This document shows, piece by piece, positions 1-64,000 of a stretch of 64,000 nt of DNA. A program made the translations under genes and the position numbers. This DNA comes from Buxus sempervirens (lineage: Eukaryota > Streptophyta > Magnoliopsida > Buxales > Buxaceae): assembly GCA_947561395.2 (NCBI GenBank), contig OX387184.1:21043687-21107686 (forward strand), in the 5' to 3' direction. Position 1 is the stretch's first letter. Each line of letters starts with the position of its first letter. Under the pieces are notes generated by a model. That model had not been told where the DNA came from. It searched no databases and saw only the letters and a list, made by a program, of their open reading frames with translations.

Positions 1-81
1 TGGGGGGTTTGTTTGTAAAAATAGAAAATTTGGGGGGTTGGGGTCTGGTTGTAAAAATTAAAAGAAAAGTGGATCAATGAA

Positions 82-112
<31 letters not shown>

Positions 113-350
113 CGTGGTTGTAAAAATTAAAACAAAAGTGGGTCGATTTGGCTAGGGAAAAAAAATTGAAAATAAGTGACTTTTAGCGGCGGTCTTGAAC
201 CGCCGCTAAAAGTAAAAAAGACCGCCACTGAAAGAATCAGCGACAGGCGAATCATCGGCGGACAGCGTCGTTCGGCAGGACTTTTAGCGACGGTCGCTTG
301 ACTTTTAGCGGCGGTTTTGGTCCGCCGCTAAAAGTCACTTTTTTGTAGTG
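1..350. mobile_element. Right terminal part of a CACTA (En/Spm-like) DNA transposon
   Basis: The stretch ends at 350 with TTTTTTGTAGTG, the reverse complement of the CACTACAAAAAA terminus of plant CACTA elements. It is preceded by hairpin-forming subterminal repeats built on ttttagcggcgg / ccgccgctaaaa (about 177-212 and 302-334). The left end and any transposase lie outside the window. A run of 28 G (85-112) and a duplicated tggggggttt motif sit further in; the G run may be partly an assembly or polymerase artefact. Terminus and subterminal repeats are seen directly; family assignment rests on established CACTA structure. Confidence 0.75.
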
Positions 351-1248
351 TTATGACCATTAAATGCCTTGATATCAATATAAGAAGGATCAAAAATAAA
401 ATTTCAAGACTTGGTGCCTTTCAAGACTTGGCTATGAATAATGTGCATCTCAACCCAAAGCATGCTCAGTTTAAACGTAAACTAATAACAGCCCTCTAGA
501 TTGATATACTAGATGTAATACATTCAAGAAAACATAGATTTAAACCATCAGAATCTTCAGAAATACATTAAATCCATTAAACCACCCATAAACACTGTTA
601 TTTCACAATAATACTTTATGAAACAAGTTTATACTTGGAGCAACATCAATGTAGATCTCCAAATCATCAAAACCAATAACAGTATCACCTGAAAACCTCC
701 ACAACTTAACGTTTAATCTGAAAACATGCAAACTTAGGAGTTGGAAGGGTCACTACTTACCTTGTATTTGCAAACATGGATATCCTATGAATATATTTTT
801 TTCCTTTTCTAATTGGTGGCTAGGAAGAAAAGAGTGTCATGATTCTTCTCATGCACCAGTATGTCTCTATGTTATTTAAAGTAGTCACCAACGGCAGTAA
901 AACATATAATGGAACTCTTGGAATACTTTTTGTTTGTTTGTTATATTTGGTTAGAACATTTAGCTCTTCACAAGAAATTAATATATGATATCCATTTGCT
1001 TACGGCCTGTTTTTACCCGAAATCTTTCTTTTAAGAACTTCAAGGCCAATCAGAAACTAGATTACTTAAATTCTTACAATATTTTGGTTTTGCAAAACAA
1101 AATCCAGAAGGTGTTAATACAATTGGAACATGTGCTGGCTGATATGTTCAGCAGTACTTATAGGGAAGGAGTTGCATCGTTGATCACGCTTATTGCTTGT
1201 CGCTTATTCTTTGTCAGTATTGATCTCATTATTATATTTCTTTTTCAG
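351..1248. other. AT-rich stretch between a CACTA end and an enolase relic
   Basis: No gene is supported here. A 158-residue open frame covers 985-1461, but only its 1249-1340 part resembles a known protein; the rest is intron-like. The stretch could be the interior of the second CACTA element, whose right end is at 2700, or old host sequence. Confidence 0.4.
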
Positions 1249-1480
1249 GTTAACCAGATTGGTACCATTATTGAATCCATTCGGGCAGCTCTTGACTCAA
1301 AAGCTGCTGGATGGGGTGTGATGGTCAGTCACAGGAGTGGTGAGTACTTCAGCTCCTTAAGCTTTATTATCTTGGTATTTGCTTTTATTCATTTTAATAT
1401 GAGATATGAACTGTTAGCTTGTCTATTTACTTTTTTTTTTGTTGCACTTGTAGGATATTGAGGAGTATTTTGCTCTAATC
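1249..1480 (+). pseudogene. ENO1: Relic of a plastid-type enolase gene (one clear exon, one decayed exon)
   Basis: Enolase is the glycolytic enzyme converting 2-phosphoglycerate to phosphoenolpyruvate. Bases 1249-1340 read [20 protein letters not shown] followed by [11 protein letters not shown], the C-terminal active-site region around the conserved S-H-R-S-G-E loop. The [19 protein letters not shown] wording fits the plastid isoform ENO1 better than the cytosolic one, judged from memory. The piece is bounded by a good acceptor (tttttcag, ending 1248) and donor (g/gtgagt at 1340), so true intron borders are preserved. A second acceptor (ttgtag, ending 1453) leads into gatattgaggagtatttt, a decayed version of the next exon (ETEDNF in the family). 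Nothing else of the roughly 430-residue protein is visible nearby, so this is a gene fragment, possibly captured by the CACTA element ending at 2700. Confidence 0.7.
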
Positions 1481-2399
1481 AATGAATTTCGCATTTTTTT
1501 TTCACTTTTTCTTATGTAAATTAAACAATTAGCTAGATGCTTGGAGTGAAGCCAATTGAAAAGAACATAGTATTTTGACCTCGATATGGTTTAGAGAAAA
1601 ACAGAGATATTTGACAATGATTGGGGGTGGGAATTAGATTTTTTATTACAAGTTATCTGATTTTGGGACCTATTTGGGCTTGGTCACCCCTTCCATTTTA
1701 GGGGAGGTGTTGCCGAAGTTTCGGCAACACCTTATATTATTCCTTTCTTGGGTTTCCATTTTCGTAGGCGTATGTGAAGAGGAAAGACTTGAATTGGCAT
1801 ACCTTATATTATTGAATAACTTTAGAGTGAATATAAGTAACTTGAATTGCCATACCTTATATTATTGAATAGTTATTTCTTTATATGTAATTACAAAACA
1901 TGATTTTATCTAGCTAACTATGTTTAAATTAATATGTGTTTAGATACTAATTTTGCTTTGTTTTTTTTTTTTATGTAGGAATGAATCCTAACATGGTCCG
2001 ATGATGTGCATGTCAAGATTTTTTTACTTCTTTAGTAGGAATGAAGCCGTGATGGTCCGACAATGTGTATATAGAAGGATATGGCGCAGCTTGCATGATT
2101 AAATGTATTTATTAAATTTATGTCAGTTTTTTTAAAATGTATTAAAGATTGAAGTTCATGTTGTAATAGAAAGTAATTGTTAACGTATTGTGGGGTAATT
2201 TTTGAAGGATTTTAATGTATTATGTTGTAATTTTTTTTCGAATTGTTCAAGGATTTTAATATATTGTGTTGATTGTTGATATAAGGTGTATATGCAAGTG
2301 TATAGATCGTTCTTTTCCATAGGTGTAACAATAAGTGTTAAAAAAAAATCATGTATGTATGGAAAAAAATGAAACACTTAGAAAAACCTGTAGAACATT
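1481..2399. other. AT-rich non-coding stretch with a perfect hairpin
   Basis: No gene is seen. Bases 1706-1731 form a perfect inverted repeat with 12-bp arms (ggtgttgccgaa) and a 2-base loop. Around 1791-1868 a phrase containing accttatattattgaata occurs twice, and tgatggtccga-like phrases recur near 1995 and 2050. Such short repeats are common inside CACTA elements, so this may be the interior of the element ending at 2700. Confidence 0.35.
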
Positions 2400-2700
2400 T
2401 TACCGGCGGTTTTTAACCGCCGGGTAACGTCCTGGGAGCGGCTTTTGCAATATTTTTATCGGTGGTCAAAAACCGCCGGTGAATAATTTTGTCAGTAAAA
2501 GGCTATTTTTGCCGGCGGCCAATTAAACCGCCAGCAAAGCTTATATTTACCGGCGGTTACAAAAACCCGCCGGCAAAAGTCATTGCCGGCGACCCCCTTG
2601 CCGACGGCTCGAGTATCCGCCGGCAAATCTTTTACTGGCGGTTTTCCCACTTTTGCCGGCGGTCTGAAGACCGCCGGTAAAAGTCTGTTGTTTTGTAGTG
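2400..2700. mobile_element. Right end of a second CACTA element
   Basis: Repeated hairpins with ccggcggt / accgccgg cores fill 2400-2690, and the stretch ends with gttttgtagtg at 2700, a CACTA terminus. The subterminal repeat differs from that of the element ending at 350 (ccggcggt against tagcggcgg), so these are two subfamilies. The terminus abuts hAT transposase sequence, which suggests insertion into an older hAT copy. No matching left end was found upstream. Confidence 0.7.
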
Positions 2701-3077
2701 CATCTAGTAGTGGGGGATCATCTGAATTAATGATTTTCTTAGAAAGCCCCCCAATGAGTTTCAGTACTATAGAAGAGCATAATGCTTTTAACATTTTGAC
2801 ATGGTGGAAGCAAAATCAGGTTAATTATCCTGTGCTTTCCGCCATGGCACGTGATCTACTAACGGTTCCGGTGTCCACAATTGCATCGGAATCAACTTTT
2901 AGTGCAAGTGGACGAACCGTGGATGATTACAGTAGCAGATTAACGCCGGAGATGGTGCAAACATGTGTCAGTCTTACAGATTGGTTAAGGGCAGAACTGA
3001 GAGAACAAGAATATGAAGATGATCAACTTGCTGGAGACTTTGATGATTTGAATATTGATTTTAGTCAACTAGAGTAG
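2701..3077 (+). pseudogene. hAT transposase C-terminal fragment (dimerisation domain)
   Basis: The frame reads through the typical C-terminal dimerisation region of Ac-like hAT transposases: WWKQNQVNYPVLSAMARDLL, then VPVSTIASESTFSASGR, then an acidic tail to a stop at 3075-3077. The hAT transposase cuts and rejoins DNA at 8-bp targets; this domain holds its multimer together. BED zinc finger and catalytic core are absent, so it is a 5'-truncated remnant, cut where the CACTA end adjoins it. The same domain recurs at 34470-34620 in another copy. Weak similarity in the first few codons may include CACTA-derived bases. Confidence 0.85.
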
Positions 3078-3538
3078 TCTAAGTTTTGTTATAATTTTTG
3101 TAATCAAAGTATAGGAATTGTACTTTCTCTTTTTTTTTGTTTCTTTTAAACTGCAAATGATAGATAGATGAGTGGGTGCCAACCTAGTTGGGATGTGCTT
3201 ATACTATAGTGATGCAGTATTATTTGTTCAAGTAATTATGTAATTTTTGCAAAGTTGTAAGTGTATTTGTGATAATTAATGAATTTATATTTTTTTGAGC
3301 AAAATTTATCTCAATATGTGTAAGACAATTTTGTGAATAATAAAAGTATTTTACAGAAATTTTTTGGGATTTTTTGAGGATTTTTTTGGGATTTTTTTAA
3401 GTTTTTTTTTAATTTAAATTAATTGGCCCGCCGACCCGGTGGGCTAGGGTATTGGGCAAACGGGCCTGGCGTGCGTCAGGCCCGCGGCCCGCCCAAGCAC
3501 GCCTCATGTGTGCCAGGCCGGCCCGCCACCCAACCCTA
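2701..3538 (+). mobile_element. 3' part of an Ac-like hAT DNA transposon
   Basis: After the transposase stop come a T-rich stretch and then GC-rich terminal DNA (3420-3538) with repeated cggcccgcc-type motifs, ending caacccta at 3538. Read inward this is tagggttgggtggcgggcc, which matches the terminal repeat of the hAT copy at 29982-48276 (tagggttgcttaatgggcc). The left end is lost. The 8 bases after the end are ccctctac, a candidate target duplication that cannot be confirmed without the other side. Confidence 0.65.
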
Positions 3539-4549
3539 CCCTCTACAGCATAGATTGGCGACCTTGGGGAATTTACTCTAAAAATGACTATTTTGCTCCC
3601 TGAGATTGATCGGCACATAACTTGCCATTCAAATTCTGATTTGAGCCCAGTCTTTTGCATTGCACTCGTCTCAGGGCACTCTACCACATGGGCCATAGCT
3701 TGCAAGTAAATTGAACTTTGAATGTGACCTCAAATTTTGTGCCAAATCCTGGATGCAAAATTTGGGTGCTTACACTCCCCAAAGCCATTTAAATGGGGCA
3801 CTTGACCCATTGCTTATGCAATGTGTTGGGTGCCCTACCAAATCACTTTCGGGTTGGTCGCTCAACACCCCATGCTTGAGCCATATGTTGAGCAACCAAA
3901 ACCAGATTCCATTCCGAAGACTTTTCCACTTCTGTTTGCTCTCTATCTCAATTCACACTCAATAAAATCCATATCAGATCAATATCTTATCAATCTATAG
4001 CAAAACCCCATTAAAATATTTCCCTCAAAACACATCTACATTAACATAATCCCGTCACCCACGACTAGGTCACCAATGCACACATGATACCAAGTTCATT
4101 AATAGACAACATATATAGAACAATCCCTCACACAACATACACACTAGATCTTTCATCATGAACAGATCTGGATTATGCAAAAGATGAATAGGGATAAGGA
4201 ACCCATGCATAAAATCGTAAAAAAAAAAAAAAATTTAAACCCAGTTAGTCAGTTACACGTTATAACTTGAGTTTTGAGACAAAGATTAATGGGATCTTCA
4301 AGATCTTTGCAAACCAAAAAGCCCCAAACCTTTCTTCCTTTGTCCTTGCCGTCCACTTCTTCTCTCCCAATGCTTCAATCGTTCACTAAGAGAAATAACC
4401 CAATGTGATTAGGGTTTCCAACCCTAATACCCACTTAAAGTTAGAAAAGACCAATCTAACCCCCACTTGTTTAGATTAAATCCTGACCTTTGATTATCTT
4501 TTAATCTCAACTGTCCACTAACACATGACAAGGTGTATGCCCAAGCACC
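3539..4549 (-). other. Possible old gypsy LTR end and leader-less interior
   Basis: On the minus strand a purine-rich gctttggggag is followed at 3771 by tgtaagcaccc, the typical look of a polypurine tract plus LTR start. The putative LTR would run from 3771 to lower coordinates and be interrupted by the hAT element. Nothing coding is seen from 3772 to 4549; an A run lies at 4212-4228. This is an inference from short motifs only. Confidence 0.3.
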
Positions 4550-5465
4550 ATAAGCCCTAGAGCTGTAACTAGGGCGGGCTGGGCTGGGTTTCAATGAGTT
4601 CGGGCTCAACCCTAACTAAAATTGGTGAACCCAAACTCTCATCGGCCCGCCCTAACCCAAACTCTTTGAGCCCAAACCCAACCCTAAAATTATTTCTTGA
4701 GTTCGGGTTGGGTTCGGGCCAGCCCAAACTTTTTTTTCTACTTAAAAAAAATGATACATTCACATATATAAGACTACAATATTTTGATATATATAATAAA
4801 GTTTATTGACATACATGGATTTGTTTGTGTATTAGTTGACCATGTGATCATTTTCTATCAATGGCATTCTTTAAAAGAAGGGTTGGAGTTGGAATATTTA
4901 CGGATGGTTCTGATAGTGGAATAAATTTTGACTTGAATAATGTTACTGTACGAAAATGGTTATCTTATTTAAATGTATTTGTAAATAAAGAATGAATCAA
5001 GAGTGTTGGACCCCATTTACTCTACACAATCCAATCTAGAGAGAGAGAGAACTTAATAAAGGATGAAGTTATTTGAATTGGACCATTTACTACAGCGGTG
5101 CAGTGAAAACGCTCCCATTAGCCCCAAATACCAAACCATGTCTCTCTCTTCATCATCCTTTCAAAACTCACTCAAAAGATTTTTTGGGTACGAGAGCTGA
5201 GCTTTTGTTACCCTGGTCTATTTGGAGAAGAAGAGGTGGGGGTCCTTTATTTCACTCAGCTTTATCTTTATATCCCTCTTTAATAATTCTCAAGTTTGAA
5301 CACAAAATTCTAAGGCCAAATGAGATATTAAGGGCCTATGGGATTCCTATTCTTCTATCCTCTTCCGGACTTTGATTGGAGTTCTTGAAGGAAATCTTCT
5401 GTTTTGGCGTGTGAAGAAAAGATGAAAATCAATGGAGAAGACAAGTTGTCCCTTCTGTTTCTTCT

Positions 5466-5690
5466 TTAGAGTTTGCTCTGAAGCAAGAAGAAGAAGAGGA
5501 AGGCATCGAGACGGAGTTACCACCGCTTGACGGTGTAGAAGAGATCATAGGCTACGAGTTCAAGAACCGAAGCTTGTTAGAAGAAGCTTTCATCCACTCG
5601 TCTTTTTACTACCCAAAGAAGCCATGTCCTTCTTACGAACGACTGGAGTTCATCGGAGATTCAATCCTCAACTTATTGATAGCAGAGTAG
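5466..5690 (+). pseudogene. Captured fragment of an RNase III-like (RTL/Dicer-type) gene
   Basis: The frame from 5466 encodes an acidic stretch (KQEEEEEGIETELPPLDG), then VEEIIGYEFKNRSLLEEAF, IHSSFYYPKKPCPSYERLEF, IGDSILNLLIAE, and a stop at 5688-5690. The ERLEFIGDSIL phrase is the RNase III signature that carries catalytic acidic residues, preceded by the usual first two helices. RNase III enzymes cleave double-stranded RNA. The spacing fits plant RNase THREE-LIKE proteins better than Dicers, from memory. Only about 60 residues of a normal domain of about 150 are present: the second acidic cluster and any dsRNA-binding domain are missing, and no start codon in frame is evident. It lies wholly inside the hAT element at 4558-6285. 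Confidence 0.75.
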
Positions 5691-5850
5691 AAGCTGCAGA
5701 ACATAGCTTCAACAATGAAAGAAAAAAATGAATAAAAAATAAACAGTACCTGAAAGCAGCGAACAAATGGGGAAAGATGAGATGCTCGATTTAAATAGCA
5801 AATCCCTTGTGAGCGATGGACCTGTATCGCAAATCCCTTGCTACCGGAAT

Positions 5851-5977
5851 TGTATCGATGGCAACAGTAATAGAAGAGAGGGACACTGCCGAAACTGTAT
5901 CGACGGCAACAGTAATAGAAGAGAGGGACACTACCAGAACTGTATCGACGGCAATTGTAATAGAAGAGAGGGACAAT
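5851..5977 (+). repeat. 45-bp tandem repeat, nearly three copies
   Basis: The phrase starting tgtatcgatggcaacagtaa recurs at 5851, 5896 and 5941 with few differences, each unit ending in gaagagagggaca. It lies inside the hAT element, downstream of the RNase III fragment, and is open in more than one frame because 45 is divisible by three. Confidence 0.9.
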
Positions 5978-6285
5978 GAGTCAATGAGAGGGGCGAGCAA
6001 TTCCGACTTCCGTGGTAGAGGTATGGGAGAAGACGAGAAACTCTTAGGTTTGCAGGAGACAATAGTATGGAGGTTTGCAGGATGGGGTTTTAGTGGTATA
6101 TATACATCGGGCTATTCGGGTTTTTTCGGGCTGTACCTAGTGAGCCCGAGCCCAACCCAAACTCAACTTCGGGCTTAAGATTGAGCCCAGCCTAAACCCA
6201 AACCCAAACTTATTTCTTAAATCGGGCTACTATTCGGGCTGGGTTGGGCGGGCTTCGGGCGGTCCGGGCCAAACTTACAGCTCTA

Positions 6286-7085
6286 ATAAGCCCTACACCC
6301 TACCATCCAAAACCAAAGAAACTCGTGACCCAAGGGTCTTTGGTCAAGGTCTAACTCAATTTAATGATTTGGTTTGACCAGGTCCTTAGATTTTCTACTA
6401 TTATCCTATACTTTCAATATAAAATAAAATATAACAATAATTTGGCAATTAAAAATCATGTTTTTTTTCATACCTTTTATGTATGTTTTCTCTCTTAATT
6501 AACATAAATTTTAAACATACTATTAAGATATTCTTCTTACGTTTCATAATATATGTTTACATATTAAATATATTTTTTGTATTTTTTCCCACTAAATATA
6601 TGTTTTCTTTCTTATTTTTTATTAAAATATTTTTTAAATAGCATTCATCTTGTTTGCGAAAATTAGACGATAAAGAAAGGAGCGACGTAGAGGAACTGGT
6701 GCTTCTAGGTGGGACCTACAATGAAAATTAGACAGTAAGAGAATAGTTACGTGGTTTTGCTATGCCTGGCTGTAAATGTGTCGTGATTAAGTCGGCCGAC
6801 CAAGATTCTGGCTCTAGAACATTCGTAAGTTACGTGCACTGACCAAAGATTGTGATTCTAGATCATTAGTAAGCCACGTGCACTGGAATTGAGTCCTCAC
6901 CAGTGTTAGGAGTTATGGGTGATGTTTTAAGGACTTGGGATTGAGTTTAGATTGTCGATTCTAAACTAATTGGGTCCATTTATATGGTTTAATTAAGTGG
7001 GTTCGGGTCCAAGTCCCTGCCTGTACGGTACAAGGATACTTTTGGGATTAAAAAAATATCGGGTTTAGAGTTGGTTTATATATCA
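6286..7085. other. AT-rich intergenic DNA, no gene seen
   Basis: Continues the sequence interrupted at 4557. A short phrase near 6791-6815 (gtcggccgaccaagattctg and following gctctaga) is loosely repeated near 6845-6865 and 29955-29980. Nothing coding or structured is supported. Confidence 0.4.
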
Positions 7086-7286
7086 CTAGTGGTGGCACGT
7101 GCATACTACACGTCCTTAACTCGTAACAGTCAATAATTGTAAATACGGGTTTAAATTTGAAAGTGAAAAGAGTGGGTTATAGCTTGAGATTGTTTTGCTT
7201 GTGGAAGGTAATATTTGGGAAAAAAAATATGGAGGACCGGAATTTGGGAGAGTATTCCCCTGTTCTCTCTTTACTAATAGTATAGA
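7086..7286 (-). mobile_element. Short non-autonomous Helitron (201 bp)
   Basis: On the minus strand the element begins TCTATACTATTAGTAAAG at 7286 and ends CCACCACTAG at 7086. A GC-containing palindrome (acgtgtagtatgcacgt) lies just before the 3' end, and the flanks are A and T. This is the Helitron plan: TC start, CTRR end, hairpin before the end, insertion between A and T. It has no room for a Rep/helicase protein, so it would depend on an autonomous partner. Sister copies lie at 28006-28215 and 57095-57326. Confidence 0.75.
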
Positions 7287-8451
7287 TGTTGTAACTCCAA
7301 TTGAATTTTTAGTGGAACTTGTGTCATACATAGTGGACGTAGGCACATTGCTGACCTACTTCAAATCTGCATGTTCTGTTTCTTGTTCGTCTCTATTTTA
7401 TTATTCACGTTACACGATTCATAACAAAATAATAATAATAATAATGAAAACATTCCTAATACTAACTGGTAACATGTGTTTATCTCCAGACTTAAAAGGT
7501 GTCACAATGGTACCAGGACCTAGAACAACAGTTCAAGTCTACGATAAAAGAGTTATATGCCTAGACATCAAAACTATCTTCATGTGATTTATATCTCTAA
7601 AAACAAGCTAAACAAAATCTCCAATTCAGAACCCAAAAGATGTTACTAAGCCCACAACCCCCAATTTCTACATACTAGAATCATTAAAATGCCTGGCATT
7701 AATTATATATATTTTTTATTGGCTAGGTAGCTATCCTTGGCTATCCTTATTTACTATAACATTCCTAATACTAACTGGTAACATGTGTTTATTTCCAACT
7801 TTAGTAGGGGAATTGAAAATCAAATGGTGGGATCAATTTATTACGAATTAGGTCCCCATGATCAATTGGTTTAAAAATAATCAAGTACAATCTCCAAGAG
7901 AAATAGCACCATTTTTAAGAGTAGGACACAGTACTCATTAGCATCGTCATCAACCTAAAGGAAAAAAAAATTAGTCAAGGTGCAGAATTCATTGGGATCA
8001 GAAAATTTTGATGAATAGAAAAATAATCCAACAAATCAGTGAAGAAGTATGTCTCAAACTCAAAAGATGGTCATAACATAGTATTGACTATTGTGAAACC
8101 GACAATCCAACGAGACCAGGCCTAAGCCCAAAGAAAAGATTCAACAAAATTATGCATGGACTGTGAAAAAAGCCTATGTTTCAAAAAGAACCTTAAATAA
8201 TGCCCAAAAGATGTAAGTTGAAGAATAATTATTTCAAGTCTCTAATGTGACAAGAAAGAATTCATTCAAAGACGAATAGCCCAAAAAAAAATTCACAAAA
8301 TATCAAAGAAAAGATGTTTCATAATCACAGTGATAGACATGGAATTGACATAAGATGAAAATCAAAAAAGCCAAAAAAGTAGCACCGTTTTTAAAGTTTT
8401 TAAATTTTCTAATTCTTTTATATTTTGAGAATAAAAATAAAAAATATAAAT
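7287..8451. other. Intergenic DNA with one spaced direct repeat
   Basis: A phrase of about 43 bp beginning acattcctaatactaactgg occurs at 7449 and again at about 7758, roughly 310 bp apart. No coding potential above background is seen. Confidence 0.4.
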
Positions 8452-8870
8452 CTACACTATTATTAAAAGCACGAACTACCTGAAGTGTTTTTCATTTTCA
8501 TATACCTAAAATATCTTTCCATAAAGTCTTTAATTTCCCGTACTTATCTATTTAAAGTAATTTTAATGAGAAATATAAAAATATATATGTATATCTACAA
8601 TCGGTAAATCTACACAAGGTTGATAAGTAACATTTTATAATTGATTTATGTTATAAGAAATAAATAAATTTTATTTTTGATATTGCTTCACTGTTTGAGG
8701 TAAATTATTTAGTAATTTATTAATATAAATAATATATGATACTGCTTAATAAATCAAAATTTGAGGTTCGAGGTAAATTATTTGCTTAATAAAGTAATTG
8801 AATATAAATGTCTTAACTTAAATTAATATTCAAAATGTGATGATGTCCCTTTCTATATTTCAAAAGGCTT

Positions 8871-11496
8871 TGTAACGCCCCAAAACTGAGTCAATGCAAA
8901 AAGGCACCCAACTAGAATCCGAAGTGCTACTGTAACGCCCTGAATCTGGTTCAACAACCAAACCCGAAGTGTTACTGTAAAATCGGGTCAAAAAAATCTA
9001 AAATTTATGCAGAATTTAAAATTAATATTTATATCCGAGTGCAATTGGAACATGGCATTTTATTTCAATTTAAACAAATAAGTTCACAATAAGAATCTAT
9101 TTATTCTAGATGCAGCCTATAGTGATAATTACATTTCTACCCATGAGTACACTACCCCATCTTGACGATCTCTCCAAGCAACCTAAAAATAGGTGAAAAC
9201 GGGAGTGAGATTTACATCTCAGCAAGTAGCAAGTGCATGCAGTAAAAATAGTCTAGTTTAAAAAATAGTCATGAGGTATACGGTAAACAATAAATTCAGC
9301 TCAAACAAAATTGGAGACAATAACCCAACACATAAGCAATAATTGGAGACAATAAAAACTATGTCAATTTAACGATAAAACAACTCATGTGAAGCTAAAT
9401 AAGTATTTAAGAAAACGATTTCAGCAAAGGCGATAAAACATAAACAAAACCATATGTGACCTCGCTGGACTCACAAAGAAAGATAAGTTTTTGAGAAAAC
9501 ACTCTTCAATGCTATGCCACCATGCATCTTATGGGCAAAGATACTAAGACACTCAAACCTGAATCTTATTCTGACAATAAGAGCCATAGTCATCGACTTA
9601 TTGCGCACAAACTCATAGAGTTGGCATGAACCACCAGCATGCAGTCCCTGAATCAATACATGGAGATGGCCGCTGATCCGCATATACAGGAATCACCAGC
9701 GAGACTCGAAATGACCCTACAAACATGGGACCTCCCAAAGCAAACTAACTTGCAAAGGGAGCGTATAGACACCCCAAATTGCACTACCACATGAGAAAAT
9801 AATGAAAATATTTTTTTTTGAGCTTTGACATGTCTCAAATCCTCAAAAACCAAACAAAAATGTGCTGCCCGCACATATAATGCGGTTTTTATCATATTTG
9901 TCCTATCCGCACATGGTATGCGGATGGGCCCACACTCATAGTACAGGCGAAGTCATGCTTTCTTCATGCGTGCAAGTGGGCCGCCATGTGGCTTCTAGAA
10001 GCCTTGGCCATTAGGCCACGTCAACGAGGCACATGGTGCGTAACTAAATGTCACCCGCAGTTAAAGTGCGGTTTTCTAAGGTTTTTGCTTCGCCCGCATA
10101 TAGTATGCGATTTGTACTAAACTGCACTGTGTATGCGGACGTGCTCATTTTGCGCAATTTCATAAAGGCTCAGGATCTTAGCCTTATTTACGCTTCTTAC
10201 CTCTCTCTAGGAGACCTGATCTCCTTAGTTTTCCCTCCGAAACCTCTAAAATTATCCCAATTCATGCCTTAGGCTTGACTTGGAATAATCTAGAAGGATA
10301 TTTTGGCTTACCCTTGAATCTTTTATACCCTTGGCTTTGCTTATAAATAGAAGGGCTCTCTTCTTGCAAAGGGTTGATAATTTGAAGCTTGAAGGCTCTG
10401 AAAGAATAAAGGAAGCTCTGCCGAATTGTTGGCCCAAATCTCTCAAGCTACCTAGGTAAGCTACTTCACTTGTTCTTCTTTTTTATTTAAATTCCAACAC
10501 TCTTTCCTTCTACCTTTCTGTAGGATAAGGCCATTGTCTGTGTTTGGAACCCCAAACCACACTCAAAGTACCTTAAACACCCTCTCTAGCCGTAAAATGT
10601 GAAGAGAAAGCTAGGGAAATGAGTGTTGGAATGGAACCTTAGGTTTAGAACCACTCTTGAATGATACTTTTGTGTGTTCATATTGATTTTGTGTATGATT
10701 GCTGTTTTGGAATGATTTTGTTTTAAATCTGGAGAAAATACAAGGATCTATGCTCTCTATAGCCTTAGATCCCAATTTTCTGCCAAAAATCTGATTTCCA
10801 ATACAACCACACACATATCACTTGTGGAATTTTTGTCAAAATAGGCTTAGATCTTGGATCCACCATACTCAATATGGTAGATCTGAGATCATAGGCCTTA
10901 GAACAATCTCTTAGGACTTCATGAGTTGATTTCAAGTGATTTTATCTTCTAGAGAAGACCCCATGGTCTAATCTCTTTATTTTTGAGCTTTTTGCTCTTA
11001 TTTGGGTATGTTTGGCTCTTCCTCTCCAAATAATGAGAGATTGTAGCCAAATCCTTTCCCTAAAGCTTTTTGAGTGTTTTTCAACTCATTTCTAGTGGTT
11101 TCAATCCAGTTCTATTGAGTCAAATGCACATACACACTGTTTTGGCTTGTTTTTACTCAAGTTTTTCAAATCTGGACTGAACCTGTACCCTGTCTTAAAT
11201 CAGTCATAATTTTATCATCTGGATGAATGTTTGAGTGATTCCAAAAACATGTGATAGCTGAAAATGTCTAGTTTTTGTCTTTAAAATTTGAGCAATTTAT
11301 ATGAAGCCGATTTTTTATACCATCTAATTGAAGTTAATAGTTCAGTTCAAGACAGATTCTCCTTTATTTATTTATTAGTTATTTGAATTATTAATCATCT
11401 ACATTTCCACTCTTTTATTTCCACTATATTTTAAATTCATTTTTTTCTTTTATTTATTTATGCCCTAATTATTATACAAAAATTCGGGGTCTTACA
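8871..11496 (+). mobile_element. Solo gypsy-type LTR with 5-bp target duplication
   Basis: The element starts tgtaacgcccc (8871), ends ggggtcttaca (11496) and is flanked by ggctt on both sides (8866-8870 and 11497-11501). There is no internal region. The first 60 bp are duplicated (second start near 8931). A related solo LTR lies at 31031-33952. An LTR of another family appears to be embedded from about 9757 on. It is a fossil: what remains after the two LTRs of a full element recombined. Confidence 0.8.
9757..11350 (+). repeat. Embedded Tat/Ogre-like LTR piece with promoter and palindrome array
   Basis: From about 9759 the sequence matches the start of the solo LTR at 50937 (tagacaccccaaattgcac). 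It carries palindromes such as ccgcacatggtatgcgg between 9868 and 10140, a TATA box (ttataaatag, 10341), a donor caggtaag-like site (10456) and an acceptor with ggataaggcc (to 10523). Then comes the shared phrase ctctctagccgtaaaa near 10581. Similarity fades near 11350 and no target duplication of its own was found, so it is a partial or fused copy. Confidence 0.55.
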
Positions 11497-12883
11497 GGCT
11501 TCTTAAAGGAAAGCAAAGTGTTTGTATGTAGAAAACTAGCTAGAATAAGCGACAACAACAATCACAAGAGAATTATATTTGTTAGAGAAATTAAACTAGA
11601 TCATTAATTAATTGATTAAAGAAAAAATAACTGATAATATTATTTTAGCAAGGGAAGTAAATAGGTAACAAGATAGCCAAAGGATAATAGAGGCCTTTAG
11701 CAGCTACAATTTTCTTATGTGAAATTGAAGAAGTTTTAATAGGATTTATTAGTAATTCCAATTAATAAGATTCTTTTAGTTAGATTTGTGGAATATTATA
11801 AAATGGATAATATTATTAGTATATATTATTGATTATTTAATTATTAATATATTCTAACAATTATCAAAATAGTTATTTTAATTAATTAAATATACTACTT
11901 ATTAAAATGATTAATATATCTGACATAAGACTTTAAGTCATCAAATATAATGCATGGAAAACAGAGCTTTGACACCTTGTAACTTTTAAAATGATTATCA
12001 TATTTAATAAGTTTTAGTAAAGTCACTTTCATTCTAGAATCTTTAAAGGATTAATTTATTTATATTTAATTTATTTGATTGGATTTCAATTCTTTCTTAA
12101 TTATTTTAGTCGTGTTCTTGCAATCATTAAATAACAATTTTAATGATATTAACATTGACTTAATATATTTTCTTCGTAGTTAGCTTGAAAAAATGTGGTT
12201 TTATGCAAAGACACAGTTGCATAATACAATTGTTATTATGAGTAATTAGATATTATTTTCTCATTATAGAGCATAGTAAGATTGTTATGAATAATTTGCC
12301 TCACATCTTACATTTTGAATGATCATAACAAATTATGAATGATTCTAACAAATTATGTATATGATTCAAACATATAAATATATTGTTTAAGATAATTGCT
12401 ACTCCACAACCCTAACCATCGCAATTCCGTAGATGTCAATCTCTATATCTCTATAATTAGCATTTTCTTAACGAAAAAGGTAAGTCTAGTATCACTAATA
12501 AGTAAATAAAATTTCATAAAAGTTATATTATATGTCTATCAATCTAACTCTTGTTTAACTTTACTTTTTCTTAATAAATTAGTATAACTCTTGTTTATTT
12601 TATTATTATTATTTTTTTGCCTTTTATACAGTACTTGATTGAGATATTGGAGCAAATTTAATGTTTAGTTATTGTAAGGTAAATAAATTTATTTTTATTA
12701 TTTTGTATGTTTATTTTATATCACATAGTTTATTATATAATTTGATAATGAAATTTAATAATAAATTGCTCTCAAGTTGTAATATTACAGTAATTGAAAC
12801 AAATTACCATTTAAATAATTTGAATGAAAATGACATTCCACTCTTTTGGAACGCGTAGTCACGTGTAAGCACGGGCACACACA

Positions 12884-13680
12884 CATATCTATCAATTCAT
12901 TTGTTGTGAATTACTTAAAATGTTTTAATTCATTTCAATTAATTTTTTGTTTTTTATTTTATTATTTTCATAAGTTATCTCTTCTACTTTTTTTTCTAAG
13001 TTAGCATTAGTAAGGAATACTAAAATGAGTCTTTTAAGGAAAATACAGTATATAGAATTTTTTATTATTATGAAAACAAATTGTGGTATTATTATGTTAG
13101 GGTCAACATTTTTTTAGATTATGGATTAAATATATGAAAGTGAAGATATATATTAAAATTTTTGAAATTTAAAATTTTTTATTAATTAGTTAATAATTTA
13201 TGATATTTGCAATCTGAAATTCCCAATCCTTGATAAAAGATATTCTACCATCATATAACATTAACATTATTATTTATCCAAAACACATAATATTATTTTA
13301 ATGTTATAATACTAATGATATTTTTAGTATTGTATTAGGGGCGTGCGCTTGAAATAATAATTATTGTTAAAGGAAATGTTTTTATCCTAACAAAAACTTT
13401 TATTTTGTTAGAGAAGTCTAACTAAGAAATTGTCGATAAAATATAAATATAAGAGAGGGTGGAAATATGCTTAAAAGAGGATATATTTTTAAGATATTTG
13501 TATATAAGATAATTTAAAATATGATATATTTTTAAGATATTTTGTATATAAATTAAAAAAAAATGTCATTTTAAGAGTTTTGTATTTAATTAATAGATAA
13601 ACATAAAAGTTTTTTATTATAGATGGTAAAAATTTAAAATATAAGTTATGATATCAAACTCTTGTTACTATTGCTAGTTT
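12884..13680. other. Very AT-rich intergenic DNA
   Basis: Long A/T runs and short repeats such as aaaatatgatatatttttaa; no gene, terminal repeat or RNA gene is seen. Confidence 0.4.
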
Positions 13681-14150
13681 ATAAAAACTAAAATAAAACA
13701 GGGACACGACCTAAAACAGGACAGGAGTCACAGGACCGTCGTATCCTCCGAGACCTAGTTACAACTTCGTCTCTCTGACTCCCTCCCCCTTCCCCTTCAT
13801 CTCTTTCTCTCCCCTTTCCATCTCTTTCTTCGGACGGAGGAAGAGGCACCGTCAGACCCATGTACTCCACTTTTTCGTCCAGGTAGGATAAATTTTGATC
13901 GGCATGCCGCCGACGCCGGTCGAAATCGAGGGGTGTCCAATGTCTGAACGGAATCAATGAGATACCATTCCGTTTCAGTCGAAACCGTCGAAATTTTTTC
14001 CGCACGACATTCACTGCTGCATGTTGCTGTTATTGTTATATTAATATTTTCATTTTCACTATCTTCTTTTCAGAGGTACTCATTTATTCTATTTTGGTTC
14101 ATGATTCTCCTCATAATCACTTACAGATGCAATCTTTTTTCTTGGTGAAC
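13681..14150. other. GC-richer island with pyrimidine-rich leader-like stretch, unassigned
   Basis: Base composition changes sharply at about 13690. Bases 13770-13830 are pyrimidine-rich (ctccctcccccttccccttc and similar), like a plant 5' leader. A short plus frame begins ATGCCGCCGACGCCGGTCGA at 13902 but stops within 20 codons. The 108-residue minus frame 13688-14014 is low-complexity and matches no family I know. It may be the first exon of a captured or dead gene. Confidence 0.25.
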
Positions 14151-15666
14151 TACTGAAATACGTGAACTCATCTATTGGAGTTGATGGATAAGATAGAGAA
14201 ATACGATCACTATAAAGGCATCTATTGGAGTTGATGGACAAGATAGAGAAATGGGATTATTCTAAAGAAACCATTCCAGATCATGCAAAACTTCATTTGC
14301 AAATTCTTGGGGTGCAACTCGATTCGCAAATTCTTGGGTGAAACTCGATTGGGTTTGATTTTGGCTACATCAACTCGAAACCATGAGGTTTGAGATTTGG
14401 GCTCACATCAACTCAAAACCATGTGATTATTGATGGAAACCAAAATGGAACAGACTTGAAACCAATGTTTCCAATTAAAAAATCAAACCAAACTAAAATG
14501 GAAAAATCTAAACCCAAACCAACCCATATATTCCAGTTCTTTGGCCAAGTCAAGTCAAATGAGTTTTAGTCTAAGCATTATGCAATACTCATTGACATCA
14601 AAATTATTGTTTGTCAAATATATGTTTGAATTTTTATTATATATCACACACTATGTAATATATGCATGTTGATTCAGTTGTTGTTGATTCAGTTGTTCAC
14701 CTATACCAGTATTTAAGCCGACCCATGGGATATTCTCTGAATTCTTGCTTAAAATGATCTAATAAAATAGCAACCAATGTTAGCAATGCTAATTTCGGTG
14801 TCATTTGACTCAGGGCTTTGTTGGGCCTGTGTACCGTTTCAAAAATTTTGCCAACACCCTGCTTGTAACACTAAACCTTTATGCTGCCATCTTCCGATAA
14901 ATTTTTTTTGAAAAAAAAAAAAAAAAACTGAGATTCATACACATTTTTTTTTCATTATAACATTTAACACCTTTTATGAAGTCATAACTAAATATTTAAT
15001 CATATTTATTGAATTTTCATTAACTAATCTTTTTTTCTCTAAAAAGTTAGTTGTGTAAGTAAATATTATTATTATTTTTTTTTTTTTTTTTTTTGCCTTG
15101 AAAAGGGCTTTTCAATATCTAATTTTAAGAGAGAAACACAAGTGAGATGAAAAAAATAAATAAATTATATAAAGACAAAGTTGGAGATTTATAAAGTTTT
15201 TAATAAGTCTAAAAATGCCATTAATTACATCATTAACTTTACCAATGAAATTTAATTTTCCTAATAGTGATAATTTTAAATTCTTATAGGGGAGGTGAAC
15301 ATGACAATCTATGAAACAATGGAGATCCTAAAATCATTTCAAAAATATAATAGGAGGTTCTCTTGTTATTTCATTAAACTCCGCTATAATATTATGTAAT
15401 TTATATATCTTTTCTTTCTTCTTGCTTATACACAGTTGATTGTGTGAACATGAAGCAATGTTCCAAAAAAGAAATACACATTTCTTTCCTATTAAATTTT
15501 CTTTTTCAAGTGAATGCACTATTATATATCCTTGATGATGATGATAAAGAGGTACAGAAATGGTGGATAATGTAAGCTCATAACAAACACATGGAGACCA
15601 TTGAGAGATCAATCCAACTTATTACATCAAATTATGGTACCAGAACAACAACAGAGCGATTTAACA
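14151..15666. other. Intergenic DNA downstream of methyltransferase gene 1
   Basis: A 43-bp phrase with catctattggagttgatgga is duplicated in tandem at about 14167 and 14219. Around 14380-14540 are repeats of aaaccatg and ccaaac-type motifs that resemble a decayed hAT MITE. Homopolymer A and T runs lie at 14909-14927 and 15075-15093. No gene is supported. Confidence 0.35.
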
Positions 15667-16305
15667 TCACCCCTTATTTGGTACTTTACCTGCAAGCATG
15701 AAAGCTTTATAGGTCACCGTCCTCACCAAATTAGACCCACCCCAAGCCCTCTCAAACTCCTTAACCAGTCCTTCAGACAAGAGCTCCACACCTTGCTCCT
15801 CCGCCGTCGCAGTCGCCGACCATGACCTCATCCACTTAATGATACCGTCGAAGCTTGACTCCGTGGGCATGTCAAGCAACAATGGCTTCCCCTCGGACCC
15901 CAGACCAACACTCTCGAAAGGGAAAGGAAGCTTTCGATAGCCATCAAGAGCGCCCTGAACGTTCGGGTGAATAAAGGGAAGTGCGGCTTCACTGAAGCGT
16001 TCCATGACGGAGTCAAACTCCGGGTTAACACTCAGTTCGTTGTAAGCCCAGACAGCAATTAAACCTCCTGGGTTTCGCAGAAGGCGAGTAACCAGGGAGT
16101 AGAAGCTTGGGAGGTCGAACCAGTGTACGGCTGTTGCCACAGTCACCAAATCAACCGAACCTTCTCCCCCAAGCAATGTTAGAAGCTCGTCGTTGGAAAG
16201 GGAGAGTGGCGTGTGAATGTAGCGAACCCTGGGGTGTGGCCTGGCACGCTTTAGCTGCTCTTCACTCACGTCTGTGGCTATAACTTGGTCATAGTGCTCT
16301 GCAAT
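15667..16305 (-). CDS. SAM-dependent methyltransferase gene 1, exon 2
   Basis: This exon encodes 212 residues plus a TGA stop at 15667-15669. It starts at an AG acceptor (aaccag/ATTGCAGAG) in phase 0 and reads IAEHYDQVIATDVSEEQL, where the Asp of IATD is the acidic residue that grips the SAM ribose. Then follow VDLVTVATAVHWFDLPSFY (motif II region), LRNPGGLIAVWAYNEL (motif III region) and the family C-terminus TVTYKAFMLAGKVP. Joined to the exon at 25017-25166 it makes a protein of 262 residues, the usual size of the plant class I Methyltransf_11 family related to trans-aconitate methyltransferase-like proteins. Substrate is unknown; a soluble cytosolic enzyme is likely since no signal or membrane segment is seen. 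No stop or frameshift is visible. It is about 80 percent identical to gene 2 by eye. Confidence 0.85.
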   Translation of the reverse strand: MAEHYDQVIATDVSEEQLKRARPHPRVRYIHTPLSLSNDELLTLLGGEGSVDLVTVATAVHWFDLPSFYSLVTRLLRNPGGLIAVWAYNELSVNPEFDSVMERFSEAALPFIHPNVQGALDGYRKLPFPFESVGLGSEGKPLLLDMPTESSFDGIIKWMRSWSATATAEEQGVELLSEGLVKEFERAWGGSNLVRTVTYKAFMLAGKVPNKG

Positions 16306-17500
<1,195 letters not shown>

Positions 17501-17516
17501 AGGCTCTGATACCACT

Positions 17517-18004
17517 TGTTGGAATTTGTGCCCAAGATCACCTGTAAATATGGATATGTAAATTCAACTTACAGTAACACCACAATCACCAGAAAAATAG
17601 TAAGAGCGAATAAGACAAAAGATATACGTGGTTCAGCAAAAACCTATCTACGTCCACAGAAAAAATAACCCGCTCTTTACTTGAAAATAATACCCGTACA
17701 AGAAACAAAATTACCCTGAGTTTAAACCCAAACCCAGAACCTTTATATACCCTATTCCTAAACCCCAAGAGCCTATCTCCCTCTCTCCCTTTCTCTCTCT
17801 TGTATCCAAGGGATTGATGATCTTTTGTCTTCGTACTTCGCCTATTTATAGGCATTTCAATGAGGGGCTGCACACACATCTCTTGAAATATTTAATGAGC
17901 ATAGTGGTTGGCATTGTATTTCAGTCCGACAACACCAACTTTTTTTTACTTCTAAAGGATATCCCATATGGGCTTGATTGTCATGGGGACAAGATGTCCC
18001 CACG
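17517..18004 (-). repeat. Copia LTR, minus orientation, with adjoining primer site
   Basis: On the minus strand it runs from GTGGGGACATCTTGTCCCC at about 18003 to AATTCCAACA at 17517. It is followed directly by agtggtatcagagcc (17501-17515), the initiator-methionine primer site used by many plant LTR elements. So it is a 5' LTR facing left, while the gag sequence to its right faces the other way. Related LTR copies are at 22344-22703 (plus) and 22704-22948 (minus). Fossil. Confidence 0.65.
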
Positions 18005-19052
18005 AATTATCGGCTGAGTCTATTATCTTAATCAAGTGGCTGGTTTTACTGCCTGTGGCTAGTTCTACCACCAGTTTTATTTATAGTGGCTGGTTCTATC
18101 ACCGGTTTATTGATTAAGTGGCTGGTTATCTGTCCAAACAATTTATAATTCACAACTACTGTTACCATGTCGGTGAATATCAACAAGCAACTTTCTATTG
18201 AGCAATTCAACGGAAATGACTGTTTTACTCTTTGGCAAAGAAGAGTAAAAGACATCGTTGTTCAACAGGGTCTAGCTAAAGTGTTAAAGGGTCGAAATGC
18301 AAAACCAGAAAAAATGAGTACGGAAGAGTGGGAAGAGTTGGAATCGTGGTATGTAAGTACAATTAGACTCTGAATTGCTGATAACATTATCAATAATGTT
18401 ATAGATGAAGATTCTGCGTCTACCTTATGGACCAAATTGGAACAGCTCTACCTAACCAAGAGCTTGACCAACAAGCTCCATCTAAAGCGGCAATTGTATC
18501 AGCTAAAGATGGATGAAGGATAGAATCTGATGGAACACTTGAATCTGTTTAATGCTGTGTTAGATCAACTGCGCAAGGTTGATGTGAAGTTCAAGGAAGA
18601 AGATAAGGCTCTTTTACTTCTTACCTCGCTTCTTGATTCATATGAAAATTTGGTTACCACTTTACTCTATGGTAAAGATACAGTAACTTTAGAGCAAGTA
18701 CAAATAGTATTATTGTCCCATAATACTCATAGAAAATCCAAATATGAGAATGGGCATGGGTCTACTTTCATTATCCACAGGAAGAATCGGAAAGGAAGGG
18801 CATCTGAAGGAGGTAGATCAAGATATAAGGTCAGCTGGAGAAACATCCAGTGCTACAACTGCAAGGAGTTTGGCTATATTAAGCGAGATTATCTTTGACG
18901 AAATCGAAAGGAGGATAATAGCATTGATGGAAGTACTGCAATAATGGTTGGCACATCTGACGAAGTTGTGCTGCTATAAGCTCTTGGTTTGTGTCATCTT
19001 GAAGACCTCGATGGATATTTTGAAAACAGAATGCACGTAGTTTCCAAGGCTC

Positions 19053-22000
19053 TATGAGACATGGGGAAAATCAATTCAATGACTTCCTAATCATCACACG
19101 GGCTCAATTAAAATCATGAAGTTGCCACCATTCAATTTTAGGGTGTGAATGGACACCAAAATAATCAAATAAAATAAATAATAAAAAAAACAAAATTAGA
19201 GTAAAAATAACTCTAATTAAAAAAATAAACCAGAGATGGGTAAGGAGATTAGGTTATGAATAGGGGAAGGCGTTAGGCACCCCTATTCATCCACACAAGG
19301 TGGTTGCCAAGTATTGTTCATGTTTTGAAAAAGGCTTGCTAATAAACCAAATCAAAAGTAAAAGAAAAAAGAATAAAAAATGTATGGCTTTTTCCATATG
19401 AATGATCCAATTAATTCTGGATCCTTCTTATGAATACGCCGTTTCTAAGGTTTCATGATTGAGTAAAATCAAGATAAAGAAAACAAACCTAAAGTAAAAA
19501 CTTCAAAAACTAGCTCTAAGTTAAATCCTTGAAATCTTGGAATTACATAATAAAAATAAAAAAAAAACTTTTAACAAAATATTGAGGAATTAATCCTAAA
19601 CAATCTAGGGTACAGATCTGAGATCTGGCCCAGGTTTCTCATTAATTAAGAAATCTAAACCAAATACACCCATGTTGATAAAAAAATCAAAAGAGAAGAG
19701 TTTAGACCATAGGGTCTTCTCTCAAAATTGAAAATAAACAAAAAATCACCTCATGAAATTGAAGAATGTATCAAAAACATCTAGGGTACAAATCTGATCC
19801 AGGTTTCTCATTAATTAAGAGATCTGAACCGGATTCACCCACATTGATGAAAAAATCAAAATGAGAGAGTTTAGACCATAGGGTCTTTGTAAGTGTGAAA
19901 ACTCACACTCCTGTTTTGGCAAATGATTGACAAATTATGTTTCTAATGAAGCTTCAAGATGTGCAGATTAAACAATGAAAATTCAGTAAATTCAGTAAAG
20001 AAGAAGAAGTTGGTGCCACCACACTACTACCACGCCGCTGCCACCCCCGCTGGCAGCGCATAAGGGAATTCGTGTGTCGACAGAAAGGTTCGTGCACCTG
20101 CCGCGTACTCTCCCGCTAGCAGCTCGCTAGCAGCGCGCTTTTAACTGATTCAACTCACTCTGAGCGGGACTTGAGTTCGCTACCAACCGTCTACATCGAT
20201 CGCTTCACGACGCTACCAGCGCTCGACGCGATCTGAGTTTTATTCTTTAAATAGACGAGTTGTAATTTTCAATTAGTGACTTTTTTCTTTGGATCATTTG
20301 TTTTACGAATCTTGAGGTGTTTGAGATTCGATCAAATCTTCTTTAGAGAGTCGGCGATCGAGTGAGGGGGAGATCTGAGATAGATCGCCTGGAATTGAAG
20401 ACAGTGGATTCTTCTTCAATTCGGAACTTCATCTGATCGTGTGATCGCCTGGACTGGTGATCGGCCTTGATTGATGCGTAGGTGGATTCCTACTGCATTG
20501 GATCGTCTCAGTGGATTCTGAGAGGATTGCTGCGATCTGGATTGATTGTGTCCTGCAGCTTGTGGATTCAAGCTGTGTTGCAGTTCGTGGATTCGAACTG
20601 TGGATCACTGGTAAGTGATTGTTTGCGATCTGGACTGATCGTGTTCTGCAGCTTGTGGATTCAAGCTGTGTAGCAGTTCGTGGATTCGAACTGTGGATTG
20701 CTGTTGAGTGAGTCAAATTGTAAAGGTTAAGTATGTACTCCTTTGTAATTGTCTTTTCATTCAATAGTGGATTTTGAAGGGTTAGTCGCATCATATAGAC
20801 TCGAGGTTTTTCCTGGATCTGGATCCAGGTTTCCTCGTATAATTCTTTGTGTACTGTTTCCGCATTGTTCAATTCTGAATTGTTATAGATCGTGGACCTT
20901 AAGAGTATTTCTCTACTCTTTCAGTCTTCTTTCAAAAATCAAAACAATTCTAAAATCATCTCATAATATTGAAAAATAAACCAAAACCATCTAGGGTACA
21001 GATCTGGTTTAGGTTTCTCATTAATTAAGAGATCTGAACCAGATTCACCCACATTGATGAAAAATATCAAAAGGGGAGAGTTTAGACCATAGGGTCTTCT
21101 CTCAAAAATTGAAAATAACTCAAAAATCACCTCATGAAACCCTAGAGGTTACTTTAAAGCTTCTGATTTCAAATCTACCATATTGACCATGGCAGATCCA
21201 AGATCCTAGCCTAGTGATTAAAAAAACATAAAAAACATAAAAATGGAGAAAACAATGAAAAATCAAAACTCTAGGAGGAAAATGAGATCTAATGCTATGA
21301 ACAGCATATATCCATGGTATTCCTCCATATTTCATCAATAAGCAATCCCACAATCTAAACAAAATATTAAAACTACATATTTCTAAGATTACAGCATATG
21401 GGGGTCTGCCCTACGGATCCATTCCTGTCCTCCTTTCCCCCAGAACTCTCTTCATGTTTTACGGCTAGAGAAGATACTTGAGGTACTTGAATTTAGGTTT
21501 GGAGTTGCAATCACACACAGGCCTTATTCTACAAAAAGGGAAAAGATTAGAATCATCCTAGAAATTAAAACTAGAAAATAAAATGGGAGAGAGGCTTACC
21601 TGGACTTGAGAAAGCAGAGAAGCAGGGGTTCTCTTCTTCACTTGGAGCTCTTCTAGTCTTCAATTCTCAGCCCTTTGCTTGAGGAGAGGCCCTCTATTTA
21701 TAAGAAAACTCAAAGGCATGGGTGGTCCCGAGGGTATCCCAAAATAATGTTCTAAAATGTTCCAACTAAGTTTTAAAACATGGGTTGGAGTAAATTTAAC
21801 AAACCACAAAGGATAAAACGGAGAGGACGAAACCCCTAGAGAGAGGTATGAGTGTAAATAAGGCTTAAAAAATGAATTTTTACGAAAACGCCAAAAAATA
21901 CGCACGACCACATTTGCATTGCAGACTCGCCTTGTCCGCATTTTCAATGCGGTCACGGAATGTCCGCAGATCAAATGCGGTCAAGGCTCGTCCGCATACC

Positions 22001-22114
22001 AAATGCGGACAACACAGGTTTGACCAATTTTTCACCTTTTTTGACCTTTTTCAAATCCCAATTAAATATTTTTCTTTATTTTCTCATCTTGTAGTGCAAT
22101 TTGGGATGCCTACA
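19053..22114 (-). mobile_element. Solo Tat/Ogre-like LTR nested in the copia element
   Basis: On the minus strand it begins tgtaggcatcccaaattgca (22114) and ends ccatgtctcata (19053). It is the same family as the solo LTR at 50937-52577. Flanks are ggctc (19048-19052) and agctc (22115-22119), a 5-bp duplication with one difference. The second copia copy shows the uninterrupted site near 23180-23200 (revcomp tttccaaggctcaaatgacg). It holds palindromes at 21905-22015, a TATA box (21694-21702, minus) and a short leader intron (21599 down to 21529). Another solo LTR is inserted at 19888-20923. Confidence 0.85.
19888..20923 (+). mobile_element. Solo LTR nested in a solo LTR
   Basis: It runs from tgtaagtgtgaaaactcaca (19888) to tctactctttca (20923), TG to CA, and is flanked by a perfect 5-bp target duplication gtctt (19883-19887 and 20924-20928). 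Length is 1036 bp. Inside are a possible TATA (ctttaaataga, about 20247) and repeated phrases with gcagcttgtggattcaagct and gttcgtggattcgaactgtg (20550-20700). No internal region or protein is present. The family (copia or gypsy) cannot be told from the LTR alone. Confidence 0.85.
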
Positions 22115-22703
22115 AGCTCAGATGGTAGTATTCCTGCTGAGGGAAAGGATGATCGAGGTCGCTCTCCAGAGTCAAGAGTTGAAGTTGACTTGGTGTAGCT
22201 ACACATGTTCATTGATTGTGTTTGAATCATGGAAGTCGGGATAAGGCTGATTCAGGTTATGTGTAGTTGGTCTCTATGTGCAATAACTAATGTTTTTTTG
22301 TTATCTTGTAGTGTCCTTTACACATGGGCTTGAGGGGGAGATTTGTGGGGACATCACGTCCCCATGACAATCAAGCCCATATGGGCTATCCTTTAGAAGT
22401 CAAAACAAAGTTGGTGTTGTCGGCACCGAAATACAATGCCGACCACTATGCTCATTAAATACTTGAAGAGACGTGTGCACAGCCTCTCATTGAAATGCCT
22501 ATAAATAGGCGAAGTACGAATACAACTCAGGGTGGTTTTTTTTCTTGTATAGGTATTATTTTCAAGTAAAGAGCGAGTTATATTTTTCCGTAGACAGAGT
22601 CACGTATATATTTTGTCTTATTCACTCTTACAATTTTTTTCGTGATTGTGGTGTTACTGTAAGTTGGATTTAGATATCCATATATACATGACAAATCCCA
22701 ACA

Positions 22704-24356
22704 AGCCCTTGATTTTATGCCTTACAAGAGATCCTGTACTCTTGTTTTCAAGGGATTGATGATCTTCTGTCTTCATACTTCGCCTATTTATAGGCAATTC
22801 AATGAGGGGCTGCATACACATCTCTTGAAGTATTTAATGAGCACCGTGATCGGCATTGTATTTCGGTGTTGACAACACCAACTTTGTTTTGACTTCTAAA
22901 GGATAACCCATATAGGCTTGATTGTCATGGGGACGTGATGTCCCCACAAATCTCCCCCTCAAGCTTATGTGTAAGGGACACCACAAGACAACAGAAAAAC
23001 ATTGCTTATTGCACATAGAGACCAATTATACATAACCTGAATCAGCCTTGTCCTGACTTTCCTGATTCAAACACAACCATTGAACATATGTAGCTGCATC
23101 AAGTCAACTTCAACCCTTGACTCTGGAGAGTGACCTCGATTATCCTCCCCCTCAGTAGGAATACCGTCATTTGAGCCTTGGAAACTACGTTCACTCCATT
23201 TCCAAAATAGCCATCAAGGTCTTCTAGATGACATGAACTAGGGCCTTACAGCAGTACAACTTCATTATATACGTCCATCACTATTACAGTACTTCCATCA
23301 ATGCTATTATCCTCTTTTCAATTTTGTCGAGGACAATCCCGCTTAACATAGCCAAACTCCTTGTAATTGTAGCATTAGATGTCTCTCCATCTGACCTTAG
23401 ATCTTGACTTGCCTCTTTCAGATGCGCTATCTTTCCGATTTTCCCTGTGAACAATTAAAGCAAACCTATGCCCATCCTCATAATTAGATTTTCTATGAGT
23501 ATTATGGGACAAAAATACTACTTGTCCCTGCTCCAAAGTTACTGTATCTTTACCATATAGTAAAGTGGTAACTAAATTTTCATATGAATCGAGAAGCGAG
23601 GTAAGAAGTAAAAGAGCCTTGTCTTCTTCCTTGATATTCACATCAACCTTGCACAGTTGATCTAACATACTATTAAACATGTTCAGGTGCTCCATCAGAT
23701 TCTGGCATTCATCCATTTTCAGCCGATACAGTTGCTACTTTAGATTGAGCTTGTTTGTCAACCTCTTGGATAGGTAGAGCTGTTCCAACTTGGTCCATAA
23801 GGTAGACGCAGAATCTTCATCCATAACATTATTGATAATGTAATTAGCAATACAGAGAGTCGAATTGTACTTACACACCTCATTTCAAACTCTTCCCACT
23901 TTTTCGTATTCATTTTTTTTTTTTTTTTTTGATTTTGCATATTGGCCCTTTAACACTTTAGCTAAACCCTGTTGAACAAGGATGTCTTTTACTCTTCTCT
24001 GTCAAAGAGAGAAACTATCATTTCCATTGAATTAAATAGAAAATTCCTTTTTGATATTCACTAACATAGTAACTGTACCTGTGAATAATAATTAGTTTGG
24101 GTGGATAACCAGCCACTTAAACAATAAAACGATGGTAGAACTTGCCACTATAAATAAAACCGATGATAGAACTAACCACTTGATTAAGATAATAGACTTA
24201 GACGGTGAAACCAACCACTTAAGGCTTAAGCTCCAATACCACTTGTTAGGATCAAACGCTTACCACTAGATCAATAATTTAAGTTATTGGTTAAAGCGCA
24301 ACTTTATTTTCTTATACCATAGCAAAATGCTAGACCTTGGTCCAACACCCCCCAAC
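22704..24356 (-). mobile_element. Second gag-only copia-type element, tail to tail with the first
   Basis: Minus strand. Parts: an LTR-like segment at 24244-24356 (tgttggggggtg to ggatcctaaca); a primer site agtggtattggagc next to it; a gag region between about 24040 and 23330 with the same SLLDSYENLVTTLLYGKDTV phrase; a spacer; a purine tract gcttgagggggagattt (about 22949-22965); and part of the 3' LTR (22948 down to about 22704). Like its partner it has gag but no pol and is broken, with several breaks. Its 3' LTR directly abuts the 3' LTR of the plus-strand copy, giving an inverted pair. Confidence 0.7.
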
Positions 24357-25016
24357 AAGAAATGGTTTCAGTTAAAGGGTAGTTTAGGAAGAAATGGTTT
24401 GCACATTTTGAAGAAATTAATAATACCTTAATTAATTTGGGGAAAGTCATTGCGCCTGTACCAGAATTGGGTAAGAGATAAAAGCAAAAGGAAATGAAAA
24501 AATAAATGTATTTTGGTCGATAGTAAACAAGGATAAAAGTGAATGATAGATGATACAATTTTTTTTTGGTGGAGATGATAGATGATACAATAGTTGGTCA
24601 TCATAGCCGTGTAAGCAATTAACTGGGAGACAAAATTGATTAAAGTTTTATTACCAAAAAAAAAATTGATTAGAGTTTAAATTGAAAGGCAATTTGGGAT
24701 TGAAAGTTCAGTCGAGAATCTTCACTCCATTATAGATGGATAGATTATAAAATTCACCAAAAATAGGTTAAAACCCTAATTTTCTCAAAAATATAAGATT
24801 TGATTAGCTGTTTATTAGTAGTTTAATGTCGGACTTTGATTCGTTGGCTGAACTAAAAAAATTTTTTGGGATCATTGATTACAGAAACATGTATTCGTAT
24901 GAGACGCCATGCCAACTGAAAGCTAATTAAATAAGAGTTGGTGGGGAAATAGAGGAAGACAGAGACGGTATATAAGTAGGAAAGAAGGAAATTAAGGGAG
25001 AGAGACGAGTACTCAC
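24357..25016 (-). other. First part of the intron of methyltransferase gene 1
   Basis: Starts (on the minus strand) with the donor gtgagt at 25011-25016. AT-rich; two phrases containing gatagatgatacaat are duplicated at about 24543 and 24577. No gene of its own. Confidence 0.6.
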
Positions 25017-25166
25017 AGCAACTGCAGCTTGGCCATTTCCGGTGCCGGCATCCCATGCCAAGGAGTGACGAGAGGTGTGAGCTGCGAGCATCTTGTACCA
25101 TTCGCTCGGATACGTCGGGCGGGACTCCAGGTACACGTCCGCTTGCTTGTCGTACAATCCAGCCAT
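25017..25166 (-). CDS. SAM-dependent methyltransferase gene 1, exon 1
   Basis: Fifty codons from ATG (25164-25166) to the donor GCT/gtgagt. The frame reads MAGLYDKQADVYLESRPTYP, then SEWYKMLAAHTSRHSLAWDA and GTGNGQAAVA. The D-x-G-T-G-x-G motif at residues 39-45 is motif I, the glycine-rich SAM-binding loop. Phase 0 fits exon 2 at 15667-16305. The alternative that these are halves of two different genes is less likely, because each lacks its other half and they lie in the right order and strand. The intron between them is 8711 bp because retroelements entered it. Compared with gene 2 and copy 3, the TATA-like sequence upstream has decayed. Confidence 0.85.
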
Positions 25167-26999
25167 TTTGATCCCGGCGACTCTCTGTTGGACTCTTCTT
25201 TGTGATGGTGATAATGGAGGAGAACGAGGGGTTCACAGGATTATCTTGATGAAGTACCAAGAGTGCCCTATCACTAGTGGATATGTTTAAAAAGATTAAA
25301 AAGCAGAAACAACGGCACCAAAAAGATTTCAACTCAAACCGTGAGGATGATGATGTCAAGGGTGACGAAATTTGTTGTCATTGGTCTCGTCAATGGCACA
25401 GGTATGGTCAATTTTAACTTAACCAAGAGGAAGAGTTCAGCAATCTAGCCCAACAGGTGTTTTTTTGGGTAAGGATATAGCCCAACAGGCTGAGGTCCAT
25501 TTATTTTAAAGATGACCATGATTGAATTGGGTTTGCTTTGGTTGAATAGTGGTTGAAGCTTCAATCTATATTATTAGCAAAGCCAATTGGAGGGAATATT
25601 CCTCAAATTATAGCCTTTCCTTTTTCTCCATAGAAATGCGCACGTCAAATCAAAAAATCAATATTATTCGTCCACAAACATACTTACATTCAAATCCAAT
25701 CGAAACCACCCTTATCGTTATCATAACGACTTCCACAATACTGCAGTTCGCTCCTCGCGAACCTCTAGCGACTTAATCCCCAAGACTCCATCACTTTTTC
25801 AGTGTCTACTTTGCCTTCTCGATCTCTAGGTCTAGTGTCCAATTTGTCTGGCTTGCGGCGAACCTTCGTCTTCTTAGACGGCAAATTTCATCCGTTTCAA
25901 TGTCTTGGCTATTTTCTAGTGCCAAGTTCTTCGTTTAATATTTTTTAGTTTATAGATTTAATCTTTCATTCTCACCATTTGTATTTGCTTTTGCCACTAT
26001 TATTATGCATCTAAAGCATTAAATAAATGAAACCAGGTTTAGTTGCAGTCGGCCATGACTTGGCCAATCACTTTCACTTATTGTTTGATCTTCTCTTTCT
26101 ACTTGCTCTTTTTATCCATGCAAATGTCTAATTATTAGATTCAAAATATCAGGCTTAGGCAAATAAAAGCAAAGATCAGATCTTCTGTAGTGTTGAGTTC
26201 GTTCCGTGTAAATACTCAAGTTCCACTGAAACTAAAAAAAATTAACAAATCGATCTATATCTATACTATATATAAAGAGGACACAAGCTTGGGAAGCGTG
26301 CCAAAAAATACCCTTTTTTTCAATAATAACCTTCTAATATCATTTTGTTTTCTATATTTAGGTAGGTAACTTTATCTTTTTCATTTTTCACATTCCAAAA
26401 GATACCTTTCAATATTTCTTATCTCTTACATATCCTAAATCCTTTTTTCATTTTGCACTTTCAAAAATGCCCTTCAACAATTTTGTATCCTTTATATGTC
26501 CTAAACTTTTTATTTACATTTTTTATTTCACATCATTTTTCACTTTTAAGATTTTTCACTTTCCTAAATCTTTTTTCCATTCATTTTTCATTTTTATTTA
26601 CTGCACATGCATCCTACTATATAGTTTAGAGAAGAAAGATTGCCACTCCTATATAGTTCTAATTGTTGGTGATTAATCAATTTTTTCTTATCTCCAACAT
26701 CAGATTTTAACAAAATTAATTTGTCTAAAGGCAAATTAAGTCACATTAATTTGGACACAAGGATGGACTATCCTTGATGATTATAGACAAGCATAGAAAT
26801 CTATACTATATATAACGCGAGATTCCTAGAAAGGGTGCCAAATCATAATATATGATTTCTCAAAAGGCCCTTATACATCATTGTTAAGCCCTCAATTCAT
26901 TTAAAACTTACGAAATTGTTCTCTACCTTTTCTTTCTAGATACGTTCATTAATGAAAGGCCACAACCAATGCATGGAGACCAACCATTGAGCGTATAAC
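25167..26999. other. Intergenic DNA between methyltransferase genes 1 and 2, with Helitron-like starts
   Basis: Two Helitron-type 5' termini, tctatactatatataaagag (26260) and tctatactatatataacgcg (26800), lie 540 bp apart in the same direction. Each is followed by a phrase ending in gtgccaaa. No CTAG 3' ends were found for them, so they are truncated or decayed. Pyrimidine-rich AT DNA fills the rest. No gene is supported. Confidence 0.4.
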
Positions 27000-27000
27000 A

Positions 27001-28789
27001 TCAAACCTTTGGTATTTTACCAGCAAGCATGAAGGCTTTGTATGTCACAGTCCTAATCAAATTAGACCCACCCCAAGCACTCTCAAGCTCCTTGACCACT
27101 CCTTCAGACAAAAGCTCCACACCTCGCTCCTTCGCCTTCGTAACCGCCGACCATGACCTCAAAAAATTTATCAGTCCCTCGAAGCTTGACTCCTTAGGCA
27201 TGTCAAGCAACAATGGCTTCCCCTCGGACCCCAGACCAACGCTCTCAAAAGGGAAAGGAAGCGTTCGATAAGTATCGTGAACGTAGCGAATGTCGGGGTG
27301 AAAGAAGGGAAGTGCAGCTTCACTGAAGCGTTCCAAGGAGGAGTCAAACTCCGGGTTAACACTCAGGTTGTTGTAACCCCAGACAGCAATTAAACCTCCT
27401 GGGTTTCGCAGAAGGCGAGTCACCAGGGAGTAGAAGCTTGGCAGGTCAAACCAGTGCACGGCTTCAGCCGCAGTGACCAAATCTATGGAACCTTCACCTC
27501 CAAGCGATGTTAGAAGCTCGTCGTTGGAAAGTGAAAGTGGGGTGTGAATGTAGCGAACGCTGGGGTGTAGCGTGGCATGCTTTAGTTGCTCTTGGCTCAC
27601 GTCTGTGCCTATAACTTGGTCGTAGTGCTCTGCAAGCTGGTAAGAGAAATGAATATCTATTAGTCACTACACGTACGTTGTCACCAAAGTGGGATCGACG
27701 ACATGAACATATATTAAAATACTTAAAAGAAGGAAAGAAACACTGACCATGGGAAGCTCGAGTGACAAAATCCCACTCTTAACAACCAGAAGTTCATGCT
27801 GATAGGTGAGGGATGAAATTGTTTGCAATTTTAAGGTGCACCAGTTCTTGCTGTTGGAATGAAATGCTTATGCTTGGAGCATTACAAAAAGGAAAAAAGA
27901 AACAAAAAAGACAGTGACTACGAGATGCTTCACGTAGAAATATCCCATTCCAACAGCAGGAATCAATGCAACCTTGAATTGCATATGATTTCATCCCACT
28001 TTATATCTATATCAAATATAACACGAAGTGCCCCTCGGGAATCGTGCCAACTAAAATGTGCAAATTTCCAAAATAGCTCTTACACATCATTGTGAAGATT
28101 CATTAATAGAATGGTACAATAATCAAAACTGCCTCAACTTTTTAAAAACTTAATAATTAGTTTAAAACTATTACTCTTTCTTCATACGTGCAGTACTCTA
28201 CGTACATCCGGCTAGTAGGTGATGCGACTAATTAGTACCAAAACATCTCACGGATCGGTCACTAGATGTCTATGTTAACAATCAATGAACCTATAATTTT
28301 AAGCTTTTAGGTCCTTTGATCGTTACAAATATAAGATCTTCTAATTCGTAGTGGTAGATATTTAGGTTCTGTTTCAAATACAAAGATCTTCTAATTCGTA
28401 GTGGTCAATTTCGGGTTTTGATTCGTTGATTGATATTAAATTGTTGCAAGAATTTTGGGAAGAAGTGGTCAATATCGGGTTTTGATTCATTGAAAGGAGT
28501 TTTGGGATCATGATCATGGAAACATATGAGAAGTCAGGCCCCAACTGAAAATCTAAACAGGCAGTGGTGGGGGAATAGAGGAAGATGTACAGAGAAGGCA
28601 AGCACAAAAGAAGGAAATTAAGGGAGAGAGATGACTCACAGCAACTGCAGCTTGGCCATTTCCAGTGCCCACATCCCATGCCAAGGAGTGATGAGAGGTG
28701 TGAGCTGCAAGCATCTTGTACCATTCGCTCGGATACGTCGGCCGGGAGTCGAGGTACACGTCGGCTTGCTTGTCGAACAATCCGGCCAT
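27001..28789 (-). CDS. SAM-dependent methyltransferase gene 2 (two exons, intact)
   Basis: Exon 1 is 28640-28789, exon 2 is 27001-27636; the intron has GT/AG ends (gct/gtgagt, accag/cttgca) and phase 0. The protein has 261 residues, the normal family length. Motif I is D39-V-G-T-G-N-G45; the acidic residue after beta-2 is in HYDQVIGTD; AEAVHWFDLPSFY and LRNPGGLIAVWGYNNL follow; the C-terminus is TVTYKAFMLAGKIPKV. This is the plant Methyltransf_11 group of small class I enzymes that transfer a methyl group from S-adenosylmethionine; the substrate is not known. It looks soluble. It is the best preserved copy of a minus-strand tandem array (gene 1 downstream, broken copy 3 upstream). A MITE (27804-28001) and a Helitron (28006-28215) sit in its intron without touching splice sites. 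Confidence 0.88.
27804..28001. mobile_element. Short foldback MITE in the intron of gene 2
   Basis: Two arms of about 65 bp are inverted copies of each other: ggtgagggatgaaattgttt at the left against the reverse of gatttcatcccac at the right, sharing gctgttggaatg. The centre is A-rich. A clear target duplication was not found, so the superfamily is open. Confidence 0.6.
28006..28215 (+). mobile_element. Short non-autonomous Helitron (210 bp) in the intron of gene 2
   Basis: It begins TCTATATCAAATATAACACG (28006) after an A and ends CATCCGGCTAG (28215) before a T, with the hairpin acgtgcagtactctacgt just upstream of the end. It matches the plan of the Helitrons at 7086-7286 and 57095-57326. 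The insertion lies between splice sites and leaves both exons intact. Confidence 0.75.
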
Positions 28790-28897
28790 TTTCCGGGAAC
28801 TCTGACTTCACCGTTGAAGTGTTTGTGACAGTGGTGTAACAGGATGGAGGGGAGGCCGGGGTTTAGTGGATTCTCTTGACAAAGTACCAAGATTGCT

Positions 28898-28913
28898 CTA
28901 TTATAATATATAC
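28898..28913 (-). promoter_or_regulatory. Probable TATA box of methyltransferase gene 2
   Basis: The minus strand reads tatatattataatagagc about 110 bp upstream of the start codon, a fitting distance for a plant TATA element. The aligned place in copy 3 also has tatatataag, while gene 1 has a degenerate version. Confidence 0.5.
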
Positions 28914-29973
28914 CATATGGTGATGGCTATTAAGGAGAATTGATTAAGGAAATTTTGTGGTTTTCAATTTGAATAATGAGGGTGGTATAGAAGCCGGGTC
29001 TCACTGCATCAGCTCAGTGCATATGCTTACGTATGTGATTAGGTAAGTTTTCCAAAAGAAAAACAGCTCTGGCCAATCAAATATAAAACTATAATAATAG
29101 GACTTTATTAGTTTAAATGAAAAAAACACTTGAGGATTTGCTACTAATTCTTGCTTTTCTATCTAACATGTAGCAACTTGCCCCCTTAACAGATGATTAG
29201 CATCGAAAAATATAAAACTATAATAATAATTAAATCTTGTGTCCAAAAGGAGGCGATTTTGATAACATACAAGAAAATAATATATGTGTGTATGTTTTGT
29301 GTTGAACTTTTCTTATTGCCTGATTTTGACCTGTAGAGTCCTCGCCATCTCGGATTATAAAAGCATTCACCTCTTTCTCAAGTTGTTTACAAACAACCAA
29401 GAAAAAAAATTATGTAATAAGGCATAAGCTACTCCCAAAATGGACCAACTTATCAATTTGGTTGCATCGCTTACTGCAAAAGATTTGACGTTTGTTTTTT
29501 TATTTTTCATGGGTTAGCAAAAGACTAACAGTCGGAATCTCGCAACTTTTATACCCCGTTAGTACAATAGATGTAAAATCTGATCTCATAATGTCATAAA
29601 AAAACAGGAAAGGAATGTAAAGTAAATACATTGAGAAAACTTTAGGTATATATATACAGATATTTTTAGATATGTGAAAATAAAAAACTCTTTAAGATAT
29701 ATATGGATTTCATCGACTCTTAGAATTCCCTTTTGCTTTTGATTATAGCAAGATTTTATTAATAAATGTAGGTATTTTTGAAGTTAATGATTTTAAAAAG
29801 GATATTAATATAGTAGTATAGATATAGATAATTATTAGAGAGGTAAAATATAATTTATTTTTATATTCTTTATTAACATTCTTTTAAGTAGATAAGTACT
29901 GAAGAAAATAACTATAACATCTATTGTCACGAGATTGGTAAATATGGCATCAAGTTGGCCGGCCAATATTATG
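28914..29973. other. Upstream region of gene 2
   Basis: The phrase catcagctcagtgcatatgc near 29009-29025 is the undisturbed sister of the chromovirus insertion site at 50572/56201. Otherwise the stretch is AT-rich with no gene seen. Confidence 0.5.
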
Positions 29974-30883
29974 GCTCTAGGTAAGGTGCTTATCGGGTCG
30001 GGCCGACACGGGCACGGCATAGCCCAACACGCTTAAAGGGTGCCCGTGCTTGGCTCGGCCTGTGAGTGGCCCAGCACAGCACAGCTTGTGCCCTCAGCTC
30101 CTAGCGGGTCGTGCCTTGCCTAGGGGGCGGGCACATAGCACAACAAGGCACGGTGGCCCGGCATGTCCTCGTAATGGCCCAACGACCTGTCATGCCGGCA
30201 TGTGCAGCCCAAAAACGGCTAGCCGTTTTCCCCCCAAAGGTGTTTTTTACTTTTTTTTTTTTTTTTACAATTTTACTCCCAACAACTACATAACAGCCAT
30301 ATTAGGGTGGTATACTTGTAATTGACTGTAAATGACAATTTCTACCTTTCCGACAGTCATATTTGAGGGTAGAGGTGGTACAAAACCACTTTTGGTTTTC
30401 TATAAATAGACCTAACCCTTCCCACTACAAACCACACATCTTCTACAATTTCTCTTACTCTCTTTATCTCTGTAGTTATCAAGTAATTGTTTTTTTTCAA
30501 GGATAGAAGGCTTCAACTGCAAAGTTCAAACTTCATTCTCAAGAGGTATTCTTCTATTTAATTTTCCGATTTTAAATTCATTATAAATATTATATATATA
30601 AGTAAGTCTCTCCTTCCACCTTTTTGATTATTTGAAAGCCTAGTATAGTGGGTGACATACTGTGTAGCTAAGTGCATCTCTAGGAAAGTTTTATCACAAA
30701 GGACAAGATAATTGCCTAAGGAAATTGCGTTTTAAGTGGGACCATTTGTGACCCCTCAAGTTACTTGGGAATTTTTCCCGTACATTTTTGCGTACATTAT
30801 TCCTTACTTTACTATAGGTAGTGTATCAACAAAAAATTTATTATTATATTATTTATTAAGCAATTTTTTTTACAAATTTGAAA

Positions 30884-33800
30884 ATGGACCCTGGGCACCC
30901 TCATTACTTTAACACCAAGGAAAGGAAGTTTCTTAGACCCCTTTCTTATCCAGGTTTTTCTGAAGATTTTGATGAGACCCAACCTCCATATAGTGACCCT
31001 CCCATCCAATAGCATGACCCTGAGTGCCCTTATAACGCCCCAGATCAAAGTTACGTAATAACACCGTAACTCGTCTTCGAAGGTTAATATATAATACAGG
31101 ATCACAATATCAGAGTGAAGGAACAACATAAATACAACAATAACTACATAATCAGAGTACGCTAAACAACTCCCAAACTGAAATAACTCACAAGACCGAG
31201 CAACTATCTACAAGATTCGACTTCTCCAAGAGCAGCTAAAAACAAAACAGAAACAAACGGGATGAGATACGAATATCTCAGCGAGTAGCACATGCATGCA
31301 AAACAGTTATATCAGTTCTAAAATATACCACGATAAATAAACGAGCACAAATAATCTGGAAAAATACAATTGAGAATCCAAAATCATTATGATTCCAATA
31401 TCAGTTTTAACCAAGAGACCAACAGCAATAACAATCAATCATTGAATGGTCAATGACATGCCTATTGCTTAAATTAGTTAATCAACATGCCAAAGAGACA
31501 TCCACACCTCCATGTACACAGTTCCGGCCTACTTAGGGTTTTGGAACTCTGAAATGACAGCCTACTCAGGGTTTCGTCATCCAATGCCGGCCTACTCATC
31601 GGGTTTCAGCATTGACAACCAGGCCTACTCAGGGTTTCTGGCTGCTCTACATCAGTTGTGGCAACACACAAGGCCATGTGATTACACCAACACGCAATAA
31701 CATTTCATTACTAAGCTTAGACATGGATCCAGAACAAGCTAAACCAATAACCCATCTAAATTACAGCGTTTAAACATAATCCGATAAAATAGCGTGAAAA
31801 CCCACATTCATGTGATAACAAATCATGCATAGGTACTGCTCATCATGGGTCACTCCGAACCAGCTTACTCCCTCATGGAGTTCTTAAAATAAATTCTCAA
31901 ATAATTTTCCCAGAACAGAATAATATATGATTCAAACCGGCCACCGATATAAAACAATATTCAAGTAAATCATTCCTGAAGTGCACCGTGCATTCAAAGA
32001 TGAACTAGCATAATAGTGTAGATAAATTTCAGCAAAACAAATATGGTTTCAAAAACTGAATTTTCAGAAGTAAACACATTGTACAAAAACAATTACAGCA
32101 TCAAAACTTCGATTACACATAAATTAGCAAAACAGCTCCTAGATTCTCAATTTCGCTTTCATAATCCAAATCAATCAAAACGAAAGTCATAAAATCCTCA
32201 AAACACATTTTAGATGAGTGGAATAGTCTTAGGATCCCCTATAAAGTCACCATACCAAAATCAATCAATTCTGAGACAAAAAGTTTTGGACCTCAAAATA
32301 TTCTAAGTCTGGTTAAAAACGTTGACTTTTGGGATATAATTTTTCTAGACAAATCTACAAGGAGTTTCAGGCTCAAATTCTGGTTGTAGTCTAATGAAGG
32401 GTGAACAAATCTTCTGAAATTTTATGGTCTTTAAAGTCACTCATCTGGGTATCAAACTCAAAACAGGATTTTGATAAAAATCGGGAAAACTAGAAATTTA
32501 GGCATGAACTGAAAAGTTGACTTTTTATTGGTTGGGAATTGGACCTTGGGAATATTTTTATTGGTTCCAAATGGGGGGTAAAACCTTATTTACTTGTTCA
32601 TGTAATAAGGAAATGTTTTCAACAATTAAAACTCATTCAATCCATCTACACCTAGGTTTATACAAATTCATAAACTAATAAGCACCTAAAATTTTAATAA
32701 CACTAAGTTAGTTCCCATAGGTTAGCTTTTCTAAGGTAGAACCATCAAATTTTAGGTATAAACAATTAGCCGTACTTGGCTGATTTGGCGCTAACCTCTT
32801 GAGGTTGGTGCTAACCTCTTCAGGTTGGTGCTCCCTTAAGCATCAAGTCTAAGTTGAACCAGCGCTAACCTTTTAGCCAGATTGCAAAGGTTGGCGCCAA
32901 GCTGATTTTCCAACACGAACAAACAAACTTGCTGCTATGCTCAGATTCAACATGACTAAACAATTTCCTACAACCAAACTCAACAAATATTACCTCCTCT
33001 ATCTTTTAACAATCAAATAAACTTCAATCGGATTTAATTAAAACATAGATCACTCACTAATCAAATTTTCTCTTAAACTTGATCACCACCGAAGAACTAC
33101 CACACAGCATCTTGAACTTCAGGTTTAATCGAAATTTAATACACAAATCCGACGAAAACGAGTGCTACTCACCTGCTGTGGGATTCCTCTAGCTTAGCAA
33201 CTCAAATCTTCGACTGAGCACAACCGGCAGAAATTCCAACCTCCAAATTCTCTGCCGCTCACCTCTAATTTCTGATTCCTTTGCCAAAAGTTCCAAATCT
33301 GATTAGATCTGGACTCTATTCCATTTCCTTAAGAGATCGGCTACAAATTAAACTCGAACTTGACTTACCAGAACATTCCTTGTTCTACGATCGATCTGAA
33401 TATGATTCCACAGCTACAGTCACTCAAACATAGATCAGATCTTACCTCAATTTGATCTCCGACCACCTCCATTGCTGATCCTGAAATCTCCTCCTTCTCT
33501 TCTCCACAAACCTTGTTGAACTCCAGCAGCAACAACCTCCTCTGACCAATTCAAGCGAAACCCTAGAACTCCAACACAGCTCTATTTATAAGCTTTCGAT
33601 GGCGCTCAAATGCCAAACTCATTTCATAATTGCCCTCGTGCTCGCCTACCAATGCTTCATACATGGTCAACCTCTTAAGCTCGTGATTCGATGCTTGCAC
33701 CGATACCGCACTACCTATATTAGTCTCTCATTTGCTCATATCAAATTTTATACACATTATTATTATTAAATTAAAACTTACCCTCGCTCACTCCACCACC

Positions 33801-34740
33801 GAACCACCAAAACCCAACCCATGAAAATCCAATGACTGATCTTTCCTTCTTATAATAATTCATCTTATCTAAATTTTGAAATTTTCCCTAATTAAATGAA
33901 TTAACAAATATAAAATTCAAATTTTAATTTTATTAGAATTTGGGGTTTTACAGCCCTCCCATCCAAGATCCCACAGAAATGGGATCATCTTCCATACCAC
34001 CTAGGAGCAGCAAGAGGACTAGAACCTCTGGTGTCTGGCAAAATTTTGCAATTCAAATTATAGAGAGGGCAGTTTGTAACCACTGCAAAAAATATTTTCG
34101 TTGCAAAAGTTCAGATGGTACAGACCACTTGCAACGGAATTTTCAGAAATGCCTTCCAAAACATGGCCAACAAGACCCTAGGCAAGCCCAACTTTCCACC
34201 GATAGCTCCAATTTGGGTAGCTTTGTTTCTAGCCAAGAAGAGACTAGGCAAGAAATTGTCAAGTGGGTAATACAATAAGAATTACCCTTTATACTAATAG
34301 AAAGTAAACTAGCACCAGGATATAAACCCTTCTCATGCCACAATCTAAGAAGTGATGCTATAACATTATATAAAAGAATGAAAAAACATTAATAGAAATT
34401 TTTTCAAACTGTAGTTTTAAGGTGGTTTTAACCTCAGATATCTGGACAAGTAGACAAAACATAAGTTATTTAGCATGGTGGAAGCAAAATCAAGCTAATT
34501 ATCCTGTGCTTTCCTCCATGGCACGTGATCTACTAACGGTTTCGGTGTCCACAATTGCATCGGAATCAACTTTTAGTGCAGGTGGACAATTACAGGAGCA
34601 GATTAACGCCAAAGATGGTGCAAATATGTGTCTATCTGGCAGATTAGCTAAGGGCGGAACTAAGAGATTAGGAATATACTGATGATCAACTTATTGGAGA
34701 CTTTGATGATTTGACTATTGACGAATTTAGTCTTCCAGAT
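30884..34740 (+). pseudogene. Remnant hAT transposase gene, split by a solo LTR
   Basis: The frame opens MDPGHPHYFNTKERKFLRPL at 30884. It is interrupted at 31030 by the solo LTR and resumes at 33953 with SSIPPRSSKRTRTSG. Then comes a BED zinc finger (AVCNHCKKYFRCKSSDGTDH with a following Cys), which binds the element ends. At 34422-34465 LTSDIWTSRQNISYL resembles the first catalytic-Asp region of hAT transposases. The sequence then jumps to the C-terminal WWKQNQANYPVLSSMARDLL and STIASESTFSAGG (from 34474), so most of the catalytic core is missing. A stop occurs before the solo-LTR junction, another at 34276-34278, and the tail is frameshifted relative to the copy at 2701-3077. It cannot make active transposase. 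Confidence 0.8.
31031..33952 (+). mobile_element. Solo gypsy-type LTR (2.9 kb) inside the hAT transposase gene
   Basis: It starts tataacgccccagatcaaag (31031) and ends ggggttttaca (33952), flanked by a perfect 5-bp duplication gccct (31026-31030 and 33953-33957). The start and the phrases atctcagcgagtagca and gcatgca near 31280 match the solo LTR at 8871. A 16-bp phrase like ggcctactcagggttt recurs four times at 31525-31650, and ggcgctaacct-type phrases recur at 32790-32900. No internal region remains. Confidence 0.85.
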
Positions 34741-35204
34741 TAGTCTAAGTTTTATTATATTTGTTGTAATCAATGTAAAAGTTTCTTTTTAGAAACTTTC
34801 CTTTCTCTTTTTTTTCTGAGATTACAAATGAAAGATAGATGAGAGGGTGCCAACCTAGTTAGGATGTGCTCATACTATAGTGATGCAGCATTATTTGTGC
34901 AAGTGTATTATGTATAAGTATTGTTGCATTTGCAAAGTTGCATTTGTAAGAAATAATTAATTTAAATTTTTTTTAGAAAATTCTATCGCAATATGTGTAA
35001 GAAATTTTTGTGAATAATAATTATATTTTTTCAGAATTTTCTGTGTTTTTTTCCATTTTTGTCTATTTTCTATAGTTTTTTGCAAAAAAAAAATAGCTCA
35101 GGCCCGGGGGACCCCGCTTGGCCCGGCACGACTCAGTCTTAGCCTTGCCACGAGCTAGGTCGTACCTAGGGTATTGGGTAACAGCCTGCCAGGCATGAGC
35201 TAAA

Positions 35205-37685
35205 TGTGCGCACCCCCCGATTCCGGGTTTCGGGCCGCACGACGAGGTGCATGTAGAAGTGATGCTCGCCTCGGGACTGATTTTGGTTTGGAGTCGCCAC
35301 TGCCTGAGATGTGCAGGCAGACACAAAGGGGGCACCTATTCGGGCCTAATTAATCTGGTCTGCGGCTTATTAGAGCTCTGAGCAAGTTCTCGGTTACGTC
35401 TAGGGAAGCCCAAAGACACCCTAGCCCGCCCCGTCGATTGACAGGTCCCGTGGGTCTCCTTGGTCTGAGTCAACTTAGTTCTCACCCAATTTCTAAGCCA
35501 GCATGCACACTTATTTGGTCTGGTGGGGACCGTTGATGGTGTGGGTCCCCTTTTATTTGATTTTATCTTTTTATTTAGCGGAATGGGTCGGACCCGGGTC
35601 CCGTTGGAAGACCCGTGGGCTGCCATGGTTGGGCCTTGGGCCCAGCTGGGTTATTGGGTAACCCATTTGGTTATTTTATTATTTTATTTATTTACACTTT
35701 AGGTTTGGGCTTAGTGGGCTTGGATTTGGCCCATTAGCCAAGGGTCAAAGGGCCTGGGCCTGTTTATTGAAAACAGGCCTGGTACGGGCCAGTCAAAAGT
35801 GGGCCCCACAAGTGGGCAAAAGGGGGGTCTTGATGGGCCCATCTAGGCCCATAGTCCAAAAATGGGCTTGAGACAGCCCAAGTTGTTAAAGGGGTCGGTT
35901 CAGGCCGGTTTAGGCCGGATCAAGTCCAATTGGACCGAGAAATTACATTTTTTAAGTTACATTCATATTGGACCGTATTTTCTATACGGTCCACCTTGCC
36001 CGTGGATGAATTACGGTCTTCCTCGCCCGTGAAGAAAATACGGTCCCGCCCGGACCGGCCTGAGTTTACGGGCGCAACTAGTTTTGCACTTTTGCAGCCG
36101 ATTCTTTTCGGGATCAATCCCGTAGCCTTCTTAGGAGGTTTCTGCAATTGAGGTTGAAGTTTCCAGCTTCTCCAGATTCTGTGCTTGCTTCATTTGGTTC
36201 AAAATGTCATTTTTCTTCTTCCTTCTGTCCCCTTTTTTTTTTTATTTGGAAAACCACACCTTCCTATAGTGATTCATGATTAGTCTTAAGGGAAGAAAAG
36301 GGAAAATTACAGGGGATAGTTCATGGAGGATGAATTCTTCTTGTCCTTCCAAATGGATCCATTGAATGGATCTTATAACCTTTTCATTCTTTTTCTTTGG
36401 ATTTCTTCTTTCTCTTTTATATGGACATTAAAACTTGTATAGAAGAATCTTATCAACAACAAACAAAAGGATTAGTAGACAATGTAATAAAGCAACAGAA
36501 ATTTAATACTCTTTAAATAAAGAAGTTTATGTATGTATTGAAATGAAATTTAAAAGAAAACATTACCACACTCTTAGCTCTTTGTTTAGATGATCTTGAG
36601 GTCCTCCGAGAATTTTGGCAGCGCTTCCGCGTCTTCTGAAAATTCTAGAATTGGTTTTGACAGGGGTTTGATAGGTTGTTTATGTTTACAAGATGAAAAG
36701 AGGGAATTAGGACATGGTTTTGGTAAGATAGGGGTATTTTAGGAATAAAAAAGGTTTGGGTTGAGGGGGTGGCAGCATTTGGGCAGGGGTTGGCCGTGAG
36801 AATATCAGGGGAGGAAGAAGAGGTCGGCCAAGGGATCAGGCTTGTTGAAATGAGGGGGGTGGCCTCTCTATTTATAGGCAAAATTTTCGTGCCCGTATTT
36901 GAAGTACGGGCGTGCCTTGCCCGTACTTCAAGTACGGGCGTGCCTTGCCCGTAATTCAAATACGGGCGAAAAACGAATATTTGCAATTATCGCAGATTCG
37001 GCCGTACGGGACGCGTGTCCCGCCGTACGGCGCCGCGTGTCTTCTTCCAGAAGCTTGCCCGTATTTCAAATACGGGCATGCCCTGCCCGTAATTGAAATA
37101 CGGTCCAGCACGTTTTTAAAATGTTTGGATTTCAAGCCTTTATTCAATTTGGTTTATTTAAAGATTTTTATCCGATTTTTTGATTATTTTATTATAAAAA
37201 CGAGATTCTTTTATTAAAATATTATTAAAAAATAAAGATATTTTATTAAATGATTATTTTATTTATTTAACTCATTTATTCTGCTTTTTGCTGTTGTTTT
37301 GCCACATGGGCAGCTTTCTTTAAAACTTCAACTGCCCATAACTTCTCCGTCTGATGTCCGATTTTAGCAAATTTGATGTCGTTGGAATCAGCTCGGAACA
37401 TAATATCCACTGGGATCAAATTGGGCAGTTGAATTGGGGTCGAGCAAAAAGTCAACTTTCGCTCCCCCAAAAGTTTGACCGGTTCATAACTTTCTTATCC
37501 GGACCCCGATTCTGGCAAACTCAGTTGCGTTAGAACCGTGTCGAAATGCTCTTTTCAATGAGAGTAAGTTTGATGGCCAATTCTCTTTGGATCAAAAAGT
37601 CAATTTTTGACCCCCTCAGGGTTTGACTTTTAATTTGTCTTTTCATTTTTCTTTATTTTGGGGGTGCAAAAATCAGGTGTCTACA
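35205..37685 (-). repeat. 3' LTR of the 13-kb element
   Basis: Nearly identical to 45751-48230. On the minus strand it starts tgtagacacctgatttttgc and ends ggggggtgcgcaca. It has a TATA box (36868-36876) and the palindrome array (about 36888-37110). Confidence 0.92.
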
Positions 37686-38112
37686 GCTGCCCCTCTTTGC
37701 CGGAGTCACCTTGGGGATGAACGGCAAAGAATAAAAAGAACCTTATTTTTGCACTTTGCATTTCTGTCGACATGATCAACAAGCTTAAGTCCTCTTGATT
37801 TTCGAAGCAGCGGAAATTGGTTTCCACTCAGTTTTTTGGAGCTTGCTCACCCACACTTCGCGGGCTTCCTGGAGCAACCCCTGATTGGTTTTCACCTAGA
37901 TCTCGAAGCTTGCTCACCCACACTTCGCGGGTTTCTTGGAGCAATTTCTTGATTTTAATTTTAATTAAAAGGAATGGGATTGGACTTAAGCTTACCAACC
38001 TGTTTCGGCATCGATGCAAGATGCTCAACAATGTTCTTTTCTTTTTGTTTGTTCCATTAAAGCTTTTAGGTGATTTCCAATTTGTGGCTTTCTCTTATCT
38101 TTCAGCAGATTT

Positions 38113-38148
<36 letters not shown>

Positions 38149-38692
38149 GGTTAGAGGCCAGATGAGGGTTGATAATGGTGGTTTGGGAATGAAGGAGGCG
38201 GGGGGGGGGGGGGGGGGGGGGAGGCTGCCTTACTGCTGTTTGTCATCCGGAGGACCTCACACACCTAACCTATTCTATTTACAAAAGTGGTAAATCAAAA
38301 ATTACAAAATGGCCCATTTGCCCAGAACTTCTTTATTCTGCTTTCTTCTTCAAGTCTTGGGAACTTCACCGCCCTTTCTTCATGGCATGGCCTTCTCAGC
38401 TTGGGGAAGAGTTCCTCTGTCGGCTCCTCTCGTGATAAGGTAGAGGTTCCCTGGTTTGGAATGACTCTACTGGGGATTGGTGGGAACCTCTACCGCTTTT
38501 TGCTTCTTTCACTTGGTTAGGAGCTTCTGCTGAGTATGGGCATTCTGTGGGGATGAGGGATCCTTGCCTTGGCTTTCTACTTGGCCTTTTCCAGTCTTGT
38601 TTGTTTCTCTGGCTTCAAGGCGTTTCTTGATGACCTGCAAAGATCTCACAAAGCGGTGAGGTATCTAAAATCAAGAAGATAAGCAGCAGAGT

Positions 38693-38740
<48 letters not shown>

Positions 38741-40253
38741 AAGTGATCTTAAAAGAAAAGGCAGGACCAGCGATCACGGTGATTTGCCTTGTTAGCTCGA
38801 AGTGTTTTGGGACAGTGTGCTTGACACGTATTCCCATGAAATTCTTGACTTAGGCCAGCAAGGGTTTAAAAGTTGAGAGGTATTTCAAGGAATGTCCCCC
38901 CTTTCCCAGGTTTTGGTTTCTCTCCTTTTTGGGGCAATTTAAAGATTTGGCAACTGAGGGTTCTTTCCTGGGTTAGTGTCTGTTCCAGTTTGAGGGTTCT
39001 TGGCCAACTTCTTGCACATCATGTCTTATAGATCAAAGAGGTCTTGAAATTAGGACGAAACGTCAGCTTGGTTTTAAGTCTGAGAAATGAAAGGTGGCAA
39101 GGCTCAAAATCTTTTCATTCTCAGGTTTTACTTTGTGTCTGGCCGAATCTCGTTCTTCCTCTTTAGATTCCTTCATCACAAATCTGCACAAATCTGATTG
39201 CCACATCTTCTGTAATCAGAAAAGACTTTCTGTTGGGACAAAATGAAGGCCGAGGTTTTAGTTTATGAAAGAAAGGGAATATGGCTCAAAGTTCTTTCTT
39301 TTGAATGGGTTGAGTCATATTTTACCCTTGGTCTTTGACAATGTCTGCTTTACTTTCTTTTCTTCTCTTTTTGAGGCCTTTTGCTTTTTCCTTTATTTTT
39401 CCTTTTTGCCTAGGGGCCGATTTTTGTTTTTTGATTTGCTTGGCATGCCCCAGTGTGCATTCTGATTTTTTTCTTTTCTTTTCTTTGCTTTTGCATACTT
39501 GCCTCATTTCTTCTTTCTTTCTTCTTTGTCAAGCACCATATTTGGGGTATTTGACTCAATGGGTTAGAAAAGAAGAATGTTAGGCTCAAAGGATTTGACT
39601 AAGGATATGACTTTGGAAATTTGGGATGTGAAGCAAAAATGGCCTTTCATCCTTTTACAGAAGTTGTGACAACTTTATTGGATTATTTCATGCAAACTCA
39701 TTCAGGAATCAGATTCATCCTTTTTTTTATTTCCTTTTTAGCTTTGCCCCAGTGTGGGGTGGCTAGACACAACACAGGTATTTAAATAATACGATCAGGC
39801 TCAAAGTGTTTGACTAGCGATTCTTAAAATTCAGGATGGATGAAGGATGGCCTCTCATCCTTTCTCAAAGACATAATTGCTCAAGTCGGCCTCGGCCCTT
39901 ATCTGGTTTAGACATTTTCTCTCTTTTCTTTTCATCTTTTTCCTTTCCAGGGTTATTCTGCCCTAGTGCAAGGATGGATTTGGGAGAAAAATCAAAGCAT
40001 AGATCAGGAAATGACTGCCTTTGGCTCAGTCAAGGTTCTCATGGGACAGTATCCTGCACCCAGCTGAAAACACCTTTGAGCTACTTGGCATTTTTCCATG
40101 ATCATAGTCTTGCCAAAGGGTATGGTCTCAGAACAATGTCATCACCGACCAAACACTTGCATTTTTTCTTCTTCTTCTTTTTTTTTTTTTTTTTATTATG
40201 CAGAATTAAAAGGTATTTACATAAAAAAGCATTAAAGTAAATTAAACCTCCCT
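37686..40253 (-). other. Non-coding 3' region of the 13-kb element
   Basis: No pol domain is visible on either strand. Features: the purine tract at 37686-37701; a duplicated phrase with gcttgctcacccacacttcg at about 37841 and 37908; T runs at 38119-38144 and 38698-38738; and a G run near 38199-38221. Repeated wording (ggctcaaagt, ttttgacaatg-like) suggests old internal duplications. Confidence 0.6.
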
Positions 40254-42614
40254 TCAAAGGCCGGCCTTGCAGATTGCCATAGGCATAGCGCTCCAGTTCC
40301 TGAGTGGTGTCTTGACTTCAACCACCTCATCTGGTTCAATTTCACCAACTGTGATCATATTGACGGATTCATCTGGATCACTTTCGTCTGACACCGCCGC
40401 ATCTTCTATGTCTTCATCCGGATCCTCCTCCTCTGATGAAGTATCATCTAAATCCTCACCCTGACTTTCATATGGGTCAGGTAGATTCCTGAGCTCAGGA
40501 GTAGATGGTGGCATTCCTTCTACTGTGACACAAGGGAGGCCGAGCCACACGCGCATCTCAGACGAGATAGATTCCGGCTCAGATTCGGGTGACAGTGGAT
40601 CCGTAAGGGAATAGAGATTGGGCTCCAAGGTGGCAGACGTACAGTCAGGAGGCCCTTCAACAAACCTCTGAGGGGGTACCCTTGAGCTATCCACCGATGA
40701 ATCTTGGGCAGGTGACCTGCCTTGATACCAGAACCCTGCAGAGCTACCTGCTCCTTCTTTGGCTAGAGGCGATGGAGAATCACTGATCCATCCACAATTG
40801 TTTTGGCCTTGTGGTCCTGTGACCTCTTCACTACTTTGAGGATCATTCTCAAGTGCACAGATGTATGCATCCAAGCCCTTTTCAGTCTTAGATTCCTTAA
40901 TGGGAGTAGAGGGCATGTCTCCAACCGCAGCCAATGATTTGGTTCCCTCCAAGAGATACACCCTTACTTTCTGGCCTGGCTGTCCAATCAGCACTGACGG
41001 GTCAAATTGCCCCTGGCTTTTGTCACAATTGCTCACAAGGTTTACTGGCCCACTAGTAGATGCCTTGTTATGATCCGGAAGGGGATTAGTCTGGACCCCT
41101 ACTGGAGGAGTTGTTGCTGGGGGATCGACGGAAATTTGCTTATTGTCGATCAAATCTTGTATATCATGCCTCAAATCCCAGCAATAGTTAGTATGATGAC
41201 CAGGAGCTCCCATGTGATATTCGCAGCGCACATTAGGATTGTAATTGCGACTATTAGTCGGCTGGTGGGTTGGCTCCTTTTTCTGCAAATATCCCTTTTT
41301 CAACAAGGTTGGTAGCAACTCTGACACTGAGTAAGGGAGGATAGTAAACACTCTATTCATTCTTGCCAGGTGTTCTTCTCTGGTCAATCTTGGCTTTCTT
41401 GTAGCTTGTGTCTCCTGTCCAGGGTTCTGGTTATTAGGTGCTGACAAGTGGTAAGGTCTGTTTTGCTGGACGTAGTTAACACTCTCGTCCTCTTTCTTCT
41501 TTTCCGGACCTCTCCCACTAATAGGGCCTCTTCTCTGCTCAGGGAATCCTGTAACTCTGCCGGACTTAACTCCGTCTTCTATTCTGTCTGCCACAACCAC
41601 CAGGTCTGCGAAACTCGCAGCAAACTGTCCCAGCAGCAGTGTATAGTATGGTTGCCCCAATGTTGAGATGAATAGGGTTACCATCTCTTTTTCCAACATG
41701 GGTGGCTGAACCATCGCAGCCATCTCTCGCCATCTCTTGGCATACTCACGAATGGACTCCGTGCTTTTCTTGACCATCTTTTGTAGTTCCATCCGAGTGG
41801 GCAAGACTTCGGTGTTGAACTTGAAATGCTCTAGGAAAGTACTTGCCAAGTCATCCCATGTCCTGATTCGACTTCTGTCTAGACTGGCGAACCATTTCTG
41901 TGCTGATCCCGTCAATGAGCGTTGGAAGAATTGGATCATGATCCTCTCATCATGCGCATACTGGCACATGTCTCCATAGTACGCTCTGAGGTGTAACAGT
42001 GGATCACCACTTCCATCAAATTTTACGAGATCTGGACATTTAAACTTTGGCGGAAACTGTAAATCAGGGAAGAACCCTAGCCTATCCAGTGAGGCTTCCT
42101 TTGGCACAGAACTTCGGTTCGCATTCCGTATATGTTCTTTTAAGGCCTGCACATCGGCTTGCATCGATTCTTGTGCCCGATACCAATCTTCTATTTCATG
42201 CCCCATTTCCTGTGGCATGGCAGGGGCTGCTGGAATTCTCAGCTGTTGCTCTGCTTGGACAGGTAGTGGTTGAGGAACTGGCTGTTCTGGTGGTTGCAAA
42301 TTCATCTGTGGAATAGCAGGCGGTGGCTGCTCTGGCATGACTGGTAAAGGCTGAGGAGCCAAGTGCTGTGGTGGCGGTACTCGTGGCTCCTGGGGAGGTA
42401 CCGGCTGTTGCGGAGGTATTGGCAACTGTTGCTGCGGCTGTATAATCTGTGGTGGTGCTTGCAGCCTTTCCATTCGCTGCATCATGTTTGCCATCATGGC
42501 CGTCATGTGAGCCATTTGCTGGTTAATTCCTGTGATTACTGGATGATCTTCCAGCTTTTCTTGCTCCTGAGGAGGTGGAGGCAGTGCTTGTTCAAGTCCT
42601 TCAGCAGGATCCAT
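40254..42614 (-). CDS. gag: Gag protein of the 13-kb Tat/Ogre-like element (786 aa)
   Basis: Gag builds the virus-like particle in which the element's RNA is copied. Residues 1-160 are low-complexity, rich in Pro and Gln, with a Met-rich coiled segment (MAHMTAMMANMMQRMERL). Residues about 190-350 are a retrotransposon gag domain (FKCPDLVKFDGSGDPLLHLR, IQFFQRSLTGSAQKWFASLD). At 464-478 lies CEYHMGAPGHHTNYC followed by WDLRHDIQDLID, the modified zinc knuckle typical of Tat/Ogre gag. The last 100 residues are very acidic. The frame is open throughout. The ATG at 42612-42614 is followed at once by the low-complexity region. No protease follows, so processing would need an autonomous partner. Confidence 0.85.
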   Translation of the reverse strand: MDPAEGLEQALPPPPQEQEKLEDHPVITGINQQMAHMTAMMANMMQRMERLQAPPQIIQPQQQLPIPPQQPVPPQEPRVPPPQHLAPQPLPVMPEQPPPAIPQMNLQPPEQPVPQPLPVQAEQQLRIPAAPAMPQEMGHEIEDWYRAQESMQADVQALKEHIRNANRSSVPKEASLDRLGFFPDLQFPPKFKCPDLVKFDGSGDPLLHLRAYYGDMCQYAHDERIMIQFFQRSLTGSAQKWFASLDRSRIRTWDDLASTFLEHFKFNTEVLPTRMELQKMVKKSTESIREYAKRWREMAAMVQPPMLEKEMVTLFISTLGQPYYTLLLGQFAASFADLVVVADRIEDGVKSGRVTGFPEQRRGPISGRGPEKKKEDESVNYVQQNRPYHLSAPNNQNPGQETQATRKPRLTREEHLARMNRVFTILPYSVSELLPTLLKKGYLQKKEPTHQPTNSRNYNPNVRCEYHMGAPGHHTNYCWDLRHDIQDLIDNKQISVDPPATTPPVGVQTNPLPDHNKASTSGPVNLVSNCDKSQGQFDPSVLIGQPGQKVRVYLLEGTKSLAAVGDMPSTPIKESKTEKGLDAYICALENDPQSSEEVTGPQGQNNCGWISDSPSPLAKEGAGSSAGFWYQGRSPAQDSSVDSSRVPPQRFVEGPPDCTSATLEPNLYSLTDPLSPESEPESISSEMRVWLGLPCVTVEGMPPSTPELRNLPDPYESQGEDLDDTSSEEEDPDEDIEDAAVSDESDPDESVNMITVGEIEPDEVVEVKTPLRNWSAMPMAICKAGL

Positions 42615-42879
42615 CTGGAGTTTTCTTCTTGAACGTAGGAGGTATGGGCTGCGATACGCAATCTTGGTACCTGTTGAACAAAAAAGACAAAAATTAGTAT
42701 AAAGAATTCATATTTCATCAAAATATAATGCATGTTGATGTATGCCAATGACTTTTTGATTTGATTAATTTCCACTTAATTGATTTTTCCTTTACTTTGA
42801 AACTTTTATTCAACAACCAAGGAGGATAATTTGATCTCTTTTTAGCCGCCATTCGGAGACAAGGGGGGAGTCCCTAAGA

Positions 42880-43813
42880 ATAATCTCCTTTTCACCGCCA
42901 CTTCGGAGGTAAGGAAAGAAGATTTCTGAGTACGATTTCCCTCAACCGCCACTTCGGAGGTTGACCGCCACTTCGGAGGTAAGGAAAGGAGATTTTTGAG
43001 AAGGATTTCCCTTAACCGCCACTTCGGAGGTTGACCGCCACTTCGGAGGTAAGGAAAAGGACTGTTACTTCGGAAGTTAGCCTCCACTTCGGAGGAAAGA
43101 TCCCTTTTAACCGCCACTTCGGAGGTAAAGGGAGAGAAGATCCTTGGAAATTATTTCCTTCAACCGCCACTTCGGAGGTTGACCGCCACTTCGGAGGTAA
43201 GGAAATAATCCTTGGAAAAGGTTTCCTTCAACCGCCACTTCGGAGGTTGACCGCCACTTCGGAGGTAAGGAAAGAAGATTTCTGAGAATGATTTCCCTCA
43301 ACCGCCACTTCGGAGGTTGACCGCCACTTCGGAGGTAAGGAAAGAAGATTTCTGAGAACGATTTCCCTCAACCGCCACTTCGGAGGTTGACCGCCACTTC
43401 GGAGGTAAGGAAAGAAAATTTCTGAGAATGATTTCCCTCAACCGCCACTTCGGAGGTAAGGAAAGAAGATTTCTGAGAATGATTTCCCTCAACCGCTACT
43501 TCGGAGGTTGACCACCACTTCAGAGGTAAGGAAAGAAAATTTCTGAGAATGATTTCCCTCAACCGCCACTTCGGAGGTTGACCATCACTTCGGAGGTAAG
43601 GAAAGAAAATTTCTGAGAATGATTTCCCTCAACCGCCACTTCGGAGGTTGACCGCCACTTCGGAGGTAAGGAAAGAAAATTTCTGAGAATGATTTCCCTC
43701 AACCGCCACTTCGGAGGTTGACCATCACTTCGGAGGTAAGGAAAGAAAATTTCTGAGAATGATTTCCCTCAACCGCCACTTCGGAGGTTGACCGCCACTT
43801 CGGAGGTAAGGAA
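42880..43813 (-). repeat. 70-bp minisatellite in the element's leader, about 13 units
   Basis: Each full unit holds two 17-bp cores accgccacttcggaggt, then a spacer with aaggaaagaaaatttctgag and gatttccctca. Units at 43231-43813 are almost regular; those at 42880-43230 vary in length and a few have a single core. It lies between primer site and gag. Open frames read across it only because the unit is rich in sense codons; they are not genes. Confidence 0.92.
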
Positions 43814-45730
43814 ATAATCTTTGGGTTTGGAAATCACAGGAGCCGATTTTGATTTCGGAAATGTGGAGCGGTGATTTCCAAAGGATCAGTTTGGAGAATT
43901 CCATAGAATGAGGGGTTTTTGGATGGTAGTAACACAAAGTATTGATTTCCATCAGGATCTGGGAAACTGCAAGAGTTGATTTCCCAATTTGATTGATTTT
44001 CTTAAGATTTTTTCTTTCTTTGCCCGATGGCCATTAGCAAAAATCAGACTTTTTTCCTTGACTTTTTTTTTTTTTTTTTTTTTTTTTCACTTCCTTATTT
44101 TGGGCTATTTCACAGCCAATTGAAACTTGGCTTAAGCACAGGGGATTGAAACCATTTTTCGCCCTAAGGCAAATTTAATGTACACTTAGAGGCAATTCAA
44201 ATTTTTGATTGATTTTTTTTTGTTTTTTTTTTTTTTGTTTTTTTTGTTTTTTTTGTTTTTTTTGTTTTTTTGTTTTTTTTGTTTTTTTTTTTTTTTTTTG
44301 AAATGAGTTAATCAGGCATGCTTATGCAGATGATCTTGAAGTGTGTGCACTTGATGCATGAAGATGCGTACACAAAATTAGGACCAACATTACCATTCTG
44401 CATAATTAAAAAATGTGTGCATAGTCCTAAAAAGGTTGGTGCCCCTCAAGGCACGACTTCTAGACATACTTGTGTATGGAAGCACATTTGAGTCCAGATC
44501 AGTCTTCTTTCATCTGTTCTTTCTTCCATCTTCTCTTTCAGGTGTCAGACCAAAAGAATTAATAATTTGCCAGCAAGGGCTAAAATTACATGATATTCAA
44601 AATCTGAAAAATTTCATCTTAAGGGCTTTTGAGAACCCAAAAGAAGGATACAAATTTGCTTCAAGTCAGGTAGGCTGGAATCCTGGATCTAGGGTTTTAT
44701 GCCCCTGTTCTGATCTGGCCTATTTCTGCCGGATTTTCTGATCTTGTCGGCTTTCATTTGCTCAAAAGGTTGACCTGGACTCAGAGTGCTCCCTGCGGAC
44801 TCAATGGGTCAAGGCCCATGGTTCACAGGACTCAATGCATGGATCTGGGGTGGCTTCCCTGATCAAAATTTGGTTGGCTTCCTAAATTAGGGCTGAGGCA
44901 GCCCAAGGTCTAGGGTTCACTCAATTTAATGCAAAAGAGCGGGGGAATGCCCCTGATGGACTCTTGGATTTTAAATTGATTTTATTTTCCAATATTCACA
45001 TCCACATCCATATCCATGCTGCATTCACAAAGCCTTGGTTTATCAGAAACAATAGGTGGGGAAAGGATACCCAGCCCGAGACATTTGCCTACAAGGGTCT
45101 GAGCCAAGTACTAGACCCTCGCGTACCACAGCATGAAGCCAGTGGTGCTAAGGAATCCAGAAACCTGGGGAGATGGGTTTACCCTGCTTTCCCCGGCAAG
45201 CCACGGGAGCGTAGAGCTAATACCATCCCAAAAGTAAGTTCATCGTTTGAGAAGGGTGGCTGCTAGAGAGATCTAGGTTTTGGTGAAGAAGAGCAGCATT
45301 TCATCAAGTTATTCAAAGCGGATCATTCATGCAGACCCCCTCGTGCATGTCACCCCATGCAGTTTAAAAGATCATTCACGGTGTGGTGAAGTGCTCGTGT
45401 GCAGTGGGGCAAAGTGCTGTGTCTATTTGGGTGATTCTCGGATGATGAGCTGATAAAGGGTTCCTTAATGTCACTTTTATAGTGAGAGTACAGAACAACA
45501 TGCAATACGATGTTTGGGTGGATCCCCAGGTAAGTGGAGGGTCACAGGGGACCGCTTAAATTCCACTTTCCTTAGGCAATTATCTCGTCCTTGTGACAGG
45601 ATCCCCCAATATCACGTAATTGCAAGAGTTCCATACCTCACTAAGTTTGGACAAGAAGTATTTCCTAAATCTGCTCATATCCCCCTATGTTGACTCATTT
45701 CCTGACCAAGGTCCAATTGGGTTGAGGGGT
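43814..45730 (-). other. Rest of the 5' leader of the 13-kb element
   Basis: About 1.9 kb between minisatellite and primer site with no coding part. A T run lies at 44065-44087 and a tract of gtttttttt units at 44218-44299. Short duplicated phrases of the interior (acttgatgcatgaag, caaggtctagggttc) are seen. Confidence 0.55.
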
Positions 45731-45747
45731 CCCCAGCAGAGTCGCCA
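45731..45747 (-). promoter_or_regulatory. Primer binding site of the 13-kb element
   Basis: The minus strand reads tggcgactctgctgggg three bases inside the LTR at 45751. This is the primer-site wording I associate with Tat/Ogre elements, usually matched to an arginine tRNA; the tRNA match is from memory. It fixes the element's direction. Confidence 0.7.
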
Positions 45748-45750
45748 AGC

Positions 45751-48230
45751 TGTGCGCACCCCCCGATTCCGGGTTTCGGGCCGCACGACAAGGTGCATGT
45801 AGAAGTGATGCTCGCCTCGGGACTGATTTTGGTTTGGAGTCGCCACTGCCTGAGATGTGCAGGCAGACACAAAGGGGGCACCTATTCGGGCCTAATTAAT
45901 CTGGTCTGCGGCTTATTAGAGCTCTGAGCAAGTTCTCGGTTACGTCTAGGGAAGCCCAAAGACACCCTAGCCCGCCCCGTCGATTGACAGGTCCCGTGGG
46001 TCTCCTTGGTCTGAGTCAACTTAGTTCTCACCCAATTTCTAAGCCAGCATGCACACTTATTTGGTCTGGTGGGGACCGTTGATGGTGTGGGTCCCCTTTT
46101 ATTTGATTTTATCTTTTTATTTAGCGGAATGGGTCGGACCCGGGTCCCGTTGGAAGACCCGTGGGCTGCCATGGTTGGGCCTTGGGCCCAGCTGGGTTAT
46201 TGGGTAACCCATTTGGTTATTTTATTATTTTATTTATTTACACTTTAGGTTTGGGCTTAGTGGGCTTGGATTTGGCCCATTAGCCAAGGGTCAAAGGGCC
46301 TGGGCCTGTTTATTGAAAACAGGCCTGGTACGGGCCAGTCAAAAGTGGGCCCCACAAGTGGGCAAAAGGGGGGTCTTGATGGGCCCATCTAGGCCCATAG
46401 TCCAAAAATGGGCTTGAGACAGCCCAAGTTGTTAAAGGGGTCGGTTCAGGCCGGTTTAGGCCGGATCAAGTCCAATTGGACCGAGAAATTACATTTTTTA
46501 AGTTACATTCATATTGGACCGTATTTTCTATACGGTCCACCTTGCCCGTGGATGAATTACGGTCTTCCTCGCCCGTGAAGAAAATACGGTCCCGCCCGGA
46601 CCGGCCTGAGTTTACGGGCGCAACTAGTTTTGCACTTTTGCAGCCGATTCTTTTCGGGATCAATCCCGTAGCCTTCTTAGGAGGTTTCTGCAATTGAGGT
46701 TGAAGTTTCCAGCTTCTCCAGATTCTGTGCTTGCTTCATTTGGTTCAAAATGTCATTTTTCTTCTTCCTTCTGTCCCCTTTTTTTTTTTATTTGGAAAAC
46801 CACACCTTCCTATAGTGATTCATGATTAGTCTTAAGGGAAGAAAAGGGAAAATTACAGGGGATAGTTCATGGAGGATGAATTCTTCTTGTCCTTCCAAAT
46901 GGATCCATTGAATGGATCTTATAACCTTTTCATTCTTTTTCTTTGGATTTCTTCTTTCTCTTTTATATGGACATTAAAACTTGTATAGAAGAATCTTATC
47001 AACAACAAACAAAAGGATTAGTAGACAATGTAATAAAGCAACAGAAATTTAATACTCTTTAAATAAAGAAGTTTATGTATGTATTGAAATGAAATTTAAA
47101 AGAAAACATTACCACACTCTTAGCTCTTTGTTTAGATGATCTTGAGGTCCTCCGAGAATTTTGGCAGCGCTTCCGCGTCTTCTGAAAATTCTAGAATTGG
47201 TTTTGACAGGGGTTTGATAGGTTGTTTATGTTTACAAGATGAAAAGAGGGAATTAGGACATGGTTTTGGTAAGATAGGGGTATTTTAGGAATAAAAAAGG
47301 TTTGGGTTGAGGGGTGGCAGCATTTGGGCAGGGGTTGGCCGTGAGAATATCAGGGGAGGAAGAAGAGGTCGGCCAAGGGATCAGGCTTGTTGAAATGAGG
47401 GGGGTGGCCTCTCTATTTATAGGCAAAATTTTCGTGCCCGTATTTGAAGTACGGGCGTGCCTTGCCCGTACTTCAAGTACGGGCGTGCCTTGCCCGTAAT
47501 TCAAATACGGGCGAAAAACGAATATTTGCAATTATCGCAGATTCGGCCGTACGGGACGCGTGTCCCGCCGTACGGCGCCGCGTGTCTTCTTCCAGAAGCT
47601 TGCCCGTATTTCAAATACGGGCATGCCCTGCCCGTAATTGAAATACGGTCCAGCACGTTTTTAAAATGTTTGGATTTCAAACCTTTATTCAATTTGGTTT
47701 ATTTAAAGATTTTTATCCGATTTTTTGATTATTTTATTATAAAAACGAGATTCTTTTATTAAAATATTATTAAAAAATAAAGATATTTTATTAAATGATT
47801 ATTTTATTTATTTAACTCATTTATTCTGCTTTTTGCTGTTGTTTTGCCACATGGGCAGCTTTCTTTAAAACTTCAACTGCCCATAACTTCTCCGTCTGAT
47901 GTCCGATTTTAGCAAATTTGATGTCGTTGGAATCAGCTCGGAACATAATATCCACTGGGATCAAATTGGGCAGTTGAATTGGGGTCGAGCAAAAAGTCAA
48001 CTTTCGCTCCCCCAAAAGTTTGACCGGTTCATAACTTTCTTATCCGGACCCCGATTCTTGCAAACTCAGTTGCGTTAGAACCGTGTCGAAATGCTCTTTT
48101 CAATGAGAGTAAGTTTGATGGCCAATTCTCTTTGGATCAAAAAGTCAATTTTTGACCCCCTCAGGGTTTGACTTTTAATTTGTCTTTTCATTTTTCTTTA
48201 TTTTTGGGGTGCAAAAATCAGGTGTCTACA
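45751..48230 (-). repeat. 5' LTR of the 13-kb element
   Basis: Next to the primer site, hence the promoter-bearing copy. It holds a TATA box (47413-47421, minus strand tataaatag). Just upstream in the sense of transcription lie five gcccgta-type palindromes (47432-47515 and 47598-47650). More such palindromes occur further on in the transcribed part (about 46515-46605). Confidence 0.92.
47413..47421 (-). promoter_or_regulatory. TATA box in the 5' LTR
   Basis: The minus strand reads cctataaatagagagg. The same box lies at 36868-36876 in the other LTR and at matching places in three related LTRs (10341, 21694, 51341). Confidence 0.6.
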
Positions 48231-48284
48231 CTAAACATGCCTCTGTTGTGCGGGGCCGGCCCATTAAGCAACCCTAGCTTTAGG

Positions 48285-48688
48285 ATATCGACATGGGTTC
48301 ACATCCTGTGAAGCTTGCACTTCCAATATGGAGCTTTCATAGGATTGCAAATTGTACTTAAAAAAGTTCGGTTAAACCACTCAAGTTTCACATCCTTGGT
48401 TTTTAAATACTCGTGGCATGATCCTGTAGATGTTACAAATAAAAGTACAGATAAAGAGGTCGATCTAAATTGATCAACATTGAGCCGCCATGGAGTTTTA
48501 GGCTGCGTTTGGCATTGCTTTTTGCTTTTGCCTTTTTGTTTATTTAAGCAAAATCATGATTTTTGAAGCATTAAGCACGTTTGGTTAGTACTTGCTTTTG
48601 CTTCTCATGATGAAGCAAAAACAATCTAATTGCTTTTCTTGAGAAGCAACATTTTTTGGTCAAATAATAAATGACTATATAACTGCAC
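48285..48688. other. Short unassigned stretch right of the hAT element
   Basis: Contains an insertion-like phrase rich in gcttttgctt (48505-48660) with an internal inverted repeat, perhaps a decayed MITE. No gene. Confidence 0.3.
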
Positions 48689-49561
48689 CTCTATGCCTAT
48701 AACTTGGTCGTAGTGCTCTGTAATCCGGTATAAGAGAAAATGACTATATAATTGTTTTTTTTTTTGGTCAAATAATAAATGACAAGTAATTAATGACCTG
48801 TCATATGTTGCCAAAATTTGGTTGGGAGAGGGTTCGGGTTTTGCCCAAGCTGTCCCGACTCCACCTCGAACCAGACCTTACTCTATTAAAAAATGATTTA
48901 ATATGTTTAAAATATTATTTTAATATATATCATACATAAAAAAAATACATATTAAATGAGTAAATATGCTATTATTTGATATATTTTATTTAAAAATACA
49001 TTTTTTTAATGCAATCAGATCAACCTGATTAGCCCCGTTGCCAAACACGATAGGGACAGGTTAAGGTTTGGTATTTGCTAAATTCTTATAGGAGCGGGTG
49101 GCACTACCACCAATATAAAAATAACAGATAAATGCATAAGTAATATGTGAGTTGAATACTAGATGTGCCGCTCTGATATTGTGTTAACAATCAATGAACC
49201 TATAGTTTTAAAGTTTTTTAGGGACTTTAGTTTGTTGGGTGATCTAAAATAGTACTTCAGGAGTGTATTAATATTGAGATCATGGTTATATATGGAAACA
49301 CCTCATGTCAATTGAGATTAAGGTCAACAGGCAATAGTGGGGAAAGAGCTAGAGGAAGCTAGAACATATATAGAAGGCAATTAACAAAAGAAGGAAAAGG
49401 GACGACTCACATGAACTACAGCTTGGCCATTTTCCAGTCCCCACATCCCATGCCAAGGAGTGATGAGAGGTGTGAGCTGCGAGCATCTTGTACCATTCGC
49501 TCAGATACGTCGGCCGGGACTCCAAGTACACATCCGCTTGCTTGTCGAACAACCCAACCAT
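48689..49561 (-). pseudogene. Broken third copy of the methyltransferase gene
   Basis: Exon 1 (49411-49561) starts MVGLFDKQADVYLESRPTYL and is one base longer than in genes 1 and 2. An extra A in the ggaaaatggcc stretch shifts the frame within motif I (GTGKWP instead of GTGNGQ), destroying the SAM loop. The donor gtgagt is kept (49405-49410). Of exon 2 only the first 40 bp remain (48689-48727, EHYDQVIG region) with a bit of the preceding intron; the rest is gone. That fragment is flanked on both sides by aatgactatataa. A TATA-like tatatataag is still present upstream. Clearly non-functional. Confidence 0.85.
48790..49110. mobile_element. Decayed hAT-type MITE of the tagggatggcaa family
   Basis: Contains the family's internal phrases (attattttaatatatatcat, ccccgttgcca, taggtttggtatt-like, taggagcggg), which also occur in the copies at 59276-59651 and 56448-56838. 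Its ends are worn and no target duplication is visible. It lies in the intron of the broken methyltransferase copy. Confidence 0.5.
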
Positions 49562-49734
49562 TTTTCCGAGACTGTTGGGGTGGTTGTGATGGTGATGTTG
49601 AGGGAGGAGTTCACAAGATTCTCTTGATGAGTACCTAGAGATCTCTATCACAACTTATATATAAGTATATAACCTTTTGATCAAACAAATTATGGTTGGG
49701 AATTTAATGAACAAAGCTTTTCTGGACTGGAGAG

Positions 49735-50508
49735 TAGGGCTGCAACTTGGGTCAGTTAAAACCGAAACCGAACCGGTCCAACCCGATTTTGGGTCGATTT
49801 GGTTTGCGTTATATAGTCTTTGGGTAGGTTTTGGTTCTAAAAATAGAGAACCAAATTTGTTTGGTTCGGTTTTGGATTGAAGGCTCGGGTTAACCGAATC
49901 GAACCGAAAACCAAACCAAATTTCCTAAGTGTAAAACCGAACCGAACCAAACTAAAATATAATAATATATATAAATATACAATAGATAAAATTATAATAA
50001 AAAAAGATAACTTATAAATTATAAGTTATAAAATAATGAATAAGATTATTATTTTAAAAATCTTTGTAGTTAATTATTAAATTGATTCATGAGCTCAAAA
50101 ATGCGATCCAAAACAATTAACATATGACTTGGGATTCTAAGCTCTTTGCTCCATCTTATGTATCCATGTGAACTACTTAAGGGATTGGACCGCATGTAAG
50201 TGATCATCCTTTAAATTTGTTGTGTGTATTCTTTAAACTTTTTTTTTTTTTTGGCAAAAGTGGGAATCTCTTTCTTGATAACAGGTTTTAAGTATGGGAA
50301 AATGACCCAAACCGAACCGAATTGAATTTTGCAATTCGGTTTAGTTTGGGTTGGGTTACGGGTTTTCTTTAAATAATTGGTTCAGCTTTCGATTTGGGTA
50401 TTCGGTTTTGAGGTCGGTTCAGTTCGGTTTTGCGCCGACCATCAGTAACCTTGGTTTGGTCTTGGGTTGAGACCAACCCAAATCAAACCACACCGAGTTG
50501 CAGCCCTA
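49735..50508. mobile_element. Non-autonomous hAT-like element
   Basis: Ends tagggctgcaacttgggt (49735) and its inverse gagttgcagccctа-like (50508) form terminal repeats. Subterminal DNA is full of ccgaacc / ggttcgg motifs. Flanks ctggagag and gttgagag agree at six of eight bases, as expected for an aged 8-bp duplication. It lies upstream of the broken methyltransferase copy. No transposase. Confidence 0.7.
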
Positions 50509-50936
50509 GTTGAGAGTGCGAATGATGTGGAAAGTGAGAAGCCATGTCATACTACATCAGCTCAGTGCATATTGTCACAACCCGCCAAGTTGGAGCATGC
50601 TAAGCACCATGCAAACACACATTTGGATGCCTAGATGGAAGTGGTGCCTAGAGACTTCTGGAGATTTCTAGGGAATTCTACATAACTGTAAATACAAAAG
50701 AAGTGGGGAATTCTCTAGAAGATTCTCTAGAAGATGAAGGAAGCTTCTCCAAGAGAAGTGGGGTATTCTCTAGAAGATTCTCTAGAAAATGAAGGAAGAT
50801 TCTAGAAGAAGCCTTGTATGTAAATATCTAGATACTTACCTAGAGGATTCTAGAGGCTAAACTCCACCATTGGATAGTTTTAATCCCCACCATCCATTGA
50901 GGAGGTAGAAGGCCTATATAAAGGGGTAAAGCCCTC

Positions 50937-52577
50937 TGTAGACACCCCAAATTGCACTACAAAAATGAGAAAATAATTGAAAACATGTAATTGGGACTTA
51001 AAACAGGTCAAAATGCATAAAATTTAATCATTTAAGCATTGCTCATATTGTATTTGCGGGCTAGTCGCGCCCGAATTTTATATACGGACATACCGTGCCC
51101 GTAATAAGAATGCGGACACCACCTGCCCGCAATGCATATACAGGCACAGGAGATTTGTGCGAATTTGATCTTTGCTCGATTTCTGAGCCTTATCTACATC
51201 CAAATATATCTTTAGATGAGCGAATTTATTTATTTATTCATCCGAATTATCCTTGTTGGTCATGGATGGGCATTATCCTTATTTTCAATCCAATCTGGTG
51301 GATCACAGTATATCCCTCTGGACCAGCCCCTAGGTTTGCCTATAAATAGAGGTGAGATCCTCAAGCAAAAGGCCACGAAAATTTGAAGTCAAAGGAGCTC
51401 CAAGTGAAGAGAGTAATCCCTGCTGCTCTGCTTGTTCAATCCAGGTAAGTCCCTCTTCCCTTTGATTTTTTATCTTCAATTCTAGAAATAATAGGATCTT
51501 CTCATTTTTCTAGAATAAGGCCTTTGATTGTGTTTGTATACCCAAACCTATCTCCAAATACCTCAAGAATCCTCTCTAGCCGTAAAACGTGAAGAGAGAG
51601 CTAAGGGAAAAGAGAACAGGTGAATCCGTAGGATAGACCCCCATGTGCTCTAATCTGTGAGATGTGGCTGCTTTTGATATCCTGCTAATGTTTTAATGAT
51701 CTTGTGATTGAATCTGAATGAATCCTATGAATCTATGATGTTTATAGCATGAGATCCCCATTTTTTTTTAAATTTGGATTTTTCACATCTTTGCACCTAC
51801 AGCATTGTTTTCTTGATTTTTGTGATTTTAGGCTAAGATCCTAGATCTATCATGATCTATATGATAGATCTGGATTCAAAAGCTTGAAATTAATTTCTAG
51901 GGTTTCATGATGTGGTTTTTGAGTCCTTTTTCACTTTTGAGAGAAGACCCTACGGTCTAAGTTCTCCCCTTTTGATGTTCTTCATTAACGTGGGTATTTT
52001 TGGTTTTGATTTCTTGATCTAATGTGAAATATGGGCTATACCTATGTCCTAAACTGTTCAAGTTCAATTCTGCAATATTTTATAAAAATCATATATTTCA
52101 AGATTTCCAGAGTTTAACTTGAATCCAGATTTTTGAATTTTTCACTTTAGATTGGTTTTATTTGATTTTATCTCAATTTTATTTTAATCATGAAATCCTA
52201 TGAATGGTATGATCATATTTGAAAATTCTGAATCAATCAGGCTATTCGTATGAAAAAACCATACACTTTTGTCTTTTTGTGATTTTTTATGATTTTTGTA
52301 GCAAGCCTTCTTTATTTTTAACATGAACAAAGCCTGGCAACCACCTTGTGTGGATGAATAGGGGTGCCTAACACCTTCCCCTGTTCATAACTTAATCCCC
52401 TTACCCATCTCTAGTTGTTTTTTAATAGGGTTATTTTTACCCTAAATTTGCCTTTTTGTGCTTATTTGAGATTTTGGTGTCCATTCATACCTAAACAGAA
52501 TGGTGGCGACTCTTTGTTTTTAACCAATCCCGTGTGATGATTAGGAAGTCATTGAATTGATTTTTCCATGTCTCACA
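50937..52577 (+). mobile_element. Solo Tat/Ogre-like LTR inside the chromovirus 5' LTR
   Basis: It starts tgtagacaccccaaattgca and ends ccatgtctcaca, flanked by a perfect 5-bp duplication ccctc (50932-50936 and 52578-52582). The chromovirus 3' LTR shows the empty site (gagccctcatttgtaac, 56026-56042). It contains palindromes (51055-51150), a TATA box (tataaataga, 51341-51350) and a short leader intron (51445-51513). Same family as 19053-22114. Confidence 0.9.
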
Positions 52578-52768
52578 CCCTCATTTGTAACCATCCAGAA
52601 AACATTGAGTGAAATACAAGTTCTCCTAGTGTGTTCCTCTCTCCCTCTCTTAAGTAATCTTTCTTGTTAGTTTAGGCTTACGTAGCACGTCGAAAGGGTT
52701 GAGTGTCTAAGTGCCACACGGATTAAGGCAAGGGAATTTCTAAGCCCGATACAGTTGGTATCGGAGCC

Positions 52769-53767
52769 TTGGTTCGAGTTCTCAAGAAATTGATAGTATG
52801 GCAAACATTTCGGAAGTCACCAACGTTGGTACCGAATGTTCGGGGCGAGAGAAGGAATCCTAATGTTGGCAAGGGGCAGAAGGATAAGTCAAGGGACATC
52901 CTATCTGCTATGGAAGCAAGGCTTGCAAGGGTGGAGCTAGCCATGGCAGATAGCCAGGACAAGGTTGAGATGATGGACCAACACATCGAGGGACTCGAGA
53001 ATGGGCATGAAGAGTTCCAAGGGGAGACGCAAGGTGGCCTCAACGCTGTGTCCGAGATGGTTCAAGCTCAGGTGGATGCTCTCAAGGACTTAGTCCGGGC
53101 TGAGATTGCTGCCATTAGAGAAGAAATGAAGGAAATTAAAGGAGATTGGTCATTGTGCAAATTGGCCGTCACTCAAGATACGATCACCTCTCACTCCTTT
53201 TCTAAAGTTGACATTCCTAGGCCCAAGAGCTATAGGGGATCTAGAAATGCAAGGGAGCTTGACAACTTCCTATGGAGCCTTGAACAATACTTCGAGGCAA
53301 CGGACATCCATGAGGAAGACAAGAAGATCAAGACGGCCCCTCTCTTCTTAGATGATGCTGCTACCTTATGGTGGAGAAGGAGGCACATTGATATTAAGCA
53401 ACCAGTGTGCACCATGGAGACATGGGATGACTTCAAGCGAGAGATCAAGAAGCAGTTCTATCCTGAGAACTCCGAGCATGAAGCAAGGGCCAGGCTACGA
53501 TGTCTCTCCTACAAGAACACTATTCGGGAGTATGTGAAGGAGTTCTTTGAGTTGCTACTCGAAATTCCTGACATGACTAAAAAGGAGTCCCTCTTCACAT
53601 TCGTCGATGGTCTACAATCATGGGCAAAAATCGAAGTGCAACGACGGAGTCCCACGGATCTTGCAACGGCTATATCTATTGTGGAATCCTTAACAGAATT
53701 TAAGAAAGGTGAGTCCTCTAAACCTAAGTTCCAAAAATTTAAAGGGAAAAATGTGAGAGACAATTAG
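52769..53767 (+). pseudogene. gag: Chromovirus gag region
   Basis: A 332-residue frame: an N-terminal coiled coil (MEARLARVELAMADSQDKVE and on), then a retrotransposon gag domain (DNFLWSLEQYFEATDIHEED, AATLWWRRRH, FKREIKKQFYPENSEHEARA, YVKEFFELLLEIPDM). The zinc knuckle [13 protein letters not shown] follows at about 54076-54115. It belongs to a broken element and is treated as a fossil. Confidence 0.8.
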
Positions 53768-54070
53768 AAAAAAAAATAGAAAGAATCAAAAGAGACAAGA
53801 AAAAAAATATTTCTAACCTCAAAGATAAAAATTAGTCCGAACGAAAGAAGTTGTGATAATAAAAAATTAGAATCACCAAAAAATATTTGGCAAATATTAA
53901 AAAGAAGAAACACCCGATTAATACGTAAATGGAACTATTTTATAAAATTTTTAATTGAAAGGATATACATAGATGCACAGCCCAAGGAAGGACACAAACC
54001 ACCTTTCCACAAAGCAAGAAAGTTCAACAAAGAAAGGAAGCCTGGTGACAAACCTAGAATCACAAATCAC

Positions 54071-55672
54071 ATGCTTCTTTGTGATGGCCCCCACTTTGCT
54101 AAGGATTGCCCGAAGAGATTGAAGCTATCAGCTCTAATCCGAGATGATGAGGAGGAGACCCAACAAGATGAGACCAAGATGGGATCTCTACGCTTACTCA
54201 ATGCCATCAAGGCTAAGGTGGACATAGAAAAGGTCACGAAGAAGGGACAGATGTACGTCGAGGCCAAGGTCTGTGGACTTGACACATGTGCCTTAGTTGA
54301 CACGGGTGCATCGCACAACTTCATTGAAGTTAATGAGGCCAAAAGGCTTGGCCTCCAATACAAGGAAGAATAAGGATGGCTTAAGGCGGTGAACTCGAAG
54401 GTGGAGCCTATCTATGGAGTAGCACGAGGAGTCAAATTGCACATTGGAAATTGGCATGGCCAAGTGGACTTCTCAGTTGTGCCTATGGATGACTATCCTA
54501 TTGTCTTGGGAATGGAGTTCTTGGATAAGGTACGAGCTTTCCCCATCCCCTTTGCAGAAGCCATGTGCATTATGGGAGATGGAAATGCATGCATGGTACC
54601 ACTTGCCCAAGAAACTTCTATCAAAGCCAAGACATTGTCAGCCATGGAGCTATCCAAAGGAGTAAAGAAAAATGAACCTACATTCCTAGCTACTTTGAAG
54701 CTTAATGAAGACTCCTCACTCACTAAGGAAGATGTGCCAACACAAGAAGAGGAAGTACTAAAGGAGTATGCAGACACAATGCCTCATGAACTTCCTAAAA
54801 AGCTACCACCTAAAAGAGAAGTGGACCATAAGATAGAACTTCAAGAAGGTGCCAAGATCCCGGCCATGGCACCATATCACATGGCTCCAATGGAGCTAGA
54901 GGAGCTCTACTTGAGGCACTATGTAAGTGCCAACCAAAGAGATTGGGCCAAGTTGTTGGATGTTGCCCAATTTTCCTACAACCTACAGAAAAGTGAGGTG
55001 ACGGATCGAAGTCCTTTTGAGTTAGCTACAAGGCAACAACCATTGACACCCAACACTCTTGCATCGGGATACACAGGAAAGAGCCCTGCAGCATTCATGT
55101 TCGCCAAAGGATGGCAGGAACAGTCAGACATGGCCAAGGCATACTTAGCCAAAGCCGCTAAGAAGATGAAGAAGTGGGCAGATACCAAAAGACGACATAT
55201 GGAGTACAAGGAAGGAGACCTTGTCCTACTTAAGCTACTACCACACCAAGTCAAGGCATTCCGGAAATTTCACAAGGGCTTGGTGTAGAGATATGAAGGA
55301 CCATTTCCCATCACTAGAAGAGTTAGCAAGGTCTCATATCAACTCGAGTTGCCTGCTCGCCTACACCGCCTCCACCCCATCTTCCACGTAAGTCTATTAA
55401 AGCCCTACCATGGAGATGCAGAGGATCTAAGCCAAAATAAGTCAAAAAGGGCACCAGCAACTTTGATGGTCTCTCACGACAAGGAGGTTGACACCATCCT
55501 TGCCCATAGAGTCATACCAAGGCGAGGTATCATTCCAAGTCATGTCGAGTACTTGGTCAAGTGGAAGGGACAGCCCGATAGCGAAGCAAGTTAGGAGAAA
55601 GAAGAGCACTTGTGGCAGTTCAAAGACAAAATCACTTCATTTCTAGAAGAAGCTGCGACGAGGGCGTCGCCA
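54071..55672 (+). pseudogene. pol: Chromovirus protease, integrase end and chromodomain remnants
   Basis: The protease part carries the aspartic motif [13 protein letters not shown]. Later parts carry the integrase end (SPFELATRQQPLTPNTLASG, LARLHRLHPIFHVSLLKPYH type wording) and a chromodomain (EYLVKWKGQPDSEASWE-like, about 55545-55600). Chromodomains steer such elements to heterochromatin. Broken; the middle of pol is not visible. Confidence 0.75.
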
Positions 55673-55689
55673 GATTAGGTGGGGGAGGA

Positions 55690-56200
55690 TGTCACGACCT
55701 GCCAAGTTGGAGCACGCTAAGCACCACACAGACACACATTTGGATGCCTAGATGGAAGTGGTGCCTAGAGACTTCTAGAGATTTCTAGGGAATTCTACAT
55801 AACTATAAATACAAGAGAAGTGGGGAATTCTCTAGAAGATGAGGGAAGCTTCTCCAAGAGAAGTGGGGTATTCTCTAGAAGATGAGGGAAGCTTCTAGAA
55901 GAAGCCTTATATGTAAATATCTAGATACTTACCTAGAGGATTCTAGAGGGCTAACCTCCACCATTGGATAGTTTTAATCCCCACCGTCCATTAAGGATGT
56001 GGAAGGCCTATATAAAGGGGTGGAGCCCTCATTTGTAACTATCCAAAAAACATTGAGTGAAATACAAGTTCTCCTAGTGTGGTCCTCTCTCCCTCTCTTG
56101 AGTAATCTTTCTTGTTAGTTTAGGCTTACTTAGCACGTCAAAAGGGTTGAGTGTCTAAGTGCCACACAGGTTAAGGCAAGGGAATTTCTAAGCCATGACA
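55690..56200 (+). repeat. 3' LTR of the chromovirus
   Basis: A 511-bp LTR running tgtcacgacctgccaagttg to ctaagccatgaca. It matches 50573-52753 once the nested solo LTR is left out. It contains short tandem phrases with attctctagaaga. Confidence 0.85.
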
Positions 56201-56447
56201 ATATGCTTGCATATTTGATTACGTAAGCCTCACCCGGAAGGAAAGGAGCTGACCATGCTTGTCAGTTGGTAATTGTCTATGGAGACCAATTGAGCACACA
56301 GTTTTGGACCTTCTTGAATTGGTAAAATCTGGAGCAGGGCAGTTAATACTTAATAATCCACCGTGTTCATGGAATTAAACCACGTTGTGGTTGGTGTAAT
56401 GCATTGGAAAATCATAAGAAACCACCATGTGATTACTCAAGTCTTAA

Positions 56448-56838
56448 TAGGGATGGCAATCGGGAAGCCGTAAGTGGGTAACCCACCCCGCCCCACCCCA
56501 TAATAGTTACGGTTTTGTATAGGATAAACCAAGTAAGGGGCAGGTTAATTAGGGTTCAGCTCACCCCGCCTCGAACCCACTAACTATTAATTTTAATATA
56601 CATAACATATAAAAGTTACATATTTTATAAATAATAATTATATTATTAATTTATGTAACCTATTAAAAAAACATAAGTATTTTTGCATTTATAGAATAGT
56701 TGATCGAGTCAACCTAACCTGCCTTGTTACTAACTTGACAAGGGCGGGTAAGGGTGTGGTATGGGCTACATGCACCTTTGTAGGGGCGGGTTTGCATTTG
56801 CCAAAACAAGCCCTGAACCCGCCCAATTGCCATCCCTA
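56448..56838. mobile_element. hAT-type MITE (391 bp)
   Basis: It starts tagggatggcaatcgggaag and ends aattgccatcccta, terminal inverted repeats shared with 59276-59651. The middle is AT-rich and subterminal parts are rich in cccgcc. An 8-bp duplication is not evident, so one flank may have changed. Confidence 0.65.
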
Positions 56839-57094
56839 ATTGGAGTGGATAGATATCTCAATTAATGTATCTCAATTTTTGGATTCAATTGCGCAAAAAG
56901 AACGCTATCGGCCATTGTAGTTCTCGCAAGCATCAAGTATGCTTCTTAAGATGCTCTAGGCCTTTCTTTTTTCTCATTATACTAACCACCTATGGCTAGC
57001 ACATTTAGTTTTAAGATTAGGTTTCGGCTCGAAAGAGTTTGGGCTTAGGGTTGGCCGAGGAGAGTTGGAGCTGAAATCAAGCTTATTAAGGAAA

Positions 57095-57326
57095 CTAGCA
57101 AGGTGCACGTGCAATACTGCACATGTGTAAGAAAAGAAGGGAGGAGGAAACATTTACAAAACTAATTGTAAGTTTTGAAAAAAAAAACTGAGGTAGTTTG
57201 ACCATTTTACCTTTTTATTAATATATCTTCTCAATAGTGTGTAAGAGTTGTTTTGGAAAGTTGTGCATTTTTTTTTTTTTTTGCCATGCTTCCCAATGTG
57301 CCTATTCCCATTATATACAGTATAGA
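57095..57326 (-). mobile_element. Short non-autonomous Helitron (232 bp)
   Basis: On the minus strand it begins TCTATACTGTATATAATGGG (57326) after an A and ends CACCTTGCTAG (57095) before a T, with the hairpin acatgtgcagtattgcacgt just inside the 3' end. Same plan as the copies at 7086 and 28006. Confidence 0.78.
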
Positions 57327-59275
57327 TATGCTTTTTCAAGCTCAAGTTCTCAAAGCTAGCTAGGCTGTTGACAACCTATATATATATGATGGAGAGTAGA
57401 GTGATTAAATTTTTAAAAAAAAGAACAAACAGAGAAGAGAAATTTTAGGAGGAGAAGGATTATTTATAATGTATTTTACCTAGTTTTCATTTAATTACAT
57501 CTATTAAAAAGATTAATCTTACTAACTTGTATTTACACAAAATATAAATGTATATGAATCATAAACAAAATGAAAATGCAGGAGAGATTTTCAGAGTTCT
57601 TTATTTTATTTTCTTATAATTATTCCATGAGTTTTGTTCATAAGATAATATAAGAGATATGAATTTTGTATTTACAGAGAAATTAGGAGAGATTTGCTTA
57701 CATTATGGAAAGTGTGTGTAATGTGTTACATACATATATACATGCATACATATATATATGAGTTCCACTAACACACTTTCTCAGACTATCTGCTTTTCTA
57801 AAACTATTGAAAGCACTTCTTTTTAACTTATTTCATACAATATTTCTTTTTTTTATAATTTAAATTTTGAACATCCATTCTCTGTCTGATACATTTGATC
57901 CTTAAGAAAAAAGAACAATGTTTTATTTTCATAATTTAAGAAGATAAAAAACTAGAAAAATAAATTTTCTTTTCTCCTCCTTATTTAAGCATGAAAATAT
58001 TAAAATCCTTAATCAAAACTTTAAAATAATTTTTAATATTTTCTTCCAAAAAAAATCTATAATCATAAGTGTTCCCATCATTTCCAACTCGACTCGGGAC
58101 GTGTGAGTGCGCGGGCGTGCCAACATCTGTGCTGATGCAAGGAGTCGAAAACTTTTGACCCCGGTGCCTATCGCACGCAGAACCAAACGGGTTGCGGTTC
58201 AAATACGACCCAATCGCCTGTAGATTTGGAGACTTCTGATCCGACGATTGCTGAAAGGATTGAAGTTTGTCCTCCAAGGTTCTTCCCCCAATTTTATGGC
58301 AACATAAACAACGGCCACGTTAGTGGTGGCCGTTTGATGTAGAATCTGCAGAAACTGAGTGCCGTGTGGTGTGACGGCCACTTCAAGGATAGATAGTAAC
58401 GAGAATAAATAAAAGGTAAAAATAATACCAACAATATCTCGGTACCTGCCACCTGTTTCCCTATAGCCTTGATCAAAATATAGAAAGAAGAGATCAGGGG
58501 CCGCCTTGACTTTTACTAGTTCCGGGGTACACATAGTGACTGCCCTTAGCCTTGGTTGAAGGATTAAGTGAGATTGTACCTAGCCATGATCGGAGTAGGG
58601 CATATCTTCTTAGCCTTGTCCAGGAGGAGTAAGGGGGATCTCCATGTGTTGTTGCAACAGGAAGCAATAGGAGGATAGGCTACTTCATGCTATGAGGATA
58701 GCATGAGAGTAGGGTGATCTGAGGAGACCGAATAGGGGGTCTAAGGAGACTGGAATCGCTAAATGTAGTTGTGTTGTGTGTTGATCGAGAGATCTCTTAT
58801 TCTTGCCTGCAGGTCCCTATTTATAAGCTGTTTTGCTTGATCAACAAGTCTCCCAACGATCCCACTTTTAGGAAGTTGAACCCCACATTGTACAAATACT
58901 CCACGTTTTTAGAAAGTGAGAGACCCCACTTCCCATGCTTTTTTAGAGAGTCCTTATCTTGTAGACTTTTTCCCAACCTTCTATGTAATGGTGGGTTTCT
59001 TAATGGACCCCACTTCCCTTATTTTAGGGAGACTTGTAGCCACATAGGACTATATTCTACCGCCGAGCTACAGCGGGTGTAAACAAGAGAACGTGAGAGC
59101 CTTTTATAGATTAATTCTACAACCATTTCTTAATCCTACTAGCCAGAGTTATGAAGAATATTCTGATATTAATTGATATTTAATTAATATTATTGCTTAC
59201 TCTTGGTAGGAGTTGCTTCTTCTCTTAGGAAGCAAAACCAAACAATGGCTAAAAGTTTAAGTTGATAGGTGATGG
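57327..59275. other. Intergenic DNA, possibly with an old LTR
   Basis: Bases 58060-59080 have higher GC. On the minus strand a TATA-like cttataaataggga occurs near 58818-58832, followed by a leader-like stretch, which resembles an LTR promoter. No terminal repeats or target duplication were found, and the frames here (for example 58199-58534) match nothing I know. Confidence 0.3.
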
Positions 59276-59651
59276 TAGGGATGGCAATGGGGCGGGTTAG
59301 CAATTTAACCCACCCCGTCCCTAATGGTTAGGATTTGGCATGGCTAAATTTGGGTTAGGGGCAGGTTCGGCCCTGCCACTAACCCAACCTTTTTATATTA
59401 AATTATCATTTGTTATATATTTAGAATATTATTTTCATATATATCATATATTAAAATGCATATTTTATTAATAAATATATTATTATATACATATGATATT
59501 CAAAAAATACTCTTTTTCTTCCATCTTATACTCCAACCGAGTCAAACCCGCCCCATTACCAACCTGATAGGAGCGGGTTAGGGTTTGGTATTACCTAAAC
59601 TCCTATAGGAGCAAGTTCAGGTTCACCAAACCCGCCCCGTTGCCATCCCTA
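59276..59651. mobile_element. hAT-type MITE (376 bp) with 8-bp duplication
   Basis: Inverted ends tagggatggcaatggggcgg and ccccgttgccatcccta. Flanks ggtgatgg (59268-59275) and ggtgaagg (59652-59659) agree at seven of eight. Related copies: 56448-56838 and 48790-49110. Confidence 0.8.
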
Positions 59652-61577
59652 GGTGAAGGTGTAACTATATATGTATATTAGAGGGCCAATATATAACTTA
59701 GCACTACCTCGCAAGTACAACTTTTCACGAAGACATGCATATATTAGGAGAGCAAGCACATGGCACTCATCCCAACCAACACTAGATTTTTACACTTTGA
59801 TACCTTTTTAAACAATTTTTTGGACTAAAAAGGTTAAGATTTTGGGTGAATCAGTTGTTTAAAGGCCTGCAACTACTGATAATTTTCATTAATTATTTTT
59901 GTTCTCCTTTCAGCTTCCATAATGGTTGATACGATTTTAATTAGGTTGTTCAGATTGTGTAACACGAGTTGAAGTTGTCAAATATCAAATTTATAATAAA
60001 AGATAATTCTTAGTTCTTCAAGGGTATGAAATTAGATCTCAAAATGCTTTTAATACCCTCAGTTTCATTTTCAAGGGCCCTCGTACTCATAGCTTCCATG
60101 ACCTTTATTTAATTATTCAAAGCAACAAAAGAAGGCATGCCCCACGAATTAATGCAGCGGTTTTGCCCCCTTCCAAACGGCTTTGATTGATTTTGGGTCA
60201 AAAAGGTGAGAAAGGGATCTTTTGTCCTTTCACAGTGCAAACCCAGTCAATTAGACTTTTGCCCTTCTGGTCGTTTAACGACCTTTGGCATGTATCTCGT
60301 TTCTTCAAGGTTCGAAAGCCTAGCATATATATATAAAGAGTAAAGAGGTTTGTTTGGTCTTCTACGTTGGGTGAGGCAAGGTTCACAAAGAATCATAGGG
60401 TCAACAACCATTTAATGCCTCCAATGGTCATGTTAATAGAAGTCGTTCTGTCTTTTGGTTTAAGTTATTGAATAACGTACACTAACTTGTACTGCATTAC
60501 TTGTACTGCATCAAACTTGACTCTTTTATTCTTTTTATTTTTTTATTGTATATTTTTTTTTTTTTTTGTTATTTCATTTTCAAGTTTGATTTTTGGTACA
60601 TAGAATAGGATAGAAAGACAAGATTTGTTCACCGACCCCACTTTGGTCGGAATTGATTTATGATGATGATGATGATTTCCAAATTATATATATATATATT
60701 TAATAAGATTGAAGAGAAAAGACAATGCTTTTGTTGAGAAAAGAAAATAATTTCTTACTTTATAAGAAACTATTTGTGTTGCATATAATTAATTTTTAAA
60801 AGATATCTTTAAATCTATTAGCCGAATATTATGCCAAGTGTTAAATCAACTTCTTGTTTTTTTATCAACCAATTGGTATTATAATTATTAAAAATTAAAA
60901 CACATAAATAATTTATTACACAAATTCCAGGAAATATTGAGTTTACAAATTTAATTTCAAAAATAATATATCACAATAACCATTTGCTAATCATTGAGGT
61001 AGATATACTTTGTGCCAAATCCTACACCTACCCTATTTGAATAAAAAGTTATGTCACTAGTGCATTAACTTGAAAATTTAATTTTCTTTTCATGAATTAA
61101 TATTTTTTCAGTAAATTAAGGCATTGATATAACAATACCATATGTAGGAATGGACACACAAAGATACATATATCATATATATATATATATATATATATAT
61201 AGATAGAAGTCATACAGGTTTTAGGAAATACGAGGTATTTTTGTTATTAATTAGTATTCATTGTTATGTACTCGAATTTTTGTCATATGGGAAAGATTGC
61301 AGTTTGTAACCAGGAGAGGGTTTTGTATTCTGTAACCCTCTTTTGCACAGATTTAAAGAACTCCCATCTGTCCTTCTAAAGAAAACTATATTTTTCCCTT
61401 TTTTTGCTTCTGATTTGTTCATATATTTGTGGTTTTTTCTAAGGCTTGCGAAGAAAACTACGGAAATTGGTCTATCTGAAAGCCACCATTAATGAGAAAT
61501 TCAAATTACATGAAGAAGCTGTACAAACCATGTCCCATAAAACTATCTAAACAAGAAATATTAATGTATACTATGAA
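59652..61577. other. Intergenic DNA with microsatellites
   Basis: A (GAT)n tract near 60660-60676, TA tracts near 60686-60701 and 61169-61200, T run 60552-60567. No gene, repeat end or RNA gene is supported. Confidence 0.4.
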
Positions 61578-62045
61578 CTAGCAAGCAGACATCATCTTCT
61601 TGAATTCTTCCAGGTCGACCTGGCCATCGCTGTTGGCGTCGAACTTGGTGATCATGCTCATGCAATCGGCACCCCTTCTCGACTCCAAGAGTCCCAGTCT
61701 AGAAAGCACGGATTGAAGCTCATCAGCAGTGATGAAACCGTCTTTGTTCAAGTCGAACACCTTAAAAGCCTCAACTAGATCGCTCTCTTCATCGTCGTCA
61801 CCTTTATCATCCTCCACTCTGTCGTCCTTCTTCTTCTGCTCAGTAGTTATGGACTGGTAGAAGACTATAAATTCTGATTCATCAAGGCTTCTTCTCCCCA
61901 TAATGCTCTCGAGCTTGTCGGGGCCGGGATCATTGCCGATCGTTTTGAGGAGCAAGTGAAGCTCCTCGATGCTTACATGGCCATCCCCGTCACGGTCGAG
62001 TTGCTCAAAAATTCTGTGTAAATCACTGGACTTGATGGAGGACAT
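61578..62045 (-). CDS. CML44: Calmodulin-like EF-hand calcium sensor (CML44-like), intronless
   Basis: The frame from 62045 gives 155 residues, MSSIKSSDLHRIFEQLDRDG onward; an upstream in-frame ATG at 62105 would add 20 hydrophobic residues unusual for the family. Three canonical EF-hand loops are present: D17-RDGDGHVSIE-E28, D98-LNKDGFITAD-E109 and D136-ANSDGQVDLE-E147. The second hand has lost its loop (LESIMGRRSLDESEF). A highly acidic linker (DDRVEDDKGDDDEESD, about 74-89) joins the halves. Such proteins bind calcium and relay signals by contacting target proteins; they are usually cytosolic or nuclear. The SLDESEF wording and the missing second hand fit Arabidopsis CML44 from memory, so the orthologue call is tentative. 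No intron, as in many CML genes. Confidence 0.88.
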   Translation of the reverse strand: MSSIKSSDLHRIFEQLDRDGDGHVSIEELHLLLKTIGNDPGPDKLESIMGRRSLDESEFIVFYQSITTEQKKKDDRVEDDKGDDDEESDLVEAFKVFDLNKDGFITADELQSVLSRLGLLESRRGADCMSMITKFDANSDGQVDLEEFKKMMSAC

Positions 62046-62153
62046 GATCCCAAGCTCAGAATCATATATGAAGGGTGGAAGAAGAGGAAAGAAAGAAAGG
62101 GCCAAATGGAGAAAAACTATGGGAGAGTTGAAGGTGGGGAGAGGTGTCTATGA

Positions 62154-62162
62154 CTCTATATA
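62154..62162 (-). promoter_or_regulatory. Probable TATA box of the calmodulin-like gene
   Basis: The minus strand reads tgtatatagagtc about 110 bp upstream of the start codon at 62045, at a normal distance for a plant TATA element. Confidence 0.5.
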
Positions 62163-62629
62163 CAAAAGAGAGACGGATGTGGAGACGAAACTTGAAAGCA
62201 AAAATTCGGATTTTCCCAAGCTTGCACGGCGGAATAATATGATGTCAAACAGAAGGAATATTATTATGGGGGAAAGACCTAAGGGAATGAGAAGTGAAGA
62301 GTGAAGCTTCCCAGAAGGATTACTGTAGAGGACTTGTCTTATATGTTAAGCTGTTTGGAAATGTTTTTCATAAAACATACCATTTGAAAACCAAACATTT
62401 TTCAAATTGTTTATGTATTTTTTGGAAACAAGTCAAGAACAAACCCTCTTTAACATTTTACTTAAAATCAATCATGATTAATTTCAAAAATCAGTAAAAA
62501 TAAATTTAGTAAAGTTTCATAACCATGATATATAAAAACAGTTATGTAATTAATGGTGTTTTAGATATGGTTATGATAGTGATTTTAATGATCGTGGTGA
62601 TATATATATAATATAGCTAGGTGTATAAC

Positions 62630-62740
62630 TGGTGGTGGTGGAGCTAGTGGCGATGGTGGTAGTTGTTGCGGTGGTGATGGTGATGGTGGTTGTGGAAGTA
62701 GTGGAGGTGGTAGTATGTGGTGGCAGCAGTGGTTACGGTA
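62630..62740. repeat. GGT/GAT-rich trinucleotide repeat
   Basis: An imperfect run of ggtggt, gatggtg and gtagtgg units. The minus-strand frame across it encodes a His-rich string and is not a gene. Confidence 0.85.
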
Positions 62741-63078
62741 GGTAAAATGAAGACATGATTGATTTGATTATTTGAAAAAAAAAATACCACAAAAAATCTG
62801 AAAATGATTCTCTGTTTTTTAAAGCTTATAAACCTGGCTACTTCTGGTTTTTCCTTTTTTGTTTTTTTCAACAATTTGAAAGCTATGTTTTACCCACCGA
62901 GATTTTCAAAATCAGAAAAGTTGTTTTCAAAAACTTTAGCAAACAACCTCTATGTCATTGAACTTGAATTTTATGTGGATGGCATGCACAATATTGGAAA
63001 TAAGGAAATTCAAATTATTGACTTGTACAAATCAATTTATGTGGATGGCATGCACGGTTGGAAATAAGGAAATTCAAA
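62741..63078. other. Non-coding stretch with a 66-bp tandem duplication
   Basis: The phrase ttatgtggatggcatgcac followed by ggaaataaggaaattcaaat occurs at 62971 and again at 63037. No gene is seen. Confidence 0.6.
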
Positions 63079-63510
63079 TTAATTTTTAGTGGTGTTTTAT
63101 CAAATTATTTAAGATTTAGTAAGCAAAGTTTTGAGTTTTAACTTTTAATGCACCTTTATCAAAATAATTAATTTTTAGTGTCATTTTACTATTACAAATC
63201 CAATATTCCAAGAATGCCCTTATATCACTCGTACAAATCATTTTATTGATTTGTACAAGCTAATTTATTGACTTGTACAAGTCATTTTATTACTTGTACA
63301 AGTCTAAAATGGCTTGTACAAGTCCATTTATTGCTTGTACAAGTCCCGGAAGTAAGTTGTATAGGGTATTTTTGGAAGAATTTATGTGTAACTTGAAATA
63401 GCATTAAAAATTAATTATTTTGATAAAAGTATACTAAAAGTTAAAACTCAAAATTTTGCTGATTAAATCTTAAATAATTTTATAAAGTACCCTTAAAACT
63501 TAATTTTCTC
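63079..63510. mobile_element. Foldback element with about 100-bp inverted arms and a palindromic core
   Basis: The left arm (63082-63180, containing ttgagttttaacttttaatg) and the right arm (63395-63500) are inverted copies at about 80 percent. The centre repeats acttgtacaagt, itself a perfect palindrome, about five times between 63230 and 63345. The 9-bp phrase aaattcaaa flanks both sides (63070-63078 and 63511-63519), which would fit a Mutator-type target duplication, although in AT-rich DNA this may be chance. No protein. Confidence 0.65.
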
Positions 63511-63897
63511 AAATTCAAAAAGGAAACGGTGATTGTCTTGGACATGGCAACATTCTTTGGGAAATAAAAAGTGAAAACATCAACTTCTCTCCTAAATAAA
63601 TTGTGGTAGTAAGGAGAGAAAATATGTTACGTTATAGTAGGATGCAAATCTTTGGCATCCAAAATCATGTACCAGTCCTTTCACAGGTGGCCAGTATGCT
63701 ATAATTGCTGCATCCACATTAAGAAAAACATCTTATGAGGGAGAAATGCTTTTTAATTTGTAAGGTTTATATAACAAAATCATAACCAGTGGTGGCACAG
63801 GTGCATGATTTTGAGTGTAGACAATATGTGTCCCCTATAATAGATTTAACGTAATTTTATTTAGGAAAGTACATGCCCTCTCCTATATAGAACATTA
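63511..63897. other. Intergenic DNA with a worn Helitron end
   Basis: Bases 63787-63845 look like a decayed, shortened Helitron on the minus strand (tctattataggggacac to ccaccactgg). Nothing else is supported. Confidence 0.3.
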
Positions 63898-64000
63898 CTA
63901 GTGGAGACATGTGCACTATTGTACGTCGGCCTACCACTTTGGGTATTTTTGTTTACAGATAACTGTATTTCCATTGGTGATAATCGTGCAGCATGAAAGT
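63898..64000 (-). mobile_element. 3' end of a Helitron running out of the window
   Basis: The minus strand ends acatgtctccactag at 63898 before a T, preceded by the hairpin-like gtacaatagtgcac. This matches the 3' ends of the short Helitrons in the window. The 5' end lies beyond 64000. Confidence 0.55.

Follow-up and report, generated by a model that had tools for sequence, protein, structure and literature searches.

The window, a stretch of 64,000 nucleotides of the Buxus sempervirens genome, contains an LTR retrotransposon at 35205..48230, with one long gag frame between paired LTRs. The LTRs, target duplication, primer site, purine tract and 786-residue gag frame named in the first-pass annotation were all located in the sequence; the one correction to this structure is that the element reads on the minus strand, as do all the internal parts described below. 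It is flanked by 5-bp target site duplications, CTAAA, at 35200..35204 and 48231..48235. LTR alignment places the 5′ LTR at 45751..48230 and the 3′ LTR at 35205..37685, and these 2.48-kb repeats are 99.8% identical over 2481 columns, their four substitutions and one indel agreeing with the roughly five differences counted earlier. The interior, 8065 nt in length, has a primer binding site (PBS), TGGCGACTCTGCTGGGGA, after the 5′ LTR at 45730..45747 and a polypurine tract (PPT), AAAGAGGGGCAGC, before the 3′ LTR at 37686..37698, and both sequences recur unchanged in pol-bearing relatives of the Ogre type in the same genome, here called helpers. The first 714 nt of the leader (45037..45750) are 84% identical to the leader of helper copy L068. 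Directly upstream of gag lies a tandem array (42894..43807) with a period of about 70 bp and 27 copies of a 17-nt motif, which is present in 28 of 30 related gag loci and was not found in the helper slices read. A hairpin in this array as a packaging signal was considered and dropped as an idea only, with no compensatory changes in the unit pairs beyond one common variant. The gag frame, placed by Pfam and the frame listing, runs from first Met to stop at 40254..42614 and is followed by a 3′ region (37699..40253) without detected coding domains, the end of which resembles the helper 3′ region.

The gag frame and the search for pol

The gag frame comprises 817 codons, or 786 residues counted from the first Met. 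It matches the capsid-type Retrotrans_gag domain of Pfam (E 2e-12) and includes a zinc-knuckle-like CxxHxGxPGHxxxxC stretch, named by eye. However, it is more than a plain Gag: the last ~245 residues (40257..40994, about residues 544-789 of a 789-residue query) form a C-terminal tail that is missing from the shorter gag-only form, and the final 39 of these match the linker between protease (PR) and reverse transcriptase (RT) of the helper. The search of the interior for pol domains that had been proposed earlier, using Pfam and six-frame tblastn, detected no PR, RT, RNase H or integrase. Nine interior frames of at least 100 aa are listed, gag among them, and none of the eight others has a Pfam match at E 0.1. 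When the pol pieces of the helper were compared with the interior in six frames by tblastn, no enzyme domain gave a match below E 0.5; the two matches below that value both fall within the gag frame, the first (40944-41099, E 1e-14) covering the nucleocapsid end and the second (40257-40373, E 0.002) the last 39 residues. Pol hidden in other frames is thereby ruled out. The earlier claim that the element encodes only Gag holds in that no pol was detected, but it has to be amended for the tail. An assignment to the LARD class fails, because such elements are without coding capacity and a long, selected gag frame is present here.

A young gag-only family and its Ogre-type relatives

The element is one copy of a young, multi-copy gag-only family. 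A genome search with its LTRs, in which the best 40 of 7063 candidates were scored with a resulting bias to the closest LTRs, returned 10 LTR pairs, all at gag-only spacing (9.1-10.5 kb); two same-strand matches 31 kb apart on C12 were excluded as a pair. Half of these pairs (5/10) enclose a match from the gag search, and the seven that were measured differ by only 0.05-0.57% between LTRs over ~2.1 kb. The gag search itself scored the best 57 of 12723 candidates, and the distance from gag to PPT was taken for 17 of its 58 rows, comprising all 16 matches on C1, C3 and C4 plus a single C12 match not covered by the PPT listing. Among the 16, an exact PPT from those listed follows gag by 2.5-2.6 kb in seven and by 10.8 kb in one, and is absent in eight. 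It could be argued that the element arose from one Ogre by internal deletion and was mobilized by accident on one or a few occasions, with a gag that is unselected in the pol-less lineage, and the joint lack of pol and of the helper's upstream frame is what a deletion derivative would present. However, the layout is common to many copies, as seen in the 7/16 listed matches with the same gag-to-PPT distance, its Gag forms a clade far from helper Gag, and the dN/dS of gag, reported below, is about 0.15; we therefore reject a single accident as highly improbable.

The helpers have ~14-kb interiors with pol and were reached by using the distance between PBS and PPT sites to pair them, a Pfam RVT_1/RVT_3 scan of the genome having given top matches that looked mostly LINE-like. 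The first 100 of 1943 PPT/LTR junction places and the first 100 of 441 PBS places were used, so that the size classes rest on C1, C3 and a portion of C4. The 31 pairs listed fall into 12 at 6.9-9.9 kb, 15 at 13.5-14.5 kb and four longer ones, with content partly read for 5 of the 15 helper-size and 3 of the 12 gag-only-size pairs. RT was found in slice L061, and L064 carries RNase H and integrase with a second RNase H between them (RVT_3, E 4e-18). In L074 a sense frame with a plant mobile domain (PF10536, E 9.5e-21) lies upstream of gag. The second RNase H and this upstream frame support a place for the system in the Tat/Ogre lineage, as the first-pass annotation had proposed, since both are described for Ogre (PMC6317226, PMC6431247), where 57% of elements are reported to have such a sense extra frame (PMC6317226). 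The frame listing of the window element contains no such upstream frame, so that it differs from Ogre in lacking both this frame and pol. The helper also departs from the published accounts of Ogre, in which an intron-like stretch parts two polyprotein frames (PMC6317226, PMC6431247), whereas L061, a single copy, has one uninterrupted frame here, 1166 codons long, which reads through from the gag end into RT. Two helper-size LTR pairs, known by size alone and picked for equal scores from the best 40 of 5196 candidates scored, show no difference over 607 and 592 nt.

Purifying selection on Gag

The first-pass annotation had suggested a selected role for Gag and a comparison of silent with amino-acid changes between copies, and this comparison bears the suggestion out. 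Across 55 pairs of the 11 stop-free copies among 30 gag loci, the median dN/dS is 0.148 (range 0.105-0.273), and the lowest values, 0.03-0.06, occur in windows over residues 175-394, which include the capsid domain. Mean p is 0.044 at second codon positions, 0.160 at fourfold sites and 0.110 in downstream noncoding DNA (L059 and L060 were left out of the noncoding comparison for poor downstream alignment), with Fisher p from 1e-7 to 9e-15 in five independent pairs. Amino-acid sites are thus far more conserved than both fourfold sites and adjacent noncoding DNA, and this holds for transversions alone. Since divergence at the fourfold sites of gag exceeds that of the noncoding DNA nearby, dN/dS relative to silent sites may overstate the constraint; the ratio of the second-position to the noncoding rate is about 0.4. 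Most of the 30 gag copies have a common stop and a common noncoding 3′ region, which indicates that their divergence postdates the loss of pol. The substitution pattern, then, is that of purifying selection having kept Gag after pol was lost.

These results also bear on whether the element might be a pure parasite, packaged by helper Gag, with a dispensable Gag of its own and a frame kept by recency or RNA-level constraint. Such a course would be consistent with the 19 of 30 gag loci that are not stop-free full-length frames, and with a leader, a likely packaging region, that is common to the helper. Yet the strong conservation of amino-acid sites relative to fourfold and noncoding positions speaks against it, as constraint at the RNA level would not spare silent sites, and we regard it as quite improbable.

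Probable mobilization in trans and parallels in other plants

Comparison of the gag-only element with the helper reveals an exact match of the PBS and the PPT/LTR junction, along with 84% identity over 726 nt of leader, 83% over 963 nt at the LTR start and 75-82% over ~530 nt at the LTR ends (about 80% similarity for the LTRs overall); the end of the 3′ region is 91% identical over the last 104 nt and 82% over 111 nt. A common PBS, common LTR termini and PPT and partly conserved LTRs, in the portion that holds regulatory signals, are the marks by which semi-autonomous and autonomous partners are paired in a published account of such elements (PMC11302176). Hence, at a probability of about 0.85, we interpret the element as a young member of an Ogre/Tat family of the gag-only kind (TR-GAG or semi-autonomous), with its own Gag and with pol supplied in trans by an Ogre helper. 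It would be transcribed from its own LTR, and its Gag would be translated and most likely package its own RNA, with protease, reverse transcriptase, both RNases H and integrase coming from the helper. The helper enzymes should be able to act on the element, since the two have primer site, polypurine tract, LTR ends and leader in common. Expression, co-packaging and the use of helper enzymes, and hence mobilization in trans, are presumed here from sequence comparison. Another, unsampled pol-bearing family might be the mobilizer instead of the 14-kb class, considering the small share of candidates scored and the presence of a third gag class at C4:9320443 (L065). This is unlikely, as it is the 14-kb class in which PBS and PPT junction match exactly and which has the long common stretch of leader.

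In contrast to the cis sites, the Gags of the two partners are only 50-57% identical, and 64 of 102 fourfold gag sites differ, which is near saturation, against differences of 16-25% in leader and LTRs. This is the pattern that exchange of LTR and leader between co-packaged RNAs would leave. We therefore raise, as a tentative and rather doubtful extension, a long-lived split system in which the Gags stayed separate while such exchange kept the cis sites common, the gag-only family would supply much of the Gag, and the new tail, acquired in this view from the linker before RT, would tie the shell to helper Pol. In the LTR-end tree the helper and gag-only copies form two separate clades with support of 1.000, both samples being biased by the query, and no interleaving, which would be a direct sign of recent exchange, was seen. 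The low Gag identity and these separate clades make co-assembly of the two Gags uncertain. A related possibility, with a modest chance of being correct, is mutualism, wherein the gag-only family gives surplus Gag to particles of a helper whose Gag and Pol are read in a single frame, to the gain of both. The continuous gag-to-RT frame of L061, the abundance of both size classes among the 31 listed PBS-PPT pairs and the same model proposed for the Cereba/Quinta pair of wheat (PMC11302176) point this way. On the other hand, given Gags so dissimilar, co-assembly would have to be assumed, and the intron described between GAG-PROT and RT in Ogre (PMC6317226) may already regulate Gag excess.

The placement in the TR-GAG class made by the first-pass annotation agrees with the LTRs, target duplication, PBS, PPT, Gag domain, lack of detected pol and recent multi-copy family. 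Of the two results that this annotation had named as telling against its reading, a pol domain within the element and pol in every other copy with these LTRs, neither turned up among the frames and the closest LTR pairs examined. The class was reportedly first described by Chaparro et al. in 2015. As in the TR-GAG elements of published accounts (PMC8704663, PMC6022998), LTRs enclose a single gag frame without pol; transposition of one element of this kind is described in Arabidopsis ddm1, although that example, ATCOPIA63, is a Copia element (PMC8704663) and the present family belongs to Gypsy and, within it, to the Ogre/Tat lineage. The closest published pair, as described in PMC11302176, is RLG_Quinta and RLG_Cereba of wheat, likewise a gag-only element with an in-frame C-terminal extra part and a pol-bearing partner, in which PBS and LTR termini are the same, the LTRs are conserved in part and Gag has diverged far more than the flanking DNA. 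Cereba, however, is a centromeric chromovirus with a CR-domain integrase (PMC11302176), whereas the partner here is an Ogre/Tat element that has a second RNase H and gave no match to a chromodomain; and the origin of Quinta's extra part, DUF1, is given as not known in that account, whereas the end of the tail here matches the partner's PR-RT linker. RLG_Sabrina_SA and RLG_WHAM with RLG_Wilma, also from wheat, are similar in being semi-autonomous high-copy Gypsy elements without RT and INT that have a pol-bearing partner, but they are described as retaining protease with Gag (PMC9744471), which was not found in the present element. BARE-2 is another non-autonomous partner of an autonomous element, with the opposite loss: its gag is broken and the rest retained (PMC9744471, PMC8704663).

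Partnerships of gag-only elements and helpers are thus already known in other plants, and the one proposed here lies in the Ogre lineage. Gag-only elements are usually catalogued from structure alone, and here one genome yields the family, a pol-bearing relative whose cis sites match, and a measure of amino-acid selection on Gag after the loss of pol. The role of Gag in an element without pol becomes directly testable in this way, in the Ogre lineage as against Copia or chromoviruses.

The gag-only element and its family

The gag-only LTR retrotransposon lies on the minus strand at window positions 35205-48230, the window being C4:21043687-21107686 of the plant-type assembly searched (676.5 Mb in 247 contigs). 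The LTRs measure 2480 and 2481 nt and are separated by four substitutions and one indel; at plant substitution rates of 0.7-1.3e-8 per site per year, this dates the insertion to roughly 60-115 thousand years ago. The target duplication CTAAA flanks the element on both sides, and the primer binding site (PBS) and polypurine tract (PPT) are at their expected positions. The 8065-nt interior contains one long frame of 786 residues from the first Met, with a Retrotrans_gag domain. On the element's strand, long A runs are seen in both untranslated regions (38117-38145, 38696-38738 and 44213-44299). The leader directly before gag carries 10-30 repeats of a 17-nt imperfect palindrome (42894-43807), seen in 28 of 30 gag loci; it was not found in the slices read from the pol-bearing relative (the helper, below), where a different tandem repeat occupies that position.

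The first-pass annotation had described the interior as devoid of pol, and this description holds. Pfam, at E 0.1, returned no match for the eight other interior frames of at least 100 aa. When pol pieces of the helper were compared with the interior in six frames, only two matches fell below E 0.5, both within the gag frame: one in the stretch after the zinc-knuckle-like region, the other in the last 39 residues. The same pieces recover the helper slice L063 at 88% identity; therefore, the search works. Because neither search gave an enzyme domain, the element is without detectable protease, RT, RNase H or integrase.

In a host-genome search for copies with similar LTRs, 10 pairs among 40 scored matches have the gag-only spacing of 9.1-10.5 kb, five of them enclosing a gag match; the seven pairs compared differ by 0.05-0.57% over ~2.1 kb. 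The element is thus a member of a family. Among the 57 gag candidates scored (of 12723), two forms are seen, one of 789 residues, as in the window, and one matching residues 1-543 only. In the latter (slices L066 and L067), ~850 nt of the 3' part of gag are missing and the 3' region is kept at 89-90%; in the Gag tree these short forms are nested, with modest support (0.75-0.85), among the long forms. An exact PPT lies 2.5-2.6 kb downstream in 7 of the 16 gag matches within reach of the PPT listing. A further gag class, the third, shares this PBS and PPT: at locus L065 (G000:C4:9323243-9326443), a capsid-type Gag 48% identical to that of the window element precedes a second nucleocapsid-like stretch, which lies in a frame of its own.

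Other features were noted in passing. A second, older retroelement (50573-56194) has LTR pieces at 50573-50936 and 52578-52746 that are 88-95% alike to 55690-56194, with ~1.6 kb of other DNA splitting the 5' LTR; its gag and protease are followed directly by the end of what, by eye, resembles integrase, RT and RNase H being missing. Two related minus-strand frames (15667-16392 and 27001-27663; ~86% alike in DNA), methyltransferase-like by eye, are apparently a local duplication. Across the genome, among the best 150 of 15542 RVT_1 candidates, matches of LINE-like length (~750-775 nt, in frames often 1217-1240 codons long) cluster, by eye, on the 14 large contigs represented, within a single narrow interval per contig (e.g., C10:3.8-4.4 Mb, C1:30.2-30.8 Mb and C14:30.4-31.0 Mb), making this family a candidate centromere-seeking LINE.

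A pol-bearing, Ogre-type relative in the same genome

With up to one mismatch allowed, the genome contains 1943 occurrences of the PPT/LTR junction; exact matches to the PBS junction number 441, and reversed controls of both gave zero occurrences. Paired listed PBS/PPT sites give interiors of 6.9-9.9 kb in 12 of 31 cases and of 13.5-14.5 kb in 15. Slices from five of these 15 longer copies show that a pol-bearing relative is present within the same genome: they include a helper gag (L063, a slice with two in-frame stops), a single open frame that spans 1166 codons and runs from the gag end into RT (L061), RNase H followed by a second RNase H and integrase (L064, a slice with one in-frame stop), and a 499-codon frame, located upstream of gag, that encodes a plant mobile domain (L074). 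In L061, a weak G-patch match (E 0.003, below the Pfam curated cut-off) follows the protease region and precedes RT; G-patch domains also occur in some retroviral proteases. The longer class is best called Ogre on account of the second RNase H and the plant mobile domain: PMC6317226 gives an additional RNase H, placed between the first one and integrase, as a mark of Ogre and Retand, and reports the mobile domain in 57% of Ogre elements. Ogre is described there with an intron-like gap, whereas L061 is without one. Two helper-size LTR pairs, chosen for equal scores and known from their LTRs alone, show no difference over 607 and 592 nt.

Selection on a remodelled gag frame

The suggestion of the first-pass annotation that Gag has a selected role is strengthened by silent and amino-acid changes between copies. 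Across 55 pairs drawn from 11 stop-free, nearly full-length frames (out of 30 gag loci), the median dN/dS is 0.148 (range 0.105-0.273), with a minimum of 0.03-0.06 in windows spanning residues 175-394, a stretch that contains the capsid domain. Differences amount to 0.044 at second codon positions, 0.160 at fourfold sites and 0.110 in the 1.5 kb downstream, a ranking that transversions alone reproduce; equal divergence of second and fourfold positions is rejected in five of five non-overlapping pairs (Fisher p 1e-7 or less). Since fourfold sites are more diverged than noncoding DNA, a ratio based on silent sites may exaggerate the constraint; measured against noncoding DNA it is ~0.4. Gag is under selection. 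The downstream DNA of 28 of the 30 loci (the window's own, L031, counted) aligns with the noncoding 3' region of the window at 6-15% difference, that of L059 and L060 only poorly; the gag divergence is thus younger than the loss of pol.

The frame itself has been remodelled. Its last 39 residues resemble residues 794-833 of the L061 frame (42.5%, E 0.002), a segment sitting between the protease/G-patch region and RT, and the same C-terminal match recurs in five further loci (E 3e-4 to 8e-3). From the nucleocapsid end to this tail match, ~190 unmatched residues replace ~740 helper residues, the protease region included. We infer an in-frame loss of protease that would have left the frame ending before RT. 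The tail, too, is conserved (dN/dS 0.15-0.29 in its windows).

Probable mobilization in trans and the question of exchange

Judging from these sequences, the element most likely makes its own Gag, which would gather its own RNA, with the Ogre helper supplying protease, RT, RNases H and integrase in trans; these enzymes would recognize the shared PBS, PPT and LTR ends. Were the element instead a pure parasite, its own Gag would be dispensable, and the selection on Gag speaks against this. TR-GAG elements form an established class; one of them, ATCOPIA63, transposes in Arabidopsis ddm1 (PMC8704663). The closest pair to the element and its helper is Cereba/Quinta of wheat, for which PMC11302176 describes a gag that carries an extra domain, a PBS and LTR termini that are identical in the two partners, and a Gag more diverged than its flanks. 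Sabrina, and WHAM with Wilma, are likewise semi-autonomous but retain the protease (PMC9744471). A partial literature search found no Ogre-lineage gag-only pair, although one may be in print. In soybean, LTR swapping is reportedly known for the SNRE/SARE pair.

The cis parts of the element are much closer to the helper than its Gag is. The first 726 nt of the leader are 84% identical to helper copies. For the final 104 nt ahead of the 3' LTR the figure is 91%, for the beginning of the LTR 83% over 963 nt, and for the LTR ends 75-82%; the two Gags share 50% identity (BLASTP, 513 columns), or 56.5% over 464 aligned codons, with 64 of 102 fourfold sites differing. Such a contrast would be expected if the two kinds of element had exchanged LTR and leader. 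The LTR ends of helper and gag-only elements form separate clades with support 1.000, which speaks against recent exchange, although each sample had been drawn by similarity to its own query. If exchange did occur, the RNAs of the two kinds of element would have shared particles.
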